DNA from: an uncultured Lachnospiraceae bacterium
Lineage (GTDB): Bacteria > Bacillota > Clostridia > Lachnospirales > Lachnospiraceae
Direction of reading: 5' to 3'
DNA: 64,000 nucleotides
Assembly (NCBI GenBank): GCA_900319245.1
Contig: ONNQ01000001.1
Location: 99,594 to 163,593 of the forward strand
Each line of letters begins with the position of its first letter. Positions within the stretch are counted from its first letter, which is position 1. Positions 1 through 64,000 of the stretch are shown here, piece after piece. The notes under the pieces were generated by a model that saw only the letters and a program-made list of their open reading frames with translations, had not been told where the DNA came from and searched no databases. Position numbers and translations under genes: made by a program.

Positions 1-7
1 TTCAGCA

Positions 8-55
8 TAACGGATTACCCGTTCATTCAAGATGGACGGGTAATCCGTTATTTTT
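8..55 (+). terminator. rho-independent terminator of an upstream gene outside the window
   Basis: A perfect 15-bp stem (8-22 pairs with 36-50) with a 13-nt loop is followed by a T run at 51-55. It marks the 3' end of a gene lying left of the window. Confidence 0.8.
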
Positions 56-299
56 GTGCCTGTAATCGGATCTGAGGAACCAGGAACCATATCAGCTCAA
101 AAATGCTTGCACTATTTTCTTATAAAAAAAGAAATATTCTATATCTCTGCTAAGAGCAGAAAACAAGGAGAAGAAAAACGAGGAAACACATGATGGGTAC
201 CAGAGATGGTGCCGGAACAGACTGCCTGCACAGTATGGCGGCAAGCGGTCGCGGACAAATCTGAGTTGTCTGCTGAAAAGTGACCATACTCATAAAGTG

Positions 300-840
300 T
301 GTTTAGAATAGAAATCCGTGGCCCGAAGATGATGGGCCGGATACCACAACAAGCTCCGGATGACTTTCTTCATTCGGCTGGACGGCCGCAGTATAAGGGG
401 CAAGCGTATTGATCCGACGACACTAGGATCCTAAATAATCCGATCTGGGGAGCTGGCCGCGCACACCGGACCCGGTGCAAAAGCGGGCTGCATGAAGGAT
501 CGGGGAGACCGTAGATCTGACCAGGCTACGGCTCCGGACAGCGGCAACCAAGTGCCGCTGTCGAAGGGTGGGAAAGCCGCCTAAATGGTTATGCGTGATA
601 GCGCATAACCAGTTTAGGCAGGATAAACCGGTATTTTTCTTGAAAAACAGAGAGAACCGGGGCTCAGAAAATAACCACTATAAACGGTCAACAAGACTAT
701 CAGGGCGAGTGAAGGCATATGCCGGAAGCGAAGCCCAGCGCGTGCCTTAGAGCACTACATGCCCGAAAGGGCGACCTCGGCGCGATAGTCCGAAGCGTGG
801 ACATGCCCAGTCCGTAATAACAGGGTGGAGAGGCATCTTA
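300..840 (+). ncRNA. long structured RNA with a group I intron-like core
   Basis: About 800 bases ahead of the recombinase at 876 carry no convincing gene but are dense in helices. These include a 9-bp stem at 537-545/554-562, a long hairpin at 579-619, a hairpin at 628-660, and GCCC-GAAA-GGGC at 761-772. The order of pairings fits a group I core: a P4-like pairing 575-578/661-664, a P7-like pairing GACTAT (695-700) with ATAGTC (785-790), a P8-like GAAA-capped hairpin between them, and a P9-like hairpin 799-802/810-813 right after. Splice sites, P1 and P3 could not be assigned, so both ends are approximate. It could instead be another class of large structured RNA. The family assignment is inference; the pairings are seen directly. 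Confidence 0.42.
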
Positions 841-875
841 ACAACAATAGGAATTAATAATGTGAGGGAAAGAAC

Positions 876-1862
876 ATGGGAAGGAAATCAAACAGCCTGC
901 AGCACGAGCTGATCAAGCGTATGCTGCCACAGATTGAAAACAATCTGACGGGAACAGCTTACAAAAAACACATCAAAAAATTTGCCTCCTGGGCGCGAAA
1001 AAACGGGTATCGGAAGCCAGAGGATATTACGAAGGAGGTTGTTCAAGAGTATGAAGAGTATCTTGAGAACAAGCCGAAGAAATATGCTGCGGCGACCATA
1101 CACACATATCTTGCCCCTGTCTGTGCGGCTGCGGGCGTGCACATGGAAGAGATCAAGAAGCCGAGAAGAACGGCAGGAAACATCTCGCGTGGGCGTGATT
1201 ATGACGCGACGGGAAAGAAGGTTGCAAAAAATAAGCAGGGAAAACGGCAGGAATGCGACCAGAAATTCGCGCGCCTGATGACGCTGCAGAAGGCGATTGG
1301 CGTCAGGCGCGCGGAACTGGGAAAACTCGTAGGAGCAGATTTGGTTCGTCGTGGAAATGGATGGTTCGTCCGCATCCGGCGCGGCAAAGGCGGAAAGGAG
1401 CAGCTGCAGTTCATTTTGCCGAAGGACGTTCCCGCCGTGAAGGCGGTTTTTGAAGGCATCGCAGCTGATCAGAAGGTCTTCAGCCGCGAAGAAATGGCAA
1501 ACAAGATCAATCTGCACGCCATGAGGGCCGAACACGGGAAGGACTGCTATCACCATTATGCCAGTTATATTGAAAATTACCCTGAAGTCGTGGAGAAACT
1601 TCGTTCTGAGCTGCTCCGCAGATGGGACAAAGGGCATGCACAGCTGAAAAGCAGCAATCCCAAAGCATGGGAGAGCCAGAGGAAGAAGTTTATCGGCGAC
1701 ATGGACGACAGGCCGTATCTTCTGCGCGGAGAGAACCTCCGGAAGGCAGAAGCCCTTGGGCTTCCTACGGAATATAATCGGCTCGCCCTTATGTGCGTGA
1801 GTGTTTTTCATCTGTCGCACTGGCGCCTTGATGTTACCGTGGTAAACTATATGATCCAGTAA
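876..1862 (+). CDS. tyrosine recombinase (integrase)-like protein
   Basis: 328 residues. An N-terminal SAM-like/core-binding region (about 1-110) is followed by a catalytic domain. The likely active-site set is Arg in GVRRAELGKL (near residue 145), Lys in RRGKGGKEQ, His and Arg in LHAMRAEHG, and a C-terminal box HLSHWRLDVTVVNYM holding the second His and the nucleophilic Tyr. The spacing between the HxxR box and the Tyr box is unusually long, about 100 residues rich in Lys, Arg and Glu. This resembles a group of integrase-like proteins on mobile elements of gut Clostridia. The start at 876 has GAGGGA upstream. It follows a long structured RNA and precedes a toxin-antitoxin pair, which fits a mobile context. 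Whether it is active as a recombinase is not shown. Confidence 0.72.
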   Translation: MGRKSNSLQHELIKRMLPQIENNLTGTAYKKHIKKFASWARKNGYRKPEDITKEVVQEYEEYLENKPKKYAAATIHTYLAPVCAAAGVHMEEIKKPRRTAGNISRGRDYDATGKKVAKNKQGKRQECDQKFARLMTLQKAIGVRRAELGKLVGADLVRRGNGWFVRIRRGKGGKEQLQFILPKDVPAVKAVFEGIAADQKVFSREEMANKINLHAMRAEHGKDCYHHYASYIENYPEVVEKLRSELLRRWDKGHAQLKSSNPKAWESQRKKFIGDMDDRPYLLRGENLRKAEALGLPTEYNRLALMCVSVFHLSHWRLDVTVVNYMIQ

Positions 1863-1986
1863 AGTGATAATAAAAGGGCCATCAATCAATTGCGCCGCAG
1901 GAATACACCAGCGGCGCGAGAGATGAGATGATGCGCTCACAATGCATTCGTTGCCGGATTTGAGTAATCATACACATGATTTTGTG

Positions 1987-2091
1987 TTGTGTGAGCATTT
2001 ACTTTAATATGTGCTTGATTTTCCTTAATGGCATGCTATTATTAAAGTAAATATTCACACAATATGGTGTTTGTGTGAATAAATACTTTAA
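1987..2091. promoter_or_regulatory. three-copy operator of the abiE toxin-antitoxin operon
   Basis: A roughly 21-bp element, TTGTGTGAATATTTACTTTAA in the minus-strand copy, occurs three times: 1987-2009 (plus), 2040-2062 (minus) and 2071-2091 (plus). The copies differ by two bases each. The last two form an inverted repeat with an 8-bp spacer. Copy 2 overlaps the candidate -10 and copy 3 runs into the Shine-Dalgarno of the antitoxin. AbiEi-type antitoxins are known to repress their own operon through inverted repeats, so autoregulation is the likely role. Confidence 0.75.
2015..2042 (+). promoter_or_regulatory. candidate sigma-A promoter for abiEi-abiEii
   Basis: TTGATT (2015-2020), a 16-bp spacer, then TATTAT (2037-2042). 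The -10 lies inside the second operator copy, so a bound antitoxin would occlude it. Confidence 0.5.
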
Positions 2092-2103
2092 GGAGGTGTT
2101 TCC

Positions 2104-2646
2104 ATGTTATTGACTTATCAGGAATGCCTGGACAGATATGGCAGCGATTATCAATTGAAAAAAGAGATCAGAAACGGAAACCTCTTTATGAAGGAAAAGG
2201 GGATTTATTCTACTGCGCGCAATACGTCCGAAATTGATATTATCATGAGAAAATACCCGAAAGCGGTATGCACAGGTAAAAGCGCATTCTTTTATCATTC
2301 CCTGACGGACGTAATACCCGATCATTACTATCTGGCTACCAGAAGATCGGATACCAGGATTAAAGATCCTCGTGTCGTCCAGTCGTTTCTGAAGGATGAT
2401 TTATATGAAGCCGGCATTATGGAATTGGAATATAATAATTCAAACATCCGCATTTATGACCGAGAGCGCATGCTGATCGAGCTTATGCGGTTCAGGTCAA
2501 AAATGCCGATGGATTATTATAAAGAGATTATTCAGAACTACCGCAGGCTGTCTTTTGACTTGGATTTCGGCCTGGTCGAGGATTACGCTGCCTTATTCAA
2601 AAACGGCGCAACACTTATGAATATGATACAGATGGAGGTGCTGTAA
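2104..2646 (+). CDS. AbiEi-like antitoxin, type IV toxin-antitoxin system
   Basis: 180 residues. It is the antitoxin and autorepressor partner of the nucleotidyltransferase toxin that follows. The N-terminal half looks like the helix-turn-helix/AbiEi region. It contains a stretch resembling other AbiEi proteins: an ordered mention of a Lys-Gly-Ile-Tyr segment, a small-residue Ser-Ala-Phe-Tyr-His-Ser-Leu box near residue 65, and a C-terminal Arg-Glu-Arg-Met-Leu-Ile-Glu-Leu box near residue 120. The stop overlaps the toxin start by one base (TAATG), the usual coupling in these pairs. AAGGAGG lies upstream at about 2090-2096, so the start is secure. The operator repeats just upstream support a DNA-binding role. 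The name rests on the partner and layout as much as on its own sequence. Confidence 0.75.
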   Translation: MLLTYQECLDRYGSDYQLKKEIRNGNLFMKEKGIYSTARNTSEIDIIMRKYPKAVCTGKSAFFYHSLTDVIPDHYYLATRRSDTRIKDPRVVQSFLKDDLYEAGIMELEYNNSNIRIYDRERMLIELMRFRSKMPMDYYKEIIQNYRRLSFDLDFGLVEDYAALFKNGATLMNMIQMEVL

Positions 2647-3449
2647 TGAACTTATATGAAGAGGTCGAAAAGATCAAAGCAGCTGGCTACAGCGAACAGA
2701 ACGCTCAGTCGAAGCTCGGGCAGGATATCGTTCTGAAAGCCATAGCAGATAGTGGAATGGCACGAAATGCTACGATAAAAGGTGGTGTTGTCATGCGGAG
2801 TATATCCGGGAATGCCCGCCGCGCCACGCAGGATCTCGATCTGGATTTTATCAAATACTCCATCTCTGATGATTCTATCCGCAGATTTGTCGATAAACTT
2901 GACTGCATCGATGGACTGACGATTAAACTCGATGGTAAGATCATGGAACTCAATCACCAGGATTACAAGGGGAAGCGCATTCACATCTTAGTTGCAGACA
3001 CGGAAGGAACCGTCATTTCCCTTAAAATGGATCTTGGAGTACATAAGGATCTTTCCATAGAGCAGGACGAATATGCTTTTGATGTTGGGTTTCAGGAGGA
3101 TGCCGTAAGCCTTCTTATAAACTCACCGGCGCAGATGATCACCGAAAAGCTTAAATCCATGGTGAGATTCGGAAGCCGCAACACCAGGTATAAAGATGTA
3201 TTCGATATATGTTACTTGAGCGAACGCGTCAATATGGATCAGCTGAGGGAATGTATTAAGAAGTATATCTTTGAGGACGAAACTCTTAGAAACGTGTCTG
3301 ACATGAAAGCTGTCATAAGAAGAATCGAGCGGATGTTTACGAATCCTGCTTATCTGAGTGGATTGCGTTCATCCGGCAAGAACTGGCTTGATATTTCTGA
3401 TGAAGAGGCGATTGAAAAGGATCTTGCCTTCATAAGAAGTATTCGGTGA
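2646..3449 (+). CDS. AbiEii/AbiGii-family nucleotidyltransferase toxin
   Basis: 267 residues, the usual size of the family. The nucleotidyltransferase core is visible: KGGVVMRSI near residue 46, then RRATQDLDLDF near residues 58-68, which supplies the paired catalytic Asp residues. Later come EKLKSMVRFGSR near residue 168 and YKDVFDICYL near residue 182, typical of AbiEii proteins. The toxin is thought to modify tRNA or another nucleotide target and cause bacteriostasis during phage attack. It is translationally coupled to the antitoxin. A perfect 18-bp inverted repeat and a second hairpin follow it. Confidence 0.87.
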   Translation: MNLYEEVEKIKAAGYSEQNAQSKLGQDIVLKAIADSGMARNATIKGGVVMRSISGNARRATQDLDLDFIKYSISDDSIRRFVDKLDCIDGLTIKLDGKIMELNHQDYKGKRIHILVADTEGTVISLKMDLGVHKDLSIEQDEYAFDVGFQEDAVSLLINSPAQMITEKLKSMVRFGSRNTRYKDVFDICYLSERVNMDQLRECIKKYIFEDETLRNVSDMKAVIRRIERMFTNPAYLSGLRSSGKNWLDISDEEAIEKDLAFIRSIR

Positions 3450-3469
3450 CAACCTGCCTTATCACAGAA

Positions 3470-3516
3470 ACAATATATCTTGGCAATTTTTAGGAATTAT
3501 TGCCAAGATATATTGT
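3470..3516. repeat. perfect 18-bp inverted repeat after the toxin gene
   Basis: Arms 3470-3487 and 3499-3516 are exact reverse complements with an 11-nt centre. There is no T run on either side, so it is not a standard intrinsic terminator. It may be a protein-binding site or an mRNA-stabilising hairpin. Confidence 0.6.
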
Positions 3517-3547
3517 ACTAAGTAAAACTATATCCGTTCAATAAAAC

Positions 3548-3580
3548 CGCGCCGCAGGTATTTCCTGCGGCGCGTTGTGC
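3548..3580 (+). terminator. GC-rich hairpin, probable terminator
   Basis: 11-bp stem CGCGCCGCAGG (3548-3558) with 3564-3574 and a 5-nt loop, followed by a weakly T-rich stretch. It probably ends the abiE transcript. The rest of 3581-3870 shows no gene I can support. Confidence 0.5.
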
Positions 3581-3875
3581 TTTCACGCTGTCCTAGGCAA
3601 CGTCAATTCCACAACACATCCATCGTGCTGCAGCCTATTCTCAACTTTCTTTTTGTATCTTAACTCAATTCATGTTTTTATCCCCAAATGCTGTAATTTC
3701 TTCCAAATCGCCCTCAAATCACCCCATTTCATGCCCGCTTTTCCCGTTTGGTCACGCGAAGTGCCGAAAAATGCAGGTTTTCCGAGAGATTCTTATATAT
3801 CCCTTTTGAAACGAAAAGAAGGAGCTTTTTTACAGCTCCGCCTCAGAGCATTTTTGCTCAAGAAAGGGATAGAAT

Positions 3876-4355
3876 ATGAGAGCGAAAAGAGAGCAGGAAC
3901 AGAAGGGTAGTTATCGCTACTATGACACAATCCACAGGGAGTATATCGACGTTCCGGACGAACTGCGCCCAATCCTGGCGCAGATGGACAGACACACGAG
4001 GTATCTCGAAACAGTGCAGTTTTGTCACAACCATGTGTACGTGATTTCGCAGCTCGACTATTGTGAGGAGCAGTATTTCTCATATTCGGATGACGGGTTT
4101 GAAGCGGTCCTGGACAACATGTGCGCGTCCAAATACTGGACGGAGATTGCAAGTATTCTTTCGGATGAAGAAATGATGCTCTTGTTGGAAATCTTCGTCA
4201 TGGGCTATGACTTCGCGCAGGTTTCTATGCTTAATAGTGCTTCGTATTCCGCGGTCGCGAGTAAGAAGCACCGGCTCCTTGTAAAACTTAGAAAGTTCTT
4301 TGAGGGGTGCGCCGGTAATGATGCGGATTCTGTTTATACGCATTACTTTGACTGA
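3876..4355 (+). CDS. sigma-70 region 4-like / helix-turn-helix mobile-element protein
   Basis: 159 residues. The N-terminal half has many Tyr, Asp and Glu. The C-terminal third (about residues 95-145) reads like a sigma region 4 module: an acidic helix SDEEMMLLLEIFVMGYDF, a turn, then a basic recognition helix ending KKHRLLVKLRKFF. Small proteins of this kind are common on integrative elements of Clostridia. The start has GAAAGGG upstream. It stands alone on the plus strand with its own terminator at 4504. It could be a transcription factor for the element, but there is no direct evidence of the target. Confidence 0.5.
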   Translation: MRAKREQEQKGSYRYYDTIHREYIDVPDELRPILAQMDRHTRYLETVQFCHNHVYVISQLDYCEEQYFSYSDDGFEAVLDNMCASKYWTEIASILSDEEMMLLLEIFVMGYDFAQVSMLNSASYSAVASKKHRLLVKLRKFFEGCAGNDADSVYTHYFD

Positions 4356-4503
4356 TTAATTGGGACTGAACACCGCATATTGTCATAAAAAGCCTGTGGT
4401 CATTTATGCAATGTGCTGAACATTCACTATTTTGGCCTCTATGCGACAAAATAGCGGGCGGCCGTTAGGTAATTATATAGAGGCACATAATCCAAGACGG
4501 GTG

Positions 4504-4535
4504 AAGGCGTCGGCAGTAATTGCCGGCGCCTTTTA
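4504..4535 (+). terminator. rho-independent terminator
   Basis: Stem AAGGCGTCGGCA (4504-4515) with 4521-4532, one G-T pair, a 5-nt loop and a short T run (4531-4534). It ends the sigma-like gene and faces the repressor gene at 4614. Confidence 0.7.
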
Positions 4536-4613
4536 TGGTTTGGAATTAATGATTGGAATGGGGGAGCGGAATCGGTTCTGTGGTGTAGGATCCTTTTTCT
4601 TAACTTGCGCTCT

Positions 4614-5216
4614 TTATTCGGTAAGATTCAGCTTTGCTCTTAATTCATTGATTAAGTCGTCAAGCATTTTTAATTGCAGCAGATCGGCGTCATTATCCGT
4701 CGGCAAATCAGGAAGAGACCATTTGAAAGAATTGTATTTCAGTAAAGCGTCCTCTGCTTCTTTGGTATTATGTGCCCGGTCAAGCCCCTCTTTGTATATT
4801 TTGAGTGCCTCATACCAAACCTTTAAGTACTTGACCAGTGATTGAGACTTCTCTGATTTGAATTGGAAGGAATAAATGCCGTCTGCTTCAGTCAAAGTGA
4901 GATCATACAGCTTTTCCAGCTCGAACATTGCATAAATAGCTCCCAAATAGCTTGTTGCTACCGGATCTATGAGTGCGAGGGGCTGAACTTCCAGTGCGGA
5001 TGCGATCGCTTTGATCATATCCGTCTTGGGCTTTCGATACCCGGTCTCATATTGCCGGACTCTGTCGGCGGAGAGCCCGACCTTCTCCCCCAGTTCGAGC
5101 TGGGTAAGCCCCCTTGCAAGCCGGATCTCTCGAATCCGGGCTCCAATCCTGTTTGCAGCTGTTGCATCGATAAAATCGACCGGATCTTGATTAATTGGGT
5201 TATTATTCATGGACAT
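4614..5216 (-). CDS. XRE-family repressor with C-terminal domain
   Basis: 200 residues. A classic XRE helix-turn-helix lies at about residues 25-80: IGARIREIRLARGLTQLELG, then GLSADRVRQYETGYRKP, ending in ALEVQPLALIDP. The remaining 120 residues form an acidic, helical domain of unknown role. It points away from the xis-int pair, and the shared 190-bp region holds the xis promoter and a short direct repeat. That is the usual layout of an element's lysogeny-type repressor. The start at 5216 has GGTGGT upstream; a start two codons later is possible. Confidence 0.8.
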   Translation of the reverse strand: MSMNNNPINQDPVDFIDATAANRIGARIREIRLARGLTQLELGEKVGLSADRVRQYETGYRKPKTDMIKAIASALEVQPLALIDPVATSYLGAIYAMFELEKLYDLTLTEADGIYSFQFKSEKSQSLVKYLKVWYEALKIYKEGLDRAHNTKEAEDALLKYNSFKWSLPDLPTDNDADLLQLKMLDDLINELRAKLNLTE

Positions 5217-5294
5217 ATTACACCACCTGAATCGAATGAAAATGGAACAACTCTATTCTATCACAAATGTTATGAACAAGCGCAAATTGTAGAC

Positions 5295-5313
5295 GAAATA
5301 ACATGAAATAACA
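5295..5313. repeat. direct repeat, candidate operator between repressor and xis
   Basis: GAAATAACA occurs at 5295-5303 and again at 5305-5313, one helical turn apart, upstream of the xis promoter and between the divergent genes. It is a plausible binding site for the XRE protein, but this is inference from position. Confidence 0.4.
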
Positions 5314-5334
5314 CAGATGGTAACGAGAAGGCGC

Positions 5335-5363
5335 TTGACTAGAACAATAATGCACTATATAAT
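5335..5363 (+). promoter_or_regulatory. strong promoter for xis-int
   Basis: TTGACT (5335-5340), a 17-bp spacer and a perfect TATAAT (5358-5363), 44 bp ahead of the excisionase start. Confidence 0.75.
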
Positions 5364-5407
5364 AAGCGTAACGTATCAGATATGAAAAATAACAAGGAGG
5401 TTACATA

Positions 5408-5617
5408 ATGGACAAGAATTTAGCAGAATACGGCGATATATTACGTCCGGAGGATGTACAGAAAATCCTACATGTGGGGCGCAATACGGTGTACAGGTAT
5501 CTGGCAGAAGGCACGATCAAATCGATTCGCATTGGTAATCAATACAGAGTACCCAAGCTGTACTTGATTGATTTTATCTATCCCGGTTCCGCGGCGGGAA
5601 AGGAGATGATCGTATAA
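5408..5617 (+). CDS. xis: excisionase / helix-turn-helix domain protein
   Basis: 69 residues. A MerR-like winged helix of the excisionase type is visible: LRPEDVQKILHVGRNTVYRY, then a wing with IKSIRIGNQYRVPKLYLIDF. AAGGAGG lies 8 bases before the start. The next gene, the integrase, begins one base after the stop codon. Size, fold and position make it the directionality factor for excision of the element. Confidence 0.82.
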   Translation: MDKNLAEYGDILRPEDVQKILHVGRNTVYRYLAEGTIKSIRIGNQYRVPKLYLIDFIYPGSAAGKEMIV

Positions 5618-5618
5618 T

Positions 5619-6845
5619 ATGGGACGAAAAAAACTAGAAAAGGTTGAAGAGGGAAAAAAGAAGGACGGACGCAGGGATACGGGCGTGCAGGCAAAAAAAG
5701 GATGGTTGTATATTCTTTTGCCACAAAGAAAAGTGGAAGAGGGGCAAAAAATATCATCGAAAAGATGGGTTGCAACTGGGCTGGCGGACACAAACCAAAA
5801 CTTAAAAACGGCTAAAGACATGCGTAAGTCGCTCATGTCTTCAAAAAACAAAGGCCTTACCGACGATCCCAATGTCATGCTTGTGATGTATGTGGACCTC
5901 TACTTAGCAAGGAAAAAGAGAACGGTCGCTGATACGACTTATGCAGGTTACTTATACCGGAGCGTCAAAATTAAAGAATTCTTTAGAAAGCTTAAGCTGA
6001 AGGAAATAACGCAAGCGGATATAGAACAGTTCCTGGATTATCTGTTTTCAGCGGACAATTGCCAGATGAGGACTGTTAAGGATATCAAAGTACTGTTCAA
6101 CGGTATAATGGAGCAGGCTGTTAAAGACGGTCTGATCGCTGACAACCCGGTTAAAGATGCTATGATCAACAAATCATTGGCGCAGCGTAATGCAAAAGTA
6201 AAGGATGATGATGACTTCTTCAGCTACCGGGAAGCACAGTTATTCTTAAAAAAAGTCGAATCACATAAGCTATATGAACTGTTTTTTGTCACTCTGTTTT
6301 TTGGCTTGAGGCGGGAGGAAGTGTTGGGACTTCGCTGGTCCAGCATAGATATTAAGGCGAAAACACTGCGTGTAAATCATACGGTTACGGTAGGGACCAG
6401 AGTCAATCGCTTGAATTCCACTAAAACAGAAACCAGCACCAGGACGTACCCGCTTACAGACGACCAGGTCAAAATGTTCGAGCATCTCAGAGCAGAGGAA
6501 ATTAAAAACCGTGAACTGTTTGGGGAAGCATATAAAGATAACGATTATATTTTTAAGAACGAGGACGGAAGCCTCCACTATCCGGACTATCCGTCCAAAC
6601 AGCTCAAAAAAGTGATCAAAAAAACCCCGGATCTTCCGCAGCATATCAAATTTCATGGACTTCGCACGTCCTGTGTTTCCATTCTTGTTCACGAAGGCTT
6701 TGATGTAAAAGGGATCCAGAAATGGGTGGGGCACAAGGATATTAATACAACGCTGAAGATCTACGCCAAGGTCAAAGAAAAGGAAGCAAAAGAGGAGATC
6801 CTTCATGGAATGACGAGTATTATCAGTCCGAAATCTTATGATTAA
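5619..6845 (+). CDS. int: tyrosine recombinase integrase of a tRNA-Pro element
   Basis: 408 residues. There is an N-terminal arm-binding region (about 25-80), a SAM-like core-binding domain (about 85-180) and a catalytic domain. Catalytic residues are Arg in FGLRREEVLGLRW (near 228), His and Arg in FHGLRTSCVSIL (near 350), His in WVGHKDINTTLKIYAKV and the Tyr in the same box (near 385). It follows xis directly. It ends 190 bp from the 3' end of tRNA-Pro, the usual attachment target for such integrases. The protein looks intact and complete. Confidence 0.9.
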   Translation: MGRKKLEKVEEGKKKDGRRDTGVQAKKGWLYILLPQRKVEEGQKISSKRWVATGLADTNQNLKTAKDMRKSLMSSKNKGLTDDPNVMLVMYVDLYLARKKRTVADTTYAGYLYRSVKIKEFFRKLKLKEITQADIEQFLDYLFSADNCQMRTVKDIKVLFNGIMEQAVKDGLIADNPVKDAMINKSLAQRNAKVKDDDDFFSYREAQLFLKKVESHKLYELFFVTLFFGLRREEVLGLRWSSIDIKAKTLRVNHTVTVGTRVNRLNSTKTETSTRTYPLTDDQVKMFEHLRAEEIKNRELFGEAYKDNDYIFKNEDGSLHYPDYPSKQLKKVIKKTPDLPQHIKFHGLRTSCVSILVHEGFDVKGIQKWVGHKDINTTLKIYAKVKEKEAKEEILHGMTSIISPKSYD

Positions 6846-6980
6846 TTATCTCGCAACTATTATAAATCACAGAGAGTCCGTCGTTTATTATGGGGTTAAA
6901 TGGGAAAAAGGTTGAACAGAGGTTGAACACGGCACCAAAACAGAGCCAAAAGGGACTTTCAGGACTGCCTTTGCAGGGAC

Positions 6981-7021
6981 AAAAAAACACCGGAAATGCC
7001 TTTAAATAAAGCATTTCCGGT
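6981..7021 (-). terminator. rho-independent terminator of tRNA-Pro
   Basis: Read on the minus strand: an 11-bp stem (7011-7021 with 6989-6999) followed by seven T (complement of 6981-6987). It lies 15 bp past the tRNA 3' end. Confidence 0.8.
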
Positions 7022-7036
7022 TGCCCCTGGGGGGAG

Positions 7037-7110
7037 TCGAGGCGACGGGATTCGAACCCACGACCTCTGCGTCCCGAACGCAGCGCTCTACCAAACTGAG
7101 CCACGCCTCG
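7037..7110 (-). tRNA. tRNA-Pro (anticodon CGG)
   Basis: On the minus strand the acceptor CGAGGCG (7104-7110) pairs with CGCCTCG (7038-7044), with discriminator A at 7037. The anticodon arm is CTGCG-TTCGGGA-CGCAG, giving CGG. A GTTCGAAT T loop is present. CCA is not encoded. It is a probable attachment site for the integrase at 5619-6845, whose gene sits next to the tRNA 3' end. Confidence 0.95.
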
Positions 7111-7125
7111 AAATAAGCAAAAATT

Positions 7126-7154
7126 ATAATACTCGATATAGACGCTAAAGTCAA
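7126..7154 (-). promoter_or_regulatory. promoter of tRNA-Pro
   Basis: On the minus strand: TTGACT (7149-7154), a 17-bp spacer, TATTAT (7126-7131), 16 bp from the tRNA 5' end. Confidence 0.75.
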
Positions 7155-7357
7155 GTGCTTATTTGCGGTTTCTACGATCTTTCTACGACATTTCTGCAAC
7201 CAGCACCGAAAATTGCCTGCCGCCCGGCGCTTTGTACTATAATGGACTAGTACAGACAATTCGTTTGGGGCTGGCAGGCTTTTGCCGTTCCAACCTGATC
7301 GGACAAATCTGATAGTACAAACCTAAAAGTACAAACCTGAAAGGACATAAAAACCAT

Positions 7358-7942
7358 ATGAAAATCTGGATCGCCCGTCACGGGCAGACGGACCTCAATC
7401 ATGCCAAGAGAATGCAGGGCCGAACCGACGCGCCGCTCAATGAAAAGGGAATCGAGCAGGCGAAGCAGTCTCGCCTTAATATTGGCGACGTGCACTTTGA
7501 CGCCGTCTACGCAAGCCCTCTTCAGCGCGCGCAGCGGACGGGCTCGATCATAGGCAATGTCGACATCAAGGATATCATTGTGGACGAGCGCCTGATCGAG
7601 ACCAATTTTGGCAAGTACGAGAAGTGCAAATATTATCTTATGGGACCGGCCATGACCGGATATTGGATGTTCCCCAAGATCTTTCCGGTACCGGCGACCG
7701 TGGAGTCCATTGATTCCATGAAGAGACGCGCCGCCTCGTTTCTTAGCGAGTTGGAGACCAAGGATTATGAAAACGTGCTCGTCGCCTGCCATGGCGGCAT
7801 TATGCGTGCTCTGTGCGGCTACCTTGACGAAGCGCCCGACGGCCTCCACTGGGAGCGGGCCAAGAATTGCGAGATCCGCGTCTATGAATACAAGGATGGG
7901 CACCATACCTTCCTGAAGTCCTATAGTCTCAGCAAGAAGTAG
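7358..7942 (+). CDS. histidine phosphatase family (phosphoglycerate mutase-like) protein
   Basis: 194 residues. The N-terminal RHG motif (IARHGQTDLN, phospho-acceptor His at residue 8) and the later CHGGIMRAL box (second catalytic His near residue 148) define the branch-1 histidine phosphatase fold. Such proteins remove phosphate from sugar phosphates or nucleotides, or complete cobamide pathways; the substrate cannot be read from the sequence. AAAGGA lies upstream of the start. It appears monocistronic, and TATAAT at 7238-7243 is a possible -10. Confidence 0.85.
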   Translation: MKIWIARHGQTDLNHAKRMQGRTDAPLNEKGIEQAKQSRLNIGDVHFDAVYASPLQRAQRTGSIIGNVDIKDIIVDERLIETNFGKYEKCKYYLMGPAMTGYWMFPKIFPVPATVESIDSMKRRAASFLSELETKDYENVLVACHGGIMRALCGYLDEAPDGLHWERAKNCEIRVYEYKDGHHTFLKSYSLSKK

Positions 7943-8033
7943 CACCGGCTGATTACTGCCAGATCACTCCGGGAATCAGATTCCCATTTCTATACTTTGG
8001 CACAGGTGCACCGATGGACGAAAGGCGCACCGA

Positions 8034-8924
8034 TTATTCTCCGTGCTGGGTCAAAAGATACCATTTTGCAAACGCGGTTCCGATAATGATGAAGTAGCCG
8101 ATGAAGCTCCATACGTCCGGAACTTCGCCGAACAAGATCGCGCCAAGGATCGCTGCGTAGACGACCTGGGAATAGTCGAACACAGAAATGTCCCGCGCAG
8201 GCGCGTTCTGATACGCCGTTGTAACGGCAAGCTGCGCACAGGCCGCACAGGATCCCGCGAGGATCAGGAAGAGGAACTGCTTCGCGGTCATGGGGTGATA
8301 GTGGAGCAGCAGGTTGGGCAGAAGGACCAAGGTCGAGAACGATGAGAAGAACATGACGATGACGGGTCCGCGCTCACCTGCAAGTCCCAGCTTACGCACG
8401 AAAGTATAGGCCGTTCCTGCCGTAAATCCGCCCAGAATGGCGATCAGTGCTGGAAAAGAAGCGATCCCTGCGCTGGGTTTTGCCACAAAGGCGGCGCCTA
8501 TGAAAGCCAGAAGCACGCTCAGCCATTCGATCCGGTTGGGCTTCTCCTTCAGGATGAATATGGACATCAGAATGGCAAAAAACGGAGACAGCTTATTCAG
8601 GATATTGGCGTCTGCGATCCGGAGGTGATCCACTGCCCAGAAATTGCAGAGAATTCCGGCTGTACCGATGCTGCTTCTAAGAAGAAGATCCGGTAGGTTT
8701 TTCCGCTGGAAGGAAAAGCCGCTCTTGGAGCGCGCCAGCAGGATGGCCGCCAGAATGGCGGCGACGATATTTCTGAAAAAGGCTTTCTGCATAGTCGGCA
8801 CATCGCCGGCCAGCCGCACGAATACGGACATCAGGCAGAAGAAAAAAGCAGACAGGAGAATGAACAGGATTCCTTTGCGCCGGCCTGCCTGCCGGGTGGA
8901 ATCTGAAAGCTGATTGGAAGACAT
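8034..8924 (-). CDS. EamA/DMT-family membrane transporter
   Basis: 296 residues, about ten predicted membrane helices in two EamA repeats (roughly 15-145 and 165-290). An SVFVRLAGDVP segment follows helix 1 and a proline-bearing FILKEKPNRIEWLS box sits at the end of repeat 1, both typical of the family. It probably exports or imports a small metabolite; the substrate is not predictable. GAGAGG precedes the start. It is divergent from nagA. Confidence 0.82.
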   Translation of the reverse strand: MSSNQLSDSTRQAGRRKGILFILLSAFFFCLMSVFVRLAGDVPTMQKAFFRNIVAAILAAILLARSKSGFSFQRKNLPDLLLRSSIGTAGILCNFWAVDHLRIADANILNKLSPFFAILMSIFILKEKPNRIEWLSVLLAFIGAAFVAKPSAGIASFPALIAILGGFTAGTAYTFVRKLGLAGERGPVIVMFFSSFSTLVLLPNLLLHYHPMTAKQFLFLILAGSCAACAQLAVTTAYQNAPARDISVFDYSQVVYAAILGAILFGEVPDVWSFIGYFIIIGTAFAKWYLLTQHGE

Positions 8925-9041
8925 AGATACCTCTCATAATTCGTTAGTGAAATCTTATTCAGTGTATTACAAATGGAAGGACCGGTCAAAGCGCAATGCT
9001 GCACGAAATGAAATGCATCTAACATGAAAGGAGAATCCGGC

Positions 9042-10205
9042 ATGATACTGCAGAGCACAAGGGTCTATATCATAAACGACTGGCTTCCGGCGCAGGTCGC
9101 GATCTCTGCGGCGTCCGGCCGGATCGAGGGAATCCATCCGTATGGAACGAAGCCGGTGGACATGGACTTTAACGATCTGCGCATTGTGCCCGGATTCATT
9201 GACGTACACACGCACGGCGCATATGGATTTGACACCAATGACGGCGATAAGGCGGGGCTTCGCAGATGGCTTCAAAATATAGTCAGCGAGGGCGTGACCG
9301 GTCTTTTGCCGACAACGGTCACCCAGTCGGAGGAGGTTCTGACCAAGGCGCTGCGAAACGTCGCCGAGGTGGCACGTGCGCAAGAGAAAGAACCGGACAG
9401 TGCGCCCGGCGCGAGGATTCTCGGCATCCATTTGGAGGGGCCATATTTGGACAAGGCCTGCAAGGGCGCCCAGCCGGAAGCGTATTGCGAGGTGCCGGAT
9501 CCGGCGCAGTGCAGGCGATATTGGGACGCCTCCGACAGGCGCATTCGGATCGTGACGCTGGCCATAGAACATGACAAGGATTACAGGCTGACCCGTTCTC
9601 TCAATGAGATGGGGATTGTCCCCTCGCTGGGGCATTCCTCTGCCTCCTATGAGCAGGCAGTGATGGCCTTTGCAAACGGCGCACGCAGTGTGACGCACGT
9701 GTACAATGGCATGGCGCCCTTCCATCACAGGGATCCCGGCATTGTCGGGGCCTCACTCCGCTTCCACAACGTGTACGGAGAGATCATCTGCGACGGCCTG
9801 CATTCTGATTGGGCGGCGGTCCACGCCTTTTTTGCCTGCAAGGGAACGGACTGCGGCGTCATGGTGTCCGACTCGATGCGGGTCAAAGGACTGCCCGCCG
9901 GGACGCGTGCGCTGTTCGGCGGAAACCGGATCGAGCTTTATGAAGATGGCAGCGCGCATCTCGTGGATTCGGGAAAGCTCGCCGGTTCCACCCTGAAGAT
10001 GCACGAAGGCCTGCGAAACCTGGTCGAAAAAGCCGGCGTGCCCTGGCAGACCGCCATCAATTCCTGTACGATCAATCCCGCCCGGCTGATCGGCATGGAG
10101 GATCGAAAAGGATCCATTCGGACGGGCAAGGACGCCGATCTGGTCGTCCTGAGGGATGATTATTCCGTCGCGGCGACGTTTGTCTGCGGTCGGCAGTATT
10201 ACTAA
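9042..10205 (+). CDS. nagA: N-acetylglucosamine-6-phosphate deacetylase
   Basis: 387 residues from the ATG at 9042. That start is preferred over the in-frame ATG at 9024 because AAAGGAG (9027-9033) sits 8 bases before it. It converts GlcNAc-6-P to GlcN-6-P and acetate in cytoplasmic amino-sugar catabolism. Visible motifs are the metal site HTHGAYGFD near residue 55, GIHLEGPYLDKACKGA near residue 128, GHSSASYEQA near residue 197, and THVYNGM followed by a HHRDPG segment near residue 220. The catalytic Asp lies in MVSDSMRVKGLP. No nagB or PTS gene is adjacent. Confidence 0.92.
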   Translation: MILQSTRVYIINDWLPAQVAISAASGRIEGIHPYGTKPVDMDFNDLRIVPGFIDVHTHGAYGFDTNDGDKAGLRRWLQNIVSEGVTGLLPTTVTQSEEVLTKALRNVAEVARAQEKEPDSAPGARILGIHLEGPYLDKACKGAQPEAYCEVPDPAQCRRYWDASDRRIRIVTLAIEHDKDYRLTRSLNEMGIVPSLGHSSASYEQAVMAFANGARSVTHVYNGMAPFHHRDPGIVGASLRFHNVYGEIICDGLHSDWAAVHAFFACKGTDCGVMVSDSMRVKGLPAGTRALFGGNRIELYEDGSAHLVDSGKLAGSTLKMHEGLRNLVEKAGVPWQTAINSCTINPARLIGMEDRKGSIRTGKDADLVVLRDDYSVAATFVCGRQYY

Positions 10206-10278
10206 AGATAGAGTACTGTTGCTCATACCCGGGCCAAAACCTGCAGCGGGCCGGAAACAGGGCCAAAATTGTGTAACC

Positions 10279-10296
10279 TGTACAAACATATGTACA
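10279..10296. repeat. paired TGTACA sites upstream of small-protein genes
   Basis: TGTACA occurs at 10279-10284 and 10291-10296, 6 bp apart, in the 218-bp region between nagA and the small genes. It may be an operator. I found no convincing promoter with good spacing beside it. Confidence 0.35.
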
Positions 10297-10424
10297 CCCC
10301 TTTCGATAAAATAAGACCATACAAAGCGAAGGCAATGTGACGTAAGAAACTTGTAAGAAACCTGCAAGGGACAGTCTTACGACGGGAAGCGAATGAATCG
10401 AGACGAAGCTTTAGGAGGTCAGCT

Positions 10425-10532
10425 ATGAAGGGATATCTGAATGGAAACGGTTACATGGGACTTGTAAATGGCCGCTATATTTTGTTCACGAGCGAGGCCG
10501 AGTATGTGGAATATATGGAAGAGGAGGATTGA
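10425..10532 (+). CDS. small protein, 35 residues, Tyr- and acid-rich
   Basis: A complete small gene with an excellent Shine-Dalgarno (TAGGAGG at 10412-10418). The protein begins MKGYLNGNGYMGLVNGRY, continues with a hydrophobic ILF segment and ends in an acidic tail with Glu-Tyr repeats (EAEYVEYMEEED). It looks like a small folded or membrane-peripheral protein. I recall similar short Tyr/Gly-rich proteins in other Lachnospiraceae but no function. Its stop is 4 bases before the next small gene. Confidence 0.65.
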   Translation: MKGYLNGNGYMGLVNGRYILFTSEAEYVEYMEEED

Positions 10533-10536
10533 GCGG

Positions 10537-10608
10537 ATGTTTAAAGTGGTTAGTTGGCTCATTGGCGCTGCGACGATCCTCAGCTGGGGGATGCAGGCAA
10601 TCTCCTGA
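10537..10608 (+). CDS. very small hydrophobic protein, 23 residues
   Basis: Begins MFKVVSWLIGAATILSWGMQ, a single hydrophobic segment long enough to cross the membrane. The Shine-Dalgarno GAGGAGG (10521-10527) lies inside the end of the preceding 35-residue gene, with a 9-base spacing, so the two are translated as a pair. Function is unknown. A 13-bp terminator-like hairpin follows at 10661. Confidence 0.55.
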   Translation: MFKVVSWLIGAATILSWGMQAIS

Positions 10609-10660
10609 GACTCCCTGCGCGCATCGCGCATGAATGAAGAATGAATCGTGCGTATTTGTG

Positions 10661-10700
10661 GAGGCATCTGCCGGCGTGAGCGGCGGATGCCTCTTCGTAT
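10661..10700 (+). terminator. terminator-like hairpin after the small genes
   Basis: 13-bp stem 10661-10673 with 10681-10693 (one G-T pair), followed by a moderately T-rich tail. Confidence 0.55.
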
Positions 10701-10819
10701 CTCTTGTCAACGGGTGCTCTTATGATCGGCGGTGGCTCTGAATAGTTGCCCGAACGGGACACGAATCTGTTACAATAGAAGAAGCAGACAACAGTATTAC
10801 AGGGAGACGTTAAAGCAAT

Positions 10820-11767
10820 ATGGGAATTGTAGTGATCGGTGCATCTTTCGTAGATGTCAAGGGATATCCGCTGGCCCAGTATATCCCGGGCGGCCGCAAT
10901 GTGGGACGCGTTGTGCAGGTGCATGGCGGCGTCGCACGCAATGTAGTCGAGGATATCGCGAACGTGGAGCTGCGCCCGACCTTTTTGAGCGTAGTGGATG
11001 ATACGGGACTGAGCGACGATGTAGTCAGAAATCTGATCCGTCACAAGGTGGATATACGGTACATTGCCCGCAGCCCGGAGGGACTTGGAACCTGGCTCGC
11101 CATCTTTGACAACGACGGGGACGTGATCGCCTCGATATCGAGAAGACCGGACTTGTCCGCGATCGAAGGCGTGTTGGAAAAGGACGGGGATGAGATTTTC
11201 CGAAATGCGGACAGTATCGTCGTGGAGTTCGATATCGAGGTGCCGATCCTCAAGAAGGTGCTGGATCTGGCGGAGAAACACGGCAAGGAAGTCTATACCG
11301 TGATCTCCAACATGTCGATCGCCATGAAACGCCGTGATCTGCTTCGCAAAACGGCAGCGCTTGTGTGTAACGCGCAGGAGGCCGGCATGCTGTTTACCGA
11401 GGATTACACCGATATGCGGCCGGAGGACATGAAGAAGAATCTGGCGGACAGGATCTGGAAATCCGGTATCCCCAGGATCATCGTGACTATGGGACCGCAT
11501 GGAGCCGTGTATGCGGATGCGACGGGTGAAACAGGTATCTGCCCGGCTTTAAGAGTCGACGTGGTGGATACGACCGGCGCCGGAGATGCATTTTTTGCCG
11601 GCACAGCCATCGGGCTCACATACGGCAAGACGGTCGGGGAGGCCTGCATGATCGGAACCAGGCTTGCGGCGTCGGTGATCGCTTCGAGGGAGAATGTCTG
11701 CCCCAGATTCCAGCCGGAGGAGTTCGGGATTGTGATCGACAAGGATAACAAATCGCAAGGCTTATGA
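10820..11767 (+). CDS. PfkB-family carbohydrate/nucleoside kinase
   Basis: 315 residues. The N-terminal GASFVDVKG with a later GGVARNVVEDIANV matches the PfkB substrate-binding motif. The C-terminal signature VVDTTGAGDAFFAGTAIGL (near residue 245) supplies the catalytic Asp and anion hole. The protein is closest in feel to pseudouridine or ribokinase-type kinases, but the sugar cannot be assigned. It sits 46 bp before the flavo-iron-sulfur gene at 11814 on the same strand, without obvious functional link. Confidence 0.85.
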   Translation: MGIVVIGASFVDVKGYPLAQYIPGGRNVGRVVQVHGGVARNVVEDIANVELRPTFLSVVDDTGLSDDVVRNLIRHKVDIRYIARSPEGLGTWLAIFDNDGDVIASISRRPDLSAIEGVLEKDGDEIFRNADSIVVEFDIEVPILKKVLDLAEKHGKEVYTVISNMSIAMKRRDLLRKTAALVCNAQEAGMLFTEDYTDMRPEDMKKNLADRIWKSGIPRIIVTMGPHGAVYADATGETGICPALRVDVVDTTGAGDAFFAGTAIGLTYGKTVGEACMIGTRLAASVIASRENVCPRFQPEEFGIVIDKDNKSQGL

Positions 11768-11813
11768 GCCGGCGTTGTCAAAATAGTGTATATGGGTGGA
11801 GGTAATAGCAAAA

Positions 11814-14615
11814 ATGAAAGATCAAAAGAACCGCATGGTCAACGAGCGGGACTTCAGGCAGGACCCGAATTACGTTGCACCGGACCCGGAGAAGAAGAAA
11901 CTGATTCTGAAGCTGGGAACGATGATCACGGACCGCTATTTGGTCAAGTATTCCAGGACCATGAACACAGATGATCCTGAGTACTGGGCACTGGATGAGG
12001 TGCTGACCAAGGAGGAAGCCAAGTTCCTTCTGAGCTTTAAGAAGACGCGTGTGCCCTATGATATCGAGGATCTGGCCAAGATGAACAAGATGTCCTATGA
12101 GGACACCAAGAAGATGGTAGACCACCTTGTGTGGGTTGGACTGATCGAGATGACTCGTGAGAATCCGGACCATCACAAGCAGTACAATGTGCCGATCTTC
12201 GTGCCCGGTTCTGCGGAGTTCATGATGATGAACGACGAATTGACGGCGCAGCATCCCAAACTGGCGACCTTCTTCAATCTGATGACACAGATGCCGCTTG
12301 AGAACGTGACGCCTATGATCCCTCCGGGAGGCGCCGGCGTCGGTATGCACGTCATCCCCGTCGAGAAGGCCATCGAGAGCGAGAACATGTCCGCCAGCGT
12401 GGAGCACATTTCCCACTGGCTGAGCAAGTACGACAAGTATTCCGTCGGACAATGTACCTGCCGCAAGCAGCAGACCATGCGCGGCGAGGGATCGGGTGAG
12501 ATCAACGGTGAGTTCTGCATGGGTATGGGCGATATGGCGGAGTACTGCGTCGACAGAGGCATGGGCCGCTATATCTCTTATGAGGAAGCCCTGGAGATCC
12601 TGAACCGGGCGGAACGTCACGGTTTTGTCCATCAGATTACCAATATTGACGGCAGCGAGAAGATTGTGGCCATCTGTAACTGTGCGCCCGGCGTCTGCAA
12701 CGCACTGCGCACGAGCCAGCTCTATAATACGCCCAACATGTCCCGAAGCGCCTACCGCGCCCACGTGGACAAGACCAAGTGCGTCGCCTGCGGCAAATGT
12801 GTGGAAGTATGTCCCGTCGGCGCTGCCAAGCTTGGACAGAAGCTGTGCACCAAGAAAGGAGAAGTGCAGTATCCGCTCACCCTTCTGCCGGATGAGACAG
12901 CCTGGAGCGCGGACAATTGGAATATCCACTACCGCGAGGATGCCAAGATCAATTGCTATGACACTGGTACGGCGCCTTGTAAGACCGCATGTCCCGCGCA
13001 TCTTGCTGTGCAGGGCTATGTAAAGATGGCCGGCGAAGGCCGCTTTATGGACGCCCTCAAGCTCATCAAACAGGACAATCCGTTCCCGGCCGTCTGCGGC
13101 GCGATCTGCAACAGACGCTGTGAGGACGCCTGCACGAGAGGTACCGTGGACGATCCGATCGCGATTGACGAGATCAAGAAATTCATCGCCGACCAGGAGC
13201 TTCATGCTGACAAGCGATTCATCCCGATCTGCGAGAAGGACGACGGCGGCATGTGGGGACCCGACTACAAGATGGCGGTCATCGGCGCAGGCCCGGCCGG
13301 TATGACGGCGGCGTATTATCTTCGCACGCGCGGCTATGACGTCACCGTATTCGAGAAGGAAAGCCGTCCCGGCGGTATGCTGATGAACGGCATTCCGTCC
13401 TTCCGCCTGGAAAAGGATGTCATCGAGGCGGAGATCGATGTGCTCCGCGAGATGGGCGTTGAGTTCAAATGCGGTGTAGAGATCGGCAAGGATATCACGA
13501 TCAAGGACCTCAAGAGAGAGGGCTATAAGGCATTTTACCTTGCGATCGGCCTGCAGGGCGGCCGCAGGACAGGCGTGCCCGGTGAGGACGCAGAAGGCGT
13601 CGAATCCGGCGTCAGCTTCCTGGCTCGGATCAATCAGGACAAAACGATTCGTCTGGACGGCGATGTCGTTGTCATCGGCGGCGGAAACGTAGCTGTCGAT
13701 GTAGCCCGCTCGGCAGCGAGAGCTACCAATGGAAAGGTTACAATGCTCTGTCTGGAGAGCGAGAGCGAGATGCCCGCAGCCCGCGATGAAGTAGAAGAGG
13801 CGATTGCGGAAGGTATCACCGTCATGAACGGATGGGGACCCAAGGAGATCCTGACGGAAGACGGCAAAGTCAAAGGCATTGTATTCAAGAAATGTGTCTC
13901 CGTCTACGACAAGGAGCATCGCTTTGCACCTGTCTATGACGAGGAAGAGACGGTCACTATCCCTTGCAGCAACGTACTGGAAGCCATTGGACAATCCGCA
14001 CAGTGGGGTGCTCTGCTGGAAGGCACAAATGTAGAGTGCAATCCGAATGGCACCGTCAAGCACGACCCGCTTACCTTCGAGACCGGCGAGCCCGGCGTCT
14101 TCGTAGGCGGCGATATCGCCCATGGCGCACGCTTTGCAATCGATGCGATCGCTGACGGCAAGAAAGCCTGCGAGAGCATGCATCGTTATGTGCACCCCGG
14201 ACAGTCGCAGACCATCGCCCGCGATAAGCGCGAGTTCATCGAGCTGGATAAGGACAATATTGTCCTTGAATCTTTTGACAACGCGAAGAGACAGGTGCCT
14301 GGCAGAAAGCCCGGCAATCCGGTGGGAACCTTTGCAGACCTTCGCCTACCCTTCACAGAGGAACAGATCAAGACGGAGGCGGCAAGATGCCTCGGCTGCG
14401 GCGCGACCGTCGTCGACCTCAACCGCTGCATTGGATGCGGACTGTGCACAACTCGCTGCGAGTTTGACGCGATCCACCTCTCCAGGGATATCCCGGAGGC
14501 CTCCAACATGGTGCGCTGTGAGGACAAGCTCCCTGTTGTGGCCAAGTACGCAGCAGCCAGAGAGATGAAGATCATTAAGAAGAAAGTAAAGGGACTGGGA
14601 GCCAAGAAGAAATAA
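11814..14615 (+). CDS. multi-domain NAD(P)H-dependent flavo-iron-sulfur oxidoreductase (GltD-like core)
   Basis: 933 residues from ATG 11814 (GGAGG at 11798-11802); an upstream GTG at 11796 is less likely. Domains in order: a winged-helix-like region (about 60-130, LTKEEAKFLLSFKKTR); a Cys-rich module with CTCRKQ (near 216) and CNCAPGVC (near 293); a ferredoxin motif CVACGKCVEVCP (near 324); a glutamate-synthase-type Fe-S domain with CKTACPAHLAVQGY (near 385) and CGAICNRRCEDACTRG; an FAD domain GAGPAGMTAAYYL (near 488); an NAD(P) domain VVIGGGNVAVDVARSA (near 624); and a C-terminal ferredoxin segment CIGCGLCTTRCEF. The GltD-like core moves electrons between NAD(P)H and Fe-S clusters. The physiological acceptor is unknown. 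A paralogue of similar architecture lies at 36354-39212. HypA follows directly. Confidence 0.82.
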   Translation: MKDQKNRMVNERDFRQDPNYVAPDPEKKKLILKLGTMITDRYLVKYSRTMNTDDPEYWALDEVLTKEEAKFLLSFKKTRVPYDIEDLAKMNKMSYEDTKKMVDHLVWVGLIEMTRENPDHHKQYNVPIFVPGSAEFMMMNDELTAQHPKLATFFNLMTQMPLENVTPMIPPGGAGVGMHVIPVEKAIESENMSASVEHISHWLSKYDKYSVGQCTCRKQQTMRGEGSGEINGEFCMGMGDMAEYCVDRGMGRYISYEEALEILNRAERHGFVHQITNIDGSEKIVAICNCAPGVCNALRTSQLYNTPNMSRSAYRAHVDKTKCVACGKCVEVCPVGAAKLGQKLCTKKGEVQYPLTLLPDETAWSADNWNIHYREDAKINCYDTGTAPCKTACPAHLAVQGYVKMAGEGRFMDALKLIKQDNPFPAVCGAICNRRCEDACTRGTVDDPIAIDEIKKFIADQELHADKRFIPICEKDDGGMWGPDYKMAVIGAGPAGMTAAYYLRTRGYDVTVFEKESRPGGMLMNGIPSFRLEKDVIEAEIDVLREMGVEFKCGVEIGKDITIKDLKREGYKAFYLAIGLQGGRRTGVPGEDAEGVESGVSFLARINQDKTIRLDGDVVVIGGGNVAVDVARSAARATNGKVTMLCLESESEMPAARDEVEEAIAEGITVMNGWGPKEILTEDGKVKGIVFKKCVSVYDKEHRFAPVYDEEETVTIPCSNVLEAIGQSAQWGALLEGTNVECNPNGTVKHDPLTFETGEPGVFVGGDIAHGARFAIDAIADGKKACESMHRYVHPGQSQTIARDKREFIELDKDNIVLESFDNAKRQVPGRKPGNPVGTFADLRLPFTEEQIKTEAARCLGCGATVVDLNRCIGCGLCTTRCEFDAIHLSRDIPEASNMVRCEDKLPVVAKYAAAREMKIIKKKVKGLGAKKK

Positions 14616-14657
14616 GCTGTGATAAGAGGCTGCTCCTGACCCGGAGGAAGACAATTC

Positions 14658-15068
14658 ATGCATGAGATGGGAATCATTCTCCATATAGCGAAGATGCTGG
14701 ATGAGACGGCAGAGGAGCAGCATATCACCAAGATCGGTTCTGTGACGCTGGAAGTCGGCGAAGTATCCGGCATCATGACGGATTTATTTGTCGACTGTTG
14801 GAACTACTTTAAGGTCAAGCATCCAGTGCTGGCGGAGTCTGAGCTGCGTCTGGTGACGATCCCGGCAGTGACTTACTGTGGAAACTGCGGAAAGACCTAT
14901 GAGACGGTCAAGTATGGGAAGGAATGCCCATACTGCCACAGCGGCGAGACATGGCTGGTGGATGGCAACCAGTGCGTGATCAAGGAGATTGAAGCGGAGT
15001 GCGAGGATGAGATCCCGGAGGACGGGGATGAGGAGTATCGCGCGGGCGACTTCCCGGAAGAGGAATGA
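14658..15068 (+). CDS. hypA: HypA-like nickel metallochaperone with acidic tail
   Basis: 136 residues. The MHEMG start supplies the nickel-binding His at position 2. The zinc site is CGNCG (near residue 75) and CPYCH (near residue 92). The usual HypA length is about 113-118; here a Glu/Asp-rich tail of about 20 residues (ECEDEIPEDGDEE) extends the C-terminus. HypA delivers nickel to hydrogenases or urease, but no hydrogenase or other hyp gene is in the window. It is 42 bp downstream of the 933-residue flavo-iron-sulfur protein and probably co-transcribed with it. Confidence 0.85.
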   Translation: MHEMGIILHIAKMLDETAEEQHITKIGSVTLEVGEVSGIMTDLFVDCWNYFKVKHPVLAESELRLVTIPAVTYCGNCGKTYETVKYGKECPYCHSGETWLVDGNQCVIKEIEAECEDEIPEDGDEEYRAGDFPEEE

Positions 15069-15152
15069 AGTGCTGCGGCATGTGAATGCGTGACACAGAT
15101 GCGGCGCGGTACAGTTTGGAACCGTGTCACAGAAAGACCTGTAAAGACATGA

Positions 15153-15188
15153 AAAGGACCTGGCGGATATCCGCCAGGTCCTTTGTTT
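15153..15188. terminator. bidirectional terminator between hypA and lactate permease
   Basis: 14-bp stem 15153-15166 with 15171-15184 and a 4-nt loop, with short T runs on both strands. It ends hypA on the plus strand and the ten-gene lactate operon on the minus strand. Confidence 0.75.
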
Positions 15189-15243
15189 CACTCGTATAGA
15201 TCGTATAGATGCTCTATGTGAGCCGTCGAGGCAGTCTCTCTGA

Positions 15244-16782
15244 TCAGACAAATGCGAAGCAGATGATGCCGCCCACAACTGCATAAAGGATGCAGTATTT
15301 GAATACGCCGCTCAGGATCTCATTCTCACGTCCTGCCAGTCCTGCGGAAGCGGTAGCCAGCGCGATATTGGAAGGAGAGATCATCTTGCCGACGCCAGCG
15401 CCGAGGGAGTTGGCTGCGCACAGCCACTCAGGGGAAAGGCCGAGCTGCGTCGCGGAAGCGGACTGCAGGGGGCCAAACAAAACGCCGGTGCTCGTGCCGG
15501 AGCCGGTGACAAATGCGCCGAGTACGCCGACCAGAGGGGAGAACAGCGGGTAGAATTTGCCTGTGACAGCGACGAGGACATCGGCAACGTCTGTAGTCAT
15601 TCCGCTGTGGACCATGATCTTCGCGGTAGCAAGAACGGAGCAGATGGTCACAATGGTCTTCACATTCTTCTTCACGGTGCCAACCAGAACGCCGAGAATC
15701 TTGCCGATCGAAGCACCCTGGATGAGGCCGCCGATGATACCGGACAGGATGATCCATACGCCGGGGGTGTTGATCCAGGTAAAGCCGGTCGGGGAAGCAC
15801 CTTCACCAACATAGATGTTAATGCTGGAAGAAATGGAGGACAGAGGTCCGTTGATAAAAGGAAACAGCTTGGATGTAAACAGGAGCAGCACGAAGATCAG
15901 GATGAAAGGGCTCCATGCACGGAGTGCGCTGTTCATCGTGAGATTCAGAGTCTTCTGCTCTCCGCCATCTCCACCTACCAGATACTCCTCCGGGACTTCC
16001 TTGTCCTTCATCTTGAGGGCCACGAGGATCATGAGGATCATGGAGCAGATGGAACCGATGATATCGGGAAGCTCAGGGCCAATGAAGGAACCAATGATGA
16101 AGTTGGGGATGACAAAGGAAGCCGACGCGATGAGTGTGAAGGGAATCATTCCCTTGAGCGCCTTGAAGCCTTTGCCGATCACGATGACAAACAGGAAAGG
16201 AGAGAGTGCCATGAGCAGCACCTCAATCCTGACGGTATTGGCGGAAAGTGCGTTGACAGCAAGGCCCGTGGCGGAAGCCAGGGACGTTGTCGGAACGCCA
16301 ACACTACCGAACGCGGTCGGTGTGGAGTTGACAATCAGAAGTGCCAGAACCGTAGAAATCGGGTCAAAATTCAGAGCGACCAGAATCGATGCGGGGATCG
16401 CAACAGCGGTACCGAATCCGGCCATACCTTCCATGAAGCAGCCAAAGCCCCAGCCGATGATGAGACCGAGGACTCTCTTGTCTCTGGAAACGCTGCTGAG
16501 CATGGCCTTGATCTCTTCCATAGCGCCGGTTTCAAGTGTCAGCGCATAGACGAACAGGGCGGCCAGAATGACCAGGATGATCGGCCACAAAGCGCTGAAG
16601 ACACCTTCCAGGAAGGCGGTTCCCACGGAAACAAGCGGCAAGTGCTTGTAGAAAAGCGCAACAACAGCAGCAAACACGATCGCAATGCCGCATGCTTTAT
16701 AGCCGGGCATTTTCAATCCGGTCAAGGCAATGATCAGCCAAATGATCGGAACTAAACCTAGAATGAATTTAACAATAAGCAT
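15244..16782 (-). CDS. lctP: L-lactate permease (LctP family)
   Basis: 512 residues from the ATG at 16782, chosen because AAGGAGGG lies just upstream and the protein then starts with the first membrane helix (MLIVKFILGLVPIIWLIIA). There are about 13-14 hydrophobic segments. Family features include GWGFGCFMEGMAGFGTAVAI near residue 120, STPTAFGSVGVPT near residue 170, and GSGTSTGVLFGPLQ near residue 425. It imports lactate with protons across the cytoplasmic membrane. It is the last gene of a minus-strand run that includes lactate dehydrogenase (Lut) subunits, which supports lactate as substrate. Confidence 0.92.
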   Translation of the reverse strand: MLIVKFILGLVPIIWLIIALTGLKMPGYKACGIAIVFAAVVALFYKHLPLVSVGTAFLEGVFSALWPIILVILAALFVYALTLETGAMEEIKAMLSSVSRDKRVLGLIIGWGFGCFMEGMAGFGTAVAIPASILVALNFDPISTVLALLIVNSTPTAFGSVGVPTTSLASATGLAVNALSANTVRIEVLLMALSPFLFVIVIGKGFKALKGMIPFTLIASASFVIPNFIIGSFIGPELPDIIGSICSMILMILVALKMKDKEVPEEYLVGGDGGEQKTLNLTMNSALRAWSPFILIFVLLLFTSKLFPFINGPLSSISSSINIYVGEGASPTGFTWINTPGVWIILSGIIGGLIQGASIGKILGVLVGTVKKNVKTIVTICSVLATAKIMVHSGMTTDVADVLVAVTGKFYPLFSPLVGVLGAFVTGSGTSTGVLFGPLQSASATQLGLSPEWLCAANSLGAGVGKMISPSNIALATASAGLAGRENEILSGVFKYCILYAVVGGIICFAFV

Positions 16783-16864
16783 GTTTTGTCCCTCCTTAAT
16801 AACTACAGACACACCCTGATCATAAATAGTACGCCGCAAATGCGGCATCCAGAACAGACAGTAT

Positions 16865-18037
16865 CTATTCAAAAGTAATATGAAGCAGGTCGTTCTCATA
16901 CGACCAGGCTTTCAGGTTTCTGCGGCCACACTGTTCTGTCAGCCGGAATCTGCGCCGCTCGTTCCGCACGCCAAGGATCAAGTCGTCCCCTTCCTTGACC
17001 ACAGACAGATCTGCGGCGGTCATATATGGAAGCCGCACCGTCATCACCCAGGTGCCGTCCTCCATATTTCGCACGGTTGTATAGCTCTGATCGGTGTGGA
17101 AGATGGCCGCCGGATCAGGCCGCTTTTCGTCATATAGGATCGATGCGGCTTGGGTCAGGAGCGGCAGACCGCGCAGCTCCCTATCCAACAGGGGCAGATA
17201 GAACCGCTCCTGTCCGGCAAAGCTCTCCTCAATGCGCCGGAGGCTTTCCTTTTGCAGGGAAGCCCAGCCTTCAAAATATCCTTCCACCGCGCTGTCGGGA
17301 TAAATCCGATTTACGTAAACAGCATCCACTCCAAAATCGAACGCATTCAGCCAGGCCAAACATCGCTCCGCCTCGCGAACCACGATGCTTTCGGGGGTCA
17401 TGACGATGCGAAGGCTCGTTGTCTTCCTGTCGCTGAGAATCTTCTGCAGTGAATGCAATCTCCGGACGACAGCATCCAGCTCTGCGAATACGGCGTCCCT
17501 GGGTTTGGGAACCGTCGTGGCGCGGCTGATCAGTCCACCCAGAGCACTTGTGACGCTGCGGACCATGGGAAGCACCTTGTCCGTCAGGACGCGAAGCTGT
17601 TCCGGATACCGCAGAAGCGAGAGCGTCTCCCCTGTCGGAGAACAGTCAACAACGAGAAGATCATAGGTGGCTGCTTCATACAAGTCCAGAATGCGTAGAA
17701 GAGAGGAGAGTTCCTCCAGTCCTGGAAACACAAGCGCCTCCTCAGCGGCAAGGCTTGCGCCGGATTTCTCTTCCATGATCTGGCGAAGATATTCCTTTAA
17801 TGATCCCCACGCCCGGTCACTCTCCACGGCCGGATCGACCTCCAGAGCATCCAGGTTGTCGGTGATCCTCACGGGATCGGCACCAAGTGCCTTCTCGAAG
17901 ACATCTCCCAGGCTGTGGGCCTGATCAGTGCTCATAATGATTGTCCGGTAACCAAGAGCAGCTGTTCTTGCAGCTGTGGCAGCTGCAATGCCGGTCTTGC
18001 CGACGCCGCCCTTGCCGGTGTACATCAGAATCCTCAT
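16865..18037 (-). CDS. ArsA/GET3-like ATPase with C-terminal HSP20-like domain (second copy)
   Basis: 390 residues from ATG 18037, 2 bases after the stop of the first copy, with GAGG upstream. The deviant Walker A is MYTGKGGVGKTG (near residue 5). The switch region is DCSPTGETLSLL (near 130) and the MSTDQAHSLGDVF motif follows strand 2. The C-terminal 70 residues (LPYMTAADLSVVKEGDDLIL) resemble the small heat-shock-like domain found on some ArsA proteins. No arsenic genes are nearby, so arsenite efflux is unlikely. ArsA/GET3 ATPases act as dimers that escort membrane proteins or metal clusters. The role in this lactate operon is unknown. Confidence 0.82.
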   Translation of the reverse strand: MRILMYTGKGGVGKTGIAAATAARTAALGYRTIIMSTDQAHSLGDVFEKALGADPVRITDNLDALEVDPAVESDRAWGSLKEYLRQIMEEKSGASLAAEEALVFPGLEELSSLLRILDLYEAATYDLLVVDCSPTGETLSLLRYPEQLRVLTDKVLPMVRSVTSALGGLISRATTVPKPRDAVFAELDAVVRRLHSLQKILSDRKTTSLRIVMTPESIVVREAERCLAWLNAFDFGVDAVYVNRIYPDSAVEGYFEGWASLQKESLRRIEESFAGQERFYLPLLDRELRGLPLLTQAASILYDEKRPDPAAIFHTDQSYTTVRNMEDGTWVMTVRLPYMTAADLSVVKEGDDLILGVRNERRRFRLTEQCGRRNLKAWSYENDLLHITFE

Positions 18038-18039
18038 GT

Positions 18040-19251
18040 TTACCTCAATGCTTTGTGCGCAGCCGGAGCTGAAAAGTCTACCAGAAACATGCCATCCTGT
18101 AACGCTGTGGAGACAATTTGGGCCCCGTACAGCACGTTGGGAAGGGGAATCTTGCGAAGCACCGTCCCGACCCGTATATCCAGATCCCGATCGCAAAGCG
18201 TTGCGGATACATGATCCGCTCCGGGAATGGAAAGACGCAGGCGATAACCGTTCTCTGTGACCTCGTAGGTCTCTGCGCCGCCGCAGGAAGAATCTTCGCT
18301 TTGCAGTGAGGCCGGCGAAGCAAAGAGGACTTCATTGTCTGGCAGCTCCTTACTGAGAAGCTCCACGGCCTGAATTCCCTTGATTTCCTTGGGATACCAG
18401 GGAATACGGGTGACCGGAATGTGGCGGAACACACTCTCGGTCTCTTCGATGTACCGGGACTGAATCCGTCGCCATTCTTCCATAAAGGAATTGCCGGTCT
18501 GCGGGGGAAGAACCCGGTTGATGAATACCCGATCCACGTGATAGCCGTACAGATTCAGGTACATATAGGTCCTTTTGGTCTCTTCGAGAACCATCTTCTC
18601 CGGAAGTGTCACAAGGCGGACCGAGGTCACTTGCGGATTCTTGAGAAGATCCTGCAGAGCCACAAGGCTGCGGTGCATCAGCGATACCTGATCCATGGCA
18701 GCTTCGTCCGGAAGCTTTACTTTGTAGAGTGCATTTGTCACAGGCGCCAGCGCGCGGGTCATGAAGCGGCCTACCGGGAAGAACTTCTCCATGTACCACT
18801 CCAGAAGCTCAGGGAGCTTGAGGAGGGACAGTGTCTCACCGGACGGCGCGCAGTCGACCAGGATGAGGTCATACTCTCCGCTTTCATACAGATCGCGGAT
18901 CCCTAGGAGCATGAACAGATCCTCAAAACCGGGGATCATGAATGAACTGTCCACTTTGTCGGCGGCTCTTGTGAGTGATCCGCCGAGCATTTCCATCATG
19001 GAGCGGTTGAGGTCGGGATAGTGCTCGCGCATGATCCGGCCGGGATCCAGCTCCAGAATTGTAAGATGCGGGGCCGCATGAACGCGGCCCCCGCCAGTTT
19101 CCATTTCAAACACGTCTCCCAAGTTATGGGCCATGTCGGCGCTCACAAGCAGTGTGTTCAGCCCGCTTCGTGCAGCGCGAAGCGCATGGGCGGAGATGAT
19201 GCTTGTCTTGCCGACACCGCCTTTGCCTGTAAAAACAATGATTCTGCTCAT
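18040..19251 (-). CDS. ArsA/GET3-like ATPase with C-terminal HSP20-like domain (first copy)
   Basis: 403 residues. The P-loop is VFTGKGGVGKTS at residues 5-16, VSADMAHNLGDVFEM follows near residue 37, and the switch is DCAPSGETLSLLKLPE near residue 130. A C-terminal beta-rich domain (YEVTENGYRLRLSIPGADHV, near residue 325) matches the ArsA-associated HSP20-like fold. The start overlaps the stop of the FixX-like gene by 4 bases (ATGA), so expression is tightly coupled. Together with the next gene it forms a tandem pair that may work as a heterodimer. Confidence 0.84.
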   Translation of the reverse strand: MSRIIVFTGKGGVGKTSIISAHALRAARSGLNTLLVSADMAHNLGDVFEMETGGGRVHAAPHLTILELDPGRIMREHYPDLNRSMMEMLGGSLTRAADKVDSSFMIPGFEDLFMLLGIRDLYESGEYDLILVDCAPSGETLSLLKLPELLEWYMEKFFPVGRFMTRALAPVTNALYKVKLPDEAAMDQVSLMHRSLVALQDLLKNPQVTSVRLVTLPEKMVLEETKRTYMYLNLYGYHVDRVFINRVLPPQTGNSFMEEWRRIQSRYIEETESVFRHIPVTRIPWYPKEIKGIQAVELLSKELPDNEVLFASPASLQSEDSSCGGAETYEVTENGYRLRLSIPGADHVSATLCDRDLDIRVGTVLRKIPLPNVLYGAQIVSTALQDGMFLVDFSAPAAHKALR

Positions 19252-19535
19252 CCCTGCATGTAGGTTACGCCCATCTCACCATAGGGATGGTTCCAGCTCT
19301 TTACAACTTTGCCGCCGGATACAACACGGCATGTGCCGCACTCAAGGCAGCCTTCATGATTGAATGCCAGCTCGCCGTTCTCATATTTGTAGAGCTCGGC
19401 AGGGCAGGCGAGGACGACCTTACGGATCTCTTCCTCATCTTTAAAATCGCTGTTGATCTCGATGTGGGCATATCCCTCGTCGGTATGGAAAACATTATAG
19501 CCCAGCTTATCATCTACCGGTACTTTTTTTGCCAT
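19248..19535 (-). CDS. fixX: FixX-like ferredoxin
   Basis: 95 residues. Cys residues occur in VLACPAELY (near 44) and in CLECGTCRVV (near 62), the FixX pattern that binds one [4Fe-4S] cluster. FixX is the small partner of FixC, passing electrons from the flavoprotein toward quinone or another acceptor. AAGGAGG precedes the start and the FixC-like gene lies 24 bp upstream. Confidence 0.88.
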   Translation of the reverse strand: MAKKVPVDDKLGYNVFHTDEGYAHIEINSDFKDEEEIRKVVLACPAELYKYENGELAFNHEGCLECGTCRVVSGGKVVKSWNHPYGEMGVTYMQG

Positions 19536-19559
19536 TATCTTATACCTCCTTCCGGTCTC

Positions 19560-20852
19560 TTATAATGCGTCAAGCGCAACCATGACCAGATCCAGAAGCT
19601 TCTTGGCGCTGGTGCGTTTTGCAATCTCATCGATCGCGAACATAGGAAGAGACACAGGCTTTGTGCCGTCTACGCGGAACAGTCTGTCAAAGAGCACATC
19701 CGCGATCTCCGGAACATCGTTGAAGATCTCATGGCGCTCCAGAAGCTTAGGGAAGTTGCGATACTGCTTCATGTCCGCATAGATGAAGCTGTTCTCAAAC
19801 AGTTTCTGGTAGTAGGACAGGGAAGCGGCGCTGAAATCCCCCGCTGCTTTCGCGCGGATGACGGTCTCTGCAGCAAGTTTGCCGGACTCCACGGCGAAGT
19901 CCATGCCGCGGACCGTGTAGCCGAGGTTGATCACGAATGCGGCAGCATCGCCGGTGACCAGCACGCCGTCGGCATAGAGCTTGGGAATCATATCGAATCC
20001 GCCCTCGGGAACAAGGTGTGCCGAATATTCAAGCGGCACGCCGCCCTTGATGAGGGGCTCGATGGCAGGGTGGTTCTTGAAACGCTCCAGCATATCCGGG
20101 ATGGAGACATCTACGCGGCCAATGTCGCTGCAGGTAGCAACGATACCGATGGATACACTGTCCTTGTTGGTGTAGAGGAAACCGCCGCCGATGTTTCCGA
20201 CAGTGGGATCTCCGGCTACCAGCATGGAAACGCCTTCACCGTTCTCAACACCGAAGCGCTGATTGATCACGTCCTCGCCCAGCTGGATGACTTCCTTACA
20301 TCCAACAGCAACCTGCTCGGGCTTCAGTTCCGGCTTGAGGCCTATGGACTGAGCCAGAAGGGAGTTGACACCGTCCGCCAGGATCACTACGTCGGCGTAC
20401 ATCTCTTCGCCAGCGGCGTCGATACCGACGACCTTGTCGCCGTCCATCAGAAGGGAGTCGACACGGATGCCGGGAACCATCATGACGCCGACTTCTTCGC
20501 ACTTCTCTGCAAACCACTTATCGAATTTGCTTCGAAGAATGGTGTAGGAAGCCGAATTTGCGTCATCGGGCTTTCCGGACGCGTACTCGATGTTGACAAC
20601 ACCGGTCTCGGTCATCAGAGCAACGCGCTCCTTGGTGACCTTGCGCTCGAGGGGAGCTTCCTCGGCAAAACCGGGCATCAGCTTCTCGAGGCTGTGTGTA
20701 TAGATTCTTCCGCCTGTCACGTTTTTGGATCCGCAGAAGGTTCCTCTCTCGATGAGAAGAACTTCCATTTCCGCTTGTGCCAGACAGTAGGCAGCTGTAA
20801 GTCCTGCCAGTCCTCCGCCAACTACTATGGCATCAAATTTTTCTTCACTCAT
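19560..20852 (-). CDS. fixC: FixC-like flavoprotein (ETF:quinone oxidoreductase family)
   Basis: 430 residues from ATG 20852; a TTG 9 bases earlier is too close to the AAGGAGG at 20864-20870. The FAD-binding motif is DAIVVGGGLAGLTAAYCLAQ at the N-terminus. GRIYTHSLEKLMPGF and a central VILADGVNSLLAQSIG box are typical of FixC/GG-reductase flavoproteins, and GDAAAFVINLGYTVRGMDFA near residue 300 is the second FAD contact. FixC receives electrons from an electron-transfer flavoprotein and passes them to quinone or, in bifurcating systems, elsewhere. The ETF genes fixA and fixB are not in the window. Neighbouring menA and menG suggest menaquinone as partner. Confidence 0.88.
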   Translation of the reverse strand: MSEEKFDAIVVGGGLAGLTAAYCLAQAEMEVLLIERGTFCGSKNVTGGRIYTHSLEKLMPGFAEEAPLERKVTKERVALMTETGVVNIEYASGKPDDANSASYTILRSKFDKWFAEKCEEVGVMMVPGIRVDSLLMDGDKVVGIDAAGEEMYADVVILADGVNSLLAQSIGLKPELKPEQVAVGCKEVIQLGEDVINQRFGVENGEGVSMLVAGDPTVGNIGGGFLYTNKDSVSIGIVATCSDIGRVDVSIPDMLERFKNHPAIEPLIKGGVPLEYSAHLVPEGGFDMIPKLYADGVLVTGDAAAFVINLGYTVRGMDFAVESGKLAAETVIRAKAAGDFSAASLSYYQKLFENSFIYADMKQYRNFPKLLERHEIFNDVPEIADVLFDRLFRVDGTKPVSLPMFAIDEIAKRTSAKKLLDLVMVALDAL

Positions 20853-20947
20853 ATTTACCAAAACCTCCTTGCGTGGTTCGTTCGTCGGTTCTTTGGGCCG
20901 CGCCTGCGGGCAGGCTGTGATGCGGCCGTTATGGAATCATTAAGGTT

Positions 20948-21742
20948 CTAAGACTCATGTGCGCTGAAGGGCTTAGATCCTGTGTGTAGTGCACAGGCAC
21001 CCATCATTCTGCGCCGGACCTTTACATTGCGGAATCCGCATCGGGTCATCAGCTCCTTGAGCTGGCCCGCACGAAGAAAGCTCTCCGTCGATTCCTGCAG
21101 CCATTCGTACTCCTTTCGGTGGGAGGATCCGCCGCCAATCAGGGGCATCACCCGGCCAAAATAGAGCCTGTAGAAGGGCCTCACAAGGGCATTTTCCGGA
21201 ACAAAGGATTCCAGACACAGGATCCGTCCGCCCGGCTTCAAAACCCTCTTGATCTCCAGTAATACTTTCTCCGGATCCGCGCAGTTGCGCAGTCCGAACG
21301 ATATACTCACGGCGTCAAAAGATGCATCGCCGCAAGGAATTTCCATGGCATTTCCTTTTCTCCAGGTGATGCCGCGCAGACCGCGCCGTCTGGCTTTGCG
21401 GGCTGCGACCCGCAGCATGGAAGGAGAAAAATCCATGCCGGTGATCTGATAGTCAGTTCCGGCTTCCGCAATACCAATCGCGATGTCCCCTGTTCCGGTA
21501 CAAAGGTCCAGGATCTTCATTTTCTGATCCGGACTTTGCCCTGCGGCGTTCATGGTGTGACAGCCGCGGGAAGCGGGAGTGGATCGGGTGAGCTCCCTGA
21601 TCAGCATCTTTTTCCAGGAGTCCTGCATACCGAGGCTGATCCGCACATTTGCGCGGTCATATCCCTTTGCAATATTTTCAAAGACGCGGAAGACTTTGTC
21701 CTGCTTGTCCTCCGGCGACATGGCCGGTGCGTGTTTCATCAT
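20948..21742 (-). CDS. menG: demethylmenaquinone methyltransferase (UbiE/MenG)
   Basis: 264 residues from ATG 21742 (TGAGG upstream); a TTG 45 bases earlier would overlap menA and is less likely. Motif I is ILDLCTGTGDIAIGIAEAG, then GMDFSPSMLRVA, and a later SISFGLRNCADPEKVLLEI box, all typical of UbiE/MenG. It methylates demethylmenaquinone with SAM as the last step of menaquinone synthesis. It follows menA by 22 bp. Confidence 0.88.
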   Translation of the reverse strand: MMKHAPAMSPEDKQDKVFRVFENIAKGYDRANVRISLGMQDSWKKMLIRELTRSTPASRGCHTMNAAGQSPDQKMKILDLCTGTGDIAIGIAEAGTDYQITGMDFSPSMLRVAARKARRRGLRGITWRKGNAMEIPCGDASFDAVSISFGLRNCADPEKVLLEIKRVLKPGGRILCLESFVPENALVRPFYRLYFGRVMPLIGGGSSHRKEYEWLQESTESFLRAGQLKELMTRCGFRNVKVRRRMMGACALHTGSKPFSAHES

Positions 21743-21764
21743 ATACGCCTCATCAGTTGTATGT

Positions 21765-22718
21765 TCAGCTGCATATTGCTGCGACAAGAAGCAGAAGACA
21801 GATCAAGCCGCTGCAGATATTTGCTTTCAGGATTCCCTTCATCTGCGTCACTCTTGTGCTCTGTAAAAGAGGGGAGTGCAGCAGATATCGGTAGACAGGG
21901 TAGTAGGCGGCTGCTGTGGCTGCGAGCGCGACGATCAGTGACGCGCGGCTAAGGACAGCACCGTCCACAACGATCAGGATCATCCAGAGAAGCACGGCAG
22001 CTCTGTAAGCCTTTATGGCCTTTTCTCTGCCGATGCAGTCCGGGAAGGTCTTCCGGCCGGCCTGCAGATCTTTCTCTATGTCGCAAGTGTTATTGGTCAT
22101 CATGATCAGACCGATCCCCACGACAAGAGGAAGGCACAGGGGCAGGATCTCCGGATGAAGGTTTCCAGTGACGGCGGCCGCAATCCCCAGGGGGATCAGA
22201 GCGCCCATCACAAAGCCGGATGTAATCTCACCGATCGGCAGGTAGGAGATTGGCAGCGGGCCTCCTGAATACAGGAGGACGACCAGACCGCCGGCCAGGC
22301 CGATCAGGAGCGGTACCGGGCCGCTTTTTACTGTAAACGCGATGCCGATCACCGCTGCAGTGCCCAGAAAGGCGAACGCCAGATTCCGGACCTGCACAGG
22401 ATCGACGCCCGCGTACAGAAGTACGGCGTCCTCTTTTTCAAGATTGTCCGCCAGGCTGTCGGTACCTTTGACAAAATCCATATAATCGTTGAATGTGTTG
22501 ACAGCTGCCTGCATGAGCACACAGGCCGCCAGCAGTAGAAATGCCTCTGCCGCTGTGATGGCAAAAGACCGATAGATACAGTACAGGATTCCGAACAAGG
22601 CCGGAAACACAGAGGCTGCCCATGTATGGGGCGCCGCCAGCTGAAGCGCCAGTTTGGGCGTCAGTGCGTTGTAGCGGGTATCGGTGGTCTGTTTGCTTGT
22701 GCTGTCTTTCACTTTCAT
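21765..22718 (-). CDS. menA: UbiA-family prenyltransferase, probable MenA
   Basis: 317 residues, about nine membrane helices. The two Asp-rich motifs are NTFNDYMDFVKGTD (near residue 75) and NNTCDIEKDLQAGRKT (near 210), which bind the prenyl diphosphate via magnesium; the second matches the MenA form. It joins 1,4-dihydroxy-2-naphthoate to a polyprenyl chain. It lies between the prenyl-chain synthase and menG, which makes the assignment strong. Confidence 0.87.
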   Translation of the reverse strand: MKVKDSTSKQTTDTRYNALTPKLALQLAAPHTWAASVFPALFGILYCIYRSFAITAAEAFLLLAACVLMQAAVNTFNDYMDFVKGTDSLADNLEKEDAVLLYAGVDPVQVRNLAFAFLGTAAVIGIAFTVKSGPVPLLIGLAGGLVVLLYSGGPLPISYLPIGEITSGFVMGALIPLGIAAAVTGNLHPEILPLCLPLVVGIGLIMMTNNTCDIEKDLQAGRKTFPDCIGREKAIKAYRAAVLLWMILIVVDGAVLSRASLIVALAATAAAYYPVYRYLLHSPLLQSTRVTQMKGILKANICSGLICLLLLVAAICS

Positions 22719-22757
22719 AGTAACTTTTTATCTAACTATTAATTCGCGGACAGGCTG

Positions 22758-23720
22758 TCAGACCTGGGCGCATTTTCTCACTATTTTGCCAAGTTCGGCA
22801 GACGCCGCATTGGCGGGAAGCATCTTAAGGATCTCTTCACACCGCTTGCGGTAACGCAGGATCTCCTTTTTGGTGTTCTCTACGCCGCCGTACTTGTGTA
22901 CAATGGTTTCCATTTTTTTGATCTGTTCACAGTCCGTCTGTCCGTCGCGGTTTCTTCTCATGATGGGAAGAAGCTGCTCTCTTGCAAGGGGATCCCGCAT
23001 GGCCATCAGAACCGGCATGGTGTAAATGCCGTCCCGGAAGTCCTTGTGGGTCTCTTTGCCAAGCACCTCTTTATCTGTCGTGAAATCCAGCAGGTCGTCC
23101 CTGAACTGGAACATGCAGCCGAGCGATTCTCCGAGCCTGTCGAGCTGTTCGATCACCTCTTTGCTGCAGCCGCTCTCGAGAGCGCCGATCCGGCAGGAGG
23201 CACGAAAGAGTGCTGTGGTCTTGCCGCGAATGTTGCACAGATACTCCTGCATTGTGACGTCTTCGCGGTAGCGGCATCTTGCCTGCCCGATCTCGCCGGC
23301 GCACATTTGCTGGATCGCATCCGCCAGGAGCATCCCTGCCTCATGCAGGTTTTCCTGCGCCTGATAATACTGGACGCGAGCGATGAGATAATCGCCTGCA
23401 TAGACGGCGGCATCTTTGCCGAATCGCCGCTGCACCGATTCCCGGTCCCTTCGAAAAGGGGCTTCATCCACGATGTCGTCGTGAATGAGGGAAGCCAGGT
23501 GCGTGACCTCCATCATGGCGGCCAGAAGCGTCAGGCGGTTCTTGTGCGCGAGGCAATTGGGACCGTAAAGTGAACATAGGATCAAAAGTATCGGACGGAT
23601 CCGCTTGCCTTTCGAACAGGCCGCCCAGTCCAGCACATCCCCGACCGGCGTTCCGGCGTAGGGATGCGCGCTGATCCGAGCGATGTCGGACTCGACGCTG
23701 TCCATCCAGTCACTGATCAT
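22758..23720 (-). CDS. polyprenyl diphosphate synthase (heptaprenyl-type)
   Basis: 320 residues from ATG 23720, with GGAGG at 23726-23730. The first Asp-rich motif is LIHDDIVDEAPFRR (near residue 85), the second FQFRDDLLDFTTDK (near 210); GKRIRPIL near residue 40 is the usual IPP-binding Lys/Arg box. It makes the isoprenoid side chain for menaquinone. The chain length cannot be given without modelling the residues ahead of the first motif. Position ahead of menA supports the quinone role. Confidence 0.88.
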   Translation of the reverse strand: MISDWMDSVESDIARISAHPYAGTPVGDVLDWAACSKGKRIRPILLILCSLYGPNCLAHKNRLTLLAAMMEVTHLASLIHDDIVDEAPFRRDRESVQRRFGKDAAVYAGDYLIARVQYYQAQENLHEAGMLLADAIQQMCAGEIGQARCRYREDVTMQEYLCNIRGKTTALFRASCRIGALESGCSKEVIEQLDRLGESLGCMFQFRDDLLDFTTDKEVLGKETHKDFRDGIYTMPVLMAMRDPLAREQLLPIMRRNRDGQTDCEQIKKMETIVHKYGGVENTKKEILRYRKRCEEILKMLPANAASAELGKIVRKCAQV

Positions 23721-23762
23721 GTTTTCCTCCATGTCTTAGCGCATTGCGCGCAGACATCTGTA

Positions 23763-25922
23763 TTACATAAGGCCTCTCTTCTCGGCGATGATGACAGCAG
23801 TGTGCTTGACGTCGATCGGAATATCTCTCGCGTCAAGACCGCCGCTGATCTGCATCATGCAGCCGGGGCAGTCGACAGCTACGGTGTCCGCGCCGGTCTC
23901 TTTGATGTGTTCAACCTTGCGCTCGAGGATCGGCGCCGCGACCTCAGGGAACTTGATACTGTAGGTTCCGCCGAATCCGCAGCAGTTATCGCTTTCCTTC
24001 ATCTCGGTGAGATGGACGCCCTTGGTGTGTGTGAGCAGCTCTCTCTGCTCCTTGAACACGCCCATGGATCTCTTGAGGTGGCAGGAATCGTGATAGGTGA
24101 TATTGAGTTCTTTTCCGTCGCCCTCGTCGGAGAGACCGCCGAGCATATGGAACAGCTTGCAGAAGTCGTAGCTCTTCTCGCCGAGCTCTTTGGCCTTGGC
24201 CAGCATCTCGGGATCATCCTGGAAGAACTGCTCGTACTCTCTGATCTGATGTGTGCAGGTAGGGCATGCGGAAACGATATAATCGTAGTTCTCGGCAGCC
24301 ATTGCGTTGATATTGAGCTCCGCCGTCTTCTTGGCGTTTTCTCTGTCGCCCATGTAGGTGGCAGGCGCGCCGCAGCAGGACTGACCCATGGGCATATCTA
24401 CAACATAGCCGATGGAGTTGAGGTCCTTGATCACCGCCTTTGCGATGTCCACATAGACAAAGTCGAGGAGGCATCCGGTGAAGATCGCGATCTTGCCCTT
24501 AGGATTGGGAACATCCTGCTCAATGGTCGGGAAAATATCCCTGAAAGGAACCTGGGCGATCTTGGGAAGGCTTCTGCCTTCAGACAGACCGGACAGGAAC
24601 ATAGGCAGGTGACGCATCATGGGCTGGCCCTGCTTCATGAATGCGGGCTGTGCAACCGATGCAATACGGAGCATGGAGTGGAAGAGTTTTCTGTCGCTGA
24701 CCGCATCCAGTGCGAACTTATAGGTCGGGTTCGGATGCTTCTCCATGCTGCGCTCACGCAGCTTCATGATCATTTCCGGAATGTGCAGGCCGCCGCCGCA
24801 GACCTCTTTACATCTGCCGCACTGCAGGCAGATATTCTGGATCTGTTCTGCGCGCTCTTCGGATACCAGGAAGTGGCTCAGCAGCGTGCCGATACCGCCG
24901 GTATAGACTTTACTGCCGTATACATGGCCGCCAAGGAGTGCGAAGGCGGGACATACGTCAAGACATGCGCCGCAGCGGATGCAGTCGAAAATCTCACGGA
25001 ACGACTCGTCCTTGAGGATCTCGCGTCTTCCCGGATCATCCAGGATCACGCAGTAGAAGTCTTTCTGGCCCTTCTCATCGGTATCCTTGTCAAGACAGAC
25101 TTCCGTGGAACCGGTGTACAGGGACAGATAGGCGGTCAGTCTCTGCGCCGTGCCGTTGCGGGGGAGCGCTTTGAAAATATAGCGGGCATCGGTCAGGCTC
25201 TTGACGAACTTCTCGATACCGAATACGTACAGATGGATCTTGGGAAGGGTGCCGACCATACGGCCGTTTCCTTCGTTGGTCATGGTAAAGACTGTGCCGG
25301 TCTCTGCAACAGCGACGTTGGCGCCGGATACGCCCATGTCCGCATGGGTGAATTTGTCACGCATGACCTTGCGGGCGGTCTTTACTTCTTCTGAAATGAT
25401 CGGCTTATTTTCAACCTTTGTATAATCGGTAAACAGATCCGCAACCTGCTCTTTATTCAGATGCAGAGCGGGCATAACCATGTGTACAGGCGTGTTGCCT
25501 TCCAGCGCGATGATGAATTCACCGAGGTCTGTCTCCTGCACGAGAACGCCGTCGTCGCCGAGGATCTTGTTCATATGGATCTCTTCTGACGCCATTGATT
25601 TGGATTTGACGATGGTCTGTACGCCTTTTTCCTTAACAAGGCCGCGAATGTATTCGATTGCGTCGTCTGCGCTGGTCGCATGGAAGACGTGACCGCCGCG
25701 AGCGGTGCAGTTCTTCGTAAACTCATCGATCATCTCGTCGATATGATCCGCAGCATACCCTTTTACTCTGCGGATGTTTTCACGCGTCTCTTCAAAATCG
25801 ACGCCTTCATATGATTTGAGTCTTCTCTCGGGATATGTCTCGCAGAACGTGCCGAGTGTTCTGCCAAGCGTTTTATTATTGAGAGCAGACTTGATTTCCT
25901 GCTTCAAAGCTTCATTTGCCAT
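23763..25922 (-). CDS. LutB-LutA fusion: lactate oxidation iron-sulfur protein
   Basis: 719 residues. The N-terminal half is a LutB-like LUD domain (about 60-290, with VKSKSMASEEIHMN and GVSGANVAVAETGTV) followed by two cluster motifs, CIRCGACLDVCPAF (near 317) and CLQCGRCKEVC (near 370). The C-terminal half has two cysteine-rich CCG domains like LutA/GlpC: SCCGAPATYMGD (near 515) and NCCGFGGTYS (near 655), with HDSCHLKRSMG and CPGCMMQI. Separate LutA and LutB are the usual arrangement, so this is a fusion. With LutC it oxidises L-lactate to pyruvate. AAAGGAGG precedes the start. Confidence 0.87.
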   Translation of the reverse strand: MANEALKQEIKSALNNKTLGRTLGTFCETYPERRLKSYEGVDFEETRENIRRVKGYAADHIDEMIDEFTKNCTARGGHVFHATSADDAIEYIRGLVKEKGVQTIVKSKSMASEEIHMNKILGDDGVLVQETDLGEFIIALEGNTPVHMVMPALHLNKEQVADLFTDYTKVENKPIISEEVKTARKVMRDKFTHADMGVSGANVAVAETGTVFTMTNEGNGRMVGTLPKIHLYVFGIEKFVKSLTDARYIFKALPRNGTAQRLTAYLSLYTGSTEVCLDKDTDEKGQKDFYCVILDDPGRREILKDESFREIFDCIRCGACLDVCPAFALLGGHVYGSKVYTGGIGTLLSHFLVSEERAEQIQNICLQCGRCKEVCGGGLHIPEMIMKLRERSMEKHPNPTYKFALDAVSDRKLFHSMLRIASVAQPAFMKQGQPMMRHLPMFLSGLSEGRSLPKIAQVPFRDIFPTIEQDVPNPKGKIAIFTGCLLDFVYVDIAKAVIKDLNSIGYVVDMPMGQSCCGAPATYMGDRENAKKTAELNINAMAAENYDYIVSACPTCTHQIREYEQFFQDDPEMLAKAKELGEKSYDFCKLFHMLGGLSDEGDGKELNITYHDSCHLKRSMGVFKEQRELLTHTKGVHLTEMKESDNCCGFGGTYSIKFPEVAAPILERKVEHIKETGADTVAVDCPGCMMQISGGLDARDIPIDVKHTAVIIAEKRGLM

Positions 25923-25962
25923 TCTGCTTCCTCCTTTCCTCTTTTCAATCAGGCATCTTTCG

Positions 25963-26511
25963 TTATACGTCGTTAATGACGACGACCGAAAGCTTCAGGG
26001 GACCATGTACGCCGACGGTGCTGACACATTCGATATCAGCTGTACGGCTGGGCCCTGTGACAAAGCCGACGAAAGCCGGAAGGGTTTCAAGTGAACAGAG
26101 TTTGTCGAACATGGCGTCATAATCGTCGACCATTTCCGACAGCTTGACGACGCCGATGCAGTATTCGGGCATAGTGGCAACGATTCTATTGTCGATGTCA
26201 TCACCCAGCTGCACAATACTCCCCAGATCGGCAATCGCACACTGTGCTTCCAGCACACCTCCCTTAGCGGTCTCTGCATGTAACCGGATGTGGTCGGTAT
26301 ACACTTTCATGCCGGCATCAGCAAGAGCCTTCGCAAGACCGATCTCTTCAAGAAGCGGTGATTCTGCGATGCACACGGAATCAATTCCTGCCTCTTTATA
26401 GGCCTCTGCGATAATGCCTGCGGCATCAGCCTTGTCGGCCAGCCAGCTGTTCCCATTGACTGCCTGCAGATTCTTTTCGAACCGCTCATACAGTACATTT
26501 ACAGCTCCCAT
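25963..26511 (-). CDS. lutC: LutC-like LUD domain protein
   Basis: 182 residues, a single LUD domain. VCIAESPLLEEIGLA near residue 60, YTDHIRLHAETAKGG near 72 and FVGFVTGPSRTADIECVSTV near 145 are typical; the GPSRTADIE box is characteristic of LutC/YkgG. It is the first gene of the operon, 80 bp or so from a well-spaced promoter. It forms the lactate dehydrogenase complex with the fusion protein that follows. Confidence 0.88.
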   Translation of the reverse strand: MGAVNVLYERFEKNLQAVNGNSWLADKADAAGIIAEAYKEAGIDSVCIAESPLLEEIGLAKALADAGMKVYTDHIRLHAETAKGGVLEAQCAIADLGSIVQLGDDIDNRIVATMPEYCIGVVKLSEMVDDYDAMFDKLCSLETLPAFVGFVTGPSRTADIECVSTVGVHGPLKLSVVVINDV

Positions 26512-26564
26512 TGTCGCACTCCTTTCTGTATATATATTGTAAGAACAATGTGTCTCGTAAGTAA

Positions 26565-26593
26565 ATTTTATTGCTTTTCACCATATTGTGCAA
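26565..26593 (-). promoter_or_regulatory. promoter of the lactate operon
   Basis: On the minus strand: TTGCAC (26588-26593), a 17-bp spacer, TAAAAT (26565-26570), about 54 bp ahead of lutC. Confidence 0.65.
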
Positions 26594-26640
26594 CATTTCT
26601 GGGAAAATGTTTCAAAATATGCACAATCGTGTTCACGATT
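26585..26640. promoter_or_regulatory. candidate operator palindromes at the lactate promoter
   Basis: ATTGTGCA (26585-26592) is repeated in inverse as TGCACAAT (26620-26627). Overlapping it is a perfect palindrome AATCGTG-TT-CACGATT (26625-26640). The first arm covers the -35. This is typical of a GntR- or other dimeric regulator site; the regulator is not encoded nearby. Confidence 0.5.
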
Positions 26641-26750
26641 ACGCCTATAAAATTGTTCATAATTTAACAATATTTATTGCCTGCCTTGAAAGCACGAATA
26701 CCATGTGTATGAGAAGGCCAAAGAGAGGAAAAAAGAAGCGTACTGTTCAT

Positions 26751-26784
26751 AAAAAAAGCAGAGCCACCTGTAAATGGCTCTGCT
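26751..26784 (-). terminator. terminator of the ACP-thioesterase operon
   Basis: Minus strand: a 10-bp stem (26775-26784 with 26757-26766) followed by a T run (complement of 26751-26757), 44 bp after the thioesterase stop. Confidence 0.75.
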
Positions 26785-26827
26785 CAATACACGTATATAT
26801 GGGGCGCTCCACAGTGATTACAAGGGG

Positions 26828-27541
26828 TCAGCCACCAAACTGGAACTCTATTCTAAACACCGGCTTATCCTTTTCACCGTAAATCGTAAAAGCATTTTCC
26901 GTGGCTGTGCAGCCCACCGTCACCACATCGCCGAGCTGTGCCTCCCCGATATGCTCTGCGGTGAGCGAGGAGAGAGCGCGGCAGCGAAGCGTGTCAGGCA
27001 TCCGGTCCACGGCCAGATCATAGTAGCGGGCGTTGTTCATATGCCCGTTGAGATCGACGCAGCTATAGGGGACAAGGAAGTCGGAGACGGTATCGGCCGC
27101 CGATTTTCGCAGCCGCCCGGGAAGCGGCAGCTCATTGCCGGTGACAACTTCCTTAATATAGATGTCATGCTCCTCCGGAAAGACGATCCCGCGGGTCTTA
27201 TTGTCGATCAACACCCATAGAGACGCGGCGTCGAGCAGTACTCGGCCCCTCGTATCCACAAGGCGGAAATAGCGGGGAAAGTACAGATGCATTGTCTTGC
27301 CGGGCCAGGACAAAAGCGTGACCGTTTCATCATACGCCGGCATGCGGTGAAACTTCACCCGGTATTGCGTCACAGCCCACAAAAGCCCCTGGTCCAGCGT
27401 CTTGTCCCTTGTGACGCCTAGTTCGATGGTGTGGGCGATGGCTGCTTCCTGCAGGCGCGTAAAGAGCGCGGACAGGCGCAGCCTTTGCGACATGTCCACA
27501 TCACTGGAGAGGACCTGAAAGTCTTGTCTGTATATACTCAT
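26828..27541 (-). CDS. acyl-ACP thioesterase
   Basis: 237 residues from ATG 27541, preceded by AAGGAG; longer versions start in non-homologous sequence. Two hot-dog folds are visible: the first with VDMSQRLRLSALFTRLQEAA, the second with SCVDLNGHMNNARYYDLAVD near residue 160, which holds the conserved Asn-His pair of acyl-ACP thioesterases. It releases free fatty acids from acyl carrier protein. It follows an ACP gene and an acyl-activating ligase, so it likely belongs to the same lipid cluster. Confidence 0.85.
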   Translation of the reverse strand: MSIYRQDFQVLSSDVDMSQRLRLSALFTRLQEAAIAHTIELGVTRDKTLDQGLLWAVTQYRVKFHRMPAYDETVTLLSWPGKTMHLYFPRYFRLVDTRGRVLLDAASLWVLIDNKTRGIVFPEEHDIYIKEVVTGNELPLPGRLRKSAADTVSDFLVPYSCVDLNGHMNNARYYDLAVDRMPDTLRCRALSSLTAEHIGEAQLGDVVTVGCTATENAFTIYGEKDKPVFRIEFQFGG

Positions 27542-27634
27542 GGCAGCTCCTTTACAACACGGCGGAAACAGACGTCGCCAAAATATCGATGCCTGGCGAC
27601 TCATACGCAGGTCCGGGCATCGTACGTGCAACGT

Positions 27635-27889
27635 TTAGAATTTGCGATTGATTCGCTTCTCGAAGGCGTTCACAACATCCCCAAAGGTGGACATCCTGGA
27701 CCACTGCCGCTGGGGGATCTTAACGTCAAACCTCGCTTCGAGGCGGCAGATGATCAGCGTAAAGCCCATAGAATCGATCGCGGTATCTGTATTGATGACG
27801 GTATCTTCATAAATCGGCGTGCCTTCCATATCGGGCACACATTCATAAATCACTTCTCTGCAGGTTTCTGCAATCTGATTTCTATCCAT
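27635..27889 (-). CDS. acyl carrier protein
   Basis: 84 residues with the phosphopantetheine attachment motif DSMGFT (Ser near residue 40). It is a dedicated carrier rather than the main fatty-acid-synthesis ACP: it is shorter in acidic residues than typical AcpP and ends in a basic tail (FEKRINRKF). GGAACG lies weakly upstream. It has its own promoter (27935-27963) and sits between the ligase and the thioesterase. Confidence 0.83.
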   Translation of the reverse strand: MDRNQIAETCREVIYECVPDMEGTPIYEDTVINTDTAIDSMGFTLIICRLEARFDVKIPQRQWSRMSTFGDVVNAFEKRINRKF

Positions 27890-27934
27890 GTTGAAACGTT
27901 CCTTTCAAAAAAAGGTAATTATATTGTTGCGTCC

Positions 27935-27963
27935 ATTATATCCGCAATTATCAATTCTGTCAT
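27935..27963 (-). promoter_or_regulatory. promoter ahead of the acyl carrier protein gene
   Basis: Minus strand: ATGACA (27958-27963), a 17-bp spacer, TATAAT (27935-27940), 45 bp from the start codon. It would allow ACP and thioesterase expression independent of the ligase. Confidence 0.6.
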
Positions 27964-27997
27964 CCTTGCGCAATTACAGCGCTATCGAGTGCACCCG

Positions 27998-29557
27998 TCA
28001 GCAGCGTGAAAGCTCCCACCGCTTTATTTTGCCGGTCGCAGTACGCGGCAGCGTCTTACCCGTAAACAGAACCGCACTGATCTGCTGTCCGCGGGGGAGG
28101 CTTGCCATGATCGGACGGATCGCGCCAAGGACCAGGGCGCGCGCCTTGTCCGCAGCAGGGCTGCCCGGCTCTGCCGAGGCCGCCTCGGGATCGACGAGCA
28201 GAAGGACCGGCCGTCCATCCCTTTCAAGAACCGCAAAGTCCCGTCCCGGCAGCACAACGGCGATGCGCGCTTCGTACTCGGGAAGAAAGAGCTTGGTGCC
28301 GTCATGGAGGACCAGGATCTCTTTCTTGCGCCCGATGATGTGGAGACGCCCGTTGTCATCCCACCGGCCCAGGTCGCCGGTATAGAGGACGCCATCCCGC
28401 AGGACAGCGGCTGTATCCTCAGGCTCCTTGTAATAGCCTTTCATCATACAGCTCTCTCCGGTGACGAGAATCTCGCCGTCTTCAGCCAGCACAACGGCAT
28501 TCTCAGGGCAGATTTCCAGCGCATAGGGGTCAAAAGACTGCTCGCATTCGGAGGAACCTTGCACCATGGCCGCATCGCTATTACAGTCAGCCTCCGTATG
28601 GCTGACAGGATTGACACGATACGCCGGCGGCACGCTGATCGCGACGCCGGAACTGGTCTCTGTCAGACCATACCCGAAACTGACGGAAATGCCTCTGGCC
28701 GCAGCCGCCGCAAGGAGCGCCTTCGGGCAGTCGCCGGCTCCGACCAGAACCAGCTGCAAATCGGGATTCATAAGATCGTGCTGCAGCAAAAATCCCAGCA
28801 GCATGGGAACGGCAGACAGCACAGTCGGCCTGTAAAAAGACAGGTCCTGTGTATAATAGCGGGCGCCCCGTCCGAGCGCTACAGCGGCGCCGCATTGTAA
28901 GCCCCATAGAAGTCCGCAGACGAAGCCGAATACGTGATGGAGGGGCAGCATGCACAGAAGCGTATCGCCCGAAGAGAGCGGCAGCATACAGCTTCCGTTA
29001 TAGGCGGCGGCCATGAGACTTTGGTCTGTCAGGACAACCGCTTTAGAGCTGGAGGTCGTACCGGACGTAAAGAAGAGAATGGGGTGCGCATCGGACGCTC
29101 CGTCCTGTGCGGGAACCGGCGCCACCCCTCCGGCGTGAGTAAGCCCATCCGTCAAACAGGGCTGCAGCTCCTCGATGAGGTCCTCGTCGCTTCCCCAGAG
29201 GCAGTCGATATCGGTCTGTTTGATCTGTGCAGCCAGAAGGTCTTCGTCGGTGTTTTCATCCAGAAGGACAACCTGCATGCCGGCCAGCACAGCCGCGAAG
29301 ATGGTCAGGACACATGAGAGGGATCCGTCGCACAGAACGCCCAGGCAGGTGCCTGTACCGAACGCTTCGGGAAGCTCGTCCCTGCGTGCCAGCACGGCGC
29401 CGGCAAAGGCACCCCTGCTGAGAGAAGCGACTTCCCCGCTCTTTTCATAAAGGAAAGCCGTCCGGGCAGGATCATCACCCCAAAAGGCGTCTAGAAGATC
29501 CATGAAGCCGTTATATTTGACCTGCTTTTTTCGCTTATCCGCTCTCTCTGTACGCAT
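27998..29557 (-). CDS. AMP-forming acyl-CoA/acyl-ACP ligase
   Basis: 519 residues from ATG 29557 (GGAGG upstream). The adenylation motif is ILFFTSGTTSSSKAVVLT (near 155), followed by FGYGLTETSSGVAI (near 300), YTGDLGRWDDNGRLHIIGRK (near 405) and a C-terminal Lys in LPRTATGKIKRWEL. It activates a carboxylic acid, probably a fatty acid, as an acyl-adenylate and transfers it to CoA or to the nearby acyl carrier protein. Its promoter region is shared divergently with the fatty acid isomerase gene. Confidence 0.82.
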   Translation of the reverse strand: MRTERADKRKKQVKYNGFMDLLDAFWGDDPARTAFLYEKSGEVASLSRGAFAGAVLARRDELPEAFGTGTCLGVLCDGSLSCVLTIFAAVLAGMQVVLLDENTDEDLLAAQIKQTDIDCLWGSDEDLIEELQPCLTDGLTHAGGVAPVPAQDGASDAHPILFFTSGTTSSSKAVVLTDQSLMAAAYNGSCMLPLSSGDTLLCMLPLHHVFGFVCGLLWGLQCGAAVALGRGARYYTQDLSFYRPTVLSAVPMLLGFLLQHDLMNPDLQLVLVGAGDCPKALLAAAAARGISVSFGYGLTETSSGVAISVPPAYRVNPVSHTEADCNSDAAMVQGSSECEQSFDPYALEICPENAVVLAEDGEILVTGESCMMKGYYKEPEDTAAVLRDGVLYTGDLGRWDDNGRLHIIGRKKEILVLHDGTKLFLPEYEARIAVVLPGRDFAVLERDGRPVLLLVDPEAASAEPGSPAADKARALVLGAIRPIMASLPRGQQISAVLFTGKTLPRTATGKIKRWELSRC

Positions 29558-29605
29558 ACTACACCGCCTCCTAAGATTAGTTTGCGGGTCTTTCATCCAT
29601 CCTTT

Positions 29606-29622
29606 TTCAGTATAGCATTTAC
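29606..29622 (-). promoter_or_regulatory. candidate extended -10 for the acyl ligase gene
   Basis: On the minus strand TGCTATACT is a TGn-extended -10 about 60 bp ahead of the ligase start. No good -35 is seen. The 243-bp divergent region otherwise holds only a 10-bp palindrome AGTGTATACT near 29718. Confidence 0.4.
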
Positions 29623-29800
29623 AGCCTGGCAGAGCATGGAAAGATGCGAAAAAGAATGGTACTTTGGCCCTTTTACGAGGCAGTGTAGAGCGACTTCCTG
29701 ATTCATTTTCGGGGTGGATAGTGTATACTGGATACAGAGGTTTTTCTTTCATTAACAAAGGAAACGCATAATTACACTAATAATGTCAGGGGAGGCAACC

Positions 29801-31195
29801 ATGGACAAAAACGTGAAGATCTGTATTATCGGCGGAGGCCCCGCGGGCCTTTCAGCGGGTATGTATCTGGAGCAGAAGGGTTATGAAAACTACACGATCC
29901 TTGAGAAGAACGACCGTGTCGGCGGAAAGTGCTGGTCTCCGCATTACAACGGCCGCCGCTATGAGATGGGCGCCATCATGGGCGTTCCGTCCTACTACGC
30001 GGTACACGATGTCGAGGAGTTCTGCGGCATCACGCACGACGGCCCGCAGCTGAACCGCAACTACAAGAACAGACTGGGCCAGGTCATCGAGCCCTTCGAG
30101 CCCAAGAAGAACATCCGCAAGATCCCTCGTCTTCTCAAGATGAAGAGACAGCTCAAGAAATTCGGCGAGCTCCTCGAGACCAAGTATAAGGGATACGATA
30201 TCAACGGTCACCGCGGCGTAGCGGAGGGACGTTACGAGGGCTTCTCCGCAGCCAGTGCCAAAAGAGAGCCTGTCAGCGGCGTCAATCCCAACCTCAAGGA
30301 CCTGGCGCTTCCTTTTAAGAAGTTCTGCGAGATCAACGGCGTTGAGCTGGTGCAGGACATCTGGATTGGACCCTTTACGTCGTTTGGCTATGGCTATTTT
30401 GACGAGATCCCGGCTGCATACGTTCTCAAGTATCTGGATTTCCAGACCTGCATGAACTTCGTCAAGATCAATCTGTGGACCTGGAAGAACGGCACCCAGT
30501 TTATCTGGGAGTCCCTCAACGAGCACCTCAAGAACCCGGCCCGCCTGAACAGCAGGATCGACAAGGTTGAGAGAAAAGACGGCAAAGTGTATGTGACCGT
30601 GAACGGCGAAGTGGAAGAGTATGACAAGATCATCGTCACCTCGCCTCTGTATGTGCCGCAGAAAGAGAATCGTGACGACGGACTGGTCGGCATGGTGGAC
30701 TATTTTGACGCACGCGAGGATGAGAAGAAGCTGTTCTGCCAGATTGAGTACGAGCGCTACGACGTACTGGCGGTGGAGACCAAGCCGGAAGATCATCCCG
30801 AGATCTCCTACTACGTATTCGACAACATGATCCCCAAGAGACTGGGCCATCTTATGGTCTACTATCGCCGCTGGAGAGATACGGTGGATCAGGTCATCAC
30901 GACCTATGCGCTGCGCAAGCATAAGAGATCCGAGGAGGTCCCTTACGACAAGTGCCGCAAGATGGTCCTGAAGGACCTGGACACCATGGGCAACCCCGCT
31001 TCCAACGTGGTCAACGAGTGGAGCGTCTACTACTTCCCGCATGTCTTCACCAACGCTTACAAGGACGGCTGGTATGACAAGGTCGAGGCGATGCAGGGCA
31101 AGTATGACACCTACTATGCGGGCGAGATCATGAGCTTTGGCGATATGGACGAGACCTGCGAGTACTCCCGCGAACTGGTCGAGAGATTCTTCTGA
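29801..31195 (+). CDS. polyenoic fatty acid isomerase (PAI-like, FAD-dependent)
   Basis: 464 residues from ATG 29801 (GGAGG 5 bases before). Resembles the Cutibacterium acnes polyenoic fatty acid isomerase along most of its length, as I recall that protein: the FAD motif IIGGGPAGLSAGMYLEQKG, then VGGKCWSPHYNGRRYEMGAI, GPFTSFGYGYFDEIPAAYVL near residue 200, LKYLDFQTCMNF, and a C-terminal YYAGEIMSFGDMDETCEYSR. The known enzyme turns linoleate into a conjugated (trans-10, cis-12) isomer using FAD without net redox change. An extra segment of about 35 residues lies near residue 135. It leads an apparent operon with two redox proteins. Confidence 0.82.
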   Translation: MDKNVKICIIGGGPAGLSAGMYLEQKGYENYTILEKNDRVGGKCWSPHYNGRRYEMGAIMGVPSYYAVHDVEEFCGITHDGPQLNRNYKNRLGQVIEPFEPKKNIRKIPRLLKMKRQLKKFGELLETKYKGYDINGHRGVAEGRYEGFSAASAKREPVSGVNPNLKDLALPFKKFCEINGVELVQDIWIGPFTSFGYGYFDEIPAAYVLKYLDFQTCMNFVKINLWTWKNGTQFIWESLNEHLKNPARLNSRIDKVERKDGKVYVTVNGEVEEYDKIIVTSPLYVPQKENRDDGLVGMVDYFDAREDEKKLFCQIEYERYDVLAVETKPEDHPEISYYVFDNMIPKRLGHLMVYYRRWRDTVDQVITTYALRKHKRSEEVPYDKCRKMVLKDLDTMGNPASNVVNEWSVYYFPHVFTNAYKDGWYDKVEAMQGKYDTYYAGEIMSFGDMDETCEYSRELVERFF

Positions 31196-31283
31196 TTCCG
31201 GAAGGTCATAGGAGAAAGCTTATCATCGCGACTTCGCGGATGGGATCGGAAAGAATCCCTATCACAGTTTGAGGATAACAGAC

Positions 31284-32819
31284 ATGAAATTTTATAAAGA
31301 TCATTATGATGTGATCGTGATCGGAGGGGCCCTGGCGGGCCTCTCCTCAGCGCTTATGCTGGCGGACAAGGGACTGGACGTGCTGGTCCTGGAGCGCCAC
31401 AACCTGCCCGGCGGCATTGCCACGAGCTTTGTCCGCGGCGGGATTGAGATCGAAGCGGCGCTGCACGAGATGATGTCCATTGGACCCAAGGAGAATCGGC
31501 TGAAGGTCGGCAAATTCTTCGATGACATGGGCGTCGATATAGATTGGCTGCCGGTGCCGGAGTGCTACCACGCAAGCCTTCCCGGCCTGGAAGTGACCCT
31601 GCATCCCGGGCTCGAGACATTCTCCCGGGAGATCGACGAGCAGGTGCCGGGCACCTATGACCAGGTATTGAAGCTGTTGCAGCTCTGCAATACCGTATTT
31701 GACAGCGTGAATGAGTTGTCCATTCATCCCATGAGCAAGGCCCAGATGCTGCTCAAGCATGAGGCCTTTGTCAAAACAGCGGGCTATTCTACCAAAGAGG
31801 TTCTGGACACCTTCCATCTGCCGCAGAAGGCGCTGGACCTGCTGGCCCCCTATTGGATCTACGTTGGCAGCGGCTTCTCCGACCTGCCCTTTACGATCTA
31901 CTCCGTGCTGATGGCGGACTACGTGGGATACGGTTCCATGATCCCCAAAAAGCTCAGTCATGAGATGAGCCTCAAAATGGCGGAGCGCGCCGAAGAGATG
32001 GGCGTGCAGATCGAGTACCGCCAGCATGTGGACAAGATCCTTGTGAAGAACGGCAGAGCGTATGGCGTGCGCACAGCGCGCGGCGACGAGATTCATGCGG
32101 ACTATGTGATCTCCTCGGCCTATCCCAACAAGGTCTACACGAGCATGATCGAGCCCCTCAGCGAAGTGCCTGCGGGCGCCACAAAGATGGTCAATGGCAG
32201 ACGTCTGTCGCTGACGGCCTTTTCCGTGATCCTGATCCTGGACAAGCCGGCGGAAGAGCTGAATATCAAGGACTACAGCATTTTCCGCGGCGACACAATG
32301 GATACAGACGTGCTGTATGAGAATCTGGCTGGCCTTGGGCCCTACAGGTATCTCACCTGCATCTGCCACAATTACGGCAATCCCGGCGTGACACCGGAAG
32401 GAACATGTTCCTTCAGTGTGACGGTTCTTCCCCGTGTGGACGGCTGGAAGACGGTCAAGGCAGAGGATTATGATCGCGTCAAGCACGAAGTGGCAAAGCA
32501 GTTGATTGACGATATGTCGGACTATTTTGGCGTCAATCTCCTGGACCATGTGCTGGAATGCGTTATCGAGACGCCTATGACCATCGCACACTACACAGGC
32601 GCGTGGAATGGCTGCATCTACGGCTATGCGCACACCATGGAGGACCACATCGTCGCGAGACTGCAGACGGCAGAGGAAGAGAAGTTCATCGACCGGCTGG
32701 AATTTGCGGGTGCCCACGCCATTTCCGGAGACGGCATGGGACCGGCCGTGACCAATGGCCGCAAAGCCGCCAAAAACGTGCTGGATGACATCGCTGCAAG
32801 AAAGGAGGCCAAACGATGA
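31284..32819 (+). CDS. phytoene desaturase / retinol saturase-like flavoprotein
   Basis: 511 residues from ATG 31284. The FAD motif is VIVIGGALAGLSSALMLADK and is followed by LERHNLPGGIATSFVRGG, the standard start of the COG1233 family. A C-terminal FAD contact is GAHAISGDGMGPAVTNGRKA. Family members desaturate, isomerise or saturate conjugated polyenes. Between the isomerase and a reductase, the likely role is reduction of a conjugated double bond, but that is inference. The stop overlaps the next start by 4 bases (ATGA). Confidence 0.78.
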   Translation: MKFYKDHYDVIVIGGALAGLSSALMLADKGLDVLVLERHNLPGGIATSFVRGGIEIEAALHEMMSIGPKENRLKVGKFFDDMGVDIDWLPVPECYHASLPGLEVTLHPGLETFSREIDEQVPGTYDQVLKLLQLCNTVFDSVNELSIHPMSKAQMLLKHEAFVKTAGYSTKEVLDTFHLPQKALDLLAPYWIYVGSGFSDLPFTIYSVLMADYVGYGSMIPKKLSHEMSLKMAERAEEMGVQIEYRQHVDKILVKNGRAYGVRTARGDEIHADYVISSAYPNKVYTSMIEPLSEVPAGATKMVNGRRLSLTAFSVILILDKPAEELNIKDYSIFRGDTMDTDVLYENLAGLGPYRYLTCICHNYGNPGVTPEGTCSFSVTVLPRVDGWKTVKAEDYDRVKHEVAKQLIDDMSDYFGVNLLDHVLECVIETPMTIAHYTGAWNGCIYGYAHTMEDHIVARLQTAEEEKFIDRLEFAGAHAISGDGMGPAVTNGRKAAKNVLDDIAARKEAKR

Positions 32820-34030
32820 AAGTGAAGAATTTCCTGAAAGACGTCGGCGGAGCCTCCCGCGTCACCAAAGCGCGCCTTGCGGCGTTCGCATCAGCATCTC
32901 CCGCGCTGGAGAGCACAGACCCCATCGGAGATGTATCCCGCGAGTGGCATCCCGGACCGATCGAGCTCGTTGTGACCAGGATCACGCCTGCCTGCAAGAC
33001 GGCCAAGACCATTCGCTTCGAGCGCACCGACGGCAAGAAGCTGCCCTTCTTCTATGCGGGACAGTATATTGTTCTGGATTTCAAGATCGGTGAAAGCCTG
33101 ATCTCCAGGCCCTATTCCATCTCTTCGGCCCCTTATGAGGCGAGAGCGGCCTATGCGGACGGAGAATCCGACGAGCATCCCTTTGTGGAGATCACTGTCA
33201 GAAGATCCAAGGGCGACGGCTTTATCTGCGATTATGTCAATGATAGCCTGAAGGTCGGCGATGTTTTGACAGGAACCATGGGACTGGGGCAGTTCTACTA
33301 TGAGCCGCTGCGCGATGCAAAGCATGTCGTGGCGCTGGCCGGCGGCGTCGGCATCACGCCCTTTGCCTCTATGGCCAAGGAAGTGGTGAACGGAACGCTG
33401 GACATCGACCTGACGATTCTCTATGGATCCGTTTCTTCGGACGATATAGTCATGAAGGAGGAGCTGGATGCACTGGATGGAGCCAGCGACAAGCTGCATA
33501 TCGTGCATGTTCTGAGTGGGAACGAGCCCGGCTGGACCGGAGAGAAGGGATTTTTGACAGCTGAACTGATCCGCAAGTATTCGGCGGAAGATACCAGCTA
33601 TTTCATCTGCGGACCGCAGGTTATGTACAAATTCCTGCGGGAGGAAGTGGCCAAACTGGATGTGCCTGCAAGGCGCGTGCGCTTTGAGGTCTTCGGGCAG
33701 GCCAAGGACATTGCCGTATATGAGGGATTCCCGACAGAACTGCGGGACAAGACCTTCATGCTCACCGTAGTGCGTGGCATCAGTGAAGTACAGATTCCCG
33801 CAAAGGCGACGGAGAGCATCGTCGTGGCACTGGAGCGCGCCGGGATCCGGATCGAGACCGGCTGCAGGAGCGGCGAGTGCGGATTCTGCAGGACCAAGGT
33901 CCTCGCGGGCAACTACTTTGTGTGCCCCGAGGGAGATGGCAGGAGAGAGGCGGATAAAGACTTCAATTACGTGCACGCATGTGCGGCGTATCCGCTGTCA
34001 GATATGAAGATCAAGATTCCGATTCTATAG
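32816..34030 (+). CDS. NAD(P)H:ferredoxin-type reductase with C-terminal 2Fe-2S domain
   Basis: 404 residues. About 50 N-terminal residues without clear family are followed by an FAD-binding FR-type domain (YAGQYIVLDFKIG, then SRPYSISSAP near residue 95), an NAD(P)-binding domain (ALAGGVGITPFASMAKEV near 175; FICGPQVMYKFL near 263) and a plant-type 2Fe-2S domain with CRSGECGFCRTK near 345 and a final Cys in YVHACAAYP. It passes electrons from NAD(P)H through FAD to the 2Fe-2S cluster. AGGAGG lies upstream, and it overlaps the saturase-like gene, so it is its probable electron donor. Confidence 0.85.
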   Translation: MKVKNFLKDVGGASRVTKARLAAFASASPALESTDPIGDVSREWHPGPIELVVTRITPACKTAKTIRFERTDGKKLPFFYAGQYIVLDFKIGESLISRPYSISSAPYEARAAYADGESDEHPFVEITVRRSKGDGFICDYVNDSLKVGDVLTGTMGLGQFYYEPLRDAKHVVALAGGVGITPFASMAKEVVNGTLDIDLTILYGSVSSDDIVMKEELDALDGASDKLHIVHVLSGNEPGWTGEKGFLTAELIRKYSAEDTSYFICGPQVMYKFLREEVAKLDVPARRVRFEVFGQAKDIAVYEGFPTELRDKTFMLTVVRGISEVQIPAKATESIVVALERAGIRIETGCRSGECGFCRTKVLAGNYFVCPEGDGRREADKDFNYVHACAAYPLSDMKIKIPIL

Positions 34031-34058
34031 GAATTTATAGGAAGATGACGATTCGCAG

Positions 34059-34087
34059 GAGGGCATACCCTGGGGTATGCCCTTTTA
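34059..34087 (+). terminator. terminator after the fatty acid cluster
   Basis: A 9-bp stem GGGCATACC (34061-34069) with 34074-34082 and a CTGG-type loop, then TTTT. A near-identical hairpin sits on the far side of the helicase gene at 36301. Confidence 0.75.
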
Positions 34088-34125
34088 TATACGTATGAAA
34101 TGAGTTGTATTAGAGGAGATGTTGG

Positions 34126-36294
34126 ATGGCAGTGGAAAGAATGCCGGATTTTAATGAGATCAAAAATCTAATCGGGAATCTGGAGAAACTGGATCAAAGT
34201 TTCAGGAAAATCACCACTGAGTATGACGGACATGCGGAGAAGCTGCGCACGGAATTAGCGGAGGCGCTCAAGAAAGAGTCTGCACATTTTCTGGTGGAAA
34301 TCCCGGTGGAGGAACTCAAAAATTCCAAGGCGGGGATTAGGACAGGACTACTGGAAAGCGTGGGATACCGCACGCTCTACGATCTCTATACGGCATCGGA
34401 CTGGAAACTACAGAATATTGAGGGAATCGGAGAAAAGCAGATCGCGTCGATCCGAAGTATTCTGTCAGAATTTCTGGTACGCCTCAGCACACGTGCCAGA
34501 ATCCGGCTGACGATGGACCGGGATGACGTGCAGAGAAGGAAGCTGATCCATCGGATTGCGAAATTCAGAAAAGTCGAGCAGATTCGGAGAGAGGCTGAGC
34601 CGATTACAGAAGACGTGCACGAGGACATCATGGGGCTGACAGAGTCGGTGATGATCCGGAGTCGGCTTCACTGGATTTTCTCCTTCGGAAACACCAAGAG
34701 AGAGACAATCCGGGCAGTGGGTGAAATTTTGGCCTATTGTAATGGTGAACGGTATAACCTGGTCAAAAGTCTTGTCTCCCAATACGGGATGGCTCTTGCG
34801 ATGAACGAAGACGAAGCGCTGGCGGATTTTAAGAAGAACAGCGCTTCTTACTATGCCATCATTGAGCGCCTGACAGGCGTCGGCACACAGCAAAAGCTCC
34901 TGTACAGCAGTATCTCCTCTGAGCTGGCTGAACAGATCAATTCGTTTGCACTGGACTTGGGGGGATTCAAGGGCGACCTTCGCGCCTATCAGGAGTTCGG
35001 GACCAAGTATATTTTGGCCATGAAGCGAGTTCTGCTGGGAGATGAGATGGGACTTGGCAAGACGATTCAGGCTATTGCGGCGATGACGCACATTTACAGA
35101 GAGCAAGAGTTTGCCCGCTTTTTGGTGGTATGCCCGGCCTCGGTCATGATCAACTGGTGCCGTGAGATCCAGAAATTCAGCGATCTTCCTGTCAATCTCC
35201 TGCACGGGCCCCATTTGGAGGACGAGTTCCTGAGCTGGCGTGAGCTGGGCGGCGCCGCTGTTACTAATTATGAGAGCATGGGCAAAATAGTGGATAGGAT
35301 CGACGGGCAGATGTCCCTTTCCATGCTGGTCATTGACGAGGCACATTACATCAAGAATCCGGAGGCGAAGAGAACGCAGTATATCCACATGCTGGAGGAC
35401 GAGTCAGAGAGGATCCTTCTGATGACTGGCACACCCTTGGAGAATAGGGTTGATGAAATGTGTGAATTGATCGGCTTTGTGCGGCCGGATCTTGTGGAGA
35501 CGGTGCGAGCCAACGCAGGCATGCGCCATGTGCCGCAGTTTAAAGAAATGCTTGCGCCGGTCTATCTGAGAAGGCAGCGCGACATGGTCCTGGAGGAACT
35601 CCCCCCGATCACCGAGCAGGAGGAATGGTGCGAGATGACGGCAGAGGACCGCGTAGAATACGGTGCGCAGGTCTTGGCAGGCAGTTTTCCTGGGATGCGT
35701 CGCGTCGCGTTTTTACAAAAAAATTTGTCGAGCTCTTCCAAGGCGGTTCGCCTCGCAGAATTGTGTGCACAGGCGCGGGACGAGGGCAGAAAGGTGCTGA
35801 TCTACTCCTACTTCAGAGATACGATCCAGAAAGTATGCGATTTCCTCGGTGACTGTGTTATAGGATCGATCACCGGAAGTGTTCCGGCAGTAGAGAGACA
35901 GAACCTGGTCGACAGATTTTCGGACGGCCCGGATGGAAGCGTTTTGGTATGTCAGGTCCAGTCAGGCGGAACAGGCCTCAATATACAGGCAGCAGCTGTC
36001 GTGATTTTCTGCGAGCCACAAATCAAACCTTCACTCACTTGGCAGGCAATATCCAGGGCCTATCGAATGGGACAAGTGCAGAGTGTTCTTGTTTATCATC
36101 TCTTATGCGAAGACACAGTAGACGAAGCGGTGCGCGGGATTTTGGTTTCGAAACAAGCAGAATTCGATCTCTTCGCGCAGGATTCGGCGATGGCGGAGGC
36201 AGCGGACGGCCTCGCAGATCAGGAGTGGATCAGGCAGGTCGTAGAGAGGGAGCGCAGGAAGTACCTGCCGGCTGTTATTTCTGAAGACCTGTAA
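34126..36294 (+). CDS. SNF2/RapA-family DNA-dependent ATPase (helicase-like)
   Basis: 722 residues. An N-terminal region (1-290) with a helix-hairpin-helix-like segment (LQNIEGIGEKQIASIRSIL near residue 95) precedes the SNF2 ATPase. Motif I is LLGDEMGLGKTIQAIAAM (near 305), Ia VVCPASVMINWCRE, II VIDEAHYIKNP (near 405), III LLMTGTPLENRVDEM, V LVCQVQSGGTGLNIQAA and VI AISRAYRMGQVQSVLVYHLL. It probably translocates on duplex DNA. Such single genes in Clostridia are often of unknown role; no methylase or nuclease is adjacent to make it part of a defence system. Confidence 0.87.
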   Translation: MAVERMPDFNEIKNLIGNLEKLDQSFRKITTEYDGHAEKLRTELAEALKKESAHFLVEIPVEELKNSKAGIRTGLLESVGYRTLYDLYTASDWKLQNIEGIGEKQIASIRSILSEFLVRLSTRARIRLTMDRDDVQRRKLIHRIAKFRKVEQIRREAEPITEDVHEDIMGLTESVMIRSRLHWIFSFGNTKRETIRAVGEILAYCNGERYNLVKSLVSQYGMALAMNEDEALADFKKNSASYYAIIERLTGVGTQQKLLYSSISSELAEQINSFALDLGGFKGDLRAYQEFGTKYILAMKRVLLGDEMGLGKTIQAIAAMTHIYREQEFARFLVVCPASVMINWCREIQKFSDLPVNLLHGPHLEDEFLSWRELGGAAVTNYESMGKIVDRIDGQMSLSMLVIDEAHYIKNPEAKRTQYIHMLEDESERILLMTGTPLENRVDEMCELIGFVRPDLVETVRANAGMRHVPQFKEMLAPVYLRRQRDMVLEELPPITEQEEWCEMTAEDRVEYGAQVLAGSFPGMRRVAFLQKNLSSSSKAVRLAELCAQARDEGRKVLIYSYFRDTIQKVCDFLGDCVIGSITGSVPAVERQNLVDRFSDGPDGSVLVCQVQSGGTGLNIQAAAVVIFCEPQIKPSLTWQAISRAYRMGQVQSVLVYHLLCEDTVDEAVRGILVSKQAEFDLFAQDSAMAEAADGLADQEWIRQVVERERRKYLPAVISEDL

Positions 36295-36300
36295 ACGCAG

Positions 36301-36327
36301 GAGGGCATACCCTTTGGGTATGCCCTC
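36301..36327. terminator. palindromic hairpin between convergent genes
   Basis: 12-bp stem 36301-36312 with 36316-36327, TTT loop. No T run on either side, but it lies exactly between the helicase and the minus-strand oxidoreductase, so a shared terminator or RNA-stability role is likely. Confidence 0.5.
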
Positions 36328-36353
36328 CGTGCTTATATTGCTTTTATGAAGAA

Positions 36354-39212
36354 TTACTGCTCCGTCGGATAATCTGATTTTCCGGTCACTTTTCTCTTGA
36401 GGATCTTAAATCCGCGCTTCAGCGCATAGGGGCCGACGCACTTGATCATTTCTTCCGCAGTGTGCATATCCGCCGCATGCGGAATGTCGCGGGACAGATG
36501 GATGGCATCGAATTCGCAGCGTGTGGTGCACAGGCCGCAGCCGATGCACTGGTTGAGGTCGACGACAGTAGCGCCGCACTTGAGACAGCGGTTCGCTTCT
36601 ACCTTGACTTGCTCTTCGGTGAGAGGCATGCGAAGGTCGCGGAAGGTTTCTGAGGCCTTGCCAGGCTTGAGGCCGGGCGCCTGCCGGCTTGCGTTGTCGT
36701 AGGAATCAATGCGGATGTCGTCGCGATCCAGCTCAATGAACTCGCGTCTATCGCGTCCGATGGTGAGAGACTGACCGGGATGGACGAAGCGATTGATGGA
36801 GACCATGCCCTGCTTGCCGTCTGCGATTGCATCGATGGCAAAGCGTGCGCCGTGGTAGATATCGCCGCCAACGAAGATATCGGGTTCATCCGTCTGGAAT
36901 GTGACCGGATCTGCGATGGCCGTCCCGCCCCTGCGCAGGTGGACCTTGGAGCCCTTGAGGAGGTCACCCCACTGTGCAGACTGTCCGATGGCCATCAAAA
37001 CATTGCCGCAAGGGATGGTGATCGTCTCCTCCTCGTCATAGACAGGCGCAAAGCGATGCTCCTTGTCGTAGACGGACACACATTTCTTGAAGACAATGGC
37101 AGTGACTTTGCCGTTCTCGGAGAGCACCTCCTTGGGTCCCCATCCGTTCATGATGGTGATGCCTTCTTCCTCCACTTCCGCGATCTCGTCTTTGGCAGCG
37201 GGCATCTCGTCCCTGGACTCCAGACAGAGCATGGTGACCTTGCCATTTGTGACGCGCAGCGCCGTGCGAGCCACGTCTGCCGCGACATTGCCGCCGCCGA
37301 CAACGACGACGTCGCCGTCAAGCTTCACGGTAGGATCCTGATTCGCCTTTCGCAGAAAATCGACGCCTGTGATGACGCCCTCTGCTTCTTCGCCGGGGAC
37401 ACCGGCAAGGCGGCCGCCCTGCAGACCAATGGCAACATAGAAGGCCTTGAAGCCGCGGGCGCGGAGGTCGTCAAGCGTGACGTCTTTGCCGACGTCTACG
37501 CCGCACTCAATCTTAGCACCCATCTTCTCGATGATCTCGATCTCCGCTTCCACAATATCCTTCTCCAGGCGGAAGGACGGGATTCCGTTCATGAGCATGC
37601 CGCCGGGGCGCTTCTCGCGCTCGAAGACGGTGACCGGATATCCTTCTGTGCGCAGGTAATACGCTGCGGAAAGACCTGCGGGTCCCGCACCGATGACCGC
37701 AATGGGGTAGTCGTCCCACTGCTTGCCTTCGCCGTTCTCGCAGAGCGGCAGATACTGCGCAAGGGCTTCGGAGAGGCCTTCACTGCCGCCTTCAGCTGCT
37801 TTTTGTACCAGATCCAGCTCACGGAGAGCCAGAAACTTCTTGATCTCGTCGATGGCAACAGGCGCGTCCACAAGGCCGCGCGTGCAGCGGTCCTCACAGC
37901 GGCGGTTGCAGATGGCTCCGCATACTGCCGGGAAGGGATTGTCCTGGCGAATGAGCTTCAGCGCCTCCTGATAGCGGCCCTCTGCCGCCATCCTGATATA
38001 GCCCTGTACAGCCAGATGCGCGGGACATGCCGTCTTGCAGGGTGACGTACCCGTGTCATAGCAGTTGATCTTGTTGTGGTCGCGGTAATCGGGATCCCAT
38101 TTGTCCTCGCCCCAGATGTGGTCGTCGGGCAGCTCGTGCATGGGATATTTCACCTTGCTGCCATCTGCCTTACAGAGCTTCTGGCCCAACCTTGCCGCGC
38201 CGGCAGGACATACTTCGACACACTTGCCGCATGCGACACATTTGGCCGGATCCACATGCGCACGGTAGGCGCTGCGGGACATGTTGGGCGTGTTAAAGAG
38301 CTGCGAGGTGCGCAGTCCGTAGCAGCTGCCGGGAGAGCAGTTGCAGATACCGACAATGCGGTTGGGACCGTCCAGATTGGTGATCTGGTGGACGTAACCC
38401 TTTCTCTCAGCGCGCTCCAGGATTTCTTTCACTTCGTCTCTGGATACGTACTTGGCATCCTTGCCGGAGGTCACAAGAAACTCCGCGATATCGCCGACGC
38501 CGATGCACATGTGTCCCTCGATATCGCCGACGCCCTCGCCGCGGATGCGCTGTGCCTTGCGGCAGGCGCAGACCATTGTGCAGAAGGTGTCATATTTGTC
38601 GAGCCAGTGGGAGAGATGCTCCACGCTGACAGAAGTGGATGCGGTGTCGATGGCCTTCTCCACGGGAATGACATGCATGCCGATACCGGCTCCGCCGGGC
38701 GGAACCAGTTTGGCGGCCAGCTCCAATGGCTCCTGGGGAGCCAGATTGAACATGGTGGCAACTTCGGGATACTTGTCTGCCAAAGTCTTGTGCTCGACCA
38801 TGTATTCGCCGGACCCCACGACCCACTTGGGCACCAGATACTGGATGTGATGGTCTTCGTTGTCTCTGTTTTGCTCCAAAATACCGATCCACAGCAGGTG
38901 GTCGATGATCTTCTGCGCCTTCTTTTCGCTGATATTGTTGCGGGCCGCCAGTTCGGCGGTCGTAAGGCCCACGCGGCGCTTTTTGAAGCTGAGCAGGAAG
39001 GCGACCTCACGCTTGGTCAGCAGGCGGTCCAAAATCCAGAAATCCATATGGTTTTCATGCATGCCGCCGGGCAGCTTTCTGGGAATGTTGTCCGTGATCA
39101 TGCGGGCCAGCTTCATCACCATCTTTCTTTTGACGGGATCGTCGCAGTGGTAGTCCTGTATCGGAAAGTCTCGTTCATTGACGTGAATTCTCGGGTTTAC
39201 TTCTTTGGGCAT
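36354..39212 (-). CDS. multi-domain NAD(P)H-dependent flavo-iron-sulfur oxidoreductase (paralogue)
   Basis: 952 residues from ATG 39212 (GAGGAG 8 bases before); the GTG at 39221 lies in the Shine-Dalgarno. Same architecture as the 933-residue protein at 11814: winged-helix-like region (LTKREVAFLLSFKKRR), CACRKAQ and CNCSPGSC module, CVACGKCVEVCPAG, CKTACPAHLAVQGY, CGAICNRRCEDRCTRG, FAD motif GAGPAGLSAAYYL, NAD(P) motif VVVGGGNVAADVART, and C-terminal CIGCGLCTTRCEF. It differs by an insertion of about 15 residues near residue 470 between the GltD-type Fe-S domain and the FAD domain. Unlike the first copy it stands alone, with no hypA. Acceptor unknown. Confidence 0.82.
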   Translation of the reverse strand: MPKEVNPRIHVNERDFPIQDYHCDDPVKRKMVMKLARMITDNIPRKLPGGMHENHMDFWILDRLLTKREVAFLLSFKKRRVGLTTAELAARNNISEKKAQKIIDHLLWIGILEQNRDNEDHHIQYLVPKWVVGSGEYMVEHKTLADKYPEVATMFNLAPQEPLELAAKLVPPGGAGIGMHVIPVEKAIDTASTSVSVEHLSHWLDKYDTFCTMVCACRKAQRIRGEGVGDIEGHMCIGVGDIAEFLVTSGKDAKYVSRDEVKEILERAERKGYVHQITNLDGPNRIVGICNCSPGSCYGLRTSQLFNTPNMSRSAYRAHVDPAKCVACGKCVEVCPAGAARLGQKLCKADGSKVKYPMHELPDDHIWGEDKWDPDYRDHNKINCYDTGTSPCKTACPAHLAVQGYIRMAAEGRYQEALKLIRQDNPFPAVCGAICNRRCEDRCTRGLVDAPVAIDEIKKFLALRELDLVQKAAEGGSEGLSEALAQYLPLCENGEGKQWDDYPIAVIGAGPAGLSAAYYLRTEGYPVTVFEREKRPGGMLMNGIPSFRLEKDIVEAEIEIIEKMGAKIECGVDVGKDVTLDDLRARGFKAFYVAIGLQGGRLAGVPGEEAEGVITGVDFLRKANQDPTVKLDGDVVVVGGGNVAADVARTALRVTNGKVTMLCLESRDEMPAAKDEIAEVEEEGITIMNGWGPKEVLSENGKVTAIVFKKCVSVYDKEHRFAPVYDEEETITIPCGNVLMAIGQSAQWGDLLKGSKVHLRRGGTAIADPVTFQTDEPDIFVGGDIYHGARFAIDAIADGKQGMVSINRFVHPGQSLTIGRDRREFIELDRDDIRIDSYDNASRQAPGLKPGKASETFRDLRMPLTEEQVKVEANRCLKCGATVVDLNQCIGCGLCTTRCEFDAIHLSRDIPHAADMHTAEEMIKCVGPYALKRGFKILKRKVTGKSDYPTEQ

Positions 39213-39285
39213 TGCGGTCACTCCTCATTATTGTGTAAAATGTACCATACCTTATTTTACCATAGCAGCAGTGCGGGAGGATGAG

Positions 39286-40386
39286 ATGAGCGCTTTTCGA
39301 AAGGGATTTTTTTGCATATTTGCGGTGATATTGGCCATGGGCGGACAGCTTCGCGCCTACGCCGCGCAGAACCGGGAGCCGGATCCGTCCGTGCCGCTTA
39401 CGATCACGGCCATTGATTTTGGAGAAGAGGGATGGGGAGACGGCACCATGATCGAGAGTAACGGAGAGTGTCTTCTCATGGATACCTTTATGCCGGACTG
39501 CGAGGATGCGCTCAAGGAATTCCTGTTGGATAACGGATATACAGAATTTGCGATCTATCTGTCCCATTATCACGCGGACCATTTTGGAAACGTCCGCCAC
39601 CTGATGTGGGACGACCGTTTTAAGATTACAGCGGTTTATATGTGCAATGACGAGCATCTGGTCCCTTCCGACAATGATTACGCGTCACTTCTGGGATGGT
39701 TTCGGGATATGGACAACGCAATCCGGGACCTGGCCAAAGAACAGAATGTCCCTTTGATCGATCTTGATACAGGCGATGAATTCTATGTGGGGGATGCGAA
39801 AGTGGAGATTCTGCTTGGGCCCGCTTTCGAGAGTGATGACCACAACCGGTCCTACCTCAACAATAATTCCCTGATGGCAAGGATCAGTGGGGGCGGAATC
39901 CGGTATCTGACCTGCGGAGATATTGAGAAACCCTGGGAAAAGGAGATCCTGAAGATGGATCTGGACCTATCTGCGGATATCTTTAAGATGAGCCACCACG
40001 GCGGAGAGACGAGCAGCAGTCCGGAGTTCCTGCAGGCGATCAATCCATCTTTTGCCTTCTTTAACAGCACCAATGATTCTCCGGATGAATTTGCCTCGGG
40101 GTGGGCCGCGGAGCCGGCTTCTGACATGATGCAGATCGCAAATGTCCACAGCACCAGATATAACGGAACCATCCGCTATACCTGCCGGGACGGCGTGATC
40201 ACAGTGCGGGCGGAGAGAAACGTGGAACCTCGGATCCTGACCTACAAAGCGGACGGACAGATCGGTCTATGCATGCAGTTCCAGCAGTTCAATGATCAGC
40301 AGGAGCCAATGCAGACAGAAAAAATGCAGAAAGCAGCGGAGGCGGCGATCCGCCTGCACGGGCTGCTTCCTGCAGTATACAGATAA
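39286..40386 (+). CDS. secreted metallo-beta-lactamase-fold hydrolase (ComEC-like)
   Basis: 366 residues from ATG 39286 (GGGAGG upstream). A signal peptide is evident: basic start MSAFRKG, hydrophobic FFCIFAVILAMGG, likely cleavage after AYA near residue 26. The metal motif is SHYHADHFGN near residue 95, with later YLTCGDIEKP and KMSHHGGETSSS near residue 240. This pattern resembles the C-terminal hydrolase domain of ComEC. Substrate might be extracellular nucleic acid or another phosphodiester, but this is not shown. It converges with rlmI with 4 bp between stops. Confidence 0.82.
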   Translation: MSAFRKGFFCIFAVILAMGGQLRAYAAQNREPDPSVPLTITAIDFGEEGWGDGTMIESNGECLLMDTFMPDCEDALKEFLLDNGYTEFAIYLSHYHADHFGNVRHLMWDDRFKITAVYMCNDEHLVPSDNDYASLLGWFRDMDNAIRDLAKEQNVPLIDLDTGDEFYVGDAKVEILLGPAFESDDHNRSYLNNNSLMARISGGGIRYLTCGDIEKPWEKEILKMDLDLSADIFKMSHHGGETSSSPEFLQAINPSFAFFNSTNDSPDEFASGWAAEPASDMMQIANVHSTRYNGTIRYTCRDGVITVRAERNVEPRILTYKADGQIGLCMQFQQFNDQQEPMQTEKMQKAAEAAIRLHGLLPAVYR

Positions 40387-40390
40387 TCGT

Positions 40391-41641
40391 TCACTCCTCG
40401 ACAACCTGGAATATATAAAATTTGAGATAATAGGACTCGTCCGACGACCACAGGATCGGGTGATCCGGCGCCTGGGTACGGAATTCCACCTGGCGCAGTC
40501 TTCTGTGGGCGTCTCTGGCCGCTTCGCCGATCGTCTTCTTGAATAGGTCCGGATCCATAAAGTGGGAGCAGGAACAGGTGACCAAAAAGCCCCCGTTCTT
40601 GACCAACTTTATGCCGCGAAGGTTGATCTCCCGGTATCCCCTCGCCGCGGCCTTGATGGAATTGCGGGATTTTGTGAAGGCGGGAGGATCCAGGATGACG
40701 ACGTCGTACTGCTCTCCCTTTTCAATGAGCTCGGGAAGCAGGGCGAAGACATCGCGGCACAGGAAGCTGACTCTGTCTTCCACGCCGTTGAGGCGCGCAT
40801 TCTCCTCCGCCTGGGCCACCGCGAGATCGGAGGCATCTACAGCGACAACAGAAGAGGCGCCTGCGACCGCCGCATTGAGGGCAAAGGATCCTGTATGGGT
40901 GAAGCAGTCCAGGACTTTGGCGCCGTTGCAGAGGCGATGGATGGCCCGCCGATTGTCCTTCTGATCCAGAAAGAAGCCTGTCTTTTGACCATTTTCCACA
41001 TCCACGATATAGCGGACGCCGTTCTCGGTGATCTGAATTTTGGTATCAAAGGGTTCTGAGAGGAACCCTTTTTCTCTTGCCATGCCTTCCAGTTCACGGA
41101 CCTTGGCGTCGCTGCGCTCATAGATGCCGCGCACCTTGATCCCATCTTCGTCAAGCACCTTGACTAGTGCGGCAAGGATATACCCCTTGAGGCGGTCGAT
41201 GCCAAGCGCAAGCGACTCTACGACTAGCACATCTTCATATTTATCGATAGTCAGTCCGGGCACAAAATCCGCCTCGCCGAACAGAAGGCGGCAGCTGGAG
41301 GTGTCAATCACCTTTTTTCTGTATTCCCATGCGCTGCGTACCCGCTGCGTCAGGAAGGCGGGCGTCACAGGACGATCCTTGTGGCGGGATAGAAGGCGGA
41401 TCGTGATCTTGGACTTACGGTTGACAAAGCCGTATCCCATGAAATATCCGTCAAAATCCTCGACAGAGATGATATCGCCGTCTTCAAACGATCCGCGGAA
41501 GGCTGCGATCTCATTGTCATAGACCCACAGGCCTCCGGATTTGATCGTGCGCCCTTCCCTCTTCTTGAGAACGGCTGCTGCATCGACCGATAGGTCCTGC
41601 TCGCTGTTAATATCGTAGTTATGGATGTCAAAAGATAGCAT
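40391..41641 (-). CDS. rlmI: class I rRNA methyltransferase, RlmI-like
   Basis: 416 residues. An N-terminal PUA domain (about 20-95, KKREGRTIKSGGLWVYDNEI) is followed by an RNA-binding linker and a SAM domain: ENGQKTGFFLDQKDNR near 210, VLDCFTHTGSFALNAAVAGA near 230, and VILDPPAFTKS near 305. This is the RlmI family, which methylates C5 of a cytosine in 23S rRNA. GGAGG lies upstream. It appears monocistronic. Confidence 0.87.
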   Translation of the reverse strand: MLSFDIHNYDINSEQDLSVDAAAVLKKREGRTIKSGGLWVYDNEIAAFRGSFEDGDIISVEDFDGYFMGYGFVNRKSKITIRLLSRHKDRPVTPAFLTQRVRSAWEYRKKVIDTSSCRLLFGEADFVPGLTIDKYEDVLVVESLALGIDRLKGYILAALVKVLDEDGIKVRGIYERSDAKVRELEGMAREKGFLSEPFDTKIQITENGVRYIVDVENGQKTGFFLDQKDNRRAIHRLCNGAKVLDCFTHTGSFALNAAVAGASSVVAVDASDLAVAQAEENARLNGVEDRVSFLCRDVFALLPELIEKGEQYDVVILDPPAFTKSRNSIKAAARGYREINLRGIKLVKNGGFLVTCSCSHFMDPDLFKKTIGEAARDAHRRLRQVEFRTQAPDHPILWSSDESYYLKFYIFQVVEE

Positions 41642-41865
41642 AGATGTAGTTCCTCCCGGGGAATATAATGTCCAATTTTAATCCGATTTTCTTCATTATA
41701 AAGCATATGCGCAGGCAAGGGCAAACCGGCAATGAGAGAAGGCGCTGAACCTTTGATTATCGTCGCAAAAAGGCGGAATTCTTGACTGAATTTAATAAAA
41801 AGCTTATGCTTATAGGCAGAATCCAATTAGATATTCAGACGGCAATTATACCGCCGGGAGGGCCT

Positions 41866-42720
41866 ATGAACAAGGATAAAGTTGCAGTACTCACAGATTC
41901 CGGTTGTGATGTTCCGCAGAACTTTAGGGAAAAGTATAATATATGGATGCTGCCGCTCCGCGTCATGTATCCGGAGAAAGACTATGACGACGGCGTGAAC
42001 ATCGATCCTATGATGGTATACCGCCGTTTTCCCGATGAATACCCCAGTACGTCAACGCCGTCTCTGGCGGAGGTGCAGGACATCTTCGATGAGATTCGAA
42101 ATGCCGGCTATGAAAAGATCATCGCCGTGGCAATTTCCAGCGGACTGAGCGGAACCTTTAATACGATCCGCCTTGCGGCAGAGCAGCAGGACGAGCTGGA
42201 GGTGTTCGTTTTTGACACCAAGAATATATCTGTCGCGTCGGGAATCTGGGCGATCTGGGCGGCGTCCAAACTGGAGAACGGCTGGAGCTTCGAGGAGGTG
42301 AAGGCAGGTCTTGTCAACAAAATCTATGATTCCAAGGTCATGTTCTATATGGATACGCTCAAGTATCTCAAGAAGGGCGGCCGGATCGGCAAAGTCACGT
42401 CGGTCGTCGGTGAAGTCCTGAACTTAAAGCCGATCATTTCCTGCAATGAAGAAGGCATCTATTATACGGTGGGACTGATCCGCGGCGCCAAGCAGGGCAA
42501 GAAGAAGCTGCTCAATGAGATGATGCAGTTCTGCAAAGGGCATCACTGCTGGATCATCATCGGACACGGCGCGGCCAACGAGGAAGCAGGCAGAATGCTG
42601 GAGATGGTGGAGACCCAGCTGACCAGCAAGGAAATCCTGTTTGTCAAGCAGATCAATGCGACACTTGCGATCAATACAGGACCCGGCCTGGTGGGAATCT
42701 GTGCACTGCTGGATCCGTGA
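41866..42720 (+). CDS. DegV-family fatty acid-binding protein
   Basis: 284 residues from ATG 41866 (GGGAGG upstream). Starts VAVLTDSGCDVPQNF; STPSLAEVQDIF near residue 65 and ISSGLSGTFNTIRLA near 90 hold the fatty-acid head-group binding Ser and Thr; DTKNISVASGIW and LKYLKKGGRIGKV follow. DegV/FakB proteins bind fatty acids for the kinase FakA. No fakA is adjacent. It might connect loosely with the lipid genes 8-12 kb upstream, but that is speculation. Confidence 0.88.
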   Translation: MNKDKVAVLTDSGCDVPQNFREKYNIWMLPLRVMYPEKDYDDGVNIDPMMVYRRFPDEYPSTSTPSLAEVQDIFDEIRNAGYEKIIAVAISSGLSGTFNTIRLAAEQQDELEVFVFDTKNISVASGIWAIWAASKLENGWSFEEVKAGLVNKIYDSKVMFYMDTLKYLKKGGRIGKVTSVVGEVLNLKPIISCNEEGIYYTVGLIRGAKQGKKKLLNEMMQFCKGHHCWIIIGHGAANEEAGRMLEMVETQLTSKEILFVKQINATLAINTGPGLVGICALLDP

Positions 42721-42862
42721 TGTGAAAAAAATTCAACACCAATATACAGAAAAATTCATAATAGCACTGGAAAAATAAAAAGTAGAGTAATATAATTGTT
42801 CGGGAATGCACCACACTAAAGTGATGAATTATAAACACGATCAGAAGCAGGAGGAAACAGGA

Positions 42863-43897
42863 ATGGCTGCAAAAAAGGATATTGATTGGAGTAATCTCGG
42901 ATTCAGCTATCATGTAACAGACAAGAGATACGTTTCCATGTATCAGGATGGCAAGTGGGACGATGGTGCGCTCATTTCCGATGACAAGATCGTCATGAGC
43001 GAGGACGCAGGCGTACTGCAGTATTCCCAGTCTGTATTCGAGGGCCTCAAGGCCTACGAGACAGCGGATGGACATATCGTATGTTTCCGCCCCGACCTCA
43101 ACGCACAGAGAATGTATGATTCGGCCCTCCGTCTGGAGATGCCGCCTTTCCCTGTCGACAGATTTGTGGAAGCTGTCAAGGCAACCGTAAAGGCAAATGA
43201 AGCGTGGGTACCTCCGTACGGCACAGGCGCTACCCTCTACATTCGTCCTTACATGTTCGGAATCAGCCCTGTCATCGGTGTAAAGCCTGCAGATGATTAT
43301 ATGTTCCGTATTTTTACAACGCCCGTAGGCCCTTACTTCAAGGGCGGCGCAAAGCCGATCGTTGTCCGCGTCAGTGATTTTGACCGCGCGGCCCCGAGAG
43401 GAACAGGCCACATCAAGGCCGGACTCAACTATGCAATGAGCCTGCATGCGATCGTGGATGCGCACAAGCAGGGCTTCGCGGAGAACATTTATCTGGATCC
43501 CGCGACTAGAACCAAACTGGAAGAGACCGGCGGCGCCAATATCCTTCTGGTCGATCAGGACAACACACTGGTCATCCCCGCTTCCGAAAGCATCCTTCCT
43601 TCCATCACACGCCGCTCCATCCACTATGTGGCGGAGAACTATCTGGGCATGAAGGTCGTGGAGAGAGAAGTCCTTCTGTCCGAGGTCGAGAACGGCGACT
43701 TCAAGGAGTGCGGACTTTGCGGTACAGCAGCTGTCATCTCCCCGATCGGCAAGATCAACGATCACGGCAAAGAGATCGAGTTCTCAAACGGTATGGAGAA
43801 GATGGGCCCTGTTATGCAGAAGCTGTATGACACACTGACAGGCATCCAGATGGGCCGGATCGAAGCGCCTGAGGGATGGATCGTCAGAATCGACTGA
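42863..43897 (+). CDS. ilvE: branched-chain amino acid aminotransferase
   Basis: 344 residues from ATG 42863 (GGAGG at 42850-42854). This is a class IV PLP enzyme. QSVFEGLKAYETADG near residue 55, RPDLNAQRMYDSALRLEMP near 75, the catalytic Lys in GHIKAGLNYAMS near 190, and CGLCGTAAVISPIG near 285 are standard. It transaminates branched-chain amino acids and may also act on aromatic ones. TATAAT at 42790-42795 is a probable -10. A terminator follows at 43976. Confidence 0.9.
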   Translation: MAAKKDIDWSNLGFSYHVTDKRYVSMYQDGKWDDGALISDDKIVMSEDAGVLQYSQSVFEGLKAYETADGHIVCFRPDLNAQRMYDSALRLEMPPFPVDRFVEAVKATVKANEAWVPPYGTGATLYIRPYMFGISPVIGVKPADDYMFRIFTTPVGPYFKGGAKPIVVRVSDFDRAAPRGTGHIKAGLNYAMSLHAIVDAHKQGFAENIYLDPATRTKLEETGGANILLVDQDNTLVIPASESILPSITRRSIHYVAENYLGMKVVEREVLLSEVENGDFKECGLCGTAAVISPIGKINDHGKEIEFSNGMEKMGPVMQKLYDTLTGIQMGRIEAPEGWIVRID

Positions 43898-43975
43898 GCA
43901 CCTTGCGATGTGCTGTGCGCTTGCGGCGATTGAGATGAGGGCCGCAGCAGACAGGATTATAGATGTGTTTGGGAC

Positions 43976-44010
43976 GCCTCTCCGGCCTGCTACGGGCCGG
44001 AGAGGCATTT
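43976..44010 (+). terminator. terminator after ilvE
   Basis: 12-bp stem 43976-43987 with 43995-44006, 7-nt loop, followed by ATTTATG. Confidence 0.65.
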
Positions 44011-44136
44011 ATGCACAAAGGCGGCAAGGGCTTTTTACGGGTCCCTGCGCGGGAGTGGTGATACGCCTTTAAATATGTTAAAATAGAGCGAATCTATTGA
44101 TATCTATTCATTTTTTGACGGAGGATATATATATTT

Positions 44137-44874
44137 ATGAAGGCTTTGATTCTTGCGGCAGGTTTTGGAAAGAGGCTTCAGCCCATTACGAATACAATCC
44201 CCAAGTCCATGGTGGAGGTCAACGGAACCCCGCTTCTGTGTAATGCACTGAACAACGTGACGGCGCTCGGCGTGTCCGAGATCGGAATCGTTGTGGGCCA
44301 CATGGCAGACTATATCAAAGAGCATATCGGCAACGAGTGGAACGGCGTGCCGGTCCGCTATTTTGAAAACAAGAGATATCTGGAGACCAACAACGTAGTG
44401 TCTCTCTATATGGCGGCGGATTTTTGCGATGACGACATGCTGATGCTGGAATGTGACATCTATTACCACAAAGAGATGCTGGAGGCACTTCTTGCGGGAG
44501 AGGGCGAGTGCTCCATTCTGGTGAGCCCCTTCAATCCAAAGACTATGGACGGCACCGTGATCCGCGTCGATGGAAACAAGGCCCTGGAGCTGATCCTTGG
44601 CAAGTGGCAGGCAAGTGATTTCGATTATACAGATACCCGCAAGACAGTGAATATGTACAAGTTCCGCAAAGAATTCGTGAGGGACAAATACATGCCGCTG
44701 GTGCGCTGGTATGTGGAACACATGGGTGAGAACAGCTATTACGAGAAAGTTCTGGGCAGCCTTATGTATTATCGCGAGTGCGACTTCAGAATCGTCGAGG
44801 TACCGGAAGATATGTGGTGCGAGATCGACGATGCGGATGACCTGAAACGGGCAAGAGACAGATTCGGTAAATGA
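44137..44874 (+). CDS. sugar/phosphocholine nucleotidyltransferase (LicC-like)
   Basis: 245 residues. The N-terminal signature LILAAGFGKRLQPIT, Lys in IPKSMVEVNGTPLL, metal-binding Asp in MLECDIYYHKEM (near residue 108), and C-terminal EIDDADDLKRAR place it in the NTP-transferase family. The ETNNVVSLYMAADF stretch is like LicC phosphocholine cytidylyltransferases. A LicD-type phosphotransferase lies 4 kb downstream (48807), which favours a role in decorating surface polymers with a phospho-substituent. Substrate is not proven. Confidence 0.72.
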   Translation: MKALILAAGFGKRLQPITNTIPKSMVEVNGTPLLCNALNNVTALGVSEIGIVVGHMADYIKEHIGNEWNGVPVRYFENKRYLETNNVVSLYMAADFCDDDMLMLECDIYYHKEMLEALLAGEGECSILVSPFNPKTMDGTVIRVDGNKALELILGKWQASDFDYTDTRKTVNMYKFRKEFVRDKYMPLVRWYVEHMGENSYYEKVLGSLMYYRECDFRIVEVPEDMWCEIDDADDLKRARDRFGK

Positions 44875-44934
44875 TATGGAGTGCTCCGGGACCATCCCGG
44901 AGCATTGCAAATATAGTAGAACGAGGAGAAAAAC

Positions 44935-46689
44935 ATGAGCGAGAAGAAAATGATGCTCGGCAATGCGGCGATTGCCAGAGGCGTGTGGGAGGCTGGCTGT
45001 AAAGTCTCATCCGCATATCCCGGTACTCCCAGCACAGAGATCAGTGAAGAACTGGTCAAATATCCCGGTGTCTATGCAGAATGGGCGCCCAATGAGAAAG
45101 TGGCCGCGGAAGTTGCGATCGGCGCTTCGATCAGCGGCGTAAGATCCTTTTGCACCATGAAAATGGTCGGCCTGAATGTGGCGGCGGATCCCCTGTATTC
45201 TTTCTCCTATATTGGATGCAATGGCGGCCTGGTGGCAGTTGTAGCGGATGACCCCGGTCTTTACAGCTCGCAGAACGAGCAGGATACCAGAATGGTGTGC
45301 CGTGCGGCGGCCATCCCCTGCATGGAGCCTGCGGACTCCCAGGAGGCCAAGGACTATATCAAATATGCGTACGAGATCAGCGAGAAGTTTGATACGCCTG
45401 TGATCGTAAGAACGACGACCAGACTTGCGCATTCCCAGTGTGAAGTGGAGCTGTGTGACCGCGAGGAAATCGCGGACAAGCCCTATGAGCGCAATATCCA
45501 GAAAAACGTGATGATGCCCGGCATGGCCAAGAAGCGCCACGTGGTTGTTGAGCAGCGCATGAAGGACCTGGCGGAGTACGCCAACACAGCGCCTTTCAAT
45601 AAGGTCGAGATGGGCGATATGACGCTGAACGGCAAGAAGATCGGTTTCATCACCGAGGGTATCGCATATCAGTATGTCAAGGAAGTATGCCCGAATGCAT
45701 CCATCCTCAAGCTCGGTATGTGCCATCCCCTTCCCAGAAAACTCATCGAGGACTTCGCTTCCAAGGTCGACGAACTCTATATCTTCGAGGAACTGGAACC
45801 CGTCGTGGAAGAGCAGGTCAGGTCCTGGGGCATCTCCTGCATCGGCAAGGAGAGATTCACGATCCAGGGCGAGTACAGCGCCAATATGATCAGAGAAAAG
45901 GTCCTTGGTCAGGATCTCGGTATCAAGGCTGAGCCGCAGATTCCGCCCAGACCGCCGATTCTCTGTCCCGGATGCCCGCACCGCGCGACATTCTCTGTAC
46001 TCAACAAGCTCAAGATCCATGCGGCCGGCGACATCGGCTGCTACACACTTGGCGCGCTTGCACCGCTGTCCGTGGTTGACACGACTGTCTGCATGGGCTC
46101 CAGTATTTCCTCCCTGCACGGCATGGAGAAGGCCAAGGGGCACGACTATATCAAGAACTGGGTGGCTGTCATCGGCGACTCCACGTTCATGCATACAGGC
46201 GTCAACTCCCTGATCAATATGTTCTACAACCAGTCCCACGGCACGGTCATCATTCTCGATAACCGCACAACCGGCATGACCGGTCATCAGGACCATCCCG
46301 CGACAGGTAAGACCCTCTCCGGCGAGATCGTTCCCGCTGTGGACTTCAAGAACCTGTGCAATGGCATCGGCATTACCAATGTCCACGTTGTGAATCCTTT
46401 TGACCTCGACGCGCTGACCAAGGTCATCAAAGAAGAAGTCAAAAAAGAGGAGCTCTCCGTCATTGTGGCCAAGGCACCCTGCGCCCTCCTCAAGGACCAG
46501 AAGCATCCCTACAAGGTGGAGCCCCTTCCGGAGAAATGCGTACACTGCGGCGCCTGCCTGCGTCCCGGCTGCCCTGCTCTTACGAGAAATGAGGACGGCT
46601 CGATCGCGATCGACAAGACCATGTGCAACGGATGCGGTCTGTGCATGAGCCTTTGCAAATTCGGCGCGCTTAATAAGGTCAAGGCCTGA
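44935..46689 (+). CDS. iorA: indolepyruvate:ferredoxin oxidoreductase, alpha subunit
   Basis: 584 residues. The pyrimidine-binding half opens with SAYPGTPSTEISEELVKYPG. The TPP-binding half contains CPGCPHRATFSVL near 340, GDIGCYTLGALAPL and VIGDSTFMHTGVNSLINM near 410, with ILDNRTTGMTGHQDHP. The C-terminus has two cluster motifs, CVHCGACLRPGCP and CNGCGLCMSLC. It oxidises arylpyruvates to arylacetyl-CoA and reduces ferredoxin. AACGAGGAG is upstream and iorB follows by 21 bp. Confidence 0.92.
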   Translation: MSEKKMMLGNAAIARGVWEAGCKVSSAYPGTPSTEISEELVKYPGVYAEWAPNEKVAAEVAIGASISGVRSFCTMKMVGLNVAADPLYSFSYIGCNGGLVAVVADDPGLYSSQNEQDTRMVCRAAAIPCMEPADSQEAKDYIKYAYEISEKFDTPVIVRTTTRLAHSQCEVELCDREEIADKPYERNIQKNVMMPGMAKKRHVVVEQRMKDLAEYANTAPFNKVEMGDMTLNGKKIGFITEGIAYQYVKEVCPNASILKLGMCHPLPRKLIEDFASKVDELYIFEELEPVVEEQVRSWGISCIGKERFTIQGEYSANMIREKVLGQDLGIKAEPQIPPRPPILCPGCPHRATFSVLNKLKIHAAGDIGCYTLGALAPLSVVDTTVCMGSSISSLHGMEKAKGHDYIKNWVAVIGDSTFMHTGVNSLINMFYNQSHGTVIILDNRTTGMTGHQDHPATGKTLSGEIVPAVDFKNLCNGIGITNVHVVNPFDLDALTKVIKEEVKKEELSVIVAKAPCALLKDQKHPYKVEPLPEKCVHCGACLRPGCPALTRNEDGSIAIDKTMCNGCGLCMSLCKFGALNKVKA

Positions 46690-46710
46690 GACGGCGTAGG
46701 AGGTAAGCGG

Positions 46711-47280
46711 ATGGAAACAAAGAATATTATGATCGTAGGTGTCGGCGGACAGGGAACCCTGCTCACCAGCCGTATTCTCGGCGGCGTGATGGGAAACGCC
46801 GGATATCAGGTAAAGGTCTCTGAGGTGCACGGAATGGCACAGCGCGGCGGAAGCGTTGTCACATTTGTCCGTTACGGCGACAGCGTTGCGGAGCCCATCG
46901 TAGAAGAGGGGCAGGCAGATGTGCTGATCGCCTTCGAGAGACTCGAGGCACTGCGCTATGCGCACTTCCTCAAAGAGGACGGCGTCCTGATCGTCAATGA
47001 CTGGCGGATCGATCCGATCAGCGTTGTCATGGGCGCAGCCAAGTATCCCGACAATATCATCGAGAACCTGGAGAAGGAATATAAGGTCTACAAGATCGAT
47101 GCCATGGACGAGGCGCTCCGCCTTGGCAATTCCAGAGTCTTCAACAACGTCGTTCTGGGAATGGCAGCCAAGCACATGGACTTCACCAGAGAGGAGTGGC
47201 TCAAGGTCATTGAGGAGAAGGTTCCGCCCAAGACGGTGGAGATCAATACCAAGGCCTTCCTGGTTGGATACGAGAAATAA
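46711..47280 (+). CDS. iorB: indolepyruvate:ferredoxin oxidoreductase, beta subunit
   Basis: 189 residues. The GVGGQGTLLTSRILGGVM start and SEVHGMAQRGGSVVTFVRYG near residue 40 are the gamma-type 2-oxoacid oxidoreductase fold. It completes the IorAB enzyme for aromatic 2-oxoacids. TAGGAGG precedes it. Confidence 0.92.
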   Translation: METKNIMIVGVGGQGTLLTSRILGGVMGNAGYQVKVSEVHGMAQRGGSVVTFVRYGDSVAEPIVEEGQADVLIAFERLEALRYAHFLKEDGVLIVNDWRIDPISVVMGAAKYPDNIIENLEKEYKVYKIDAMDEALRLGNSRVFNNVVLGMAAKHMDFTREEWLKVIEEKVPPKTVEINTKAFLVGYEK

Positions 47281-47306
47281 ACCGAATCGCGTTTTTTAGA
47301 AATGAA

Positions 47307-47344
47307 CCCGCAGAATATTACAAAAAAATGTATTATTCTGCGGG
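47307..47344 (+). terminator. hairpin ending iorAB
   Basis: 11-bp stem 47307-47317 with 47334-47344 and a loop holding an A run. The following T run is poor, so termination may be partial. Confidence 0.5.
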
Positions 47345-47352
47345 ATTATTAC

Positions 47353-47381
47353 TTGCAACGACACAAAAGCTATGTTAGAAT
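47353..47381 (+). promoter_or_regulatory. promoter of rpsF-ssb-rpsR
   Basis: TTGCAA (47353-47358), a 17-bp spacer, TAGAAT (47376-47381), followed by a leader of about 80 bases. Confidence 0.7.
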
Positions 47382-47417
47382 GAACTTCCGTGGGATTTGT
47401 CCCGCTATATTTTCCTT

Positions 47418-47439
47418 GCTCTCACCGGCGAGTGAGGGC
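47418..47439 (+). promoter_or_regulatory. candidate S6:S18-binding leader hairpin of rpsF mRNA
   Basis: 8-bp stem (47418-47425 with 47432-47439) with loop CGGCGA, located 10 bases ahead of the rpsF Shine-Dalgarno. The S6:S18 autoregulatory RNA found upstream of rpsF has a hairpin with a CCG element; ACCGG occurs here at the loop. Match judged by eye only. Confidence 0.45.
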
Positions 47440-47466
47440 CAGAGACCAGAAGGAGGTAAAGAACAC

Positions 47467-47757
47467 ATGAGCAAATACGAGTTAGCCGTTGTTGTCAATG
47501 CGCAGATTGACGATGAAGCAAGAACAGCCGTAGTTGACAGATGCAAAGCCCTGATCGCCCGTTTTGGCGGTGAGGTCGGCGAGGTCGAAGACTGGGGAAA
47601 GAAGAAGCTCGCTTATGAAATTCAGAAGATGAACGAAGCGTACTACTACTTCATTCCTTTCGAGGCTGAAGGCTCCTCTATCCATGAGATCGAGAGCCGC
47701 ATGCGCATTATGGACAATGTCATCAGATATCTGTGTGTTAAGAAAGACGAGGCTTAA
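47467..47757 (+). CDS. rpsF: 30S ribosomal protein S6
   Basis: 96 residues from ATG 47467 (AAGGAGG upstream); an earlier in-frame start adds unrelated sequence. MSKYELAVVVNAQIDDEAR and DWGKKKLAYEIQKMNEAYYY are diagnostic. It is first in the standard rpsF-ssb-rpsR operon. Confidence 0.97.
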   Translation: MSKYELAVVVNAQIDDEARTAVVDRCKALIARFGGEVGEVEDWGKKKLAYEIQKMNEAYYYFIPFEAEGSSIHEIESRMRIMDNVIRYLCVKKDEA

Positions 47758-47775
47758 CAGAAAGCAGAGGTCAGA

Positions 47776-48342
47776 ATGAACAAAGTAATCTTAATGGGGC
47801 GCCTGACCAGGGACCCCGATATCAGATACACACAGGGCGATAATTCCATGTGCATCGCCAGATATACACTGGCGGTAGACCGCAGATTTAACCGTAACAA
47901 TAACGACGGAAACAATGCAGATTTCATTCCCTGCGTTGTGTTTGGAAAATCTGCCGAGTTCACAGAGAAGTACCTGAAAAAGGGCACGAAGATGGCAATC
48001 GTCGGCCGCATTCAGACCGGTAGTTACACCAACAAGGACGGCGTCAAGGTTTACACCACAGAGGTGGTTGTAGAAGAGCAGGAGTTCGCGGAGAGCAGAA
48101 ATGCAGCGTCCGGCAATAACTTTGGCGGTGGCAATTATGGTGGAAACGGCGGTAATTTCGGCGGCAACAACTATAATGGCGGGAACAATTATAATAATAA
48201 CGGCGGCAATTATGGCGGCGGTTATAACAACGGAGCAAACCAGGCTCCCCAGAACAATGCACCCGCAGCATCTTCCAATGACAGCCTTGATGGCTTCATG
48301 AACATTCCGGATGGAATTGACGAGGAACTTCCTTTCGCATGA
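47776..48342 (+). CDS. ssb: single-stranded DNA-binding protein
   Basis: 188 residues. The OB fold occupies about 1-108 (MNKVILMGRLTRDPDIRYT, YLKKGTKMAIVGRIQTGSY). A Gly/Asn/Tyr-rich linker follows (about 110-160). The acidic C-terminal tip ends DEELPFA; the usual tip ends in a bare Pro-Phe, so one extra Ala follows the Phe here. It binds single-stranded DNA in replication and repair. Confidence 0.96.
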   Translation: MNKVILMGRLTRDPDIRYTQGDNSMCIARYTLAVDRRFNRNNNDGNNADFIPCVVFGKSAEFTEKYLKKGTKMAIVGRIQTGSYTNKDGVKVYTTEVVVEEQEFAESRNAASGNNFGGGNYGGNGGNFGGNNYNGGNNYNNNGGNYGGGYNNGANQAPQNNAPAASSNDSLDGFMNIPDGIDEELPFA

Positions 48343-48394
48343 TCGTCCTCTCGCCAGACCAGCTGTGTAATCTGAAATAATACAGGAGGTTAAT

Positions 48395-48652
48395 ATGGCT
48401 TATACCGAAAGAAAAGACGCGCCTTTCAAAAGAAGAGGCGGCTTCCATAGAAAAAAGAAAGTCTGCGTATTTTGCGGCAAAGATAATGCTATCGATTATA
48501 AGGATGTTGCAAAGCTTCGCAAGTATGTGTCTGAGAGCGGAAAGATCCTTCCCAGACGGATCACCGGCACATGCGCAACTCACCAGAGAGCGCTGACCGT
48601 TACGATCAAGAGAGCCCGTCATCTGGCTCTTATGCCCTACACAGAGCGCTGA
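48395..48652 (+). CDS. rpsR: 30S ribosomal protein S18
   Basis: 85 residues. [20 protein letters not shown] with a later [19 protein letters not shown] is diagnostic. The Cys pair and CATH box suggest the zinc-binding form. CAGGAGG precedes it; the terminator at 48679 ends the operon. Confidence 0.97.
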
Positions 48653-48678
48653 GCGCCGGGGCAGTATAGGTAAACAAG

Positions 48679-48717
48679 AAAGCCTTCTTCCCGGAGAATC
48701 AGGGAAGAAGGCTTTTT
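48679..48717 (+). terminator. terminator after rpsR
   Basis: 14-bp stem 48679-48692 with 48702-48715 and TTTTT at 48713-48717. Confidence 0.88.
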
Positions 48718-48806
48718 GCTATCCCCATTTAGTGGTATACTTTACTGAAATGACGCGGCAATTACGCAGTTCACACTGCGGCGTAGTACTTGTCGAGAGG
48801 TGATTT

Positions 48807-49760
48807 ATGAAACAACTTGAAATAGCGGATTCTTTTTATCAGGAAGAAGAGCGCTGCGGATATGTGGTCTCCGCGCATATGAAGAAAGTCTGGGCTGTGG
48901 AACTCGACCTTCTCTATCAGCTGCAGCAGGTCTGCGAGAAATACGGCATCCAGTATTACGCGTCCGGCGGAACGATCCTTGGTGCGGAGAGGCACAAGGG
49001 CTTTATTCCCTGGGACGACGATATTGATATTATGATGCTCAGAGACCAGTATGATCTGCTCTGCACCCATGCGGATGAATTTGAAGACCCCTATTTCTTC
49101 CAGATCTGCGAGACGGACAAGGGCTATTTCAGAGGCCATGCGCAGCTTCGCAATTCCAATACGACAGGTGTTTTGGTCGAGGAAGTCAAGAAGGACGTGC
49201 CTTTTAACCAGGGTATCTTTATCGATATCTTTCCGCTTGACAACGTGATCCGCAACAGAAAGCTCTGGAACAAGCAGATGAAGCGGATCGACCAGTACAG
49301 AGAGCAGGCCAAGAAGCTCTATCGCACGACGGAAGGGTTTGACCCGGAGAACGCATCCAGACTCCGCAAGGCGGCCCATCTGGTCGCACCGCTTGTGAGC
49401 AAGGTCTATTCCTGGCAGGACGCGTACGAGAAATTTGATGAGGAGTGCAGAAAGTACAACGATATTCCGACCAAATATGTCGGCAAGATCAGCTTCCAGC
49501 CTTATGGGATCAAGATGTATGATTATCGCTCCGAATTTGAAGGGACCGAGTACCTCGATTTCGAGATGCTCAAGGTGCCGGTGCCCGCTGGCTACAAGGT
49601 GCACCTGCGCCGTCAGTATGGTGACTATAGTAAGTTTGTGATCGGCACAGCCGACCACGGCAAACTGATCCTGGATCCGGACATTCCGTACAAAGAATGG
49701 ATCCGCAGATACCGGGAAAACCCGGAGGAACTGATGCATGAGCCGTCAAGAGAGACGTAA
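48807..49760 (+). CDS. LicD-family phosphotransferase
   Basis: 317 residues. The LicD signature is YYASGGTILGAERHKGFIPW followed by DDDIDIMMLRDQY near residue 72, with the catalytic Asp residues; FIDIFPLDNV near residue 138 completes the core. LicD proteins transfer phosphocholine or related groups to cell-surface glycans. The gene shares the neighbourhood with a LicC-like nucleotidyltransferase at 44137. Its 3' end overlaps gdpP by 23 bases. Confidence 0.87.
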   Translation: MKQLEIADSFYQEEERCGYVVSAHMKKVWAVELDLLYQLQQVCEKYGIQYYASGGTILGAERHKGFIPWDDDIDIMMLRDQYDLLCTHADEFEDPYFFQICETDKGYFRGHAQLRNSNTTGVLVEEVKKDVPFNQGIFIDIFPLDNVIRNRKLWNKQMKRIDQYREQAKKLYRTTEGFDPENASRLRKAAHLVAPLVSKVYSWQDAYEKFDEECRKYNDIPTKYVGKISFQPYGIKMYDYRSEFEGTEYLDFEMLKVPVPAGYKVHLRRQYGDYSKFVIGTADHGKLILDPDIPYKEWIRRYRENPEELMHEPSRET

Positions 49761-51783
49761 GAAGAAACTCAGCGCCTTTTTCAGAATACCGATGCTCCTG
49801 GGGGTGTTCCTTTCAGCGATCACTGTGCTGATCTACTTCATCTACTGGCCGATCGGCGTGATTTTGACCGTATTTTTGTGCATCTATTTTATCTTTACGC
49901 TGTATATGTATCTGAATAACAGCGAGATTCTGCGCAAGGAAATGGTGGAATTTGCCACCTCATACGGCGAGATGCAGGGAGAGCTGCTGCGGAACTTTGA
50001 TATTCCCTATGCGCTGTTGGACGAGACCGGCAAGATCATGTGGTTCAACGACGCCTTTGGCACGGCTGTCCACAGAGATTCGGATTATCGCCGCTCGATC
50101 ACGACGATCTTCCCGTCCATCCGCAGGGAGGGCCTTCCCAAGGATGAAAAGGAAATCCGGATTCAGGTCGAGATGGAGGGGACCAACTACATGGCGCAGA
50201 TCAGGAAGCTGAACCTGATCGATCTTTTGCCCTCCAATACGATGCTGGATGAGAAAGCCAGAAAGGGCGAACTGTATTCCCTGTTCCTGATCGACGACAC
50301 GGCAGCCCGTATTGCGATCCAGGAAGTGGACGACCAGAGCATGGTGGTCGGATTTGTCTACATCGACAACTATGAGGAAGCTGTCGATACATTGGAGGAT
50401 GTCAGAAAGTCCCTCCTGGTCGCATTGATCGACCGTAAGGTGACCAAGTACTTCTCCTCCATCGACGGAATCTGCAGCAAGATGGAGAAGGACAAGTACC
50501 TGATCGTCATGCGCAAGAAGGCGCTACGGCAGCTGGAGGAGGATCACTTCGATCTGCTCGAGGATGCCAAAACAGTCAAGATCGGTAATGAAATGGCCAT
50601 CACACTGAGTATAGGAATCGGTCTGGACGGACTCTCCTATGCGCAGAATTATGAATTCGCGAGAAACGCCATTGATCTGGCGCTTGGCCGTGGCGGCGAT
50701 CAGGCCGTCGTCAAGAACTCTGAGAACGTCACCTACTACGGCGGAAAGAGCCGGCAGGTGGAAAAGAGTACGCGTGTCAAGGCGAGAGTCAAGGCGCAGG
50801 CGCTCAAGGAGATTCTCAATACCAGAGATACGGTCTTTATCATGGGCCACCGTCTGGGAGATCCCGACAGCTTTGGCGCGGCGCTTGGTATTTACAGGAT
50901 TGCGCAGACCCTGAACAGAAAAGCCTATATTGTTCTCAACGAGAGGACCGTGTCGCTGCGGCAGGTCCTGACTCTGTTTGAGAAAAACGAAAACTACAGC
51001 AAGGATATGATCATCGACAGCGTGACGGCTATCGAATCTGTCACGGACAATTCGGCGCTGGTCGTTGTGGACGTCAATACGCCCAGCCGCACCGAGTGTC
51101 CGGAGCTGCTTAAACTGTGCAAATCGATCGTTGTTCTGGATCACCACAGACAGGGCAAGGAAGTGATCGAGAACGCGACGCTCTCCTATGTGGAGCCGTA
51201 CGCATCTTCCGCATGCGAGATGGTATCGGAAATCCTCCAGTATACCGGCGAAAACATTAAAGTCAGGCCGGAGGAAGCCGACGCGATCTACGGCGGTATT
51301 GTGGTCGACACCAACAACTTTACCAACCGAAGCGGCGTGCGCACCTTTGAAGCGGCAGCCTTTTTGCGTCGCTGCGGCGCGGATGTCACAAGAGTCCGCA
51401 AACTCTTCCGGGAGGACGTTGTGGCCTATAGAGCCAAGGCAGACGCTGTATCGCACGCCCAGATTTTCAGAGACGCCTATGCGATCTCCATCTGCAGCGC
51501 GGAAAACGTGCAGAGCCCAACCGTTGTCGGCGCGCAGGCAGCCAATGACCTGCTGGACATCAAGGGCGTCAAGGCGAGCTTCGTGTTCACAAGGTATCAG
51601 GGCAAGGTCTTTATCAGCGCTCGTTCCATCGATGAAGTGAACGTGCAGCTGATCATGGAAAAAATGGGCGGCGGCGGCCATATGAATATTGCGGGCTGCC
51701 AGCTGGACAATGTCACGATCGAGGAAGCAATAGCAACGCTCAAAGCGACGATCAGTAATATGATCGAAGCGGGAGATTTGTGA
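49738..51783 (+). CDS. gdpP: cyclic-di-AMP phosphodiesterase GdpP
   Basis: 681 residues. Two N-terminal membrane helices (about 13-60), a PAS-like region (about 75-180), a degenerate GGDEF domain (about 195-320), then DHH and DHHA1 domains. DHH motifs are GHRLGDPDSFGAALGIYR (near 360), VVVDVNTPSRTE, VVLDHHRQGK (near 455), GGIVVDTNNFTNRSG and the C-terminal GGGGHMNIAGCQ. It hydrolyses c-di-AMP at the membrane. GGAGG 9 bases before sets the start inside licD. rplI follows. Confidence 0.93.
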   Translation: MSRQERRKKKLSAFFRIPMLLGVFLSAITVLIYFIYWPIGVILTVFLCIYFIFTLYMYLNNSEILRKEMVEFATSYGEMQGELLRNFDIPYALLDETGKIMWFNDAFGTAVHRDSDYRRSITTIFPSIRREGLPKDEKEIRIQVEMEGTNYMAQIRKLNLIDLLPSNTMLDEKARKGELYSLFLIDDTAARIAIQEVDDQSMVVGFVYIDNYEEAVDTLEDVRKSLLVALIDRKVTKYFSSIDGICSKMEKDKYLIVMRKKALRQLEEDHFDLLEDAKTVKIGNEMAITLSIGIGLDGLSYAQNYEFARNAIDLALGRGGDQAVVKNSENVTYYGGKSRQVEKSTRVKARVKAQALKEILNTRDTVFIMGHRLGDPDSFGAALGIYRIAQTLNRKAYIVLNERTVSLRQVLTLFEKNENYSKDMIIDSVTAIESVTDNSALVVVDVNTPSRTECPELLKLCKSIVVLDHHRQGKEVIENATLSYVEPYASSACEMVSEILQYTGENIKVRPEEADAIYGGIVVDTNNFTNRSGVRTFEAAAFLRRCGADVTRVRKLFREDVVAYRAKADAVSHAQIFRDAYAISICSAENVQSPTVVGAQAANDLLDIKGVKASFVFTRYQGKVFISARSIDEVNVQLIMEKMGGGGHMNIAGCQLDNVTIEEAIATLKATISNMIEAGDL

Positions 51784-51822
51784 TACAGAAGTGCGGACGC
51801 ACTTCGGAAATGGAGGGAACAT

Positions 51823-52269
51823 ATGCAGGTTATTTTGTTACAGGATGTAAAATCACTCGGCAAAAAGGGCGAGATCGTCAAGGTAAGCGACGGCTATGCC
51901 CGTAACTTTGTACTGCCCAAGAAACTTGGCGTAGAGGCGACAGAGAGAAACAAAAACGAGCTCAGACTCCAGAAGGCACATGAGGATAAGGTGGCAGCCA
52001 AGAAGCTTGCGGATGCGCAGGCGATGGCAGAGGATCTCGCAGGACGCACCATCGTCGTCAGCATGAAGGCCGGCGAGAACGGCAAAGTATTCGGATCGAT
52101 CTCTGCCAAGGAAATCGCGGCGGCGGCTAAGGACCAGCATGGACTGGATCTGGACAAGAAGAAGATCCAGGTCGCGGAGCCTATTAAGACGTTCGGAACA
52201 TTCGAAGTCCCGATCAAACTGCACACCCAGGTGACAGGCAAGCTCAACGTGGTCGTCAAACAGGCTTGA
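51823..52269 (+). CDS. rplI: 50S ribosomal protein L9
   Basis: 148 residues. [20 protein letters not shown] then [20 protein letters not shown] is diagnostic of the N-terminal domain. A central helix and the C-terminal domain ([19 protein letters not shown]) are intact. TGGAGGG precedes it, after a 7-bp hairpin at about 51788-51806. Confidence 0.97.
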
Positions 52270-52329
52270 TCGGTAAACAGAGTTGGTGGTTCAACAGGCC
52301 TGATCAGCAAACAAGGAGCAGCGCTTTAC

Positions 52330-53664
52330 ATGGCAGAAGAAGATGCAATCAAACGAGTAATGCCCCATAGTATCGAAGCGGAGCAGTCCGTCATCGGCGC
52401 AATGCTGATGGACGCGGAGGCGATCGAGATCGCTTCGGAAATGCTCAAGGAAGAGGACTTTTATGCACGTCAGTACGGAGTCCTCTTTTCCGCGATCCTG
52501 CAGATGCACCAGAAAGGGGAAGCGGTCGATCCCGTGACGCTGCAGACAAGGCTTCGGGAGAAGAATCTTCCGCCGGAGATCTACAGCAGCAGTATGATTC
52601 TGGATCTGATCGACCAGGTGCCTACGTCCGCCAATATCAAATCCTATGCTGGGATCGTCGCTGAGAAGTCGCTGCTGCGCAAGATGATCCGCGTCAACGA
52701 AGAGATCGCCGGCGCCTGCTATAACCAGAAGGACGAGGTGGAAGAGATCATGAACCAGGCGGAGAAGAAGATCTTTGAGCTCTCCCAGAGAAGGGACGCC
52801 TCCGGTTTTGTGCCAATCCGCCAGATTGTTCTCAATGCGATCGAGAAGATCGAATACGCCAGCCATATCAAGGGCAACGTGACAGGACTGTCCACTGGCT
52901 TTACAGATCTGGACAACCGGACAGCGGGATTCCAGAATTCGGATCTGATCCTGATCGCGGCAAGGCCTTCCATGGGCAAAACAGCGCTGGTCCTGAACAT
53001 TGCGCAGCATATCGTCCTCAAGGAAAACCGCTGCGCGGCCATCTTCTCACTGGAAATGTCCAAGGAACAGCTGACAAACCGTCTCTTCTCTATGGAATCC
53101 CATGTCGATGCACAGAAGATTCGAACCGGCGAACTGACGGAGCAGGAGTGGGCCGACCTGATCGAGAGCGCAGGCAACATTGGAGAGAGTAAGCTGATCA
53201 TCGATGATACGCCCGCCATCACCGTGCAGGAGATGCGGTCCAAGTGCCGCAAGTACAAGATGGAGTTTGGCCTTGAGATCATCATCATCGACTACCTGCA
53301 GCTCATGAGCGGCAGCGGCAAATCGGGTGATTCCAGACAGCAGGAGATCTCGGATATTTCCCGCTCCTTAAAAGCACTGGCAAGAGAACTCAATGTGCCT
53401 GTTGTCGCGCTGTCCCAGCTGTCGAGAGCGGTCGAATCCCGTCCCAACCACAGACCGATGCTCTCGGATCTTCGTGAATCCGGTGCAATCGAGCAGGACG
53501 CGGACGTGGTCATGTTTATTTATAGAGATGATTACTATAACCCGGATTCAGAAAAGAAAGGCGTGGCGGAAATTATTATAGCCAAGCAGAGAAATGGCCC
53601 CATCGGAACCGTGGAACTGAGCTGGCAGCCGGCGCTCACCAAATTCGCGAATCTTGCACGCTGA
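52330..53664 (+). CDS. dnaB: replicative DNA helicase
   Basis: 444 residues, standard length. The N-terminal domain begins MPHSIEAEQSVIGAMLMD. Walker A is LILIAARPSMGKTALVLNIA (near 217). Motif 2 is IFSLEMSKEQL, Walker B IIIIDYLQLMSG, and QLSRAVESRPNHRPMLSDLR near 365 is the arginine-finger region. No intein. It completes gdpP-rplI-dnaB. Confidence 0.97.
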   Translation: MAEEDAIKRVMPHSIEAEQSVIGAMLMDAEAIEIASEMLKEEDFYARQYGVLFSAILQMHQKGEAVDPVTLQTRLREKNLPPEIYSSSMILDLIDQVPTSANIKSYAGIVAEKSLLRKMIRVNEEIAGACYNQKDEVEEIMNQAEKKIFELSQRRDASGFVPIRQIVLNAIEKIEYASHIKGNVTGLSTGFTDLDNRTAGFQNSDLILIAARPSMGKTALVLNIAQHIVLKENRCAAIFSLEMSKEQLTNRLFSMESHVDAQKIRTGELTEQEWADLIESAGNIGESKLIIDDTPAITVQEMRSKCRKYKMEFGLEIIIIDYLQLMSGSGKSGDSRQQEISDISRSLKALARELNVPVVALSQLSRAVESRPNHRPMLSDLRESGAIEQDADVVMFIYRDDYYNPDSEKKGVAEIIIAKQRNGPIGTVELSWQPALTKFANLAR

Positions 53665-53704
53665 TCCTCATTGATACAACAAGGTTACAGGCATGGAGGA
53701 ATAC

Positions 53705-55012
53705 ATGGAACACTATTTTAATCCGGAGGTGGAATGCGCCTCAAGGGAGCAGATCACGGCCTGGCAGAACGAGAGACTGGTCAAGCAGGTCGAGAGAGTT
53801 TACAATACAGTCCCCTATTACAGAAAGAAGATGGATGATCTCGGCGTAAAGCCTTCGGACATTCATGGAATCCAGGATCTGCATCTTCTTCCCACTATGA
53901 CCAAGGATGACCTTCGGGACCAGTATCCCAGCGGGCTTCTCGCAGTACCGATGTCGGAATGTGTCAGGATCCACTCTACGAGCGGAACGACCGGACGAAG
54001 AGTTGTCGCGTACTATACGCAGAACGATATCGACCTCTGGGAGGAGTGCTGCGCGAGAGCCCTTGCCGCAGCGGGTGCGACCAAAGATGATGTCGTACAG
54101 GTATGTTACGGATACGGCCTCTTCACCGGCGGAGCAGGACTTCACGGCGGCTCCCACAAACTGGGAAGCCTGACGCTCCCCATGTCCTCCGGCAATACAG
54201 ACCGTCAGCTGCAGTTTATGACCGACCTGGGAACGACGGTACTGTGCTGCACACCTTCTTATGCGGCTTATCTGACAGAGTCGATCAATGAGCGCGGACT
54301 GCGCGACCAGATCAAGCTCAAAGCCGGCATCTTCGGCGCGGAAGCGTGGACCGAGGAGATGCGTCGCGACATTGAGAACGGTCTCGGGATCAAGGCATAT
54401 GATATCTACGGTCTCACAGAGATCTCAGGTCCCGGCGTAGCATTTGAGTGCAGCGAACAGCGCGGCATGCACGTCAATGAGGACCATTTCATCGTGGAGA
54501 CCATCAATCCCAAGACCGGAGAGCCGGTCCCGCACGGCGAGAAGGGCGAGATCGTATTCACCAGCATAACCAAGGAGGCATTTCCGCTGATCCGCTACAG
54601 GACCAAGGACATAGGTATTTTGAACGATGAGCCGTGCTCCTGCGGCAGGACCCACGTGAGAATGTCCAAGCCAATGGGACGAAGCGACGACATGCTGATC
54701 GTAAAGGGCGTCAACGTATTCCCGTCCCAGATCGAGACCGTACTGCTCAACTGCGGCTATCCGGCCAACTACCAGATCGTCGTCACAAGGGCCAACAACA
54801 GCGACCGCATCGAGGTGCAGGTCGAGATGACGCCGGAGATGTTCTCCGACTCCCTCAAGGAGATCTCCGCAAGAGAGAAACAGCTCGTCACCGCACTCAA
54901 GGCCATGCTCGGTATTTACTGTGTGGTTAAGCTCGTGGCGCCCAAGACGATCGCGAGAAGCGAGGGCAAAGCGAAGCGTGTCATCGACAAGAGAGACCTG
55001 TATAAAGGCTGA
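53705..55012 (+). CDS. paaK: phenylacetate-CoA ligase-type aryl-CoA ligase
   Basis: 435 residues from ATG 53705 (GGAGG 6 bases before). The adenylation motif is IHSTSGTTGRRVVAYYT (near 91), with YGYGLFTGGAGLHGGSHKLG (near 135), YDIYGLTEISGPGVAFEC (near 240), RYRTKDIG and C-terminal KLVAPKTIARSEGKAKRVID. It makes arylacetyl-CoA, or in the reverse sense helps ATP formation with Ior products. The ACT-domain partner follows. Confidence 0.9.
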   Translation: MEHYFNPEVECASREQITAWQNERLVKQVERVYNTVPYYRKKMDDLGVKPSDIHGIQDLHLLPTMTKDDLRDQYPSGLLAVPMSECVRIHSTSGTTGRRVVAYYTQNDIDLWEECCARALAAAGATKDDVVQVCYGYGLFTGGAGLHGGSHKLGSLTLPMSSGNTDRQLQFMTDLGTTVLCCTPSYAAYLTESINERGLRDQIKLKAGIFGAEAWTEEMRRDIENGLGIKAYDIYGLTEISGPGVAFECSEQRGMHVNEDHFIVETINPKTGEPVPHGEKGEIVFTSITKEAFPLIRYRTKDIGILNDEPCSCGRTHVRMSKPMGRSDDMLIVKGVNVFPSQIETVLLNCGYPANYQIVVTRANNSDRIEVQVEMTPEMFSDSLKEISAREKQLVTALKAMLGIYCVVKLVAPKTIARSEGKAKRVIDKRDLYKG

Positions 55013-55067
55013 GGCGTTTTAACAAATGGATAGACCACCTCTTTGAGAGAGGAGAAAGGAAGGGAAC

Positions 55068-55505
55068 ATGACAGTCAAACAGATTTCCGTGTTTTTGGAG
55101 AACCGGCCCGGCGCACTGGCGGAATTTACCAGGATCCTGGAAAAGAGCAACATGAACCTGCGTGCGCTCTCCCTGGCAGAGAGCGAGGACTTCGGAATTG
55201 TCCGTGTCATCGTGGACGATCCGTTTGAGACGATCCGGATCCTCAAGGATGAGGGTTACGTCTGCTCCATCACCAAGGTCATCGCAGTGGAGATCCAGGA
55301 CAAACCCGGCGCACTGGTCAGGATGCTCAACATCCTGGGAGACAACCAGGTCAACCTGGAATACTCCTACGCATTCCTTGCCAAAAAAGCGAACAGCGCG
55401 TTCATGATCCTGCGTGTCGAGGACAATGATAAAGCGATCAAAGTCCTCACCCAGAACGGGATCAGACCCATCTGCCACGAGGATATGGAGAAGCTGTTCA
55501 AGTAA
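55068..55505 (+). CDS. tandem ACT-domain regulatory protein
   Basis: 145 residues with two ACT repeats: ISVFLENRPGALAEFTRILE (residues 5-24) and IAVEIQDKPGALVRMLNILG (near 70). ACT domains bind amino acids. Such proteins commonly sit beside PaaK ligases in Clostridia and probably sense aromatic amino acids. The gene is 55 bp after paaK and ends at the terminator at 55595. Confidence 0.87.
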   Translation: MTVKQISVFLENRPGALAEFTRILEKSNMNLRALSLAESEDFGIVRVIVDDPFETIRILKDEGYVCSITKVIAVEIQDKPGALVRMLNILGDNQVNLEYSYAFLAKKANSAFMILRVEDNDKAIKVLTQNGIRPICHEDMEKLFK

Positions 55506-55594
55506 GAACGACTTTCCTGCCTTTTTGGCTAATCGAGAAGGCGCTTTTGGTTTTCAATACGGATGCAGAATCCATGAAATAGCAGCAGTTTTTC

Positions 55595-55629
55595 ACGCAT
55601 CGGACGAGTTCGTCCGGTGCGTTTTTTTG
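55595..55629 (+). terminator. terminator after the ACT gene
   Basis: 11- to 12-bp stem (55595-55606 with 55611-55622) with a 4-nt loop and TTTTTTT. The rest of 55630-55840 is AT-rich and holds the leader of the surface protein; no promoter of clear spacing was found. Confidence 0.85.
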
Positions 55630-55840
55630 CGCAACGAGATGATTATAATATCGAATAATTATTGTTGAAAATGCGCATAAATTGGTTGAAATAATGCCGC
55701 AAATTATGCACAATATGAAGTACATACATATAAATTGTGTCTTTATGGAGCGTTTAAAAAGGAGAAACAAGGGGTATTGGCAATGAAATGCGGCGCTTTT
55801 CTTAGCATGAGAGCGTCGGTATTTCGGACAGGAGGGAATC

Positions 55841-58800
55841 GTGAGAAGGAGAATACTGGCAGCATTATTGGCCGGCATTATGGTCTTTTCACAGACTGGG
55901 ACTGCGTTTGCGGCACAGAACGCGGAAGTAGCAGATACAGCGGTAGAAGCGTCTGCGGAAGAAGAGCCGGAAGCGGAAGCAGCGGTCGTGGAAGAACCGG
56001 AGAAGCCGGAAGAGGCGAAAGAGCCGGAAGTCGCGCCGGCAGAAGGCGCGCCGGCAGAAGGTACTGAGAACGAAGCGCCTTCGGCCGATGAAAGGCAGGA
56101 CGAAGTGACCACGGAGGAGGAGCCGGAAGAAGCAGAAGCGGCTGGAACAATGGAAGGGTCTGAGGCGTCTTCCACAGAGGAAGCCACTGTTGAAGAGCCG
56201 GGCGAAGGCAGCACGGAAGAAGTGCCGGCCGAGACAGATGAGACTGTCGAGGAGCCGGAGGAGGAAGTGGCCGGGAAGGAGGCCAAGAAGGAAGACGAAC
56301 ATTGGAGCATTGAACTGGATCCGGAGGATGCACCCGACGGAAATGATTACTGGTCGGTTTTCACCGATGCTACGCTGGAAATCGGTTACCGCAATCTGAT
56401 CGTACCGGAAGGCGCAGAGTATGAAATGGCCTGGTACGTAGGAACCGGTGGCTGGGATGACGCCGGCAGGCGGTTTGATGGGTATAATCTTGCGCAGAAT
56501 GATAGCTGGCATCTAAACGGTGACAAAATCATGCTGGACGGCAATCCGCTCTGGCATAAGGGGATCAGGCGCATAGAAGTGCGCGTGGCCGTCGTCAGCG
56601 AAGGCGAAGAATACGGCTCGGCGCAGATGGGATTTGACGTCGAAGAGAGCTTCATGGAACAGCATTGGAATTTCGGTACACGCACCCTTCTGCCTGGATG
56701 GGACCAGTGGATCGACCGCAGACAGGGCGGCTATGTGCAAAACAAGCAGCACCCCTGGGGAGACGGTGTGGAGTTTACTGTCACAAATGTCCATGTGCAG
56801 GATGTACAGGGACAGGATGTCGTCAGCATCGAAGAAGCAAGTGAAGACGGCTGGAAGCTGCGCGCCAAAAACGGCGGTGAGAGCAGAGTCATGGTGCAAT
56901 ACACCGATGAGGAAGGGAGAGAAGGGACAGAAGCATTTACACTTTATGTCGCGGAGGATGTCTATGAGGTAGATGTATGGACGCAAAGCGGCTCCGACAG
57001 GGTCCTGCCCGGCGGCGTTGTGGATATTCGCGCCCAGGCGAGACATGAGTATTTTGACCCCGGCACACAGGAGTACACTTCCAGTTCCGAAGAGGAGCTG
57101 GCGGGCGTCACATACAGCTGGAGACTGGATTATTATGACGACTACGTCGAAGAGCAGCTGAGAGACTATATCACGCTCACACAGGATGCCAATGATCCCA
57201 GGCACGTGACAGTCAGCTTTGCAAATGTGCCGGACAGCTGGGAGAATGACGCGGAAATCAATGTGATCGTCACAATCGAAGAAAATGGGATCACAGCGGA
57301 GAACAATTACTGGCTGCACATGCGGCACCAGTATCTGGAGCTGTGGCCGACCGGAATCGATGGCAATATCGAATTGGGCGACGAGGTCACCATCACACCC
57401 GAGCTGCGGGAATATCCTGCGGATAATGAGGATGGCTATAGTGTTCTTCCTGCTGATCAGGTGAAATTTGAAGTGGAGACCTATGATGACCGCGCGTATT
57501 CGGTCGATGACAGTGTGCCGGGCGTCTTTGTGATCCGGAGACTGAGGGAATACAGTTCGTCATTCAGGATCAGAGCGTATGTAAAGGATGAAGAGGGTAA
57601 CTACAACGAAGTCGATGACAGGGAGTATTGGTTCAATCACAGGGATTACAACATCTGGTTTGAACAGCACGACCTGGATCTGTATAACGATAATCCGGAT
57701 GCCCCCGCGCTCGAACTTCGCGCAGATCATCTCGGCGATAACTGGCAGGGCAGACTGGATCTGAAGATCCAGGCAGGCCATTGGGATCGTGATCATTGGG
57801 GAGAAATGCTCGAAGAGGGAGACTACACGGTAGATGTCGAAGGCGAGACAGTGCGGGTGGCGCTCTCCGATGCGTACCTGCAGTCGCTGGATGACTACGA
57901 GGATATTCGCGTTGCCGCGGAAATCTACCCCAAGAACGCGGAACAGACCGATGACAACCGGATCAGCGAAACAGATGCCTGGTTCCATATCCGGCAGGCG
58001 AAAGAAGAGTATGATCGTGAATGGGACCGCACCATGCTGCCCGGCTGGGATGGCAGAGTCGACGGATCCTATAGAGTGCATATTGAGAACAGCGAATATC
58101 CGGACGGACACGATGAGGACTACGACGTCACCAACGTTGAGGTGATCAGCGATGATCCCGCGCCCGGCGAAAAAGGAGACGTCGTCGTCGAGTTTCGCCA
58201 TGAGCAAAACGATGACGATCACTGGTGGTACTACCGTGTCGGCCATCGCGGAGAGGCGACGCTGAGGGTCACCTATAAGGATATTCACGACCAGACACAG
58301 AGCTATGATTTCAAGCTGTATGTCGGTGATGACGTATACAGTGTCCGGATTGAGAGCGAAGGCAACAAGGGGAACGCGCTGCCCGGAGAAGAGATCCGGC
58401 TCTTTGCCAGAGGAGATCACGAATATAGGGACGAGAACGGAGACCAGCACGGCGACGATGAAGGCCTCAGTTATGTCTGGGACTTTGAGTATGGCGAAGA
58501 ATTCGCAGATATTATTCCCGGCGGGGAAGACTCCTCTGCGGCAGTTCTGCGGTTTAAGAATCTCCCCGAGGGATGGGACGACATAAACGAAAGTGTCAGA
58601 GTCTGCGTCCGTGTCCTCGACGAAGAAGGCTATGAGACGGAAGGCTATGATTCCAGAGAATTCTGGGTCCATACAGACTATACAGAAATATGGCCGCTGG
58701 CGCTCGACAGCAATCTGGATATCGGCGCAAGCATTGAGAACATTCCGTTTGAAGTTCGCCAGTATTCATTTGGTGAAGATGATTATCAGGTGATCGATGA

Positions 58801-61800
58801 TCTCTACGACGTCACGTACGAGTGGCACTTTGACCAGAATGCGTTCAGCATTACGGAAATGAGAGATGGAAACCCGGTCGAGATCGGAGACGGCGATACT
58901 TCGGGCAGCCCTGTTACCATTACCCGAAAGGGAAATTGGAACACAGACCTGGGCGTCCGTGCTGCGTGGCAGGAACACGGCGAAAACAGAGACATCTGGG
59001 CAGACTACCACTTTGATGAGAACAACTATGATTTCTGGTACGAGATCGACGGTAATGATACGATCTATTCGGACGGTTTCAGGGAATTCGGCTTCAATCT
59101 GGACAACCTGGAAGGCGTGGACTTTGAACTTGTACCGGAGGTCGGTACCGGACGATGGGATGAGGAGAACGGATTTGAGAATCCCATCGCGCAGGAGGAT
59201 GGCTGGTATTATGATGCGGCAGCGCATACAATGACATTTAGTGGGAGATTCTTGCAAGAGAAGGGAATTGACCACTTTGATACCAGGATCTCTCTCCGAA
59301 TCGGCGGCATCGAGGTAGCTGATGAGTGGCACGGTTTCGACGTGCGGGAAGCATGGTTTGATTTCCACGGTGAGTTTGATGACGCAGTCCTCTTTGTGGA
59401 TGACGAGTGGTATGTGAGCAAGAACGGAAATGTATATCTGGAGACCACATTGCTTCCGGATGGAACGGAAGGAAGATATAGGATTACAGATATTCAGTAT
59501 GAAATGTCTGAGGACGAGTTTGATACCCGTGACGCAGTCGATGTGACCGAAGAAGAGAACGGATGGCGGTTCAAGGCAGTTCGCGGCGGCGAGGTCCATG
59601 TACAGGTCAATCTGTTGGTAGAGGGCAGCAGCAATGGTACGAATGCCACGTATGAAAGGGAAGAAGATTTCCGCATCATCGTAGGCGGCAGAAGGATCAA
59701 CATGAATCTGGAAACCGAAACGGGCAGTGACAGGCTTCAGCCCGGCGGTTCGATCCGGGTATTCCCGCAGATCTATGCGGAAGAATACGACTGGAGTACC
59801 GGAGATCGCTACGGTATAGATACTTCGAATTACCAAGTGCGCTATGAGGTGCGGTGCAACCGCATCGATCAGAGGATCATCGACGAGCAGTTCGATGGTA
59901 ACTTTGAGCGAGCTACTGAGCGCGGTGTATTTTGGGAATATTTTGAGGATCCTGAAAGCCGTTCGATCGTACTCATTACCGAAGAAAACGCCGACAATAT
60001 GGAGCTGGAGATCGAGGCATTTCTGATCGATCCCGACAGCGGTGAGGAATGTGCGAGAGCAGATAGAAGAGTTTTTGCGAACAGTCTGATCTATGCGGTC
60101 GAACTCTTTGAGGAAGGCGGCGCAGAGCCGTATACATGGAACAAAGAGCTTCCTCCCGGTGCAGAAGTGACGCTGGTCCCCAGACTCCTGAAAAAGGAGG
60201 GCGACGGAGCGTTTGAACCCGTTGAGGGAACAGATGTGACCTATCGAATGGGCTGGTATACCGGAGGCGATCAGGAACATGATCCCGCCCACATCATTGT
60301 CAGCGATGGAGGCAGAGAGCTGCGGCCGAATGATGAGATTTCCGGACCGGTCACGATCAAGAGAAACGTGGACTGGAGTTTCAACTTCAATGTTGAAGCA
60401 GAGTGGGAAGACGAAGACGGCTGGATGCAGAACGTCAACAAGACCCTGATCTGCGACGATGTCTATTATAGTGACGGATTTAGCTTTAATAATGACCGCG
60501 GCGATGATCATTACACCTGGTATTACACAAATGAAGCGATCAATGTGGTGCCCGACAGGGCGAGACTGGACGCTTTGGAAACCCAGGGATATCCTGTTGA
60601 GACAACGGTAGAAGCAGGATACCTTGAAAACGGCGAGATCCGGCCGATCACCGGATATGACATCAGCAGGGTCTTTAATCCTCAGACAGGACTTCATGCG
60701 AGCGGTGATGAGCTCTTAGATCTCTATGAGGCGCTCCGCTTCCAGGCAAATGAAGATGGCGAGACCTGGGGCAGAATTACACTGCGGCTCCACGCAGAGC
60801 TGAACGGAGTGGCCCTTACCGACTATATGCTGCGGATCACGATCACTAAGCCTTACCTGGAGATCACCGGACTGAGGATGGATATGGGCGTCGGACAGAC
60901 CCAGACATTTGAGGGCGGAAATGCCGAGCTCTATCTGGAAGACTCTGTACATGACACCGGCGACTACTATGAAGGCGGTTCGTATTTTGACATCGATATC
61001 ACCAATATCGCGCTCAAGAACGCAGGTGATGAGGAGTTCCTGGAAATTACACAGAACGGCGCTGATTGGAGTCTGAAAGCGCTGAAGAAGACAGAGAAAA
61101 GAGTTCCGGTCATCTTCACGTTTACCGGAGGCCCGGAGGGATATGATACATTCGAAGCCTATATTGCGATCGCGGACGGCGTATTTGACCTTGAGCTTCG
61201 CAATAGCAAAGGTGAGAGAGTAGAAAATCTGGATGTCTTGCTCGGCGGCACGGAAAAACTGGTTCCGTATGTGACGTATACAGAGTTCGATGAAAACGGT
61301 CCCAACGTTATTGAACTCCCTGACATTGCCACAGAAGGAATTCCATATTGCTATGGGACTGATGAACGTTACAATGAGAATGTGATCGATATGAATGGAG
61401 ACTTGGACATCACCGGTCTCCGCAGAGGAAATACGGATCTGGAAATCGTGGTTACGATCTATGATGGACGCGATCCCGAGATGGACGTCTATGAATTATG
61501 GTCGCATGTGAATGTCAATGTCTATGTCAGCATGGCAGTTCTGAATCTGCCTGAAAACGCGACAGTATATGCTGTTCCCGGACTTACGTACACAGCTGAT
61601 GAGATCGGTCAGAAGGTTGGCGGAACGCTCACTGTCTACTCCATGAAGCAGCCCGACGGCGCTGAATATCCGATCACAGACTACAGACTTGAAGAAGTGA
61701 TCGGAGGAGATGGAAAGCTGACGCTCACAGACGGTGACGAAAGGGCTTACACGACTCTCAATGTAGCCTCTGACGCCCCGCTGACAGAGTCAACGCTAAT

Positions 61801-62869
61801 CCTTGGAGCGCGCGAGTCCTTCGGAAACAGAGCAAGCGCCGGATTGAAAGTGAAAGTGCAGGATGCTACGATCGCTTCCAACTGGGCAGGCAGCAAGGCA
61901 ACGATCACCAAGACCAAGTACAAAGACACTAAGATCACCTTCTCGGATGGCGACGCGATCGCTTCGATCACAACTTCGAACAAAGATATCGTGACGGCGA
62001 AGAAACAGGGTGCGCTGGCTGCGGGATCTGCAGGAAAGCTGGTCCAGAACATTCGCGTGACGGCCGGAACCAAGGCGGGTACCGGTAAGATCACGGTGAA
62101 GCTTAAGAGCGGCAAGTCCATCGTGCTTACGGTCACCGTTCCTAAGGTCAATTGCACGAGTATTGTTGCAAAGTCTTCGTATACAGTGACCACACTGAGC
62201 ACCATCAACATGGGCGTCAAGCTCAATCCTGTGTACAGTGACAATACGATCACCTATAAGAGCGCCAACACCAAGATTGCGACAGTCACTTCCAAGGGCG
62301 TCGTAAAGGGCGTCAAGGTCGGCAAGACCACGATCACCATCACGACCAGCAACAAGAAGACCAAGAAGGTCACGATCGTCGTCAAACAGGGCACGACCGG
62401 TCTTACAACCGCCAAGACGGCTTATACCGTTGTAGTGGGCAAGACAGTCAGTATCGGCGCCAAGAAGAAACCGACGAACAGTGCGGATCCGATCAAGTAC
62501 ACAAGTGCCAACAAGGCTATTGCGACGGTATCTTCCACGGGTGCCATCAAGGGCGTCAAGGCCGGCAAGACCACGATCACCGTGAAATCCGGTACCAAGA
62601 CCAAGAAGGTCACTGTGACGGTCAAGCCCAAGACGACCGGGATCACGACTCTGAAGACGGCCTACACCGTTAAAGTCAAGAAGACAGTCAGTCTGGGTGC
62701 CAAAACAGTGCCCGCCACTAGCGGAGAGCCGCTCACCTACACAAGCTCCAACGCCAAGATTGCAACTGTCAGTAAGACCGGCGTAGTCACAGGTGTCAAG
62801 AAGGGCAAGGTGACGATTACGATCAAATCCGGAGCAATCACCAAGAAGGTGACTGTCACTGTTAACTGA
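55841..62869 (+). CDS. giant secreted repeat protein with Ig-like (BIG2) C-terminus
   Basis: 2342 residues from GTG 55841 (GGAGGG upstream). Signal peptide MRRRILAALLAGIMVFSQTG with cleavage near residue 24. Residues 25-148 are an extended Glu/Pro/Ala-rich acidic linker. From about 150 to 2000 come long, diverged repeats. One starts near 264 (TRTLLPGWDQW) and recurs near 722 (DRTMLPGWDGR), with LYVAEDVYEVDVWTQSG near 368 and LYVGDDVYSVRIES near 826, and ELWPTGIDGNIELGD near 496 and EIWPLALDSNLDIG near 946. More diverged units begin near 1168 and 1670. The last 340 residues are lysine-rich; three 80-residue Ig-like units start near 2105, 2185 and 2265 and share GVKAGKTTITV-type motifs. No LPxTG is present. 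Likely a cell-surface protein; function unknown. Confidence 0.85.
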   Translation: MRRRILAALLAGIMVFSQTGTAFAAQNAEVADTAVEASAEEEPEAEAAVVEEPEKPEEAKEPEVAPAEGAPAEGTENEAPSADERQDEVTTEEEPEEAEAAGTMEGSEASSTEEATVEEPGEGSTEEVPAETDETVEEPEEEVAGKEAKKEDEHWSIELDPEDAPDGNDYWSVFTDATLEIGYRNLIVPEGAEYEMAWYVGTGGWDDAGRRFDGYNLAQNDSWHLNGDKIMLDGNPLWHKGIRRIEVRVAVVSEGEEYGSAQMGFDVEESFMEQHWNFGTRTLLPGWDQWIDRRQGGYVQNKQHPWGDGVEFTVTNVHVQDVQGQDVVSIEEASEDGWKLRAKNGGESRVMVQYTDEEGREGTEAFTLYVAEDVYEVDVWTQSGSDRVLPGGVVDIRAQARHEYFDPGTQEYTSSSEEELAGVTYSWRLDYYDDYVEEQLRDYITLTQDANDPRHVTVSFANVPDSWENDAEINVIVTIEENGITAENNYWLHMRHQYLELWPTGIDGNIELGDEVTITPELREYPADNEDGYSVLPADQVKFEVETYDDRAYSVDDSVPGVFVIRRLREYSSSFRIRAYVKDEEGNYNEVDDREYWFNHRDYNIWFEQHDLDLYNDNPDAPALELRADHLGDNWQGRLDLKIQAGHWDRDHWGEMLEEGDYTVDVEGETVRVALSDAYLQSLDDYEDIRVAAEIYPKNAEQTDDNRISETDAWFHIRQAKEEYDREWDRTMLPGWDGRVDGSYRVHIENSEYPDGHDEDYDVTNVEVISDDPAPGEKGDVVVEFRHEQNDDDHWWYYRVGHRGEATLRVTYKDIHDQTQSYDFKLYVGDDVYSVRIESEGNKGNALPGEEIRLFARGDHEYRDENGDQHGDDEGLSYVWDFEYGEEFADIIPGGEDSSAAVLRFKNLPEGWDDINESVRVCVRVLDEEGYETEGYDSREFWVHTDYTEIWPLALDSNLDIGASIENIPFEVRQYSFGEDDYQVIDDLYDVTYEWHFDQNAFSITEMRDGNPVEIGDGDTSGSPVTITRKGNWNTDLGVRAAWQEHGENRDIWADYHFDENNYDFWYEIDGNDTIYSDGFREFGFNLDNLEGVDFELVPEVGTGRWDEENGFENPIAQEDGWYYDAAAHTMTFSGRFLQEKGIDHFDTRISLRIGGIEVADEWHGFDVREAWFDFHGEFDDAVLFVDDEWYVSKNGNVYLETTLLPDGTEGRYRITDIQYEMSEDEFDTRDAVDVTEEENGWRFKAVRGGEVHVQVNLLVEGSSNGTNATYEREEDFRIIVGGRRINMNLETETGSDRLQPGGSIRVFPQIYAEEYDWSTGDRYGIDTSNYQVRYEVRCNRIDQRIIDEQFDGNFERATERGVFWEYFEDPESRSIVLITEENADNMELEIEAFLIDPDSGEECARADRRVFANSLIYAVELFEEGGAEPYTWNKELPPGAEVTLVPRLLKKEGDGAFEPVEGTDVTYRMGWYTGGDQEHDPAHIIVSDGGRELRPNDEISGPVTIKRNVDWSFNFNVEAEWEDEDGWMQNVNKTLICDDVYYSDGFSFNNDRGDDHYTWYYTNEAINVVPDRARLDALETQGYPVETTVEAGYLENGEIRPITGYDISRVFNPQTGLHASGDELLDLYEALRFQANEDGETWGRITLRLHAELNGVALTDYMLRITITKPYLEITGLRMDMGVGQTQTFEGGNAELYLEDSVHDTGDYYEGGSYFDIDITNIALKNAGDEEFLEITQNGADWSLKALKKTEKRVPVIFTFTGGPEGYDTFEAYIAIADGVFDLELRNSKGERVENLDVLLGGTEKLVPYVTYTEFDENGPNVIELPDIATEGIPYCYGTDERYNENVIDMNGDLDITGLRRGNTDLEIVVTIYDGRDPEMDVYELWSHVNVNVYVSMAVLNLPENATVYAVPGLTYTADEIGQKVGGTLTVYSMKQPDGAEYPITDYRLEEVIGGDGKLTLTDGDERAYTTLNVASDAPLTESTLILGARESFGNRASAGLKVKVQDATIASNWAGSKATITKTKYKDTKITFSDGDAIASITTSNKDIVTAKKQGALAAGSAGKLVQNIRVTAGTKAGTGKITVKLKSGKSIVLTVTVPKVNCTSIVAKSSYTVTTLSTINMGVKLNPVYSDNTITYKSANTKIATVTSKGVVKGVKVGKTTITITTSNKKTKKVTIVVKQGTTGLTTAKTAYTVVVGKTVSIGAKKKPTNSADPIKYTSANKAIATVSSTGAIKGVKAGKTTITVKSGTKTKKVTVTVKPKTTGITTLKTAYTVKVKKTVSLGAKTVPATSGEPLTYTSSNAKIATVSKTGVVTGVKKGKVTITIKSGAITKKVTVTVN
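62154..62866 (+). repeat. 240-bp tandem repeats encoding Ig-like units
   Basis: Three units start at about 62154, 62394 and 62634, each 240 bp (80 residues). Short stretches such as GGCGTCAAGG followed by GGCAAGACCACGATCAC recur at the DNA level in the first two, suggesting recent duplication. Confidence 0.7.
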
Positions 62870-62910
62870 CGGTCAGCGCGGCGCGAACCGGGAATGAACT
62901 ATAACATGAA

Positions 62911-62942
62911 AAAGGGGCTGCTTTACGCAGCCCCTTTATATA
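62911..62942 (+). terminator. terminator after the giant protein gene
   Basis: 11-bp stem 62911-62921 with 62927-62937, then TATATAGG; T run short but the stem is strong. Confidence 0.75.
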
Positions 62943-62960
62943 GGCGAAAAGGATCTATAT

Positions 62961-63004
62961 AAAACAAAGAAGGCTGTCACCATGTGACAGCCTTCTTTCT
63001 CTTT
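62961..63004. terminator. bidirectional terminator after the ferredoxin gene
   Basis: Perfect 15-bp stem 62966-62980 with 62984-62998, 3-nt loop, T-rich on both strands. It serves the minus-strand ferredoxin gene. Confidence 0.82.
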
Positions 63005-63033
63005 TCATGTAAGTTGGGTCATTGACCTGAAAC

Positions 63034-63204
63034 TCAACCCTCGGAGATAGCTCCAACAGGGCACTGAGCCTCGCAAGCGCCGCAATCGATGCAAGCGTCT
63101 GCATCAATCTCGTACTGTGTATCGCCCTGAGCGATAGCCTCTACGGGACACTGAGCAGCGCAGGAACCGCAGCTAATGCAAGCATCACTAATAACACGTG
63201 CCAT
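63034..63204 (-). CDS. 2[4Fe-4S] ferredoxin
   Basis: 56 residues, beginning MARVISDACISCGSCAAQCP. The two cluster motifs are CISCGSCAAQCP and CIDCGACEAQCP, related by internal duplication, so eight Cys bind two clusters. It is the low-potential electron carrier for pyruvate and indolepyruvate oxidoreductases. AAAGGAG precedes the start. It lies downstream of nifJ on the same strand. Confidence 0.96.
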   Translation of the reverse strand: MARVISDACISCGSCAAQCPVEAIAQGDTQYEIDADACIDCGACEAQCPVGAISEG

Positions 63205-63262
63205 GATAATGGTCTCCTTTCTTATTTGAAGTTAGCTAAGCCTAAATAGCCTAATTTGCACT

Positions 63263-63294
63263 CAAGGCACAGATACATCCGTATCTGTGCCTTG
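63263..63294. repeat. 14-bp hairpin between nifJ and ferredoxin
   Basis: Perfect stem 63263-63276 with 63281-63294 and a 4-nt loop. No T run on the minus strand, so attenuation or RNA processing is as likely as termination. Confidence 0.55.
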
Positions 63295-63417
63295 AAACAA
63301 TCATATCTTATCCTTTTTCAGTGATGCCGTCAAGAGATTCATTTCATGTAGGTCTCTTTGGAGCACACTTTTTCGGATGGCGATTAACCGTTTACCGATT
63401 ATCGTCGTATTCCTGAA

Positions 63418-64000
63418 TTACTCGTTGTACAGAGCACCCAGTTTCTCGAGGTATGCATATTTAGCCTTTGCATTCGCCTCGTTCTCTGCATACATAGCGT
63501 CTGCCTTTGCAGGGTTGGAGCGCTTCAGGGATGTATAACGAACCTCGCCGCCCAGGAAGTCCATATAAGGATCAGTAGCGGGCTTGGAATCCAGGAAGAA
63601 CTTCTTAGCGCCGCCGGCAGGATTGAATCTGAACAGATTCCAGTAGCCGGTTGTCACTGCGAGTTTCTCTTCATCCTGAACCTTTGCCATACCCTTACGG
63701 ATACCGTGGTTGATGCAAGGAGCGTATGCGATGATCAGAGAAGGTCCGGGATATGCCTCAGCCTCAGAGATTGCCTTGATGCACTGATTTCTGTCAGCGC
63801 CCATGGAGATCTGTGCGACATATACATAGCCATAGCTCATAGCCATAGCTGCAAGATCCTTCTGCTTGGTCTCTTTACCGCCTGCTGCGAACTGAGCAAC
63901 CGCACCGACAGGAGTAGCCTTGGAAGCCTGTCCGCCTGTGTTGGAGTAAACTTCAGTGTTGAAGCAGAATACGTTGATGTCCTTACCGGAAGCAAGGATG
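63418..64000 (-). CDS. nifJ: pyruvate:ferredoxin oxidoreductase, C-terminal part (cut by window edge)
   Basis: The last 193 codons are visible; the 5' part lies beyond 64000. The TPP-binding region is recognisable: VFCFNTEVYSNTGGQASKAT, then TPVGAVAQFAAGGKETKQKD, and IIAYAPCINHGIRKGM. The protein ends in a Lys-Leu-Gly-Ala-Leu-Tyr-Asn-Glu tail. It oxidises pyruvate to acetyl-CoA and reduces ferredoxin, whose gene follows. Confidence 0.95.
   Translation of the reverse strand, partial: ILASGKDINVFCFNTEVYSNTGGQASKATPVGAVAQFAAGGKETKQKDLAAMAMSYGYVYVAQISMGADRNQCIKAISEAEAYPGPSLIIAYAPCINHGIRKGMAKVQDEEKLAVTTGYWNLFRFNPAGGAKKFFLDSKPATDPYMDFLGGEVRYTSLKRSNPAKADAMYAENEANAKAKYAYLEKLGALYNE

Follow-up and report, generated by a model that had tools for sequence, protein, structure and literature searches.

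Genes and features of the locus

In the window, the whole analysed stretch of 64,000 nucleotides from an uncultured Lachnospiraceae bacterium, six open frames were found intact where the first-pass annotation had placed them. TE, ACP and LIG form one divergent arm, and PAI, RETSAT and FNR form the other. The features of the region, including a frequently linked seventh gene, are the following:

TE: open frame 26828-27631, likely start 27541, minus strand; FatA/FatB-type acyl-ACP thioesterase
ACP: 27635-27889, minus strand; acyl carrier protein with a DSM phosphopantetheine site
LIG: open frame 27998-29758, likely start 29557, minus strand; acyl ligase of the AMP-forming type, perhaps acting as an acyl-ACP synthetase
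LIG/PAI divergent intergenic region: 29558-29800, no strand; probable promoters, judged from the coordinates
PAI: open frame 29783-31195, likely start 29801, plus strand; polyunsaturated fatty acid isomerase homologue
RETSAT: open frame 31269-32819, likely start 31284, plus strand; CrtI/CRTISO/retinol-saturase-like flavoprotein, proposed conjugated-acid reductase
FNR: 32816-34030, plus strand; NAD(P)H-FAD-2Fe-2S reductase that would supply RETSAT with electrons
GltD-like 4Fe-4S NAD(P)H oxidoreductase: 36354-39221, minus strand; Pfam and NCBIfam assignment, frequently linked seventh gene
Terminator-like hairpin 3' of TE: 26756-26785, minus strand; 13-pair stem followed by a T-run, from a scan only
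Promoter-like ATGACA-17-TATAAT upstream of ACP: 27935-27963, minus strand; 11 of 12 consensus matches, from a scan only

The likely true starts of TE, LIG, PAI and RETSAT were assigned from ribosome-binding sites and alignments; those of TE and LIG are preceded by AAGGAG and AGGAGG, respectively. RETSAT and FNR overlap by 4 bases (32816-32819), and the previously described layout, a divergent six-gene set with two overlapping plus-strand genes, was thus confirmed. The scan found no excess of terminator-like sites in the region over shuffled sequence.

Identity of the six proteins

PAI matched the P. acnes isomerase (PDB 2b9w, 7.2e-133) in two stretches covering residues 7-470 of the open frame and 3-423 of the chain, and the homology extended over the whole length, domains beyond the FAD fold included. 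The presumed substrate-gate residues of the P. acnes enzyme, R88 and F193, align with R86 and F220 of the window PAI, and both residues were invariant in the 6 aligned sequences, the window PAI among them. Judged from its sequence, PAI is securely homologous over its full length to the fatty acid isomerase of P. acnes, which bears out the first-pass call of a PAI-like enzyme; by analogy, its product is most likely of the trans-10,cis-12 CLA type, as in P. acnes.

The best NCBIfam match of RETSAT was the carotenoid isomerase profile TIGR02730 (1.3e-29, 103.5 bits against a curated cut-off of 586.9), slightly ahead of crtI_fam, TIGR02734 (6.3e-28, 97.7 bits against a curated cut-off of 238.1). 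Since both scores lie far under their cut-offs, neither the carotenoid isomerase nor the crtI label is secure. The predicted model (pLDDT 87.9) resembled the gamma-carotene desaturase 4rep, its nearest solved structure, with TM-scores of 0.81 when scaled to the query and 0.85 when scaled to the target, at 18% identity. Both sequence and fold matched the CrtI/CRTISO/retinol saturase superfamily over the full length, a family that we take to be linked to COG1233 and retinol saturase (RetSat).

FNR carries the Pfam domains PF00175, PF00111 and PF00970 and has the PaaE/BenC-type arrangement of FAD, NAD and 2Fe-2S domains, with the four cluster cysteines (C350, C355, C358 and C389) invariant in 14 aligned sequences; it scored under the PaaE and BenC equivalog cut-offs. 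The 4-base overlap of RETSAT and FNR was observed in 48 of the 72 named loci measured, taken from the best 80 of 470 relatives. In G048 and G113, FNR lies 3' of distant RETSATs (29-31%) and no PAI match was detected in either genome, which suggests that this flavoprotein family is wired to an electron donor. A further genome, G075, has RETSAT twice and no PAI.

Both hotdog domains of the FatA/FatB thioesterases were detected in TE (PF01643, Acyl-ACP_TE, 3.5e-23; PF20791, 8.9e-10), together with a DxNGH motif whose Asn and His we take to be catalytic (D163, N165 and H167 invariant in 12 aligned sequences); its closest PDB match was 2own. ACP scored 5.7e-9 against the NCBIfam ACP profile, under the curated cut-off, and its phosphopantetheine site, D39-S40, was invariant in 15 aligned sequences. 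LIG matched PF00501 (AMP-binding, 6.2e-36), with FTSGT and the lysine of PRTxxGK invariant in 13 aligned sequences. In the profile search MenE/4CL-type ligases ranked first and AasS (8hsy) was found at 1.7e-23. Assignment of LIG as MenE was ruled out by its gene context and a score under the cut-off; the adjacent ACP gene suggests a possible acyl-ACP synthetase.

Conservation of the cluster and its neighbors

The named genome loci compared were the best 80 of 470 relatives, the other 390 being outside the sample. Among these best 80, RETSAT was found 3' of PAI in 77/77 evaluable loci, followed by FNR in 71/71, and LIG, ACP and TE lay beside PAI in 69/73, 67/71 and 61/63, respectively. The linkage of the six genes is not due to chance. 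The divergent layout of the window recurs in G043 and in G448, from another family of the class, and in G109 the six genes are consecutive on one strand, LIG, ACP and TE running on directly from FNR. In the genus of the window, PAI was detected in 20 and RETSAT in 17 of the 61 genomes; all 17 RETSAT genomes were PAI carriers, and the remaining three PAI carriers have only a type B gene, without RETSAT. The conservation of the six genes, named as a check in the first-pass annotation, was found to be strong.

Some loci hold only a part of the set. LIG and ACP are absent from the type-A loci L023, L079, L081 and L092, though the upstream flank is present, and G130 lacks LIG, ACP and TE within a 19.9-kb stretch. 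Parts of the cluster are separable, since G597 has LIG-ACP-TE without PAI and a second PAI clade (type B) adjoins GltD without RETSAT in 7 loci. This separability, the incomplete loci and RETSAT without PAI in G075 count against the route proposed below. In the PAI tree (63 rows) type B was separate and the family labels given by submitters were somewhat mixed. No gene transfer is claimed from this tree because of its many open forks, several long branches and two Sphaerochaetaceae bins (L070 and L078) that may be misbinned.

Two observations are additional to the first-pass annotation. The titles of 61 of the 80 named loci (best 80 of 470 relatives) carry a ruminant host (28) or a RUG label (33), a tie to ruminant gut bacteria. 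The GltD-like gene was also linked to the cluster, being near PAI in 41 of the 49 evaluable named loci (best 80 of 470 relatives). A role as cluster-specific reductase is weakened by the wider occurrence of its family (39/200 family genomes at E 1e-150) and by a second copy in the genome of the window, within 11796-14615.

The lactate and quinone genes of the window (15244-26511) were rejected as part of the conserved unit: a search of 85 other loci at 60 bits detected neither LdhH nor the LUD protein, UbiA or polyprenyl synthase (0/85). A carotenoid pathway was likewise not supported. Phytoene/squalene synthase (SQS_PSY, PF00494) was not detected in the genome of the window or in the 17 other carriers (0/18), 8 of these 17 being at least 90% complete and the control genomes giving 7 positives in 14. 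Co-occurrence with carotenoid synthesis, the outcome named in the first-pass annotation as contrary to its reading, was thus not seen.

Proposed route and comparison with known systems

The reading that we favor by a modest degree, drawn from gene content, is that the cluster would be biohydrogenation machinery of ruminant-gut bacteria, with conjugation followed by reduction and the acyl chain handled by LIG, ACP and TE. The first-pass interpretation is thereby supported in part, in its genomic predictions and in the identity of PAI. PAI would bind a polyunsaturated fatty acid in its free form, linoleate and probably also linolenate, and shift a double bond into conjugation. LIG would charge the dedicated ACP with the acid and TE would free it again; because this pair would otherwise be futile, an intermediate step, most simply the reduction, probably takes place on the acyl-ACP. 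Electrons may pass from NAD(P)H to the FAD of FNR, its 2Fe-2S center and the FAD of RETSAT, which would hydrogenate one bond of the conjugated diene to give a trans-monoene, e.g., trans-10 18:1. The GltD-like protein could be an auxiliary electron supplier. The purpose may be detoxification of polyunsaturated acids, electron disposal or both. It is a possible though tentative extension that the trans-10 branch of rumen biohydrogenation has its genetic basis in one conserved cluster of uncultured Lachnospiraceae and Oscillospiraceae, leading from linoleate through trans-10,cis-12 CLA to trans-10 18:1, in which a flavoprotein of the CrtI type, served by an NAD(P)H reductase of its own, would carry out the saturation on a dedicated ACP.

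The place of the carrier protein in this route could be different. PAI, RETSAT and FNR might isomerise and reduce the free acid, with LIG-ACP-TE as an adjoining acyl-activation or salvage module that directs leftover acids to the membrane and trims unwanted chains. Such a division would fit the trio without PAI in G597, the five PAI-RETSAT-FNR loci lacking all or part of it (G130, L023, L079, L081 and L092), and the P. acnes PAI crystal structure, which reportedly has free fatty acids bound. It is nevertheless rather unlikely, as the trio is retained beside PAI at the frequencies given above despite faster protein divergence (median identity of 49% for LIG vs 84% for PAI across the best 80 of 470 relatives), and in G109 it continues from FNR on the same strand.

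Other alternatives concern the reaction of RETSAT and the substrate. If RETSAT were a cis/trans isomerase dependent on reduced FAD, with FNR keeping the FAD reduced, geometric isomers of conjugated acids would be formed with no net hydrogenation. The top match to the carotenoid isomerase profile agrees with this, and so do passages of PMC3382138, in which the reaction of CRTISO is non-redox yet requires FADred, and prolycopene is isomerised by CRTI when FADred is supplied. The non-redox nature of the CRTISO branch counts against the favored reading. We consider the isomerase improbable, given that both profile scores are far under their cut-offs and that an always-adjacent NAD(P)H reductase (71/71, best 80 of 470) would be better suited to stoichiometric electron use than to catalytic priming. 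It is very improbable that a different unsaturated lipid is the substrate, or an unusual acyl lipid the product, in place of dietary polyunsaturated acids. An ACP and a thioesterase are usual in biosynthesis, and the quinone genes UbiA, UbiE/MenG and polyprenyl synthase adjoin the cluster in the window; against this, neither UbiA nor polyprenyl synthase adjoins PAI in any of the 85 other loci, SQS_PSY was found in none of the 18 carriers and ruminant or RUG labels predominate in the best 80 of 470. Moreover, PAI is related over its full length to an enzyme whose conversion of linoleate has been demonstrated, as described in passages of PMC2885616, and linoleate and linolenate are given as main substrates of rumen bacteria in a passage of PMC10019597.

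The biohydrogenation step shapes milk fat, and the genes responsible have so far been hard to pin down. Milk fat depression results from a shift to trans-10 intermediates, according to the abstract of PMC9853040, and their rumen producers are described as unclear in the abstract of PMC7339423, where 28 cultured strains were tested and C. acnes alone made them. The literature search found no description of the six-gene cluster in its listings or passages. As a compact, clearly bounded gene set in many ruminant-gut genomes (cattle, sheep, goats), it would make the trans-10 producers and the identity of the reductase open to cloning and assay, and supply metagenome markers beyond the isomerase alone.

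The reaction proposed for RETSAT is of the same type as that of the Butyrivibrio fibrisolvens CLA reductase, in which a conjugated C18 acid is reduced with NADH-derived electrons; the Butyrivibrio enzyme belongs to the trans-11 pathway and the present one would belong to trans-10 (Hughes, 1982; Fukuda, 2007, as cited in passages of PMC4478896 and PMC2654759). A sequence of a Butyrivibrio CLA reductase is already published, and the enzyme is described in a passage of PMC4478896 as present in no family database, hence not searchable in genomes. In rumen MAGs, homologues of the same isomerase family were reported in 7/228 (2 Lachnospiraceae, 1 Oscillospiraceae and 4 unclassified) by a study that scored lipase and isomerase genes, with the word "reductase" occurring 0 times in its main text and no gene cluster in its passages (PMC10019597). 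The hydratase route of lactobacilli (CLA-HY/DH/DC/ER), as presented in passages of PMC13365329, likewise ends with linoleate-derived intermediates being saturated, but passes through hydroxy and oxo acids, unlike the route proposed here. In favor of the separateness of the two routes claimed in the first-pass annotation, the oleate hydratase MCRA (PF06100) was not found in the genome of the window, a bin 87% complete (controls positive in 4/14, 1 over the cut-off), although one of the other 17 carriers, G043, has MCRA over the cut-off.

RETSAT shares the family match and fold with CrtI, CRTISO and retinol saturase over the full length; it differs from CrtI and CRTISO in scoring under the equivalog cut-offs, in its pairing with an NAD(P)H-2Fe-2S reductase and in carrier genomes (n = 18) without a detected phytoene/squalene synthase. 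Similarly, P. acnes PAI and the window PAI are homologous FAD isomerases over their full length with R88 and F193 conserved, of 424 and 464 residues, respectively, and the window PAI, in contrast to that of P. acnes, sits inside a reductase and acyl-carrier cluster.

Gene identities and the probable fatty acid isomerase

All six genes were recovered as intact open frames where the first-pass annotation had placed them. Pfam and NCBIfam assigned them to a FatA/B-type thioesterase (TE), an acyl carrier protein (ACP) and an AMP-forming ligase (LIG) on the reverse strand, and a PAI-like flavoprotein (PAI), a CRTISO/CrtI-like flavoprotein (RETSAT) and a FAD/NAD/2Fe-2S reductase (FNR) on the forward strand. 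The likely starts, chosen from ribosome-binding sites and alignments with relatives, are listed with other features of the window.

27541 (-), likely start of TE
29557 (-), likely start of LIG
29801 (+), likely start of PAI
31284 (+), likely start of RETSAT
11796-14615 (+), second GltD-like 4Fe-4S oxidoreductase copy, 64% identical to the copy at 36354-39221
15244-26511 (-), lactate permease, two ArsA-type ATPases, FixC/geranylgeranyl-reductase-like flavoprotein, UbiE/MenG, UbiA, polyprenyl synthase, quinone-linked L-lactate dehydrogenase LdhH and LUD protein
34126-36294 (+), SNF2-type helicase, between FNR and the inverted GltD-like gene
36354-39221 (-), GltD-like gene (4Fe-4S NAD(P)H oxidoreductase)
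55841-62869 (+), 2342-residue open frame overlying several (-) frames

The last four bases of RETSAT are also the first four of FNR. Downstream of TE, scanning detected a 13-pair terminator-like hairpin, such sites being no commoner in this region than in shuffles. The row at 15244-26511 is a lactate-to-quinone gene row adjoining the cluster; a search of 85 other loci found none with LdhH, LUD, UbiA or polyprenyl synthase next to PAI.

The solved P. acnes isomerase (2b9w) matched the window PAI over essentially the whole chain (7.2e-133), and the best stretch of the other 36 solved sequences among the matches listed was always inside PAI residues 9-79, the FAD-binding end. R88 and F193 of the P. 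acnes enzyme, presumably its substrate gate, aligned with R86 and F220 of the window PAI, both positions being invariant among six aligned sequences. Because of the whole-chain match and the conservation of these two residues, the window PAI is very likely a fatty acid isomerase, and the original PAI-like call is strongly supported. By analogy with P. acnes, its product would be the trans-10,cis-12 isomer. The bacteria forming trans-10 intermediates are termed unclear (PMC7339423), and the Eubacterium coprostanoligenes group, Muribaculaceae and the Lachnospiraceae NK3A20 group are named as candidates (PMC9853040).

Linkage of the genes among relatives

The conservation of the cluster, proposed earlier as a check, was borne out in a species-genome scan in which the best 80 of 470 relatives were retained (PAI identity 83-98%). 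Excluding loci cut by contig ends, RETSAT followed PAI on the same strand in 77/77 evaluable loci and FNR did so in 71/71, and LIG was present in 69/73, ACP in 67/71, TE in 61/63 and the GltD-like gene in 41/49, these counts being non-independent since the loci are related. Gene order was kept while identity dropped to 56% (RETSAT) and 36% (LIG). A ruminant host appeared in 28 of these 80 record titles (27 with the organ) and the label RUG, which we take to mean rumen uncultured genome, in 33, with neither in 19; the submitters' names included Lachnospiraceae, Oscillospiraceae/Ruminococcaceae, unspecified Clostridia and two Sphaerochaetaceae bins.

In the family sample, PAI was carried by 6/200 genomes, including the cluster's own, and PAI-RETSAT-FNR was present in three of the five others: G043 with the complete divergent six-gene layout, G109 with the one-strand row PAI-RETSAT-FNR-LIG-ACP-TE, and G130, whose stretch lacks LIG, ACP and TE. 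In G069 and G081, PAI was accompanied by a GltD-like gene but not by RETSAT. For PAI and RETSAT occurring together in this sample, the hypergeometric P was 1.2e-6 when the five closer RETSAT genomes were counted and 7.9e-6 with all seven, kinship being ignored. PAI was found in 3/391 genomes of the class sample, and all six genes were present in G448, which belongs to a different family within the class. Frames near the G043 cluster (L010:5474-6448 and 13740-14570) look choloylglycine-hydrolase-like and flavin reductase-rubredoxin-like from their sequence motifs.

Within the genus, PAI was detected in 20/61 genomes (E 1e-30) and RETSAT in 17/61 (E 1e-100), every one of the latter carrying PAI; the three PAI carriers without RETSAT (G618, G638, G639) all had PAI type B, a second PAI clade. 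TE was found in 18/61 genomes (E 1e-15), namely 16 of the 17 RETSAT genomes, G597 and, weakly, G638; it was missing from G585, where the contig ends 1,966 bases from PAI. Linkage of the cluster beyond chance is thus confirmed.

The flavoprotein pair and competing readings

RETSAT is a CrtI/CRTISO-superfamily protein (TIGR02730, 1.3e-29; TIGR02734, 6.3e-28; each far under its cut-off). The structure nearest to its predicted model (mean pLDDT 87.9) was the carotenoid desaturase 4rep, with a TM of 0.85 by target and 0.81 by query at 18% identity. Co-occurrence with carotenoid synthesis, which the first-pass annotation held would count against its reading, was not seen: phytoene/squalene synthase was not found in 18/18 carrier genomes. 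FNR has its three expected domains, and its four cluster cysteines are invariant among 14 aligned sequences. Electron supply by FNR fits RETSAT as a reductase. The serious rival is that RETSAT acts like CRTISO, whose reaction is non-redox yet needs reduced FAD (PMC3382138).

The pair also recurs in genomes with no PAI match, and RETSAT-FNR is therefore a wider electron-fed module: G048 and G113 have distant RETSATs (29-31%), each followed by FNR, and G075 has two closer ones (L103:9029-13875, L104:9255-12050), one followed by FNR and the other beside GltD and frames that look HypA/HypB-like.

The route had also been proposed as distinct from the hydratase route. In the cluster's own genome the oleate hydratase MCRA was not found (bin 87% complete). 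However, 1 of the 17 other carriers, G043, has an MCRA that scores above the cut-off, and in G636 a weak match stays below it; the two routes are therefore not mutually exclusive.

Separable parts and the proposed route

The LIG-ACP-TE trio and the core are separable, because the trio occurs without PAI in G597 and LIG is missing from 4/73 evaluable loci among the best 80 of 470, as well as from G130. The G597 trio (L164:6392-8944) is 35-39% identical; PAI and RETSAT are absent from that stretch, and polysaccharide-synthesis-looking genes are near. At six loci, PAI type B (46-60% identical) adjoins GltD without RETSAT, and the 30%-identical PAI of G408 is likewise close to GltD. This second clade, seen in L012, L013, L130, L131, L132, L133 (30%) and L135, possibly represents a different reductase arrangement; frames that look HypA/HypB-like are also found in L012, L013 and L133. 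The GltD-like family is common (39/200 family genomes), and in 34/49 evaluable loci of the best 80 of 470 GltD is found downstream of PAI in the same orientation, unlike in the window.

In the reading of RETSAT as a reductase, PAI would convert the free acid to a conjugated diene, FNR would pass NAD(P)H electrons to RETSAT, and RETSAT would reduce one bond. LIG would load and TE unload the dedicated ACP. Since LIG and TE side by side would merely burn ATP unless the acyl-ACP were changed between them, the reductase, in the same gene set, is the candidate for that step. The original interpretation is thus partly supported: strongly for linkage and the isomerase, and more tentatively for the reduction and the carrier step.

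In Butyrivibrio a CLA reductase has been sequenced (Fukuda 2007, as cited by others); according to PMC4478896, the enzyme is absent from family databases. No published description of a PAI-RETSAT-FNR/LIG-ACP-TE cluster was found in the literature searched, which mostly did not extend to subscription papers. The gene system joining biohydrogenation and PAI thus appears undescribed in the searchable literature, in which both are already known.
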